Shown here in pieces: positions 1-23,003 of a stretch of DNA of 23,003 nucleotides. The stretch's first letter is position 1. Each line of letters opens with the position of its first letter. Source of the stretch: a virus; the IMG/VR virus record IMGVR_UViG_3300030107_004382, positions 712 to 23,714 of that record. One strand, written 5' to 3'. The notes beneath the pieces are model-generated. The model had not been told where the DNA came from, did not search any database, and was given only the letters and a program-made list of their open reading frames with translations. Both the position numbers and the translations under genes were made by a program.

Positions 1-1
1 A

Positions 2-283
2 CACGAATTGGCTCATTCGACTGGGCATTCTAAACGTCTAAAGCGTGATATGTCAGGCTCATTTGGCTTCCATACATACGCAAAAGAAGAATTAGTGGCT
101 GAATTAAGTGCATTCTTAATTGCAGATGAATTACAAATCAATTCAGATACGCAAAATCATGCCAACTATCTACAGTCATGGATTAAATGCCTACGCAAAG
201 ATCCATCTATTCTCAAACAATCCTTAAAAGAAGCTAAGGCTGCAAAGGATTACATTCTTCATCCAAAAGAGGACAAAACCTAA
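2..283 (+). CDS. ArdC-like antirestriction zinc peptidase, C-terminal part (5' truncated by window edge)
   Basis: The frame is open to the left edge and its first residues, from base 2, are HELAH, a zincin HExxH motif. It continues with STGHSKRLKRD, a gap, then YAKEELVAELSAF and NHANYLQSWIKCLRKD. This order (HExxH, TGH.xRL.R, YA.EELvAE, Yl.sW...l..D) is typical of the C-terminal peptidase domain of ArdC-type antirestriction proteins (DUF1738/zincin-like), where the Glu of EELVAE is a candidate third zinc ligand. In that family an N-terminal ssDNA-binding domain precedes this part and would lie outside the window. A TTG at base 8 is not a real start, because the motif is upstream of it. The stop codon overlaps the next ATG (TAATG). 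Inferred role: protecting incoming phage DNA from host restriction or binding ssDNA. The family is fairly sure; the function in this phage is inferred. Confidence 0.82.
   Translation, partial: HELAHSTGHSKRLKRDMSGSFGFHTYAKEELVAELSAFLIADELQINSDTQNHANYLQSWIKCLRKDPSILKQSLKEAKAAKDYILHPKEDKT
251..278 (+). repeat. Direct repeat copy A (28 bases)
   Basis: This stretch recurs at 377-404, beginning with an identical 20-mer (TACATTCTTCATCCAAAAGA) and then differing at two positions in the last eight bases. Here it encodes the C-terminus of the ArdC-like protein. It also contains the AGAGGA that serves as Shine-Dalgarno for the next gene. Confidence 0.85.
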
Positions 284-669
284 TGACAACACCTAAAAAA
301 CCTTCAATTCAAGAACTTCTTGAAAATGCTAGATTACTTGGTTATAAAAAGATTTATCTAAATCCAAAAAATAAACTACATTCTTCATCCAAAAGAAAAC
401 AAAACAAAATGAACAACAATCGTGATCTAAGTAAGATTCTTGAATCTTTACAAGACTTACAAAAAAATACAGCTTCTACAGAAGAAATAACTGTATTACG
501 AGAAATGCTTTCAGAAACAATAAGTACGGTAATTGTTTTAGCACAACAAACATCAGTAATTTCTAAAGCAATGAATAAACGAATAACACTTGTTGATGAG
601 AAAGTTAATTTAAATCGTGAAGCAATAGATCGTCTTTATAAACATGTATTAAAGGAGGACAAAAAGTAA
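283..669 (+). CDS. Unknown protein with predicted coiled coil
   Basis: I do not recognise this 128-residue protein. Residues 1-42 are basic and polar. From about residue 43 (MNNNRDLSKILESLQDLQKN) to the end it is heptad-rich and probably a long helix or coiled coil, with no Cys and no enzyme motif. The ATG overlaps the previous stop (TAATG) and has AGAGGA at 269-274 upstream. A second in-frame ATG at 410 follows the duplicated 28-base segment, so a shorter product is possible. It sits in a coupled three-gene run with the ArdC-like gene and the CxxC gene; coupling suggests co-expression but not a specific role. Confidence 0.7.
   Translation: MTTPKKPSIQELLENARLLGYKKIYLNPKNKLHSSSKRKQNKMNNNRDLSKILESLQDLQKNTASTEEITVLREMLSETISTVIVLAQQTSVISKAMNKRITLVDEKVNLNREAIDRLYKHVLKEDKK
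377..404 (+). repeat. Direct repeat copy B (28 bases)
   Basis: Second copy of the 251-278 sequence, 126 bases downstream and in another reading frame (here read KLHSSSKRKQN). Like copy A it is followed within about six bases by an ATG (410) and AAC-rich codons, so the duplicated block looks like a gene-junction sequence. Confidence 0.85.
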
Positions 670-1109
670 TGTCAACTCATAACCCAGTAGATATTGGCAA
701 TCTATGTGTAAGTTGCTATGCCAAAGGTATCAAAACAGATACCACTAAGGAAGGTTTCGTTAATCGAGTACCTAGTGAAACATCTGAATACTCTGGTTAT
801 CAATGTGGACCTTGTGTTCAAGAAGATTCTGATTACATCGACAAGATGCATGCAGAAGAAGACTTAGGCACAATCCTTGAGGATGCATTAAACAGAGCTA
901 AAGAAAATAAGCTTCTTGATTTGGGATTAGAACTTGAACAAGTTCTTCATGTTTGTGATACCTATGGCTATGAAGCTTTACTTCAAAAGTTCTACAAATC
1001 ATCTAATGAAGAACAAGTTCAAGATCAACGTCTACTAAATGAAGAAAGCTGGCGAGCAGGTTACGACGTGCTTACCGAAGGTGCTTTAGGTGATTACCCA
1101 GAGGAATAA
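669..1109 (+). CDS. Unknown CxxC-containing protein (zinc-ribbon-like N-terminus)
   Basis: A 146-residue acidic protein. Two Cys pairs, C13-V-S-C16 and C46-G-P-C49, could bind one zinc ion as a small ribbon. The remainder is helical and acidic (EDLGTILEDALNRAKEN, LELEQVLHVCDTYGYEALL). Translation is probably coupled to the preceding gene by TAATG, with a strong AAGGAGGAC upstream. I do not recognise the family. The metal-binding proposal rests only on Cys spacing. Confidence 0.7.
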   Translation: MSTHNPVDIGNLCVSCYAKGIKTDTTKEGFVNRVPSETSEYSGYQCGPCVQEDSDYIDKMHAEEDLGTILEDALNRAKENKLLDLGLELEQVLHVCDTYGYEALLQKFYKSSNEEQVQDQRLLNEESWRAGYDVLTEGALGDYPEE

Positions 1110-1111
1110 TC

Positions 1112-1216
1112 ATGTATTTAAAAACTAAATCTTACATTATTACCAAAGAAGGAAAACTTGTTTGGTTAAAACCTAAATCAAAAAACAAGGAGGTGAAAAC
1201 TAATGAAACTAACTAA
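1112..1216 (+). CDS. Small unknown protein (34 aa), overlapping the next gene
   Basis: ATG two bases after the preceding stop, with GAGG just upstream. The product is a 34-residue basic peptide beginning MYLKTKSYIITKEGKLVWLK. Its 3' end carries the strong AAGGAGGTGA that serves as ribosome site for the gene at 1203, and the two frames overlap by 14 bases, typical of translational coupling in small phage genes. The beta-strand-like start (KSYIITKEGKLVWLK) reads like a real short protein. No function can be assigned. Confidence 0.5.
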   Translation: MYLKTKSYIITKEGKLVWLKPKSKNKEVKTNETN

Positions 1217-1394
1217 AGATCAAATAGATTTTATTATCTTTGCTTTAAATAGAGAAATTAATCTTGAACGTATGAGTGATGAAGAAATTATTGAGTTTGC
1301 TAAAGAAGAGAATGGTGTTGACACCGATTACATAATTAGGCTGCAAGAAATTGTAGATCTATTTATTTGCATGAAAAACAAACAAGGAGTTTAA
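1203..1394 (+). CDS. Small unknown protein (63 aa)
   Basis: Near-ideal Shine-Dalgarno (AAGGAGGTGA) before the ATG. The protein is short, acidic and helical (MKLTKDQIDFIIFALNREIN, then MSDEEIIEFAKEENG), with one Cys near the C-terminus. Its last codons contain AAGGAG, the ribosome site of the following ORF at 1398. The family is not recognised. Size, strong start signal and packing argue for a genuine small phage gene. Confidence 0.65.
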   Translation: MKLTKDQIDFIIFALNREINLERMSDEEIIEFAKEENGVDTDYIIRLQEIVDLFICMKNKQGV

Positions 1395-1397
1395 ACA

Positions 1398-1574
1398 ATG
1401 CCAATGACTAAACAACAAGCCTATCATCAGTGGCTTTCTAATTGTCCAGTTGATATTAATTTTTGTTTCTCAATTCCAAGTGAAAGTGGAAAAGAAAATT
1501 GCAGAGATGAATGGATTATCTTTCGAGATATACCAAAAACTGAATTAAGGATAATTAAAGGAAGTAAAAAGTAA
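1398..1574 (+). CDS. Small unknown protein (58 aa)
   Basis: ORF of 58 codons plus stop, starting MPMTKQQAYHQWLSNCPVDI and ending ELRIIKGSKK. AAGGAG at 1384-1389 lies eight bases before the ATG and within the end of the preceding gene. The sequence has a mixed alpha/beta look (VDINFCFSIPS, EWIIFRDI), unlike random translated AT-rich DNA. No recognised domain. It closes the run of SD-driven small genes; the next gene is preceded by a strong hairpin instead. Confidence 0.6.
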   Translation: MPMTKQQAYHQWLSNCPVDINFCFSIPSESGKENCRDEWIIFRDIPKTELRIIKGSKK

Positions 1575-1585
1575 CATTACTTGCA

Positions 1586-1626
1586 CACATCACTAGGCAT
1601 TTCTAAAATGTAAGTCCTAGTGTGTG
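1586..1626 (+). other. Strong RNA hairpin just upstream of a start codon
   Basis: CACTAGG (1591-1597) pairs with CCTAGTG (1616-1622). The stem extends outward by CACA/TGTG (1586-1589 with 1623-1626) after a one-base bulge, and inward by CATTT/AAATG (1598-1602 with 1606-1610) closing a three-base loop. That gives 16 base pairs in 41 bases. It ends four bases before the ATG at 1631 and leaves no room for a Shine-Dalgarno. No T tract follows, so it is not a classical terminator. A processing site or translational control element are alternatives. Confidence 0.7.
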
Positions 1627-1630
1627 ATCT

Positions 1631-2047
1631 ATGCACTATTACAACCCAACACTAATTAATTTTCTTACAACAATGCAAATTGTAAAAGCAGTTAAATCGT
1701 TAGTTCCGTCTATTGAACTAACGAATGATGAGAATAGAACTTCTCACCTAACTGGGACCTGGACTGATAACGCAGGTTACAGAGATGAACACAAACTTTC
1801 ATTCAGATACATACGCAATTCTGAAAAATTAGCTCGCATGCATGGAAAAGTTAATTTAAAAACTAAAGATATTGAATATAAAGATGAATGGGGTAACACG
1901 CATGTATTAACAGCTCAAAGAGCTACAGAAATCATGACTTTAGCTGAAACTATTGCTGAAGAAGCAAATGCATTAGCTGATATTTATCAAGCTTCAAACA
2001 TTGCACCTCATGATATTCTTGTTGATATACAAGCAAATCCTGCTTAA
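1631..2047 (+). CDS. Unknown protein (138 aa)
   Basis: No family recognised. The first ~23 residues are mildly hydrophobic (YYNPTLINFLTTMQIVKAVKS). The middle looks like beta strands (HKLSFRYIRNSEK, NLKTKDIEYKDEWGNTHVLT) and the C-terminal third is helical and Ala-rich (IMTLAETIAEEANALADIYQ). There is no Shine-Dalgarno; the ATG directly follows the 1586-1626 hairpin. An internal ATG at 1673 is an alternative start. It stands alone between two hairpins, so it may be a separately regulated or processed message. Confidence 0.65.
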   Translation: MHYYNPTLINFLTTMQIVKAVKSLVPSIELTNDENRTSHLTGTWTDNAGYRDEHKLSFRYIRNSEKLARMHGKVNLKTKDIEYKDEWGNTHVLTAQRATEIMTLAETIAEEANALADIYQASNIAPHDILVDIQANPA

Positions 2048-2067
2048 TATTAAAAATGAAATTATAC

Positions 2068-2094
2068 AGATCTTTATTAATTTAAAGATCTTTT
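2068..2094 (+). terminator. Perfect AT-rich hairpin followed by TTTT (weak terminator or processing site)
   Basis: AGATCTTTA (2068-2076) and TAAAGATCT (2083-2091) form a perfect nine-pair stem with a six-base loop, followed by a short T run to 2094. Only two pairs are G-C, so it would be a weak intrinsic terminator. It lies between two forward genes and ends about four bases before the next ATG (2098), the same arrangement as the hairpin at 1586-1626. Confidence 0.45.
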
Positions 2095-2097
2095 AAA

Positions 2098-2430
2098 ATG
2101 TATCAAGATAAAGAAATTAAAGAACTAATACAAGAAACTATTTCTTTAATTCCAGAACATACATGGCCTGTTGTTATTGATAAATTATCTGCTCGAATTG
2201 TTGATGCAATGCCAGCAGAATATTTAGAACAATTAACAGGTGATCCAGTTGGTTTTGAAAAAGCAGAACAAATCCTCTTGAATTTCTATCTTCAATCGAA
2301 AGAAAAACGAGAGGATTTAATTTCTGATTCTTTTGGATTTGTAGGTGCTGAATCTATTCTTTATTATTTAGAAGGATTAAACCTAGAAGAAATCCCAGAA
2401 CCTAAACAGCAGCAAGAGGCTTCTTCTTAG
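2098..2430 (+). CDS. Unknown acidic helical protein (110 aa)
   Basis: Not recognised. The protein is almost entirely predicted helix and acidic (IKELIQETISLIPEHTWPVV, then GFEKAEQILLNFYLQSKEKR), with no Cys or His clusters and no membrane segment. It ends KQQQEASS. There is no Shine-Dalgarno because the hairpin at 2068-2094 ends just before the ATG. Its last 29 bases overlap the 3' end of the reverse-strand gene 2402-2548. Confidence 0.65.
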   Translation: MYQDKEIKELIQETISLIPEHTWPVVIDKLSARIVDAMPAEYLEQLTGDPVGFEKAEQILLNFYLQSKEKREDLISDSFGFVGAESILYYLEGLNLEEIPEPKQQQEASS

Positions 2431-2548
2431 CAGCAAATCTTTTTGCATCTAATAAAATTTCTCTATTAGCTGGTGTGTCTTTGACGTATCTACCTGTATC
2501 TTTTTTGATATAGGCGATACCTCTATACTTGAGTGTTGTACAAGTCAT
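2402..2548 (-). CDS. Small protein with DUF4278-like start (48 aa)
   Basis: The first ATG of this reverse frame is at 2548, with AAAGG about nine bases upstream; extension to 2617 needs a TTG start and is less likely. The product opens MTCTTLKYRGIAYIKKD, resembling the short LxYRGxxY motif of the cyanobacterial DUF4278 family, and ends in a very basic KRFAAKKKPLAAV tail. It converges on the forward gene ending at 2430 with a 29-base overlap. The family link rests on a short motif and is tentative; a single reverse gene in a forward block looks like an accessory insertion. Confidence 0.5.
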   Translation of the reverse strand: MTCTTLKYRGIAYIKKDTGRYVKDTPANREILLDAKRFAAKKKPLAAV

Positions 2549-2656
2549 TTTGGTAGCCTTTGTTACTAAAATGATATTATTTGATCTGAAGATTTTTTGT
2601 AGTTCACACTGTAACAAATCTTACACTTTTAACAATTTATTTACAATTTAACACAA

Positions 2657-2977
2657 ATGGAAATGACTTCTGAACTTATCAATCTCGATTTAGGAAAGAT
2701 TCAATATTTAATTAATCTTGTTTCTAAAGATATTGAGATTGAAAAAAGAAATTATGACAAAGGCTATGAACCTTATCAAAGAAAAGGATTACCAACTCAA
2801 AAACAATGTCAAGATCATAATGCCGAAGCTATGCAACAACATTCTGTTTTAAAACAACTTTATGTGATTGCTCAATATACGATTTTAACTGAAGCTAAAA
2901 TGTCTCCATCAACATTTGGTGAACCTGGATCTGAAGTTGAACCAGATCTATGTGACGAAAGAGGGAGGCCACTTTAA
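2657..2977 (+). CDS. Unknown helical protein (106 aa)
   Basis: No family recognised. Helical N-terminal half (LDLGKIQYLINLVSKDIEIE), then a QKQCQDHNAEAMQQHSVLKQ segment and an acidic, Pro/Gly-rich tail. The ATG lies at the end of a 45-base stretch with no G at all (2612-2656), so initiation cannot use a Shine-Dalgarno. A second ATG two codons later (MEMTSEL) could also serve. The stop overlaps the ATG of the tiny ORF at 2977. Confidence 0.65.
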   Translation: MEMTSELINLDLGKIQYLINLVSKDIEIEKRNYDKGYEPYQRKGLPTQKQCQDHNAEAMQQHSVLKQLYVIAQYTILTEAKMSPSTFGEPGSEVEPDLCDERGRPL

Positions 2978-3069
2978 TGAATGACTTTTTAGACCTAATA
3001 GGTTATTTATCCTTAATTATTATTCTTTCATCCTCTATTTACAAATCAATCAAACATGAAATGCCCTGA
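2977..3069 (+). CDS. Candidate tiny membrane protein (30 aa)
   Basis: TAATG-coupled ORF with AGGGAGG at 2962-2968 upstream, encoding MNDFLDLIGYLSLIIILSSS followed by a short basic tail. Residues about 5-21 form one plausible transmembrane helix, a common shape for phage miniproteins. It overlaps the next gene by 14 bases. Caution: most of it coincides with a 53-base G-free tract (3003-3055) that may be the leader of the gene at 3056, so the ORF could be partly accidental. Confidence 0.42.
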   Translation: MNDFLDLIGYLSLIIILSSSIYKSIKHEMP

Positions 3070-3364
3070 ATGTAACTCTAAAAATACTAGAGTTTCTTCT
3101 ACAGATCCTCATCCTATTGAAGATTTTACTAAAAGATATTGTAAATGTTTTAATTGTGGAGCATGTTTTACTACTATTGAAAAATATGCAAACACAGCAC
3201 ACAATCCAGGGAGAAAGAAAAATAGTTTTATTTTAAATAATTATCAATGTGAAATGATTAAAAGAAATAAATATATGTTATCAAATAGTGAATGGGCTGC
3301 TATTTATAAAGTTTCTCTTTCAACCATTATTAATGCAAAAACAAAATTTAATTCAACTAATTAG
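3056..3364 (+). CDS. NrdR-type zinc ribbon with C-terminal helix-turn-helix-like region
   Basis: The N-terminus (MKCPECNSKNTRVSSTD) and the later CFNCGACFTTIEKY fit the zinc ribbon of NrdR-like regulators (CPxC...CxxCgxxFTTxE), with ligands C3, C6, C31 and C34; C29 and C37 are extra. NrdR's ATP-cone domain is missing. Instead residues about 75-98 (MLSNSEWAAIYKVSLSTIINAKTKF) resemble a helix-turn-helix of the kind found in phage HNH enzymes and small regulators. Likely a DNA-binding protein, possibly a transcription regulator. No Shine-Dalgarno. The ribbon is well supported; the HTH is inferred. Confidence 0.65.
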   Translation: MKCPECNSKNTRVSSTDPHPIEDFTKRYCKCFNCGACFTTIEKYANTAHNPGRKKNSFILNNYQCEMIKRNKYMLSNSEWAAIYKVSLSTIINAKTKFNSTN

Positions 3365-3408
3365 TTGTATTTATTAAAAATTGTATTATTATTTATCAAC
3401 AATCTTCC

Positions 3409-3651
3409 ATGAAAAAAACAACAATGTCTTATGTAATCGCTTGCTGGAAGAAGGGTATCCCGCATGGAATACAAGTAACTAATGATCGCTTTACTCTTGT
3501 ACCACTTGATTCACAGACAAATGTATCTAAACTATTTAACAATCCGCATCGAACTCAGATGCAAAAATTCTTGGATTGGATAAAAGAAAATGACAAAGAA
3601 CTTAAAAATGAAGAATTCTCAATTCAAGACTACGGCAGATTCAGAAAATGA
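3409..3651 (+). CDS. Unknown protein (80 aa) overlapping the polymerase start
   Basis: Not recognised. Short basic protein (MKKTTMSYVIACWKKGIPHG, later RTQMQKFLDWIKENDKELKN). It is preceded by a 25-base G-free leader (3384-3408). Its 3' end overlaps the DNA polymerase frame by up to 62 bases, so the two are probably translated in coupled fashion. Position suggests a polymerase partner or regulator, but nothing in the sequence proves that. Confidence 0.6.
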   Translation: MKKTTMSYVIACWKKGIPHGIQVTNDRFTLVPLDSQTNVSKLFNNPHRTQMQKFLDWIKENDKELKNEEFSIQDYGRFRK

Positions 3652-5452
3652 ATCTTGGCTTATATTTGACTTAGAATCTGATGGCTTATATGACAATGTT
3701 ACAAAAATCCATTGCTTGGTTATTTATGACATTCAATCAGGACGAACTTTTAGCTATGGGCCTGATGCTATTAGCAACGCTATTAATCATCTGGACTCCG
3801 CTGATGTTTTAATTGGTCATAACATTCTCTTTTATGACATTCCAGTTCTTAAAAAATTACATCAAACTGAATTCAAAGCAAGAGTTATAGATACTCTTAT
3901 CTGTACACGTCTTATTTGGCCTAAAGAAACGCTTTATGACCTTGACGAAGAACAATATCAGGAAGTTCCACCGAAGCTCAAAGGTTCTGCTTCACTTAAA
4001 GCATGGGGGTATCGACTTGCAGATCACAAGATCGAGTTCCAAGATTTCACCGAATACTCCCAGGAAATGCTCGACTACTGCATCCAGGATGTCAGAGTTA
4101 CAGAAAAATTATGGAATCATATTATCCATCAAAAGTATCCTGAATCTGCTTTGGTTCTTGAACATGACTTCGCTCAAAAAATCAATGAACAAATTAGAAC
4201 AGGAATTCCATTCGATGTGGATAGATGTCTTGACCTTGTGGATGTTCTCAGAACAAAGAAACAAAAACTTGAAGATGAATTAAAGACATTATTTCCTCCA
4301 CTTAAAAAATCTGAATGGTTTACTCCTAAAGTAAATAATCAAAAAAGAGGTTATGTAAAAGGTGTTCCATTTGAAAAAATAAATTATGAAGAATTCAATC
4401 CAGGATCACGTAAACAAATTATTGAACGTTTATACAACAAGTACAAATGGGTACCAGAAGGAAAGACTGAAAAAGGAAATCCAAAACTTGATGATGATGT
4501 CCTCGAAAAACTACCCTTCCCAGAAGCTAAAACACTGGGAGAATACATGCTTATTAATAAACGATTAGGACAAATTGCTGATGGTAATAATGCATGGTTA
4601 AAATTAGTTAACAATGATACAGGCAGAATTCATGGAGATGTTATTACTAATGGAACAATTACAGGACGATGTAGTCATCGCAATCCAAACTGCTCACAAG
4701 TAGTTGCTAATGGTAAGCCTTATGGCAAAGAATGTCGTTCTTTATTTCATTCGCCTTATGATTGGGATCTTATTGGTGTAGATGCTAAAGCACTTGAACT
4801 CCGTTGTCTTGCAGGGTATTTGGCTCTATGGGATGACGGTGAATATGCTTCTATGGTTATCAACCCAGAGGTAGACATACATACTTATAACCAAGAGCAA
4901 TTTGGTGTTGCTACTAGGGATATAAGTAAACGTCTACTTTATGGAATGTTGTATGGCTGTGGTGCAGCTAAAGCAGGTACTATTATTGATCCTAATGAAA
5001 AGAATGAAGGCAGACTTAAAAACATGGGTAGAAGTGCTATCAATGGCTTTATGAAAGGTGTCCCTGCTCTTAAAAAACTAAAAGATCAAATAGAAGAAAC
5101 CATTACTAATCGTGGTTATTTGATTGGTTTAGATAGACGCATCCTTCACTGTCGCTCTTCTTTTAAAGGACTTAATGTTTTATTACAATCAGCTGGTGGC
5201 ATTCTTATGAAACAAGTTGTTGTAAACATTCATAACAATATTGAAAACAACTTAAAATTGAAACATGGTGATAACTGGGAACAGTTATTAATGATTCATG
5301 ATGAAGTACAACTTACTTGTAACAAAAAGTACACAGAAAAAATAAGGGAACAGGCAATGATAGCCTTCCCTCAAGCCCAAGAGTTCTTTAACTTTAGGTG
5401 CAAAATTGAAGGAGATTCTTGCATTGGTAGCACCTGGGCCGAAACGCATTAG
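3590..5452 (+). CDS. Family A DNA polymerase with 3'-5' exonuclease (T7 gp5 type)
   Basis: Replicative polymerase of 620 residues (T7 gp5 has 704). The exonuclease domain shows Exo I (D27, E29 in FDLESDG), Exo II (HNILFYD, D83) and Exo III (YCIQD, Y163/D167). The polymerase domain shows motif A (VDAKALELRCL, D398), motif B (R443xxxK447xxxYG) and motif C (IHDE, residues 569-572). All catalytic acids are present, so both activities should work. The gene is uninterrupted. The start is uncertain: ATG 3590 or ATG 3608, neither with a clear Shine-Dalgarno and both inside the preceding ORF. A segment around residues 116-172 has markedly more C-ending codons than the rest, suggesting recombination. 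The gene is followed at once by the AACGTC hairpin and the SSB gene. Confidence 0.95.
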   Translation: MTKNLKMKNSQFKTTADSENESWLIFDLESDGLYDNVTKIHCLVIYDIQSGRTFSYGPDAISNAINHLDSADVLIGHNILFYDIPVLKKLHQTEFKARVIDTLICTRLIWPKETLYDLDEEQYQEVPPKLKGSASLKAWGYRLADHKIEFQDFTEYSQEMLDYCIQDVRVTEKLWNHIIHQKYPESALVLEHDFAQKINEQIRTGIPFDVDRCLDLVDVLRTKKQKLEDELKTLFPPLKKSEWFTPKVNNQKRGYVKGVPFEKINYEEFNPGSRKQIIERLYNKYKWVPEGKTEKGNPKLDDDVLEKLPFPEAKTLGEYMLINKRLGQIADGNNAWLKLVNNDTGRIHGDVITNGTITGRCSHRNPNCSQVVANGKPYGKECRSLFHSPYDWDLIGVDAKALELRCLAGYLALWDDGEYASMVINPEVDIHTYNQEQFGVATRDISKRLLYGMLYGCGAAKAGTIIDPNEKNEGRLKNMGRSAINGFMKGVPALKKLKDQIEETITNRGYLIGLDRRILHCRSSFKGLNVLLQSAGGILMKQVVVNIHNNIENNLKLKHGDNWEQLLMIHDEVQLTCNKKYTEKIREQAMIAFPQAQEFFNFRCKIEGDSCIGSTWAETH

Positions 5453-5454
5453 AA

Positions 5455-5476
5455 TAACGTCCTGAGTATGACGTTA
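5455..5476 (+). other. Intercistronic AACGTC hairpin, copy 1
   Basis: TAACGTC (5455-5461) and GACGTTA (5470-5476) form a perfect seven-pair stem with an eight-base loop, two bases after the polymerase stop. TTAAAAGACTT and a G-free CAACTTAACTT leader to the ATG at 5508 follow. The same order recurs at 9256-9306. No T run follows, so a terminator is unlikely; an RNA-processing or regulatory element is inferred. Confidence 0.65.
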
Positions 5477-5507
5477 AAAGACTTTCAGTTCATCCTCAAC
5501 TTAACTT

Positions 5508-6383
5508 ATGAATCACATTACAGTCACAGCCAAAGCAATCGAAGATGCTAGACGCATTGAAGGCAGAATACCAGCAGTATTTTGTAACGTAGAAATTGCT
5601 CCTCATCCTTTTGGAAAAAGCTATACACCTACTTATGCAGAACTAAGAGTTTGGGGTAAAGCTTCAGCATTTTTAGAACCTGCAAAAAAAGGATCAAACA
5701 TTTTAGTGAATGATGCTGAATTTGTTATTAATTACAACAAAGAAGCTCAATCAAATGAAATACAGATTAAAGCAAAACAAACTGTATTTGTTCCTGAACA
5801 ATTTCCCATTATTAATACAGTAATTCTTTCAGGAAGAACTGGTGTTGAATTTGATCCTGGAGATCCAAAGCAACGTAATTATCGAGCTACAGAATCAGGA
5901 TGGATATTCGCAGAACAAAGAATAGTTGTTCAAAATAGAGATATTCCTGCATTACCTGATCCTTATACTTTCAAAACTATTTACAATAACAATGCTGAAT
6001 ATAGAGGAATAAATTATGCAGACTTAATTGCAAATCTTTTACATAAAAAGCAAATTCCTATAACCATTAAAGGTTCTTTAGTAACAGAAAAATCTGAAAT
6101 GGAAGGACGAGAAACTAGGTATTATTCTAAAATTTTACTTTCTGATAAACAAGCTATAACAGTACATCAGATGCAATCAATAGCATCACAAACTGTTAAG
6201 CCAAAAGCGTCAAAACCTCAACCAACACCTAAAGTTATGACAGATGATGCTTGGAAAGATCTTCCAAATCAAGATCCTTCAAATCAGCACAGTATTGCTC
6301 CTGATCCAACACCAATCCCAACTGTAACTTCAACTCCTGTGGCTACAACAATTAATACAGATACAAAGGAACCTCCTTTCTAA
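5508..6383 (+). CDS. Single-stranded DNA-binding protein, probably two OB domains
   Basis: 291 residues. Residues ~1-75 (AELRVWGKASAFLEPAKKGS) and ~100-210 (VILSGRTGVEFDPGDPKQRN, then IPITIKGSLVTEKSEMEGRE) each show the strand pattern of SSB-type OB folds, including the 'G.l..' return strand. Residues ~220-285 form a disordered Pro/Gln/Thr-rich linker, and the protein ends KEPPF, matching the acidic-then-PPF/IPF tip with which bacterial SSBs recruit replication partners. The size is about twice a normal SSB core plus tail. It sits directly after the polymerase. Initiation uses a G-free leader without Shine-Dalgarno. Role: coating ssDNA at the fork and docking replisome proteins. The assignment rests on motif pattern and tail, not a strict domain match. 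Confidence 0.62.
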   Translation: MNHITVTAKAIEDARRIEGRIPAVFCNVEIAPHPFGKSYTPTYAELRVWGKASAFLEPAKKGSNILVNDAEFVINYNKEAQSNEIQIKAKQTVFVPEQFPIINTVILSGRTGVEFDPGDPKQRNYRATESGWIFAEQRIVVQNRDIPALPDPYTFKTIYNNNAEYRGINYADLIANLLHKKQIPITIKGSLVTEKSEMEGRETRYYSKILLSDKQAITVHQMQSIASQTVKPKASKPQPTPKVMTDDAWKDLPNQDPSNQHSIAPDPTPIPTVTSTPVATTINTDTKEPPF

Positions 6384-6387
6384 ATTT

Positions 6388-6486
6388 CTAGGCGTTCATC
6401 TCGCAAGCATTAAGTTGCTAAAAGCCAATTGATATAAGTCGGGGAGACATTGTGGGTTCGTCCTACTAAGAGCTTCTCCCTCCTAG
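6388..6486 (+). promoter_or_regulatory. Structured GC-rich leader RNA of unknown class
   Basis: The 125-base gap before the gene at 6509 is more GC-rich than its surroundings and can fold extensively. CTAGG (6388-6392) pairs with CCTAG (6482-6486). GGGGAGA (6441-6447) pairs with TCTCCCT (6475-6481). Inside that, GTGGG pairs with CCTAC around a TTCGT loop. In the 5' half AGCA pairs with TGCT. The result is a two-hairpin, closed-multiloop outline of about 99 bases, about 22 bases before the ATG. It is not a tRNA and does not match a riboswitch I know. It could be a cis-regulator or a small RNA. Confidence 0.5.
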
Positions 6487-6508
6487 CACCCCTTAACTAC
6501 TGCCTCTA

Positions 6509-7525
6509 ATGACGCAATTAACTACGATGCCTTCTTCCAAAACAAAACCTAGTTCAATCACAAACTTTGAAGCCTCTTTCTCTATGTTTAGAGAATCTGA
6601 ATTTATTTCAGGTATTGATGGCTTTGGTACACTTCAACCTTTACATAACAATGACAAAGCTTATTGGGCTGTAAAAGAAGAAAGTTTGAAAGCATGTAAG
6701 TGGACTGCCACTGAAAAAGATTTTGATAAAGATTCAGTTCTTTGGAATCATTCTCACCGTTTTCATAATGGTGCTAGAGAATTAATGCATGCATTTATTA
6801 AACCAAGAATTCAAATTATTCATACCTCCAACATTTTAGTTGTTGATGATTCCATTTTAGATAGAAATGGAAAGTCGATGAATATGATTATTGGTGATTT
6901 ATCTATGCCTCATGTTGCTAAAGCATTTGAAGTAGATAAAGAAAAAGCTGGAGACAATGGTAATCGTCAGTATTCAACTAGAACTAAATATCTAGTTAAT
7001 ATCTTGACTAAAGATAATCAACCAGCTCATGAAGTACCTTTAGTTTTTACTGTTAAAGGATTAGCTAGTGTTGATATGTCTCGCATGTTAAAAGAATTTA
7101 CTAAACAAATGAATAGGTGTTATAGCACTGGTTTAGAATTAAAAAGTGATATGCGATTTGATGAAAGAACACAAGCAGGATATGTTTTTGTTCCTGAATT
7201 AGATATTAGAAGTGTTGATGCTCGTGGAAACAGAAAGGTAAGTATTCCTGCAATCGTAGACTACAAAAAACCTGATTATTCTACAGTTGAAAAAGCTAAA
7301 GAATCTATGTTTGAATATTCTATTCCTATAGAGAATAGAGAAAAAACATGGGAACAAATGCAAGATGATTTCTTAGGAAATTACATTAACAAACATAGTG
7401 AACAGGAAGCTGCAAAGCTTAATGGTGCTTATGGTATTGCTGAAGGTGTTCCCGCTTTAATGCCTAAAACAGTAGCTGTTCTACCAGAAGGTGCAGAAGA
7501 TACTGGAGAAGACGCAGCTTTATGA
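6509..7525 (+). CDS. DUF5895-like protein (338 aa), next to SSB
   Basis: Not firmly recognised; overall layout recalls the cyanobacterial DUF5895 proteins found on plasmids and phages, but I cannot verify this. Low-complexity start (MTQLTTMPSSKTKPSSITNF), a globular core with Trp-rich strands (AYWAVKEESLKACKWTATEK), a segment HEVPLVFTVKGLASVDMSRM resembling a ligand- or DNA-binding domain, and an acidic C-terminus (PEGAEDTGEDAAL) that could mimic an SSB-like tail. It follows SSB and the structured leader at 6388-6486, suggesting a role in DNA replication or ssDNA handling. An alternative start is ATG 6524 or 6581. The stop overlaps the convergent NblA-like gene by six bases. Confidence 0.6.
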   Translation: MTQLTTMPSSKTKPSSITNFEASFSMFRESEFISGIDGFGTLQPLHNNDKAYWAVKEESLKACKWTATEKDFDKDSVLWNHSHRFHNGARELMHAFIKPRIQIIHTSNILVVDDSILDRNGKSMNMIIGDLSMPHVAKAFEVDKEKAGDNGNRQYSTRTKYLVNILTKDNQPAHEVPLVFTVKGLASVDMSRMLKEFTKQMNRCYSTGLELKSDMRFDERTQAGYVFVPELDIRSVDARGNRKVSIPAIVDYKKPDYSTVEKAKESMFEYSIPIENREKTWEQMQDDFLGNYINKHSEQEAAKLNGAYGIAEGVPALMPKTVAVLPEGAEDTGEDAAL

Positions 7526-7744
7526 TTTAAGGATTATTTTATCTGGGCTAACTAGTTCACTAATTAGCCCTTTTATAATGACATTACGTTGTGTTGCTAA
7601 TTGTGCAAGATAAGTAGCTACTTGTTTTAAAGCTTCTTTATCTTCACAGTTATCAATACTTCTTTTAAATTTTTCAAATACAAATTGATCTTCTAATGGA
7701 ATCTTATATTCTAAGTATTCTAATTTAGAAGATTTCTTTTCCAT
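7520..7744 (-). CDS. NblA-like phycobilisome degradation adaptor (candidate)
   Basis: A 74-residue reverse-strand protein. Residues 16-54 run PLEDQFVFEKFKRSIDN, then an A-L-K-Q helix and LAQLATQRN. This follows the pattern of NblA/Ycf18 proteins (sLEqqFslrsFeeqVqnms..qAqdfLv.Ly.qm..rE): LExQF at 17-21, F26, hydrophobic I30, N32, A38, then L/Q/R spacing with one extra residue. Size is close to the ~60-residue family norm with a short charged extension at each end. It has a good AAAGGA ribosome site. NblA tags phycobilisomes for Clp degradation; phage NblA is known from a Microcystis phage and from uncultured marine cyanophages. Other short cyanobacterial helical families share part of this pattern, so the call needs a profile search. 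Confidence 0.5.
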   Translation of the reverse strand: MEKKSSKLEYLEYKIPLEDQFVFEKFKRSIDNCEDKEALKQVATYLAQLATQRNVIIKGLISELVSPDKIILKS

Positions 7745-7791
7745 TTGAATCCTTTTCTTTTTCTATTCTACATGCATCCAAAGATTCAATT

Positions 7792-7971
7792 ATGTTAAAC
7801 AAGTTCGGTCCTCTTACTCTTATGGGTGCTGGTGTATTTACAGCTGTTGGTAATCCTATCACATGGGCTGCCATTGCTGGTCTTGCTACATTTCAAGTTA
7901 GTAAAAAACTCTATAAGAGATCTAGAAAAAAATCTAAAATTAGAAAAGAAGAATACGACTTATTTATTTGA
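7792..7971 (+). CDS. Small membrane protein (59 aa)
   Basis: Starts MLNKFGPLTLMGAGVFTAVG, continuing with NPITWAAIAGLATFQVSKKL, so residues ~6-36 are Gly/Ala-rich and hydrophobic, one or two short membrane segments. The last 20 residues are very basic (KKLYKRSRKKSKIRKEEYD), which should stay in the cytoplasm. It diverges from the NblA-like gene with 47 bases between starts, and overlaps the convergent 7964-8113 gene by eight bases. No Shine-Dalgarno is obvious. Small, basic-tailed membrane proteins are common phage accessory or lysis-related genes, but function here is unknown. Confidence 0.6.
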   Translation: MLNKFGPLTLMGAGVFTAVGNPITWAAIAGLATFQVSKKLYKRSRKKSKIRKEEYDLFI

Positions 7972-8113
7972 AAATAATTGCACTATCAATTAATTTTTCA
8001 ATACTTTTTGACATGGCATTATAGCTAGTGCCTACATATAATTGACCGCTAACAACCGCAGCTGTCATTACTGCCCAGAAAATGTAGTACCAACGTGCTT
8101 TGATTTGGGCCAC
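7964..8113 (-). CDS. Small membrane protein of the MAQIKARWYYIFW type (49 aa, GTG start)
   Basis: The reverse-strand frame from GTG at 8113 to TAA at 7964 encodes MAQIKARWYYIFWAVMTAAV, then VSGQLYVGTSYNAMSKSIEK. Residues ~9-26 form one transmembrane helix with a basic, aromatic N-terminal flank. As far as I remember, a short conserved protein with this opening occurs in many cyanomyoviruses, function unknown. The only in-frame start is GTG, with an upstream stop just 15 bases away. It overlaps the forward gene ending at 7971 by eight bases. The coherent membrane-protein sequence makes it a convincing gene. Confidence 0.7.
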   Translation of the reverse strand: MAQIKARWYYIFWAVMTAAVVSGQLYVGTSYNAMSKSIEKLIDSAIIFK

Positions 8114-8158
8114 AAGAATCTTGTATTCTTACCTAACACTAACTTAATTTCAACTTAA

Positions 8159-9064
8159 ATGACAAACGAAATTTATTCTGAGCTAAATGAAGCTCAAAAA
8201 ATTATCTACACACGCTCTATGATTGGTAGAGCTTTTCCTGATTTTGATCATGGACAAATCTGTACCATTTATCGTGTAGGAAAACATTGCATAGTAAAAA
8301 GAAAAAATGGATTAGAAGAAAAATATCCTGCAGAAGATATTAAAATTGCTTATTTAAAATTTATACAAAGAGAAGTTCCTTTCTTCTCTTATTGTGGTCC
8401 TGGTTATAGAGGTCCAATTCCTTGGTCACATCAACCTAATACATATATCCTTCTTAAAGGTTGGCATTATGCATATGAAGGATCTCATAAAACTCCAGAA
8501 GCATTAATGCAACGTAGCTGGATTAATTCTTTTAACACTTTAAAAAGTATTGAATCTGTTAAAAGCTTATTGGACAATTTAAATGATGATGATCCAAAAG
8601 ATGAAGGATTGGATGATACTGAAAAAGCATTAGGACATATTATGACTCCTTATAAATATTGTTCTTGCCAAGCTTTTCAGAAACAACTTAGAAATTTAGA
8701 TGAATTTAAACATGAATTTTATAAAGATTATCAGCCTATGTGTAAACATCTTTATTGGTATGACAAATTTAAATTATTCCAAAGAAAAAGAAATGAATTA
8801 ATTGAAGATTTAGGAGCAAAACCTCCAATGAATGTAGTTCTTTGGTTCTATGTACCACCTGTTAAACAATATGGAAAAGGTCAATTTAAAATTTGGTGGA
8901 CTAGAAAAGGATTATATTCTGATATAACAAATTGGAAAGAAATTCAAGGTTTAAGTCAATGGGACACCTGGACTTATTTCGATAGGATGTTAGAGAAAGG
9001 TTTCGTTCCATACGAAGGCTCTATTGTTCCAAAATTGAAATTAAAACTATGCGAAAAGTCTTAA
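8159..9064 (+). CDS. SWIM zinc-finger-like protein (301 aa)
   Basis: Residues 168-170 (CSC) and 195-197 (CKH) give the C-x-C-x(24)-C-x-H signature of SWIM zinc fingers, which bind DNA or protein partners. Upstream are an aromatic-rich segment (FSYCGPGYRGPIPWSHQPNT) and an acidic linker (residues ~141-153, DNLNDDDPKDEGLDD). The C-terminal third is Trp/Tyr-rich (NVVLWFYVPPVKQYGKGQFK). The start follows a 35-base G-free leader. It lies between polymerase/SSB and the Gp157-like gene, so a role in replication or recombination is plausible. I do not recognise the full-length family. The 3' end overlaps the next gene by 16 bases. Confidence 0.65.
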   Translation: MTNEIYSELNEAQKIIYTRSMIGRAFPDFDHGQICTIYRVGKHCIVKRKNGLEEKYPAEDIKIAYLKFIQREVPFFSYCGPGYRGPIPWSHQPNTYILLKGWHYAYEGSHKTPEALMQRSWINSFNTLKSIESVKSLLDNLNDDDPKDEGLDDTEKALGHIMTPYKYCSCQAFQKQLRNLDEFKHEFYKDYQPMCKHLYWYDKFKLFQRKRNELIEDLGAKPPMNVVLWFYVPPVKQYGKGQFKIWWTRKGLYSDITNWKEIQGLSQWDTWTYFDRMLEKGFVPYEGSIVPKLKLKLCEKS

Positions 9065-9252
9065 TTGATGGTCTTAAAGCACATGCTAAAGGTCATATTG
9101 AAAAACATAAATCTAATATCGAAATCTATTTACATGGATCAGTAGGTATTGGAGAACATTCAGATATTATTGCTGCAATTGAAGTTGAATTAAACCATAT
9201 TGCACACTATGAAGATCAATTAGAAGTACTCGAAAAATACTTTAGTATATGA
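9049..9252 (+). CDS. Small conserved cyanophage-type protein (67 aa)
   Basis: MRKVLIDGLKAHAKGHIEKH, followed by GSVGIGEHSDIIAAIEVEL and a helical end (YEDQLEVLEKYF). From memory, T4-like cyanophages carry a very similar short ORF (same 'LIDGLKA.AKGHIEKH' and 'VGIGEHSDI' blocks), with unknown function. It is helical and amphipathic, suggesting a small coiled-coil partner protein. It overlaps the SWIM gene by 16 bases, and its stop is followed at once by the second AACGTC hairpin. Confidence 0.7.
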   Translation: MRKVLIDGLKAHAKGHIEKHKSNIEIYLHGSVGIGEHSDIIAAIEVELNHIAHYEDQLEVLEKYFSI

Positions 9253-9255
9253 TTA

Positions 9256-9278
9256 AACGTCCTTTAAGTCATGACGTT
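9256..9278 (+). other. Intercistronic AACGTC hairpin, copy 2
   Basis: AACGTC (9256-9261) and GACGTT (9273-9278) form a six-pair stem with an 11-base loop, four bases after the preceding stop. TAAACTGACTT and a G-free CAATCTAACTCAACTCTA leader to the ATG at 9307 follow. Order and spacing match copy 1 at 5455-5507, though the intervening bases have diverged, which argues for a functional module. Confidence 0.6.
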
Positions 9279-9306
9279 AAACTGACTTCAATCTAACTCA
9301 ACTCTA

Positions 9307-10044
9307 ATGACACAATCTAATCTTTCCTTTCTTAAAAAGGCTCCAGAAGAAATGCCTTTTAAAGAGTTAATTTCTCAAAGAGAAAATTTAACTAAAACTA
9401 TTCCTCTTTTAGATGAAGAATCAAAAGAGATTGTAAAAGCTGATCTTGCTGCTATTACAGAAGAATGTTCACCTAGATGGGATGAACTTTACGTAACTAG
9501 AGAAAATTTAAAAACAATTATTAAAACATTAAAAGAAGAAAAAGCTGAAGTTGATAAAAGCATCAAATCGAAAACAAATGATCTTGATTCTTTAAATGTT
9601 TTACTTAGAGAAATAAGAAGAAGTTTTCCACCACATTCTGATTGTGATACTTTCTCTGGTAAATACTTTCAATTTAAAGTTAAAGCAATTACACCAGGGC
9701 AACAATATAGTCTAAAAATTATACAGACAAAAAAGATAGAAGAATTTTCTCATAAAGATCAAGTCAAATTCTTTTATAAAGAAGAAAGAATCGAAACTAT
9801 AGAAACTGTGGTAACGTCAATAGAAGGAGAAGAAATCTCCAGAACAAGTCTACCTAAATCTACAGAACAATTTATTCTTAATGAAAATGCAGTCATCAGT
9901 GCTTACAAAGACGGAAGTCTCCCCCATGGAATCAAAGTCATCCAAAATTACAGAATTACAACAAAAAGAATCAGTGGCAACATGGACGTGGAAACATCCC
10001 AATATACAAAACGCTTTCTTCGAGAACCTACCAGCTCCAGTTGA
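9307..10044 (+). CDS. Siphovirus Gp157-like coiled-coil protein (245 aa)
   Basis: Residues ~20-105 form a long charged helix or coiled coil (LISQRENLTKTIPLLDEESK; later LKTIIKTLKEEKAEVDKSIK). The C-terminal half is strand-rich (YFQFKVKAITPGQQYSLKII) and ends with ENAVISAYKDGSLPHGIKVI, similar to the 'a...G..ipGv.v' ending of Sipho_Gp157 (PF05565). Proteins of that family lie in phage recombination or replication clusters beside SSB and nucleases, which fits this neighbourhood. It starts after the AACGTC module and a G-free leader. Its last ~120 bases overlap another frame (9926-10321). The family assignment is probable; the biochemical role is unknown. Confidence 0.55.
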   Translation: MTQSNLSFLKKAPEEMPFKELISQRENLTKTIPLLDEESKEIVKADLAAITEECSPRWDELYVTRENLKTIIKTLKEEKAEVDKSIKSKTNDLDSLNVLLREIRRSFPPHSDCDTFSGKYFQFKVKAITPGQQYSLKIIQTKKIEEFSHKDQVKFFYKEERIETIETVVTSIEGEEISRTSLPKSTEQFILNENAVISAYKDGSLPHGIKVIQNYRITTKRISGNMDVETSQYTKRFLREPTSSS

Positions 10045-10321
10045 TGTAGAAGAAGCTCATCTTTACATGTGCTGTCATCAACATAACGAGCAAGACTTTG
10101 ATCTTCAACTTAAAACTATGGAGTTGGAATTAGATGAATACTTAGATGCTGATGACAGACCAGTTGATGATTTAATAGCTGATACTCGTGCTAATCAAGT
10201 TAGATATTTAAAAAGTAAAAGGTATCATCATAATGCTCGTTGTTGTTATTGGTATTGGATGCAAAAAGAATCTGATCTTAATCAAAGAAAAGCAAAACGT
10301 AAAAAAAAGCTTCAAAAATAA
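9926..10321 (+). CDS. Unknown protein (131 aa) overlapping the Gp157-like gene
   Basis: The frame begins inside the preceding gene; ATG 9926 (MESKSSKITELQQKESVATW) has GGAAG about ten bases upstream, while ATG 9881 would add 15 residues. Past the overlap the protein is clearly coding: acidic (LDEYLDADDRPVDDLIADTR), then RYHHNARCCYWYWMQKESDL and a very basic Lys/Arg end. The Cys/His-rich middle (HLYMCCHQHNEQ; HHNARCCYWYW) could bind metal, but the spacing fits no motif I know. The overlap of about 119 bases is unusually long and more GC-rich than the flanks. Function unknown. Confidence 0.6.
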   Translation: MESKSSKITELQQKESVATWTWKHPNIQNAFFENLPAPVDVEEAHLYMCCHQHNEQDFDLQLKTMELELDEYLDADDRPVDDLIADTRANQVRYLKSKRYHHNARCCYWYWMQKESDLNQRKAKRKKKLQK

Positions 10322-10357
10322 ATTTCATATAGAATAAAGAAAATAATAGAGGAGTTC

Positions 10358-10624
10358 ATGGAGAAAGATTCAGCTAATTTATATGCTTTACTTGCTGGCT
10401 TTACCCAAGAAGGAACTCCTCTAGAAGCTTTAATTGGTAGCAAAATTGAATGGGGTGTTACTGTTTTAACTGCTGCAATGCTTGCTAATGAAAATTTAGC
10501 AGGAAGTATGGAAGCACAAGAAATGGTTGATGGTGCTATAAATTATTACAATTTAATTCAAGAACGTTTAGCTTTTTATAGACAAAATCAAGTACATAAT
10601 CTTGAAAAAATGATTGATAGTTAA
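10358..10624 (+). CDS. Unknown helical protein (88 aa)
   Basis: Good ribosome site (AGAGGAG) nine bases before the ATG. All-helical by eye: LYALLAGFTQEGTPLEALIG, WGVTVLTAAMLANENLAGSM and GAINYYNLIQERLAFYRQNQ. The central segment is Ala/Leu-rich but too charged at its ends to be a sure membrane helix. No Cys, no catalytic motif, no recognised family. It follows the replication block and precedes several unrelated small genes. Confidence 0.65.
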   Translation: MEKDSANLYALLAGFTQEGTPLEALIGSKIEWGVTVLTAAMLANENLAGSMEAQEMVDGAINYYNLIQERLAFYRQNQVHNLEKMIDS

Positions 10625-10659
10625 ATGCTGCTATCGTAAATATATAACTAATAAATTAG

Positions 10660-10857
10660 ATGGAGAAAGAGAAACTACCTCGTTTAATTCTAAATTTTTC
10701 TGTAGATTTAGATATTGATTATAATCCTTTTAACGGTAAAACTAAAGAAGAATTTATCAAACATATTGAATCAGAATTACATGAAGTTTTATTTGATGTA
10801 AGCCCAAGCGTAAAAAACGCTTATACTTCTCTTATTGCTATTGATGAAAATGCTTAA
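10660..10857 (+). CDS. Small unknown protein (65 aa)
   Basis: MEKEKLPRLILNFSVDLDID, then YNPFNGKTKEEFIKHIESEL, looks like a strand, loop and helix. It shares its opening style (MEK-) with the previous gene but no clear homology. No Shine-Dalgarno: the upstream bases are ACTAATAAATTAG. Its 3' end overlaps the next frame by about 14 bases. The family is not recognised, although small proteins of this design are common in cyanophages. Confidence 0.6.
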   Translation: MEKEKLPRLILNFSVDLDIDYNPFNGKTKEEFIKHIESELHEVLFDVSPSVKNAYTSLIAIDENA

Positions 10858-11341
10858 CAAATCTGATCAATTTGGTACTCCTGAATGGAGAGAAGAAAAT
10901 AACCGTAGAGTATTTTTTCAAAACCATATGTATAGGTGTGCAGGAAGAGATAATCCTGATCATCCAATGCATGGTCTTTTTACTGGTTTATGGCATGACT
11001 TTTGTTTAAATGAAGCAGGTAAAGCACAAAGAGATATGTGGTTTGAACGCATAGAATTTATACAAAAAGTACAAAATGGAGAAATTGTTTTACCACAATG
11101 TTCAAATGATGTTGTTGAAGAAGAAATTCCAAGACCTGAAGAAGAAATAGCACAAGACTTTGATGTTTCTAATGCTGATCCAGTAGATGAATATTTAAAT
11201 TGTTCTGCTGAATGTGATATTAATGATCAAGAATGTGAAGATATTTGTTTAGATGAATTAAAGAAACCTGTAATAGAAGAATTCGGTACACTTACCGTTG
11301 GTCAAGCAGATTCACCACATCAAGCTGCTATATCTAAATGA
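10844..11341 (+). CDS. Unknown protein with conserved-looking N-terminus (165 aa)
   Basis: Three in-frame start choices exist: ATG 10844 (MKMLNKSDQ), ATG 10850 (MLNKSDQF) and an upstream TTG at 10835; the ATGs are more likely. Residues ~5-80 (FGTPEWREENNRRVFFQNHM; HPMHGLFTGLWHDFCLNEAG) look like a compact helical domain with several His and Trp. The second half is acidic, with Cys pairs (NCSAECDINDQECEDICLDE) that could bind metal or form disulfides. No known family. The start lies inside the preceding gene; the stop overlaps the next ATG (ATGA). Confidence 0.6.
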   Translation: MKMLNKSDQFGTPEWREENNRRVFFQNHMYRCAGRDNPDHPMHGLFTGLWHDFCLNEAGKAQRDMWFERIEFIQKVQNGEIVLPQCSNDVVEEEIPRPEEEIAQDFDVSNADPVDEYLNCSAECDINDQECEDICLDELKKPVIEEFGTLTVGQADSPHQAAISK

Positions 11342-11514
11342 ACTGTTATCTTTGTGGTACTCCACTTAATATATCAAGCAATATAGATTTCCCAGAACAT
11401 GAACTTTATAATATGATTAGTTTTTTTGATTGTCCTAAATGTAATGCAGCTGTAGAGGTATATCATCCAATAGATCAAAGAGCTTCTACTTCTTGCCAAT
11501 GCTCAATACGATGA
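11338..11514 (+). CDS. Zinc-ribbon miniprotein (58 aa)
   Basis: ATGA-coupled to the preceding gene. The 58-residue product has two CxxC knuckles, C3-Y-L-C6 and C32-P-K-C35, in the spacing of a small zinc ribbon (MNCYLCGTPLNISSNIDF; FFDCPKCNAAVEVYHP), and a third CxC near the C-terminus. Such miniproteins can bind nucleic acid or modify a protein partner. Its last 40 bases overlap the convergent HNH gene. It is short, but the ordered cysteines make it a good gene candidate. Confidence 0.6.
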   Translation: MNCYLCGTPLNISSNIDFPEHELYNMISFFDCPKCNAAVEVYHPIDQRASTSCQCSIR

Positions 11515-11741
11515 CAGTTACTACATAAAGGAATACATTTTTCCATTTCTTTTACAATATTTTTCCAACTATAACCAACACCTACCATACGAGAAATACT
11601 ATTCTCTTTATTACCAAGGTGATGAAATTCTAGAACACGATAATCATCTAAGCCACAAGCTTTACAGCATAATGTTTTCTTATGCGTTATTAACTTTTGC
11701 CTGTTTTTACGTATTCGTTTTTTACTACTTTGCCAACTCAT
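11475..11741 (-). CDS. HNH endonuclease (88 aa)
   Basis: Compact HNH nuclease. A basic N-terminus (KKRIRKNRQK) precedes C26-K-A-C29, the catalytic pair in LEFHHLGNKE (H40, H41), and C73-S-N-C76-H-R-I-E-H81. The CxxC...HH...CxxCH...H layout is that of zinc-stabilised HNH enzymes of homing-endonuclease or phage type. It is a stand-alone reverse-strand gene with a 40-base tail-to-tail overlap, typical of mobile freestanding HNH genes in phages. Its start is 15 bases downstream of the methyltransferase stop, so the two are probably co-transcribed. Confidence 0.88.
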   Translation of the reverse strand: MSWQSSKKRIRKNRQKLITHKKTLCCKACGLDDYRVLEFHHLGNKENSISRMVGVGYSWKNIVKEMEKCIPLCSNCHRIEHWQEVEAL

Positions 11742-11756
11742 AATATTTACAAAGTA

Positions 11757-12344
11757 TTATTCTTTCCATATCCATGCTATTTGATATTCATCTATATAAG
11801 GTTTTAAATCTAATGCATCCATTAATTCTCCAATAAGCCGACCTTTCCCTAGTAGTCTGCCATCTGCTGCTCTTAAGTTATCATCTACAACAATTAAAGT
11901 TCCTGGTTTAATGATATTTTTAGCTGCAAATAATTCTTTTAAATGATGTGCAGAGGACTCCCAATCATTTCCCCAATCTGTAATATTGAATGAATCTAAA
12001 TAAAGTAAATCTACTTTTCCTTCTAAATAACCTAATTCTTCTACTGAGTCACCACAAATAACTTCAACACGTTTACTTGTATTTTCTCTAGCAAGTTTAC
12101 ATGCTTTAGGACTAATATCAATTGAAATGACATTTCCTCCTCTATACTTTACATAATTATCAAATAATAATGTAGAACAACCATCACCTCGATAATTGTC
12201 CTCTTCCCTGTAGCAGCCTGTTTCTACAATGAAGATTTCTTTATCTTTAATGTCATCTAAATACTTAAAAATTGTTCTAAAACTATCTGTTCTTCCCCCT
12301 AAACTTTCAGATATATCATCAAAATATTCATTCCAAAAAGTCAT
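11757..12344 (-). CDS. Class I SAM-dependent methyltransferase-like protein (195 aa)
   Basis: Rossmann-type order: motif I region FIVETGCYREEDNYRGDGCS, then NVISIDISPKACKLAREN with acidic D after strand 2, RVEVICGDSVEELG, and VDLLYLDSFNITDW. It ends GTLIVVDDNLRAADGRLLGK and YQIAWIWKE. Similar to Methyltransf_24-type proteins found in cyanophages and in surface-sugar gene clusters; the substrate is unknown (a sugar or small molecule is as likely as DNA, since no DNA-methylase DPPY/NPPY motif is seen). It is reverse-strand with its own promoter (12368-12395) and AGGTAA upstream. Confidence 0.78.
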   Translation of the reverse strand: MTFWNEYFDDISESLGGRTDSFRTIFKYLDDIKDKEIFIVETGCYREEDNYRGDGCSTLLFDNYVKYRGGNVISIDISPKACKLARENTSKRVEVICGDSVEELGYLEGKVDLLYLDSFNITDWGNDWESSAHHLKELFAAKNIIKPGTLIVVDDNLRAADGRLLGKGRLIGELMDALDLKPYIDEYQIAWIWKE

Positions 12345-12367
12345 TTTGTTTTATGATTACCTCTTTG

Positions 12368-12395
12368 AATATAACTTATTTAACTAATTTGTCAG
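12368..12395 (-). promoter_or_regulatory. Candidate sigma70 promoter for the methyltransferase
   Basis: On the reverse strand CTGACA (12395-12390), a 16-base spacer and TATATT (12373-12368) precede the methyltransferase ATG at 12344 by about 24 bases, with AGGTAA between. The fit to a bacterial -35/-10 pair is fair in an AT-rich region. Confidence 0.4.
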
Positions 12396-12420
12396 ATAAA
12401 ATATAATTTTTCTACTAGAC

Positions 12421-12450
12421 TTGACAGAGCAGATAACTTAAATGTAATAC
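12421..12450 (+). promoter_or_regulatory. Candidate sigma70 promoter for the nuclease/primase operon
   Basis: TTGACA (12421-12426), an 18-base spacer and TAATAC (12445-12450) lie so close to the ATG at 12462 that the transcript would start about five bases before it, nearly leaderless. The upstream TATAAT at 12402-12407 is an alternative -10 without a good -35. Confidence 0.45.
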
Positions 12451-12461
12451 ATATTCTTCAA

Positions 12462-13313
12462 ATGAAAGACACTAATATTCTTGAAACTAAAAAAGAGAAA
12501 GAGATTATAAATGACGATGTAATGAAAGATATTAATAAAACTGCTGCACGTATAACGCTTAATGGTAAACGACATTACACAACACCTTTATTTACAGGAC
12601 CAGCTCCATCCGTAACAACCATAATTTCTGAAACTGCTTCTGAACAAAATAAAAAGAAATTAGAAATGTGGTCTAAAGCCAATCCAGGTGTAAAAGAAAA
12701 AGCAGCTGAACGAGGTACAGCAATCCATTATGGAATGGAACAATATTTAAAAGGTGAAAAAGACCCAGAAATATCTGAAGACTATGCAGAATTTTGGTCG
12801 GGTATGCCAAAAATATTAGATCAATTTGGTGATGTACTTTGGGCAGAATCTCCTGTTTTAGAATCTTTTAAATTTACTATGGGTGCTGATGAAGTAGCTC
12901 GTGTTTGGGGTTCTGATGAAGAAGGACGTGCTTGGGCTGGTGCTCCTGACATTATTGGATTTGTAGAAGATAAATTAACTCTTGCAGATTTAAAAACAAG
13001 TGTTAAACCTTATAGTCGTAAATGGCCTAAAGAATATGAAAAAGGCTCACAAGAATGGAGAGATCTTTTGGGTGGTTATATGAAATTTAAAAAAACTTGT
13101 AAACAACTAGCAGCATATGATCTTGCTATACAACAAACTTTAGACGTTAAAGTTGATCAAGCTGCCATATTAGTATCAACACCTTTACGTACACAAGTAT
13201 TTAAAATATCAAGAAGGTTTCTTGATAAATTACACGTAGATTGGTTGAAAATCGTAGAAGAATATTATAAACAGATAGATAATTGCAATGTTTATGATGC
13301 AGATTCAATCTAA
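12462..13313 (+). CDS. PD-(D/E)XK exonuclease, RecB/Cas4 type (283 aa)
   Basis: Nuclease motifs in order: ERGTAIHYGMEQYL (H89), GAPDIIGF (D163), LADLKTS (D176-x-K178) and KQLAAYDLA (Q215xxxY219), the RecB-family set. The first ~25 residues are charged and variable. An in-frame ATG at codon 21 (MKDINKTAARITLNG) is an alternative start. Probable role: 5'-3' or structure-specific degradation of DNA in phage recombination or host DNA breakdown. It heads the operon with the small gene 13392 and the primase-helicase. A near-leaderless sigma70 promoter candidate lies at 12421-12450. Confidence 0.85.
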   Translation: MKDTNILETKKEKEIINDDVMKDINKTAARITLNGKRHYTTPLFTGPAPSVTTIISETASEQNKKKLEMWSKANPGVKEKAAERGTAIHYGMEQYLKGEKDPEISEDYAEFWSGMPKILDQFGDVLWAESPVLESFKFTMGADEVARVWGSDEEGRAWAGAPDIIGFVEDKLTLADLKTSVKPYSRKWPKEYEKGSQEWRDLLGGYMKFKKTCKQLAAYDLAIQQTLDVKVDQAAILVSTPLRTQVFKISRRFLDKLHVDWLKIVEEYYKQIDNCNVYDADSI

Positions 13314-13331
13314 AATCTAAGCTTAATATTT

Positions 13332-13356
13332 TGAATAATTCATTTCAGATTATTCA
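13332..13356 (+). other. AT-rich hairpin after the nuclease gene
   Basis: TGAATAAT (13332-13339) pairs with ATTATTCA (13349-13356) around a nine-base loop, eight base pairs, about 20 bases after the nuclease stop. No T tract follows. It may be a processing site or attenuator between the nuclease gene and 13392; the AT-rich stem is weak evidence. Confidence 0.35.
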
Positions 13357-13391
13357 CACTAGGATAATAGAACACCTAAAAATAGCTTCCA

Positions 13392-13574
13392 ATGGAAATA
13401 AACGTTTCCGTTGGCGAGTGGATGAATACCCTTAAAAGTCGTATGGAAAATGCGACAGATGGGGATTGTTTTCATTTGCCGACACAAATGCATTATCACG
13501 CATTCACGCTATTAAAAGAAGAGGTGTTCCCACACAAAAAACTTAATGTAACCATTGACAACACTCAACTCTAA
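13392..13574 (+). CDS. Small unknown protein (60 aa) coupled to primase-helicase
   Basis: MEINVSVGEWMNTLKSRMEN, then ATDGDCFHLPTQMHYHAFTL and a charged end. The stop overlaps the primase-helicase ATG (TAATG), so it should be translated with it. GC is higher here than in the flanks, continuing into the first bases of the primase gene. Not recognised; the position makes a primase partner possible but unproven. Confidence 0.6.
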   Translation: MEINVSVGEWMNTLKSRMENATDGDCFHLPTQMHYHAFTLLKEEVFPHKKLNVTIDNTQL

Positions 13575-16171
13575 TGACAAAAACAAATCAAAAATCTTTG
13601 AAACCAGGAGAAATCCGACTTGACTTTATATCCAAAGAATGGCCTCTCACACCTTTAGGAGCAAATAAAGATCCTTATATTAGTGGATGGCAAAACAAAC
13701 CATGTAGTGTCCATGAAATTGAAACTGAAATTCTTACAGGGCAATGTAAAGCCATCGGCCTTTTATCAGGTCCAGTTTTTAATCTCCCTTATGGTCTGGT
13801 ATGGGTTGATGTTGATGGCCCTAGTGTTTACGAATTAATTGAAGGCTTATCTGATAAAGATTTAGATGTAGCTTTACCAAAAACATTAACTATTCTTAGT
13901 GGTAAAGATGGAAGAGAAAGAAAACTTTATCGTTTAGATCGAGAAAAACATAAACATTTTGTACGTAATAAATATACTTGGCATGCTGAAACAGACAAAG
14001 AAAAATTAGAAATTCTTTGGAAAAAACATCAAGGTGTTTTGATGGGTTTACACCCTGATACCAATGGATATTACACTGCTAAAAATGAAGGTTTTGAATG
14101 GATTTCTAAACTTCCTGAATTACCTGAGTGGATATTAAATTGCATTATTAATAAAAATATAAAACAAGGTTTACCAGCAAAAGAAACAACTAGAATAGTA
14201 GGCCCTACTTTTGCTGTAAATGCTGAAGCCTCTCTCGAAAGAGACATGCAACTCGCTACTGAAGCTATGTGGTCTATGCCTTCAGAAGCATGTGATGACT
14301 ACGACATTTGGATTACTATTGGTCAGTCGCTTCATTCGCTTGACGATTCGCTTCTTGATGATTGGGATGAATGGTCTAAGCAATCTTCTAAATATAAAGC
14401 TGGTGAGTGCAGCAAACGTTGGAAAAGTTTTGACAAAGGCGGGGCACGTACTCTTGGCTCTTTAATCCATCATGCAAAAGAATATGGATGGAAACCTTCT
14501 CAAGAACATAAAACAATCAATAGAGAAATTGATGAGAAAACATTAAAGGAATTAAATCAAATGCTTGACGAATTTCATTCAACACCCACTGCATCTAAAC
14601 CTAAAGTTGTACGTAATGAAAAAAAAATTTCAACATCAATAAATAAAGGAAGAGAACAAAAACCTCGTAATCCTTCTTCTGATGTTATTGCTAATGTTTT
14701 AATTCAATCTTATGACGATTGTTTAAAATACAGTCAAGCTCAAGGTTGTTTCTTTAATTATAATTATCACTCTAAAGGTTTATGGTCTGCTTTATCAGAT
14801 ACAGAAACTAAAGGTGAAATAAAAAATAGACTTGAAATGTTAAAAGATCAACTGTTACCTAATGGTTACAGTATGAATCTTGTTAATGATGTATTAGAAC
14901 AATTAAGAATTACATTAATACATGATGATTGGTATGAAGGTAATGATTATTTACTATTTAAAAATGGAATCTTAGATATAAAAACAAGAGAGTTGATTCC
15001 TTTTAATAAGGAAATGTATATGACGCAACAACTCCCTTATGAGTATGATACACAAGCTACATGTGAACCCATTATTAAATGGTTAAAACATGTACAAGAT
15101 GATAGTTGGGGAAGAGTACAAGTCCTTAGAGCATGGTTACGTGCTGTTCTATTAAGTCATTCAGATATACAAAAGTTTGTAGAAATTGTTGGTCCAGGTA
15201 AATCAGGTAAGTCTACTTATTCCAACCTTGCACATGCATTAGTTGGTGATACGAATGCCATTATTTCTCAATTAGATCATCTGGAAAAAAGTAGATTTGA
15301 AACTGCAAATTTATATAAAAAGAAATTACTTTTATTCAATGATGTTGAAAGATACGGTGGTTCAGTATCAGTATTAAAAGCAATTACGGGTCGTGATTTA
15401 ATTCGAAATGAACGTAAATTTCAAGCTGGTTCATTAAAGCCGTTTAAATTTAATGGGTTGGTAATGATAACTGCAAATGAACCAATACAAACGACAGATC
15501 CTACATCTGGGCTTGCACGTCGTCGTCTTACTATTCCTTTTGATCGACCTTTCACTGGTAGTGCAGCTGAACAACGCACCTTAATTGATATGGACGATAG
15601 CGGTAATCCTTTTGGTGATTTCGCTTCTTTACTTCCAGGATTGGTGAATTGGTTATTAGATATGGATGAATTAGATATGCGTGAATATTTAATGGAAACA
15701 AATAAAAAAGTTTCCTTCTTTGCTAAACATCATCGAGAACAAATTCTTAAATCAAATCAAATTATGGATTGGATGGATCATTGTTTGATTTTTGATCCAG
15801 GTAGTTCTGCATCTGTTGGATTAGCTAAAAGTTCTCAGCCAGGTTCAACTAATGTTTATATTTCATGGGATAAATGGCTTTATGCAAGTTATTGTGAATT
15901 TTCAAAAGCTTCTAACAGTAATATTCTTGGACGAAGTAGATTTGAAACTTTATTAATGGATGTTTGTGTTCATCAATTACGTTTAAATGTTTATAAGTTT
16001 AAAGATCGTAGAGGTATGAGAGTTAAGAATATTTCATGTCGTGCAGCTGATCAAAAATATATTGAATATCCTTCTATCATTGAAGTTGGATTGAATAAAG
16101 AAAAATGGAGAACTGAATATGGTGACATAATTGATAAAAAAGAAATGAAAGTAGAACAGACAGAAGATTAA
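13574..16171 (+). CDS. PrimPol / SF3 (D5-type) primase-helicase (865 aa)
   Basis: A large multidomain replication enzyme. Residues ~1-200: primase-polymerase-like domain with the metal pair D79-V-D81 (VWVDVDGP). Residues ~217-305: PriCT_2-like domain (YDIWITIGQSLHS, then W..W...S.ky...C...W.SF). Residues ~370-500: D5_N-type region. Residues 540-548: Walker A (GPGKSGKST); D590-V-E592: Walker B; TANE with N635: sensor 1; R649-R651: arginine finger (ARRRLTIPF). It should synthesise primers and unwind DNA. The T7-type polymerase is paired here with this SF3 helicase, not with an SF4 gp4-like helicase. It starts by TAATG coupling and a G-free leader. The PriCT_2 region is locally GC-richer. Confidence 0.93.
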   Translation: MTKTNQKSLKPGEIRLDFISKEWPLTPLGANKDPYISGWQNKPCSVHEIETEILTGQCKAIGLLSGPVFNLPYGLVWVDVDGPSVYELIEGLSDKDLDVALPKTLTILSGKDGRERKLYRLDREKHKHFVRNKYTWHAETDKEKLEILWKKHQGVLMGLHPDTNGYYTAKNEGFEWISKLPELPEWILNCIINKNIKQGLPAKETTRIVGPTFAVNAEASLERDMQLATEAMWSMPSEACDDYDIWITIGQSLHSLDDSLLDDWDEWSKQSSKYKAGECSKRWKSFDKGGARTLGSLIHHAKEYGWKPSQEHKTINREIDEKTLKELNQMLDEFHSTPTASKPKVVRNEKKISTSINKGREQKPRNPSSDVIANVLIQSYDDCLKYSQAQGCFFNYNYHSKGLWSALSDTETKGEIKNRLEMLKDQLLPNGYSMNLVNDVLEQLRITLIHDDWYEGNDYLLFKNGILDIKTRELIPFNKEMYMTQQLPYEYDTQATCEPIIKWLKHVQDDSWGRVQVLRAWLRAVLLSHSDIQKFVEIVGPGKSGKSTYSNLAHALVGDTNAIISQLDHLEKSRFETANLYKKKLLLFNDVERYGGSVSVLKAITGRDLIRNERKFQAGSLKPFKFNGLVMITANEPIQTTDPTSGLARRRLTIPFDRPFTGSAAEQRTLIDMDDSGNPFGDFASLLPGLVNWLLDMDELDMREYLMETNKKVSFFAKHHREQILKSNQIMDWMDHCLIFDPGSSASVGLAKSSQPGSTNVYISWDKWLYASYCEFSKASNSNILGRSRFETLLMDVCVHQLRLNVYKFKDRRGMRVKNISCRAADQKYIEYPSIIEVGLNKEKWRTEYGDIIDKKEMKVEQTED

Positions 16172-16228
16172 ATATCTATAACTATTTATACAGAAATTGT
16201 GTATATTTAGAAAAGAAATATAAAAATA

Positions 16229-17494
16229 ATGCCAAAAAAACCAAAACTTTTATGGTGTGGAGATATTGTTGCTAAAACAGGTTTCTCTAGAGTAACTGAA
16301 AATGTTCTTCCTTTTCTAGCAAAACATTTTAAGATATCTGTCCTTGGTAATAACTGGTGGGGAGATCCAACTCCTTTACAGAAGAAATATACAATGTATC
16401 CTTCTTCTAATAGATTTCAAACTGCTCCTTTTGGTGAACAAAGAATAAGAGAAATAGTGAGAATAGAAGCTCCTGATCTTATTTTTAGTATTAATGACAT
16501 GTGGATCATTAATGAACAATATAAACAAATAAAAGATTTTCATAAAGATAAAAAATTTAAATTCATTGGTTATGCACCTATGGATTCTTATGGATGGACT
16601 GGATGTTTGTCAGACACTTCCAATGATTGGGATGGAATTATTTCTTATACTCAATTCGGTGCTAAAGAATTTATTAGCGGTGGAGTTACTAAACCTATTG
16701 CTGTTATTCCACATGGAGTTACTCCAGGGCAATTCTATCCAATAGACAAAAAAGAAGCTAGAAAAGAATTAGGTATAGATGAAAATGCTTTTATAGTATT
16801 TAATGGTAATCGTAATCAATTTAGAAAACGTATTGATATAACTATTGCTGCATTTGCTCAATTTGCTGTTGATAAACCTGATGCTCAGTTGTATTTACAT
16901 ATGGGTAAAAAAGATCAAGGTTGGGACATTATGAATCTATTTGATCGAGAAATGAAACGAAATAGACTTGATCCTAATAATAGAATTATTCTTACAGCTG
17001 ATGTTGAAGGCCCACCAAATGTAGAAGTTGAAACTTTAAATACTATTTATAATGCTGCTGATGTAGGAATTAATACCTGTAAAGGTGAAGGATGGGGCTT
17101 AGTTAACTTTGAACATGCAGCTTGCAAAGTAGCTCAAGTTGTTCCAGGGCATACATCTTGTAAAGAAATCTTTGAGGGATATGCTCGTTTAATTAAATGT
17201 GATCATATTGATACAGATACTAATTATGGACGTGAAATGCCTTGTCCATCAACCAAGCATTTAGTAGAAATCTTAAATGATTTATATAACAATAGAGATA
17301 AATTAGAAGCTACAGCAGAACTTTGTTATGAACGAGCATTAGAAAAACAATTTGAATGGGAAAGAATCGGTCTTCAATTCACTGGAGTATTTCAAGATAC
17401 TTTAAAAGGTGTTGATCATTCACTTGAGAAAAAACCTAAACCTAAACCTAAAAAGAAGCCTGTAAGAAAAAAGAGGAAAATAGGTAATGCTTAG
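16229..17494 (+). CDS. GT4-type glycosyltransferase (421 aa)
   Basis: GT-B fold, two domains. The N-terminal half (MPKKPKLLWCGDIVAKTGFS; GYAPMDSYGWTG) leads to PHGV at about residue 160. The C-terminal domain has FNGNRNQFRKRIDITIAAFA (sugar-nucleotide domain start) and the E-x7-E region GEGWGLVNFEHA at about 285-297, the nucleotide-sugar site of GT4 enzymes. The last ~25 residues are highly basic with a PKPKPKKKP repeat, perhaps a nucleic acid- or phosphate-binding tail. It uses no Shine-Dalgarno. It overlaps the cupin gene by eight bases, suggesting one sugar-modifying unit acting on host surface or phage components; the substrate is unknown. Confidence 0.8.
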   Translation: MPKKPKLLWCGDIVAKTGFSRVTENVLPFLAKHFKISVLGNNWWGDPTPLQKKYTMYPSSNRFQTAPFGEQRIREIVRIEAPDLIFSINDMWIINEQYKQIKDFHKDKKFKFIGYAPMDSYGWTGCLSDTSNDWDGIISYTQFGAKEFISGGVTKPIAVIPHGVTPGQFYPIDKKEARKELGIDENAFIVFNGNRNQFRKRIDITIAAFAQFAVDKPDAQLYLHMGKKDQGWDIMNLFDREMKRNRLDPNNRIILTADVEGPPNVEVETLNTIYNAADVGINTCKGEGWGLVNFEHAACKVAQVVPGHTSCKEIFEGYARLIKCDHIDTDTNYGREMPCPSTKHLVEILNDLYNNRDKLEATAELCYERALEKQFEWERIGLQFTGVFQDTLKGVDHSLEKKPKPKPKKKPVRKKRKIGNA

Positions 17495-17840
17495 AAAGAT
17501 TACCTTTCGACCTTGGGGATGGTGGCAATCAATATTCCAAGGACCTGGCTATCTTGCTAAAGTTATTAACGTTAAAAAAGGACAACAACTTAGTCTGCAG
17601 TATCACAATCATAGAAGTGAAACTTGGATTATTGCATCAGGACAAGGAGAGGTTTTTGCTAATGGTATATGGCAAAAAGCTAGAACTGGTAAATGTATTC
17701 ATATTCCTGTTAAAGGTACTCACCGAATAAAAGCTGATAAAACAGACTTAGTTCTTATAGAAGTCCAATTTGGGGATAAAATTTCTGAAAAGGATATTGT
17801 ACGTATAGAAGATGATTATGGAAGAGTTGAATTAAAATAA
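17487..17840 (+). CDS. Cupin phosphomannose isomerase-like protein (117 aa)
   Basis: Type II cupin of mannose-6-phosphate isomerase (ManC C-terminal) kind. RPWGWWQSIFQGPGYLAKVI is followed by LSLQYHNHRSETWIIASGQG (H, H, E: metal ligands in SLQ.H.HRsE.W), and then IHIPVKGTHRI (third His), with VQFGDKISEKDIVRIEDDYG at the end. The length fits a single-domain isomerase. It starts inside the glycosyltransferase stop (ATGCTTAG overlap). The pair suggests phage-encoded sugar-precursor supply plus transfer. Substrate specificity cannot be read from sequence. Confidence 0.85.
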   Translation: MLRKITFRPWGWWQSIFQGPGYLAKVINVKKGQQLSLQYHNHRSETWIIASGQGEVFANGIWQKARTGKCIHIPVKGTHRIKADKTDLVLIEVQFGDKISEKDIVRIEDDYGRVELK

Positions 17841-17847
17841 ATAAATT

Positions 17848-18822
17848 TTAAAGGCCCATTTCATCAAATCTATCATCAATTAATTTATTCCACCAAGAAG
17901 GTGCTGCCTTCATTTCTCGACTTATTAAATCTACATCAGAAGGTCCAAGAGGAGAACCTCCAATAGAAGGACTTTTTTTATTCTTCCAATAATTAGGATT
18001 CATTGATTCACTTTCTTTTAATAAAGTAGGAGCATATTCTTTTAACGGATTTTTAATTTTATTTAACATTGCTAAACCTTGTAAAGCAACATCTTCTGCT
18101 TCATTAATCTGTCCTCTACTCATTAAATCAAAAACTGATTCTTTTAAAATAATTCCTTCATCTATTAATCCTGCTTGCAACATTCCGTCTTTAACTTCGT
18201 TTGCAATTTGATCTATTTTGTCAGCTCTATCTAGTTTTCTAGTATATCCAAAATCAAGTTGTATTGGTTCTTTTGTTTTTTTATGGATTAAAACATTTCC
18301 TCCATGACGATCATTTACTTTATAACCTGCTTTATTTAATTTAGCCATCTGTTGAGCTTCTGCTAATTTATAAGCTCTATATTTCATAGAATTTGGATCA
18401 TTAGTTAAATCCAAAAAAGAAGAATAACGTCCTTTAGATCCTAAATGTTCCGTTAAAGGCATATAGTTATTACGCAAATCTTCCATAACTATTTGTCCAT
18501 CGTATAACTGATTAATTCCTTCAGCTTTCATATTTACACTAGGTTTTCTCTTACTAGGGTTGGTATAAACAACATCAACTCTAGGTGCTATACCTAATTC
18601 ATATGCTAAAGATTGAACATCAGCTTCTCTTAATATTTGTTCTTTATCTTTACCTTTCATAAATTTAACAACATTTCCTGGAGTTCCTTCATAAACAGTA
18701 CCTTGAACTCCTTTTCCTACTGTAGTTAAATATTTAGTTGAATTAATAGGTTGATAACCAAGTGTTTTAGCAGCTTGTGCTCTTTTAGCAGCATCTAACC
18801 ATTTAGGTCTGAAATTAAACAT
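17848..18822 (-). CDS. Protein kinase-like protein with full catalytic motif set (324 aa)
   Basis: The kinase fold motifs are all present. Gly-rich loop VGKGVQGTVYEG (G36, G38, G41), the lysine in VVKFMKG (K53), an alpha-C glutamate (E66), a hinge at MED (113-115), catalytic loop VNDRHGGNVLI (D171, N176) and LDFG (D190-F191-G192). The DRHGGN form recalls PI3K/RIO-like loops, not HRD, so it could phosphorylate protein or a small molecule. Residues ~265-324 are a Pro/Ser-rich, Trp-containing tail of unknown role. It is on the reverse strand with seven bases to the convergent cupin gene, starts next to the inverted repeat at 18870-19010, and lies just before the virion-like genes. It may regulate the host or be packaged. 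Confidence 0.75.
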   Translation of the reverse strand: MFNFRPKWLDAAKRAQAAKTLGYQPINSTKYLTTVGKGVQGTVYEGTPGNVVKFMKGKDKEQILREADVQSLAYELGIAPRVDVVYTNPSKRKPSVNMKAEGINQLYDGQIVMEDLRNNYMPLTEHLGSKGRYSSFLDLTNDPNSMKYRAYKLAEAQQMAKLNKAGYKVNDRHGGNVLIHKKTKEPIQLDFGYTRKLDRADKIDQIANEVKDGMLQAGLIDEGIILKESVFDLMSRGQINEAEDVALQGLAMLNKIKNPLKEYAPTLLKESESMNPNYWKNKKSPSIGGSPLGPSDVDLISREMKAAPSWWNKLIDDRFDEMGL

Positions 18823-18869
18823 TTATATGTTTTCACTTTTCTTTATTTTATTTCAGGTATATCTGCAGC

Positions 18870-19010
18870 AAAAACACAGAATAGGGTATTTTTTTCTTAT
18901 GCGTAGTTTAAATTACACTTCTATTCTGAGTCTTATGAGACTTAAAAACTTAGAATAAAAATGTAATTTATCTCTAGACATAAGAAATTTCTATCCTATT
19001 CTATGTTTTT
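18870..19010. repeat. Long imperfect inverted repeat between divergent genes
   Basis: The two halves pair over most of their length. Left arm blocks AGAATAGG (18878-18885), TTTCTTATG (18893-18901), TAAATTACA (18909-18917) and TATTCT (18922-18927) pair with CCTATTCT (18995-19002), CATAAGAAA (18979-18987), TGTAATTTA (18962-18970) and AGAATA (18952-18957), with 7-8 base gaps on both sides. Flanking AAAAACA pairs with TGTTTTT. A small inner hairpin (AGTCT/AGACT) sits near the centre. Each half points outward to a gene start, so it may be two copies of one promoter or regulator in opposite orientation, or a cruciform. Confidence 0.75.
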
Positions 19011-19021
19011 ATGTCATCTCA

Positions 19022-19330
19022 ATGCCTCACAACTACAAAAAGATGCCTCCTTTATGGCATTTACAAGAATTATTTCAATTATCTGATGAATATCCAACTG
19101 GATTAGCATGGGCTATTAACAAAGGCAAATATAAAATTGGGGATTCTGTTGGTACCAGGAATAAAACAAATGGATATTATTTTGTTTCAATTGATAATGA
19201 AAGTTATATGGTTCATAGAATTGTATATTATTTAAGAACAGCTTATTCTCCTGATAACTGCTGTATAAAACATAATCATTTAAATAAAACAAAAGACAAC
19301 AGATTAGAATTAAAACCTATTCGTTATTAA
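19022..19330 (+). CDS. HNH-like nuclease family protein (102 aa)
   Basis: The layout fits small HNH proteins of homing type: ...PTGLAWAINKGKYKIGDSVG (the G.aW....G...G opening), a GYYFVSIDNESYMVHRIVYY segment, then IKHNHLNKTKDNRLELK resembling the NKTxNR(i)xNL ending. The essential H-N-H spacing is loose, so activity is uncertain; a related accessory domain or a decayed nuclease is possible. It is divergent to the kinase, about 12 bases past the inverted repeat, and TAATG-coupled to the next gene. No Shine-Dalgarno (CATCTCA before the ATG). Confidence 0.55.
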   Translation: MPHNYKKMPPLWHLQELFQLSDEYPTGLAWAINKGKYKIGDSVGTRNKTNGYYFVSIDNESYMVHRIVYYLRTAYSPDNCCIKHNHLNKTKDNRLELKPIRY

Positions 19331-19992
19331 TGATGTTAAATTCTGACCCAATTGATTTTAGATACATTAAAGATATTGATGAATTAGATAATAAACAATT
19401 AAAAGAAAAAGATTATTATAAAGGTTTTCCTTGTTGTCATGGTCATACTATTCGAGATATTAATCATCATTGGTGTTATCACTGTGTAAAAAAAATAGAA
19501 TCTAATATTTGTGGTTTTGATATTAATTATTTACATACAGATTATAAAACTAAGTATCAACGTCTATGGGCTAATATTCATATCAAAGATTTTAATGAAT
19601 GTTGGGAGGCTAATCTTCCAGGGAAACGAGTTCCTCATAGAGTTTGTTTCCCTTCTTATCGTTCACAATACAGTTGTCAAAAGTCAGAAAATACAACAGC
19701 TCATAAAGTCATTTATAACTGTGCTTGGGGTGATATTGGTAATGTATTTGTAACTAGATTATGTTCTAATCCATGGTGTTTAAATCCTTTACATATGTTT
19801 TCTACTTTTAATAGACGTTTATATCCAACAAAAATTCAACCTTTTTGTACAAAATTTGATGCTGCTAAATTAATGAGATTAAGTAAAGCAAAAACATTAA
19901 ATAGAGAACAAGAAATTATTGAAGAAAAATATAATAAAACTATCAAACATCCTTTAACAGTTAAGGATGCTCCCGATTATGATGAAGGATAG
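19330..19992 (+). CDS. Cyanophage conserved-type Cys/His-rich protein, HNH-like (220 aa)
   Basis: Rich in conserved-looking Cys and His: GFPCCHGHTIRDINHHWCYH, CVKKIESNICGFDINYLHTD, then RVCFPSYRSQYSC and TRLCSNPWCLNPLHMF. The last block (C-x-NPxCLNPLH) is the zinc/HNH-like closing seen in phage nucleases, and the first looks like a second metal site. From memory, a protein with these blocks recurs in cyanomyoviruses as an uncharacterised gene. Probable DNA- or RNA-binding or nuclease activity. It is coupled to the preceding HNH-like gene, suggesting a functional pair. A second ATG at 19333 gives MLNSDPIDF. Confidence 0.65.
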   Translation: MMLNSDPIDFRYIKDIDELDNKQLKEKDYYKGFPCCHGHTIRDINHHWCYHCVKKIESNICGFDINYLHTDYKTKYQRLWANIHIKDFNECWEANLPGKRVPHRVCFPSYRSQYSCQKSENTTAHKVIYNCAWGDIGNVFVTRLCSNPWCLNPLHMFSTFNRRLYPTKIQPFCTKFDAAKLMRLSKAKTLNREQEIIEEKYNKTIKHPLTVKDAPDYDEG

Positions 19993-20011
19993 ATAATGTT
20001 TCAATATAATA

Positions 20012-20734
20012 ATGGCTCGCAACCAAGTTACACAACGACAAAGAACAGCAAAAGATCCTTTATTAGTTGGTACATTTGAAGAAACGTCAATTCGTTATTT
20101 AAAAGGTACATTAGGAGGAAAAAATCAACCAATTAGAGGAGGATATGGAGGAGGAACTCTTAACCATTGGTTTAAAATTAAATTAAATACTCCTGCATGG
20201 ATTATTACAGTTAAAGCAGGTGGATGGGAAAAGTGGTTTACTGTTTCTGCTTATGATATGAATAGAAATCCTATATCTGGTAGAGGGATTTTTACAGAAG
20301 ATAGTTTAGAAGTTATAGAAGATGGAAAAGTATATCATCCTTATACAGGCCATATTATGGCAACAGAATCTGAACTATATAATCAATATGATCCAGAACG
20401 TTTAGATAAAGGTGATTCAAGATATTATCCATTAGATATAGGAGAATATTTAATTGCTGTATCTAGCACATTAAATACTCCTTTCGATTATGAGCTTGGT
20501 ATAGTTGTTGAAGTTGCTGATACATTACCTGTATTATTAACAGAAAATTATGATCGTTTGTTATTAGAAACTGTTGGACTTGAAGATGACATATTACTTG
20601 AAACTCCTGAAACTTATAGAGGAGAAGACAGTCATGATCATTCATTATCTGAATGGCAATCAGCATGGAGAAGAGAAAGACAAACTTATGAGAAATTTCC
20701 AGAAATCCTTGTTAGTCTAACTACTAAACCATAA
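20012..20734 (+). CDS. Probable virion/structural protein (240 aa)
   Basis: Strand-rich protein: LVGTFEETSIRYLKGTLGGK, NHWFKIKLNTPAWIITVKAG, WEKWFTVSAYDMNRNPISGR, then RYYPLDIGEYLIAVSSTLNT and DYELGIVVEVADTLPVLLTE. Short beta-strands with little charge, and loops rich in Gly/Asn, resemble virion or tail-associated proteins in cyanophages. Residues ~165-240 are acidic and helical (LLLETVGLEDDILLETPETY). I have no named family. TATAAT lies just before the ATG but is too close to act as promoter for it. No Shine-Dalgarno. Confidence 0.6.
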   Translation: MARNQVTQRQRTAKDPLLVGTFEETSIRYLKGTLGGKNQPIRGGYGGGTLNHWFKIKLNTPAWIITVKAGGWEKWFTVSAYDMNRNPISGRGIFTEDSLEVIEDGKVYHPYTGHIMATESELYNQYDPERLDKGDSRYYPLDIGEYLIAVSSTLNTPFDYELGIVVEVADTLPVLLTENYDRLLLETVGLEDDILLETPETYRGEDSHDHSLSEWQSAWRRERQTYEKFPEILVSLTTKP

Positions 20735-20739
20735 ATATT

Positions 20740-20895
20740 ATGGATTCAAATTTATACACAGAAATTCTTGATGAGCATTATTATGCATGGAAAAAAAATC
20801 ATACAGATGTTACAAATATAAATTTAACCGCTAGATTTAAAGAGGAATGTGAAAATGTTCCTTACTTACAACAATGTAAATTATATGATTGCTAA
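20740..20895 (+). CDS. Small unknown protein (51 aa)
   Basis: ORF of 51 codons starting MDSNLYTEILDEHYYAWKKN and ending YLQQCKLYDC; polar and helical with three Cys. The sequence ATAAATA lies just upstream. Its stop overlaps the next ATG (TAATG). Function unknown; the coherent composition and coupled position support a real gene. Confidence 0.5.
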   Translation: MDSNLYTEILDEHYYAWKKNHTDVTNINLTARFKEECENVPYLQQCKLYDC

Positions 20896-21122
20896 TGGAA
20901 AATAATGACATTAAGAACAACGAGAGCAAAGAAGACAGCAATAACTCGTCTTACAGGGGGATATATTTTGAAAGTGAGATTAATTCCATGGATGTTTACA
21001 AAAGACGGCGTGATATGGCTCGCAAGTATGGCAGTAGGAAAAAGTATGCGTCAGATCAACGATTGGATGATGAGAAAAAACAACAAAAGAACCCACCAGA
21101 TGGATATATCTTTGACAGGTAA
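20895..21122 (+). CDS. Small basic protein (75 aa)
   Basis: The frame from ATG 20895 (TAATG-coupled) reads MENNDIKNNESKEDSNNSSY, then VYKRRRDMARKYGSRKKYAS and DEKKQQKNPPDGYIFDR. Low-complexity polar N-terminus, then a highly basic stretch (residues ~35-60), possibly DNA- or RNA-binding or a virion-packing protein. A competing overlapping frame exists, but this one has the more natural protein composition and the coupled start. The segment is GC-richer than its neighbours, as overlapping-frame segments in this window often are. Confidence 0.55.
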   Translation: MENNDIKNNESKEDSNNSSYRGIYFESEINSMDVYKRRRDMARKYGSRKKYASDQRLDDEKKQQKNPPDGYIFDR

Positions 21123-21333
21123 ATTTGGTCCTAGAACACAAGCTATAGCAATAAGAAAAGTAAGAGATTGGATGAAAGAAATCCCTCAAGGAGATTCAAT
21201 TACTTTACGTTGTGAATCATATTTATCAGATAAACAATTTAATATTTGGAAAAAATGGTTTCAGAAACATGAAGATAAAGAATGGGTTATATCTGATTAT
21301 CATAAATCTTTCTTTTTTTATAGGTCTGAGTAA
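21103..21333 (+). CDS. Unknown protein (76 aa)
   Basis: ATG 21103 begins MDISLTGKFGPRTQAIAIRK, then VRDWMKEIPQGDSITLRCES and YLSDKQFNIWKKWFQKHEDK, ending in a Phe/Tyr-rich tail. Compact alpha/beta, basic and aromatic. A longer version of the frame starts at 20905, but its extra part overlaps the 20895 gene and looks non-coding. The 20-base overlap with the previous gene suggests coupling. No family recognised. Confidence 0.5.
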   Translation, partial: DISLTGKFGPRTQAIAIRKVRDWMKEIPQGDSITLRCESYLSDKQFNIWKKWFQKHEDKEWVISDYHKSFFFYRSE

Positions 21334-21335
21334 AA

Positions 21336-21343
21336 TATAAATA
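21336..21343 (+). promoter_or_regulatory. Sequence matching the T4 late -10 element (TATAAATA)
   Basis: TATAAATA starts 23 bases before the ATG at 21359, which would give a leader of about 9-10 bases. Related forms (ATAAATA at 20731, TGTAAATA near 22376) sit near other starts in this late-looking region. In such AT-rich DNA it can arise by chance (one exact copy lies in coding DNA at 8651), so evidence is weak. Confidence 0.3.
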
Positions 21344-21358
21344 GTTTTAAACAATCAA

Positions 21359-21532
21359 ATGATTGCTCTCATTCGTCCATTGCTTTTTAAATTTGTTAAT
21401 ACTCCTCAAGTCAAGCAATTGATTGTAGATTTATTAACTAAACTTGCTGATTCAACTGATAATACTGTTGATGATAAAGCAGTTGTATTTATTAAAAACG
21501 GTTTATTCCCTGGAGCCAAGCAAGCTAAATAG
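21359..21532 (+). CDS. Small conserved-type protein (57 aa)
   Basis: MIALIRPLLFKFVNTPQVKQ, then LIVDLLTKLADSTDNTVDDK and VFIKNGLFPGAKQAK. Amphipathic helices with a hydrophobic N-terminus; a short cyanophage-conserved protein of this shape exists to my memory (MLALIRPLLF..., TDN.VDD), function unknown, often near virion or lysis genes. TATAAATA lies upstream. Its last eight bases overlap the convergent gene 21525-21680. Confidence 0.6.
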   Translation: MIALIRPLLFKFVNTPQVKQLIVDLLTKLADSTDNTVDDKAVVFIKNGLFPGAKQAK

Positions 21533-21680
21533 CAGTAAACCACCAAACTGCTCCTTTTTCTTTATTAACGTAATTACGTAAATCAAATGCATCATGCTTA
21601 TTTAGTGTGATGCATTCTCTATGTCCATGTAACTCATAACACATGTTCACAGTTATATTTTTATTTCTAGTGAGTGTCAT
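21525..21680 (-). CDS. Small unknown protein (51 aa), reverse strand
   Basis: Starts MTLTRNKNITVNMCYELHGH, then HRECITLNKHDAFDLRNYVN and ends KEKGAVWWFTAI. The aromatic end and ordered charges look coding. The gene has an eight-base convergent overlap, as other reverse genes here do. A nine-pair inverted repeat (AATGCATCA/TGATGCATT, 21586-21594 with 21608-21616) and the palindrome ACGTAATTACGT (21568-21579) lie inside it. No clear ribosome site; a TATAAG lies a few bases before the start. Confidence 0.5.
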   Translation of the reverse strand: MTLTRNKNITVNMCYELHGHRECITLNKHDAFDLRNYVNKEKGAVWWFTAI

Positions 21681-21716
21681 AATCTTATACTAATCAGTAG
21701 AAGTTAATTATTACAA

Positions 21717-22175
21717 ATGGCAGAACAGAAAGATGCGGAAATCCTAGAAGAAAAAAAGGATGATAAGAAAAAAAATGTACTTGAAAAAGTAAAAGATGCA
21801 ATACTTCCAGACCAAGAAGAACAAGCTGCAATCATTAGTACATTTGTACGCCTTGGGGTGTTAATTTGGAGCGGCGGAATACTGACATTAAATTACGTTT
21901 CTATCCCAGGAATACCTTCTCAGAAAATTGATCCAACTTTCATAGCCTCAGTGTTCACGGGCGTTTTGGCTGGATTTGGCATCCAGACAGCTAGTAAAAA
22001 AGGTGATGGAACTATGAAAATGAATGGCGAAAATGGACAAGTAAGTAAGAAAGATATGGAAGAAATGATAACAAAAGCTGCTGCTAATTCTGCTGTACAA
22101 ACTATAAGAATTGAACAAGCTCCATTAGTAATTAAGGCAGAAACACCTAGTAAAGAAACTAAGTACCAGATGTAA
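21717..22175 (+). CDS. Two-transmembrane-helix protein, holin candidate (152 aa)
   Basis: Charged N-terminus (MAEQKDAEILEEKKDDKKKN), then two membrane segments, residues ~38-60 (IISTFVRLGVLIWSGGILTL) and ~72-92 (PTFIASVFTGVLAGFGIQTA), followed by a hydrophilic C-terminus (MKMNGENGQVSKKDMEEMIT, helical). Two helices with a short loop and charged tails fit a class II-like holin or a small membrane-associated virion protein. No endolysin is seen in the window to support the lysis idea. The first half uses more GC-rich codons than nearby genes. Confidence 0.5.
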   Translation: MAEQKDAEILEEKKDDKKKNVLEKVKDAILPDQEEQAAIISTFVRLGVLIWSGGILTLNYVSIPGIPSQKIDPTFIASVFTGVLAGFGIQTASKKGDGTMKMNGENGQVSKKDMEEMITKAAANSAVQTIRIEQAPLVIKAETPSKETKYQM

Positions 22176-22209
22176 AATAAAGAAGGAAAATAATTAAGGA
22201 GGTTTGCTT

Positions 22210-22350
22210 ATGAACAGTCCACTTTATATTCCTAATTGGCAGTATCATTCTAAAAAAAATATAACAATAGATTTTGTTAGAAAAGAAAATATGCTACGGC
22301 GAGCTTTACATCGAGCAAAAACAATCGTGAAAAAAATTAGACGAATGTAG
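22210..22350 (+). CDS. Small basic protein (46 aa)
   Basis: AAGGAGG lies about seven bases before the ATG, a strong site. MNSPLYIPNWQYHSKKNITI, then MLRRALHRAKTIVKKIRRM: the last 20 residues form a very basic amphipathic helix. Short and coherent, it could bind nucleic acid or membrane. No family. Confidence 0.55.
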   Translation: MNSPLYIPNWQYHSKKNITIDFVRKENMLRRALHRAKTIVKKIRRM

Positions 22351-22388
22351 ATGTTATAGACTTTAATTAAGTAATGTAAATAGTTAAA

Positions 22389-22904
22389 ATGTGGAAGTTA
22401 CTTTCATTTTTGATATTAATATTTAGTCCACTTTCAGTACGTGCAGATTTAATTCACCGTCTATCTACAAGTACTTCTTTGACGGTAGGTGGAGCCTCAA
22501 CAACTGGGGAACGGATCGGTTCAACATACGCAGTTAGTGGTAGTAATGTGGCAGTAAGTTCAGCTCAGAACTCAGCTTTTGGTGGTTTGACTGCAGGTTC
22601 TGCTACAGCTGCACCGACAATGAAAGCTGGTACTTACGATATTGGAGTTGATAATTCAGCCTTCAGTTTTTCTGAATCATTTACTCAGGGAGATGCAATA
22701 GCTGCAATGGGAGCAGGTGTTGACGTTAGTGCAGATGGTTTAGTTGTAGATATGCCAGCTTTTGGTAATACCACAACGCAATCGGGTGGTGTGAAAGGTT
22801 CCCTCGCAGGTACTATTTTGAGTTCGGGAATTATGACCTTAACCGCAGGAGGTGCAAACACTTCGGCAGTCGGCCAATTTGTAAGTGAAATAACCGTCAA
22901 GTAG
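22389..22904 (+). CDS. Exported Gly/Ser/Thr/Ala-rich protein with signal peptide (171 aa)
   Basis: Residues 1-19 (MWKLLSFLILIFSPLSVRA) form a clear signal peptide with likely cleavage after A19. The mature part is Gly/Ser/Thr/Ala-rich and strand-like: LIHRLSTSTSLTVGGASTTG, SGSNVAVSSAQNSAFGGLTA, and later VDVSADGLVVDMPAFGNTTT. The style suggests a repetitive beta-structure secreted or surface-exposed protein. From memory, cyanophages carry this gene next to another short signal-peptide gene, as here. GC is well above the neighbourhood, hinting at separate origin. Function unknown. Confidence 0.7.
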   Translation: MWKLLSFLILIFSPLSVRADLIHRLSTSTSLTVGGASTTGERIGSTYAVSGSNVAVSSAQNSAFGGLTAGSATAAPTMKAGTYDIGVDNSAFSFSESFTQGDAIAAMGAGVDVSADGLVVDMPAFGNTTTQSGGVKGSLAGTILSSGIMTLTAGGANTSAVGQFVSEITVK

Positions 22905-22909
22905 AAGTC

Positions 22910-23003
22910 ATGAAGCGGCTTTTACTGCTTTTATTGTTATCCCCAATCCCTGCTTTATCTGTTCCTGTCACGCCAAATTTTCAAAGTGGTTCGATGACAT
23001 CCC
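22910..23003 (+). CDS. Second signal-peptide protein, N-terminal fragment (cut by window end)
   Basis: Starts five bases after the previous stop: MKRLLLLLLLSPIPALS, a signal peptide, then VPVTPNFQSGSMTS before the window ends. It is co-oriented with the previous exported protein and probably part of the same secreted pair known in cyanophages. The remainder lies outside the window. Confidence 0.7.
   Translation, partial: MKRLLLLLLLSPIPALSVPVTPNFQSGSMTS

Follow-up and report, generated by a model that had tools for sequence, protein, structure and literature searches.

A predicted stop-anchored RNA pseudoknot ahead of G-poor, Shine-Dalgarno-less leaders in S-EIV1-like cyanophages, and its recurrence in phages of other bacteria

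Several genes in a 23,003-nucleotide stretch of viral DNA (the window) begin behind long runs without any G and without a Shine-Dalgarno (SD) site, which raises the question of whether such leaders reflect base composition or form part of a distinct way of starting translation. The window comprises 23,003 of the 23,714 bases of the IMG/VR virus fragment IMGVR_UViG_3300030107_004382, whose source is a freshwater cyanobacterial virus. A megablast search of the window against 50,697 phage records gave no near match. Among named viruses the closest relative is S-EIV1, an Arctic freshwater cyanophage that exists as an isolate and for which the Synechococcus host is named; its polymerase is 65% identical. 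Relatives of the polymerase were found in 27 IMG/VR loci, most of which keep the gene order. tRNA and tmRNA genes were sought in the window and none was found.

The initial annotation had drawn attention to eight G-free leaders, and the lengths of their runs were confirmed exactly (45, 53, 25, 19, 35, 22, 17 and 16 nucleotides for genes 2657, 3056, 3409, 5508, 8159, 9307, 12462 and 13574). Runs of at least 16 nucleotides precede 9 of the 35 starts, compared with 4.5 expected from shuffles of the same 60 nucleotides (p = 0.02) and 4.7 expected from the intergenic G content of 0.118; they are found at 25.7% of starts and at 4.6% of other ATGs. An excess beyond base composition is present, but it is modest, about twofold, and G-free and other starts in the window were not clearly separated by single-strand folding of their leaders. 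The sequence CAACTYAACT, described as a recurrent leader end, was rejected as a motif because it is no commoner than chance, with three matches (one exact, at 5497, and two with one mismatch) where 4.9 are expected. A division of the starts into two initiation classes survives loosely: an SD-like site was detected at 7 of the 35 starts and none at the other 28, so that SD-less starts are the majority.

When the leaders were compared with those of relatives (coordinates in Table 1), they proved to be of several kinds (coding sequence, promoter-proximal UTRs and intercistronic leaders) rather than the single SD-independent programme that had been suggested. The 53-nucleotide 'leader' of gene 3056 is the coding sequence of a previously unlisted open reading frame (ORF), which encodes a hydrophobic, membrane-peptide-like product of 30 amino acids and overlaps the start of gene 3056; its G-free run is absent in distant relatives. 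The run ahead of the primase gene is coding as well. Upstream of gene 3409, a promoter-like block, read by eye, is conserved in loci L002, L003 and L027 between variable flanks, and the start lies 16 nucleotides past the -10-like hexamer. Before gene 12462, the TTGACA of the promoter-like sequence is retained in L027, L002 and L026, and the -10-like hexamer lies 11 nucleotides before the ATG, implying a very short 5' UTR. A consensus promoter scan did not return the -35/-10 pairs at either gene, that of 12462 failing the scan's -10 rule; judged by reading and conservation, each gene seems to have a short 5' UTR that follows a sigma70-like promoter. The runs at 2657 and 8159 are kept in relatives, and the leader of 5508 stays G-poor. 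Among 18 sequences including the window, the leader of 8159 has a median run of 32 nucleotides, 0.33 G per 25 nucleotides and no SD site.

It could be argued that nothing special is involved, and that G-free runs are simply what AT-rich, G-poor intergenic DNA, short UTRs, coding overlap and an SD-poor host produce. This reading holds for four or more of the eight leaders, and the low intergenic G content, the merely twofold excess and the coding nature of the runs at 3056 and 13574 speak for it, as does the listing of Prochlorococcus marinus among 'SD-scarce' organisms (PMC10783764). It is refuted for 5508, 9307 and 8159, however, by conservation of the leaders in relatives with protein identities as low as about 28% (G-free over this whole range at 8159), and as an account of the whole set we consider it improbable.

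Table 1. Positions of the features discussed, numbered from the first base of the window.
Feature	Coordinates	Strand	Basis or remark
Element 2 hairpin CTAGGCATTTCTAAAATGTAAGTCCTAG upstream of gene 1631	1593..1620	+	sole window copy
G-free 45-nt leader of gene 2657	2612..2656	+	45-nt run kept in both relatives found, L003 and L027
Small ORF MNDFLDLIGYLSLIIILSSSIYKSIKHEMP	2977..3069	+	conserved in L002, L003
Promoter-like TTGTAT-16-TATTAT and short 5' UTR of gene 3409	3365..3408	+	by eye, conservation
Family-A DNA polymerase (polA)	gene 3590, stop 5450-5452	+	
Predicted H-type pseudoknot 1, between polA stop and SSB gene	5456..5486	+	
G-poor leader from pseudoknot 1 to 5508 start	5487..5507	+	final 19 nt G-free, no SD
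Dual-OB-fold single-stranded DNA-binding protein (SSB) gene	5508..6383	+	ortholog annotation, AF2 model, Foldseek
DUF5895 protein	gene 6509		
G-free 35-nt leader of gene 8159, no pseudoknot	8124..8158	+	conserved
Predicted H-type pseudoknot 2, between stop of 9049 (9250-9252) and gene 9307	9256..9289	+	
G-free 18-nt leader from pseudoknot 2 to 9307 start	9289..9306	+	
Promoter-like TTGACA-18-TAATAC before exonuclease gene 12462	12421..12461	+	by eye, conservation
Exonuclease	gene 12462		
CDS overlapping primase gene 13574 start	13392..13574	+	holds the 16-nt G-free run
Prim-Pol/D5 primase	gene 13574		

The strongest feature of the leaders had escaped the initial annotation. A predicted pseudoknot of about 30 nucleotides precedes 5508, 9307 and many genes in relatives. 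It has the pattern ACGUCC-N-[S2]-U-GACGU-UAAAC-[S2'], in which S1 (CGUC/GACG) closes a hairpin, the 3' part of the hairpin loop pairs just downstream to form a freely covarying S2, and a UUAAAC loop is shared. In pseudoknot 1, S1 would be formed by 5457-5461/5470-5474 and S2 (GAGU/ACUU) by 5464-5467/5481-5484, with UUAAAA as L3, and the GTC lies exactly 6 nucleotides past the upstream stop codon. The corresponding helices of pseudoknot 2 are S1 9256-9261/9273-9278 and S2 AAGTCA 9266-9271 with TGACTT 9283-9288; in L027 its S2 reads AAACTA/TGGTTT and its S1 has changed from CGUC/GACG to UGUC/GACA, a double compensation.

Covariation was assessed in 64 sequences from loci picked by protein homology. 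Standard pairs filled 92.7% of pair cells, double changes numbered 78 compared with 22.8 in shuffles (0/500), and sliding the register of the S2 partner lowered pairing to 50% or less. With the set widened to include unrelated phages, 95.1% of cells were paired and double changes numbered 77 versus 20.2. The site scan had demanded some S2 pairing and the test was redone without that demand: 61 of 63 sites pair at four or more of five positions, and among 166 IMG/VR sites full pairing is seen in 142, where swapped tails give a mean of 58 (maximum 70). Near-invariance of GUC/GAC and of AAA is partly imposed by the search descriptor; GTCC..GAC is present in 20/20 ssb leaders picked by protein homology. 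A covariance model, R1, recovered the window sites at E = 1.9e-7 (pseudoknot 1) and 1.1e-6 (pseudoknot 2), both being among its training sequences, and gave no further match in the rest of the window. Taken together, these comparisons make an H-type pseudoknot at 5508 and 9307 well supported at the sequence level. An element acting as DNA was rejected on the S2 covariation and on orientation, with 83 matches on the coding strand and one on the opposite strand in 480 kb of relatives, and one in the shuffled sequence.

The position of the pseudoknot between genes is precise. At 87 unique sites the GTC lies exactly 6 nucleotides past the stop of the preceding ORF, and at 22 more it lies 7 nucleotides past it, with all three stop codons in use; the start codon follows S2 at a median distance of 21 nucleotides, rarely less than 18. 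With this spacing on either side, the pseudoknot would be a tight fit between a ribosome that terminates and one that initiates. Leaders behind the pseudoknot contain a mean of 0.73 G per 20 nucleotides, with no G at all in 31 of 67 and an SD site in only one of 67, which makes SD-independent initiation plausible. A model search found between two and nine copies per S-EIV1-like record, with one exception that has none; S-EIV1 itself has seven. Besides those named above, the genes behind it include the DUF5895 gene, genes for proteins of about 255 and about 570 amino acids and several small ORFs. Programmed readthrough or frameshifting into the next gene was dismissed, as the spacings and frames, from which this was judged, are too variable for fusion.

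Some S-EIV1-like leaders carry a different structure, element 2, a hairpin of the form CUGGGCA[stem-loop]GUAAGUCCCAG, of which the fetched loci contain 39 unique copies (among them copies in L041, L058, L066, L074, L089, L121, L151:11084 and L151:11792). It usually lies about 30 nucleotides ahead of a start and is likewise followed by a G-poor leader; in S-EIV1, leaders behind the pseudoknot or element 2 average 0.75 G, versus 3.17 in other intergenic leaders (p = 0.004). Element 2 has no Rfam match. Which of the two structures an orthologous gene carries differs from phage to phage, the DUF5895 gene and the 570-amino-acid gene among them, and this exchange implies a shared role. Element 2 is unrelated to the pseudoknot and exchangeable with it in cyanophages.

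For the pseudoknot we tentatively favour the following reading, to which we would give somewhat less than an even chance. The G-free leaders of 5508 and 9307 would be the 3' portion of an intercistronic RNA module in two parts, consisting of the H-type pseudoknot of about 30 nucleotides that starts 6 nucleotides past the upstream stop and of a G-poor, SD-less, single-stranded track of about 20 nucleotides that runs up to the next start codon. The pseudoknot would act in cis, on the RNA, as a gene-boundary element between the terminating and the initiating ribosome. Its fixed fold would keep upstream sequence from pairing with the leader, and it may dock S1 or the 30S subunit in the manner of tisB-type standby sites, while in the S-EIV1-like lineage the G-free tail would serve as a landing track on which the 30S subunit could load without SD pairing. 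Ribosomal protein S1 binds H-type pseudoknots, and a pseudoknot together with unstructured RNA constitutes the standby site of tisB (PMC7708055); pseudoknot-dependent translation has also been described for timP in E. coli (PMC11228461). The arrangement found here, a pseudoknot beside single-stranded RNA upstream of a start, is the same as in these two systems, for the first of which docking of S1 and 30S has been shown (PMC7708055, PMC11228461). They differ in being single chromosomal toxin mRNAs whose sequestered ribosome-binding sites lie far downstream, whereas the present element is a conserved sequence family in phage operons, close to starts that have no such site. Against this reading stands the leader of 8159, which is G-free without a pseudoknot.

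The element is not confined to cyanophages. The same pseudoknot was found in phages of Mycobacterium, Arthrobacter, Microbacterium, Corynebacterium, Staphylococcus, Lactobacillus, Moorella, Paracoccus and Nostoc, in the thermophilic phage D6E and in a microvirus, so that the host groups span cyanobacteria, Actinobacteria, Firmicutes and Proteobacteria; one pattern, run against 84,980 prokaryote genomes, returned only nine contigs. At 91 non-cyanophage sites the next 30 nucleotides are not G-poor (6.3 G versus 2.3), an SD-bearing start follows within 80 nucleotides in 29, and 30 lie 3-6 nucleotides from an upstream stop. Molivia has the pseudoknot after ssb and immediately before a tRNA; it adjoins a tRNA in L072 and L068 as well, and lies directly 5' of a pseudo-tRNA in NMeng1. 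In Staphylococcus, Lactobacillus and D6E phages it stands ahead of scaffold/capsid genes. Outside the S-EIV1-like cyanophages there is thus no G-free leader, and often an ordinary SD site or a tRNA follows; the pseudoknot is general, the G-free leader is a trait of the lineage, and the two are separable. For the same reasons the pseudoknot is not a dedicated replacement for the SD sequence. The anchor most generally kept is the upstream stop codon.

These contexts raise the alternative that the pseudoknot marks a boundary for RNA processing or stability, blocking exonucleases or designating where the RNA is cut, which would give the segments of a polycistronic mRNA, or an mRNA and a tRNA, separate fates; the G-free leader would then be only the place where ribosomes ordinarily land in an SD-poor host. 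Anchoring to stop codons in all lineages, the location directly 5' of tRNAs and before scaffold/capsid genes, and the exchange with element 2 would all suit such a role, which fits the other lineages at least as well as a standby site or landing track does. Two copies also lie just 5' of hammerhead-like cores, which lie 40-44 nucleotides downstream (L118:2090 and L135:8713, both on the minus strand), and one contig carries a Pistol ribozyme near three tandem pseudoknots (L078:6968-7029). The hammerhead association, however, is not above chance (two seen, 0.8 expected) and was rejected, the cores were not called by Rfam at the gathering score, and a stability element would not need an exact 6-nucleotide distance from the stop. 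Overall we regard this explanation as rather unlikely, if a serious contender.

Gene 5508 itself suggests another regulator. Its product is an SSB, on the evidence of its S-EIV1 ortholog, annotated as a ssDNA-binding protein, and of an AlphaFold match to dual-OB SSBs: the best Foldseek matches of the AF2 model are the Deinococcus and Thermus SSBs, with E down to 1.5e-11. The tail, modelled at low confidence, is probably disordered, and the protein ends in an invariant PF. In relatives the ssb leader is G-poor (1.7 G per 25 nucleotides) and has the pseudoknot in 17/17 cases, and the pseudoknot was present in all 20 orthologous ssb leaders examined. By analogy with T4 gene 32, the SSB might bind the pseudoknot, spread along the leader and repress its own gene and others. 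The T4/RB69 operator has the same anatomy, an H-type pseudoknot of about 28 nucleotides and an unstructured tract with UUAAA that leads to the start of a phage SSB gene (PMC535899, PMC3014915). It differs from the present element, which precedes many genes per genome, has a leader of about 21 nucleotides rather than more than 40 and lacks an SD site, lies 6 nucleotides past a stop codon and occurs also in phages that lack this SSB. The SSB family was found, weakly, in just one of about 27 unrelated pseudoknot-bearing records (D6E, E = 3.9e-4), and the pseudoknot also stands ahead of tRNAs and capsid genes; autoregulation of the gene 32 type therefore fits the anatomy at 5508 and not the distribution, and we think it very unlikely.

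Finally, the pseudoknot might be a very small self-cleaving ribozyme, or a sensor of a protein or metabolite, passed from phage to phage as a module. Helix and loop nucleotides that hardly vary beside a freely covarying S2, occurrence in phages of many phyla and exchange with an unrelated hairpin speak for such an RNA, and its core resembles the P1/linker of Pistol. The Pistol ribozyme (RF02679) and the preQ1-I riboswitch share with it a small hairpin whose loop forms a pseudoknot and an A-rich linker; compared with Pistol, it lacks P3 and the cleavage strand. On the other hand, 30 nucleotides would be exceptionally small, no conserved partner gene was identified, Rfam gives neither family a match at the pseudoknot, and the genetic contexts are unlike queuosine genes; a ribozyme or sensor seems to us highly improbable. 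A search with the Rfam 15 covariance models yielded no match at the window pseudoknots (E <= 1) or in L018 1100-2000 (E <= 10), and this includes the STAXI motif (RF01728). STAXI is alike in being a pseudoknot near ssb and other DNA-manipulation genes, but it occurs as two or three tandem copies in Enterobacteriales (PMC2864571), whereas the copies described here are single.

No description of the pseudoknot was found in the open-licence literature; an earlier one is possible in subscription papers and supplements, which lay outside the scope of the search. We suggest, with the reserve due to a claim that we put at a little under even, that it represents an undescribed and very widespread phage RNA class, in which a stop-anchored pseudoknot of about 30 nucleotides serves as a portable gene-boundary signal in phages of many bacterial phyla and which in S-EIV1-like cyanophages has been amplified, is linked to G-free, SD-independent starts and can be exchanged for an unrelated hairpin. 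Its action would be either directly on the terminating or initiating ribosome or through the definition of RNA ends. Phages need tightly packed genes to be expressed at levels that differ widely, and most phage operators known so far are specific to one system. One small RNA fold, conserved in sequence across phages of cyanobacteria, Actinobacteria, Firmicutes and Proteobacteria and a microvirus, often at an exact distance from stops, would be a general phage mechanism. With S-EIV1 available as an isolate with a named Synechococcus host, the prediction is directly testable, and so short a pseudoknot could serve as a portable part in synthetic biology.

Several further observations were made at these loci. 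Upstream of the scaffold/capsid genes of Staphylococcus phage B166 (L165), the pseudoknot at 1501-1526 has been annotated as a BPROM promoter, and a blastn search lists similar matches in 85 Staphylococcus phage records. In four unrelated bacterial MAG contigs (L153:7014, L154:325, L158:1224 and L160:6635) the pseudoknot overlaps or follows a tiny related ORF with a shared AHC motif. Within the window, the leader of the DUF5895 gene (6384-6508; GGGGAGACATTGTGGGTTCGTCC..TTCTCCC) looks structured and is near-identical in L002, L026 and L027; it is not the pseudoknot. A glutamine-II riboswitch (Rfam RF01704) lies on the minus strand of an S-EIV1-like phage contig, at L005:8391-8447.

Follow-up and report, generated by a model that had tools for sequence, protein, structure and literature searches.

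A long imperfect palindrome beside the HNH genes of S-EIV1-like cyanophages: a candidate origin of lytic replication

Introduction

The oriL of herpes simplex virus is among the few viral origins that are built as a palindrome of approximately 140 bp; its symmetry is near-perfect, it lies between divergent genes and it has its own origin-binding protein, in a virus that is unrelated to the lineage of Synechococcus phage S-EIV1. The Sulfolobus plasmid pRN1 carries a 232-bp non-coding origin located 3′ of orf904, which includes a 100-bp stem-loop and is essential for replication (PMC3869888). The loop of this structure is 58 nt long and contains a GTG motif, and the small plasmid is thought to replicate by the rolling-circle mode (PMC3869888). 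Long AT-rich palindromes are also found at or near the origins in the mitochondrial control regions of insects, in some lineages only (PMC1762429).

The S-EIV1-like phages are little studied; an isolate exists, and its genome is mostly unannotated. Here, a palindrome adjoining two HNH genes of this lineage is described from one window, namely the whole stretch of 23,003 nt of DNA that was analysed, and is compared with its counterparts in related genomes. The original prediction for this locus had offered two readings of the repeat: a promoter or regulator sequence duplicated in inverted orientation for two divergent genes, or a cruciform related to attachment or replication.

Results

The window and its relatives

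The window comes from a 23,714-base virus record and belongs to the S-EIV1-like cyanophage lineage. Its 865-aa replication protein (Table 1), which contains Prim-Pol, PriCT_2, D5_N and DUF5906 domains and is encoded a few kb upstream of the palindrome, shares 60% identity over 98% with the primase of S-EIV1 (KJ410740). HNH2 is 43% identical to its S-EIV1 homologue, and S-EIV1 was the only deposited phage matched by HNH2 and by the 240-aa gene at 20012 (g240). No DNA similarity at the blastn level was found between the window and deposited phages. Homologous replication genes are accompanied in the window by the usual gene order of the lineage (PrimPol, glycosyltransferase, cupin in some cases, HNH1, HNH2 and g240), which is also present in most of the contigs compared. 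The comparison set comprised approximately 80 further contigs of the lineage from IMG/VR, and eight near-complete records (78-85 kb) were taken in full. No origin is annotated in the S-EIV1 record. At 7027-7725 of that record, the start of the HNH2 homologue appears to be lacking from the deposited annotation: the homology reaches 7662 on the minus strand, but the annotated CDS occupies 7027-7467, the remainder being taken up by two small opposite-strand ORFs.

Structure of the palindrome

Local self-complement alignment identified a near-continuous imperfect palindrome of 141 bp that lacks a real loop and in which 54 of the 69 aligned arm positions form Watson-Crick pairs. Five pairs of blocks are distributed along the arms (Table 1), and the coordinates of paired blocks sum to 37880 for the outer and 37879 for the inner blocks, which places all of them around a shared centre with a single 1-nt slip. 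No other palindrome in the 23-kb window reaches its self-complement score of 65, and 200 dinucleotide-preserving shuffled copies of the whole window gave at best 45 (mean 30.5). The arms and blocks were located correctly in the original prediction, and they are imperfect inverted copies of one sequence. Hairpin formation had been proposed as a check; as single-stranded DNA, the palindrome is predicted to fold strongly (-25.8 kcal/mol, z -6.8), equalled by none of 200 shuffles.

Seven consecutive T, which are conserved, follow the GAATAG block of the left arm; this arm is 100% identical across 71 nt to that of one relative, L014. The right arm ends 12 nt before the start codon of HNH1 and probably overlaps the promoter or leader of this gene. 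A small GTCTYA..TRAGAC hairpin lies at the centre or to the left of the palindrome and is nearly unique to the locus in most genomes; each record contains only 0-3 such hairpins, and 8 of 10 records have one or more of them at this locus.

Table 1. Positions of the palindrome, its parts and neighbouring genes (window coordinates, unless a contig is named)
Feature	Position	Strand	Remarks
PrimPol-PriCT2-D5 helicase-type replication protein	13574-16171	+	probable initiator, should the palindrome be an origin
Cupin gene (mannose-6-P isomerase C-terminal type)	17487-17840	+	ancestral left neighbour
Kinase-like gene	17848-18822	-	recent insertion 3′ of the cupin gene; outside the ancestral element
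Palindrome	18870-19010		
Left arm	18870-18939		blocks AAAAACACAGAATAGG, TTTCTTATG, TAAATTACA, CTATTCTGAGT
Central short hairpin	18930-18941		GTCTTATGAGAC
Right arm	18941-19010		blocks ACTTAGAATA, TGTAATTTA, CATAAGAAA, CCTATTCTATGTTTTT
Outer arm segments	18870-18906 / 18974-19010		ungapped, 78% complementary
Inner arm segments	18909-18934 / 18945-18970		85% complementary
Block pair AAAAACA / TGTTTTT	18870-18876 / 19004-19010		
Block pair AGAATAGG / CCTATTCT	18878-18885 / 18995-19002		
Block pair TTTCTTATG / CATAAGAAA	18893-18901 / 18979-18987		
Block pair TAAATTACA / TGTAATTTA	18909-18917 / 18962-18970		
Block pair TATTCT / AGAATA	18922-18927 / 18952-18957		
HNH1, 102 aa	19022-19330	+	PHROG 99 HNH endonuclease; small HNH-type protein
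HNH2, 220 aa	19330-19992	+	zinc-binding His-Me/HNH endonuclease-like core protein
Inserted 254-aa gene (relatives)	L005:2538-3302; L015:3212-3976; L019:3212-3976; L010:237-1001; L032:7633-8394		

Conservation in the lineage

At a loose threshold (self-complement score of at least 39), 33 of 40 representative loci, including that of S-EIV1, have a long palindrome immediately 5′ of the HNH genes; relatives thus keep the pairing of the arms, a point on which the original prediction had been made to depend. These palindromes span 102-370 bp, their central loop is 0-1 nt in all 33 but one (L089, 180 nt), and their right end often lies 0-12 nt before the HNH1 start. In six of nine records of approximately 80 kb, the palindrome at the HNH locus is the strongest of the genome, its score and that of the next best being 61 and 28 in G001, 67 and 28 in G002, 33 and 30 in G003, 94 and 34 in G006, 71 and 30 in G009, and 44 and 28 in the cultured S-EIV1. 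The strongest palindrome of G008 (score 40) is located elsewhere, near 70.1-70.4 kb (L138:10101-10400), and has no obvious relation to the element at the HNH locus. PrimPol and the glycosyltransferase gene flank HNH2 in L082, L092 and L096, and the palindrome is still upstream of HNH2, which indicates that its linkage is to the HNH genes.

An intact long palindrome is absent from one subclade (L005, L010, L015, L019/G007 and L032), in which a 254-aa gene separates the outer arms and the inner right arm has been partly lost. Since the arms are split in this subclade, either the intact palindrome is dispensable there or its function has been relocated. This gene, together with the kinase-like gene at the left edge of the window palindrome, suggests that the palindrome is a preferred site of gene insertion. 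In L037/L042/L046, the outer arms or blocks are recognizable, but the middle retains little symmetry and the symmetry score is weak.

Age of the divergent arrangement

Among the relatives compared, the kinase-like gene occurs at the left of the palindrome in the window and L014 only. Its family matches are weak (PF00454, E 0.0066; PHROG 18305), and a 37% relative is encoded elsewhere in L045 (1656-2309). In relatives without the kinase, the upstream gene is a co-oriented cupin or glycosyltransferase gene, and no divergent gene pair was found. The cupin stop codon lies inside the left arm in L013, L016, L018 and L029, where GAATAG or GAATGA doubles as this stop codon and as a segment of the outer block. 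Insertion of the kinase-like gene has separated this block from the cupin gene in the window and L014 and left it unchanged. The window and L014 are 98.6% identical in the palindrome, compared with 91.4% in the kinase-like gene, 89.4% in HNH2 and 90.6% in g240. The kinase is thus a latecomer: in all likelihood, the palindrome existed before the divergent arrangement and is no device for two divergent genes. At 11475-12344 of the window, an 88-aa HNH-like gene and a 195-aa methyltransferase-like gene, both so judged from sequence, run leftward; this pair breaks the rightward module and resembles a second inserted cassette.

Retention of symmetry during sequence turnover

Within each of 19 diverged genomes, the two arms match each other at z 8-40, whereas 108 of 171 comparisons of arms between genomes gave no detectable similarity (z <4). 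The sequence therefore turns over while the symmetry is kept. The arm positions that are not Watson-Crick pairs comprise 153 G-T and 191 A-C over 40 loci, counts that are not phylogenetically independent, and the mismatch pattern shows no strand bias. As G-U pairs are favoured in RNA hairpins and are not in excess over A-C here, the symmetry appears to be kept as DNA rather than as RNA. The locus shows, in a natural setting, a long palindrome persisting through concerted change of its arms.

In the clade of the window, the conserved blocks are separated by unpaired spacers whose length hardly differs between genomes, and 28 of 62 pairs are invariant. Covariation among the 13 closest sequences was not above that of shuffles, because the blocks hardly vary in this clade; the block sequence, and not pairing alone, is therefore constrained there. 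Outer positions in L016/L017 have nevertheless been swapped in both arms, from A-T to G-C at columns 14/133 and from G-C to A-T at columns 15/132. The two arms are similarly conserved (mean identity 80% and 83%), yet only the right arm faces a gene start in most genomes.

The HNH proteins

The model of HNH1 (pLDDT 93) has as its best match I-HmuI, a nicking HNH enzyme, with a probability of 0.72 and a weak E-value of 0.12; six members among the HNH1 homologues match HNH_3. Among 36 homologues of HNH2, 46 columns are invariant, and these include a Cys/His zinc-binding-like N-terminus and a C-x-N-P-L-H motif. Its confident model (pLDDT 85) gave weak PDB matches only, headed by I-PpoI (E 0.69); five members show weak links to the I-PpoI-type zinc loop family. 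By sequence, no relatives of HNH1 or HNH2 with a solved structure were found. Practically all loci that cover the region have HNH2, with the palindrome intact beside it, so that neither the patchy presence nor the interrupted site of an HNH homing locus was observed. HNH1 and HNH2 look like core nucleases and not like itinerant homing genes.

Signals at the locus

Between the palindrome and the gene upstream of it, 30 of 38 representatives have a GC-rich hairpin followed by a T run, which corresponds to an intrinsic terminator; the exceptions are the clade of the window and L096. Transcription of the HNH genes must then start inside the palindromic interval, which makes a promoter likely there in most genomes. 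In the window and six relatives, near-exact matches to the blocks are confined to the two arms. A genome-wide phage promoter motif was accordingly rejected, and the search that had been proposed for the block set upstream of other genes found none. Sigma-70-like sites in the region numbered 25, compared with 28.4 in shuffles. A structured-RNA family was likewise rejected, as no Rfam family scored above the cut-off and the comparison of G-T with A-C was negative. Integrase (PF00589), serine recombinase (PF00239) and protelomerase (PF16684) are absent from 12 records, some of which are possibly incomplete. Attachment and telomere functions are thus unlikely, and attP, a resolution site and a protelomerase site (such as telRL of N15-type phages) were rejected; the attachment site of the original prediction is not supported. 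Cumulative GC skew bends at the locus in S-EIV1, G001, G004 and G006 and shows no bend in G002, G003 and G009; GC3-skew does not flip cleanly across the locus.

Discussion

We tentatively regard the palindrome as a cis-acting DNA control locus, most likely an origin (or one of the origins) of lytic replication that overlaps the HNH promoter, a reading to which we assign a probability of roughly 0.4. Of the original prediction, the inverted copies have held, with the pairing kept in related genomes, the divergent promoter and the attachment site are not supported, and a replication-related palindrome is the best of its alternatives, as a candidate. The PrimPol-D5 helicase would recognize and open the dyad, perhaps with the assistance of the adjacent HNH nuclease(s), and the opened strands, folded as hairpins, would become accessible for priming. 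The start signals of the HNH1-HNH2 transcript would likewise be located in this stretch. The adjacency of the HNH genes could alternatively reflect transcription control. The split arms of one subclade, the weak symmetry in L037/L042/L046 and covariation no higher than in shuffles within the clade of the window also weigh against an origin, and the course of GC skew at the locus differs among genomes. It is tempting to speculate further that a long self-complementary palindrome, maintained by concerted evolution, opened or nicked by the HNH pair and loaded by PrimPol-D5, represents a new type of phage replication-initiation element, doubtful as such a step still is. No element of this kind appears in the titles and abstracts of the literature covered, to which the original S-EIV1 genome paper does not belong. 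A palindrome that is lineage-wide and fixed in position beside core nuclease genes would be an easily tested candidate for a replication start.

A purely transcriptional role is a possible, though less probable, explanation. The region would then carry the promoter of an HNH1-HNH2 operon, including any genes downstream, with symmetric operators for a multimeric phage regulator, and the left arm would hold a further set of mirrored operators. The need for a start signal downstream of the terminators, the closeness of the palindrome end to the HNH1 start in many genomes, and the blocks with unpaired spacers of fixed length in the clade of the window, as in protein-binding sites, are consistent with this arrangement. 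However, the symmetric arms, at up to approximately 170 bp, are far longer than operators, no other gene carries the blocks, sigma-70-like matches are at the level of chance, and the symmetry stays across subclades while the sequences turn over. A hairpin acting in the transcript, as a processing site, an attenuator or a protective structure, is improbable: it would agree with the strong single-strand fold and with the lack of a terminator ahead of the palindrome in the clade of the window, but most relatives do have terminators ahead of it, and both the mismatch counts and the Rfam search speak against RNA. The divergent promoter finds its place in the window itself, where the kinase-like and HNH genes do diverge from the palindrome; since the palindrome is present in relatives of which just one has the kinase, the idea that inverted copies of one promoter drive both genes is largely refuted, and what is left of it is that the kinase-like gene may use a pre-existing leftward start.

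The conserved core character of HNH2, the persistence of the palindrome beside it despite altered gene order and the likeness of HNH1 to a nicking enzyme would also fit a site that is cleaved or nicked by HNH1/HNH2 for the start of recombination, for packaging or as a homing-type locus. We consider this unlikely, because the fold matches are weak, ordinary homing is hard to reconcile with genes and site that adjoin in every genome, and the terminase gene of S-EIV1 lies approximately 30 kb off around the circle, which argues against packaging. A non-functional quasi-palindrome, whose symmetry is preserved by template switching from arm to arm during replication, is very improbable. Such conversion could by itself give concerted change with turnover, but not the fixed position in the lineage or the low divergence of a palindrome that is conserved more strongly than the flanking genes; moreover, asymmetric features are conserved, among them the T run in the left arm, and long palindromes without use tend to disappear.

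By analogy, the stem-loop origin of pRN1 would be the closest counterpart of the phage palindrome. Orf904 is a PrimPol/helicase of the same broad class as the candidate initiator of the phage, the gene is located upstream in both systems, and the phage likewise has a long palindrome in non-coding DNA near a PrimPol/helicase gene. On the other hand, the phage palindrome is near-continuous, spans 102-370 bp, adjoins HNH genes, lies a few kb from the PrimPol gene and belongs to a lytic genome of approximately 80 kb. The palindromes of insect mitochondria differ in that they are located in organelle DNA and have no link to PrimPol or HNH proteins. Palindromic regions that act as single strands near replication genes are also long, imperfect and non-coding; by contrast, the arms of the phage palindrome are without strand bias.
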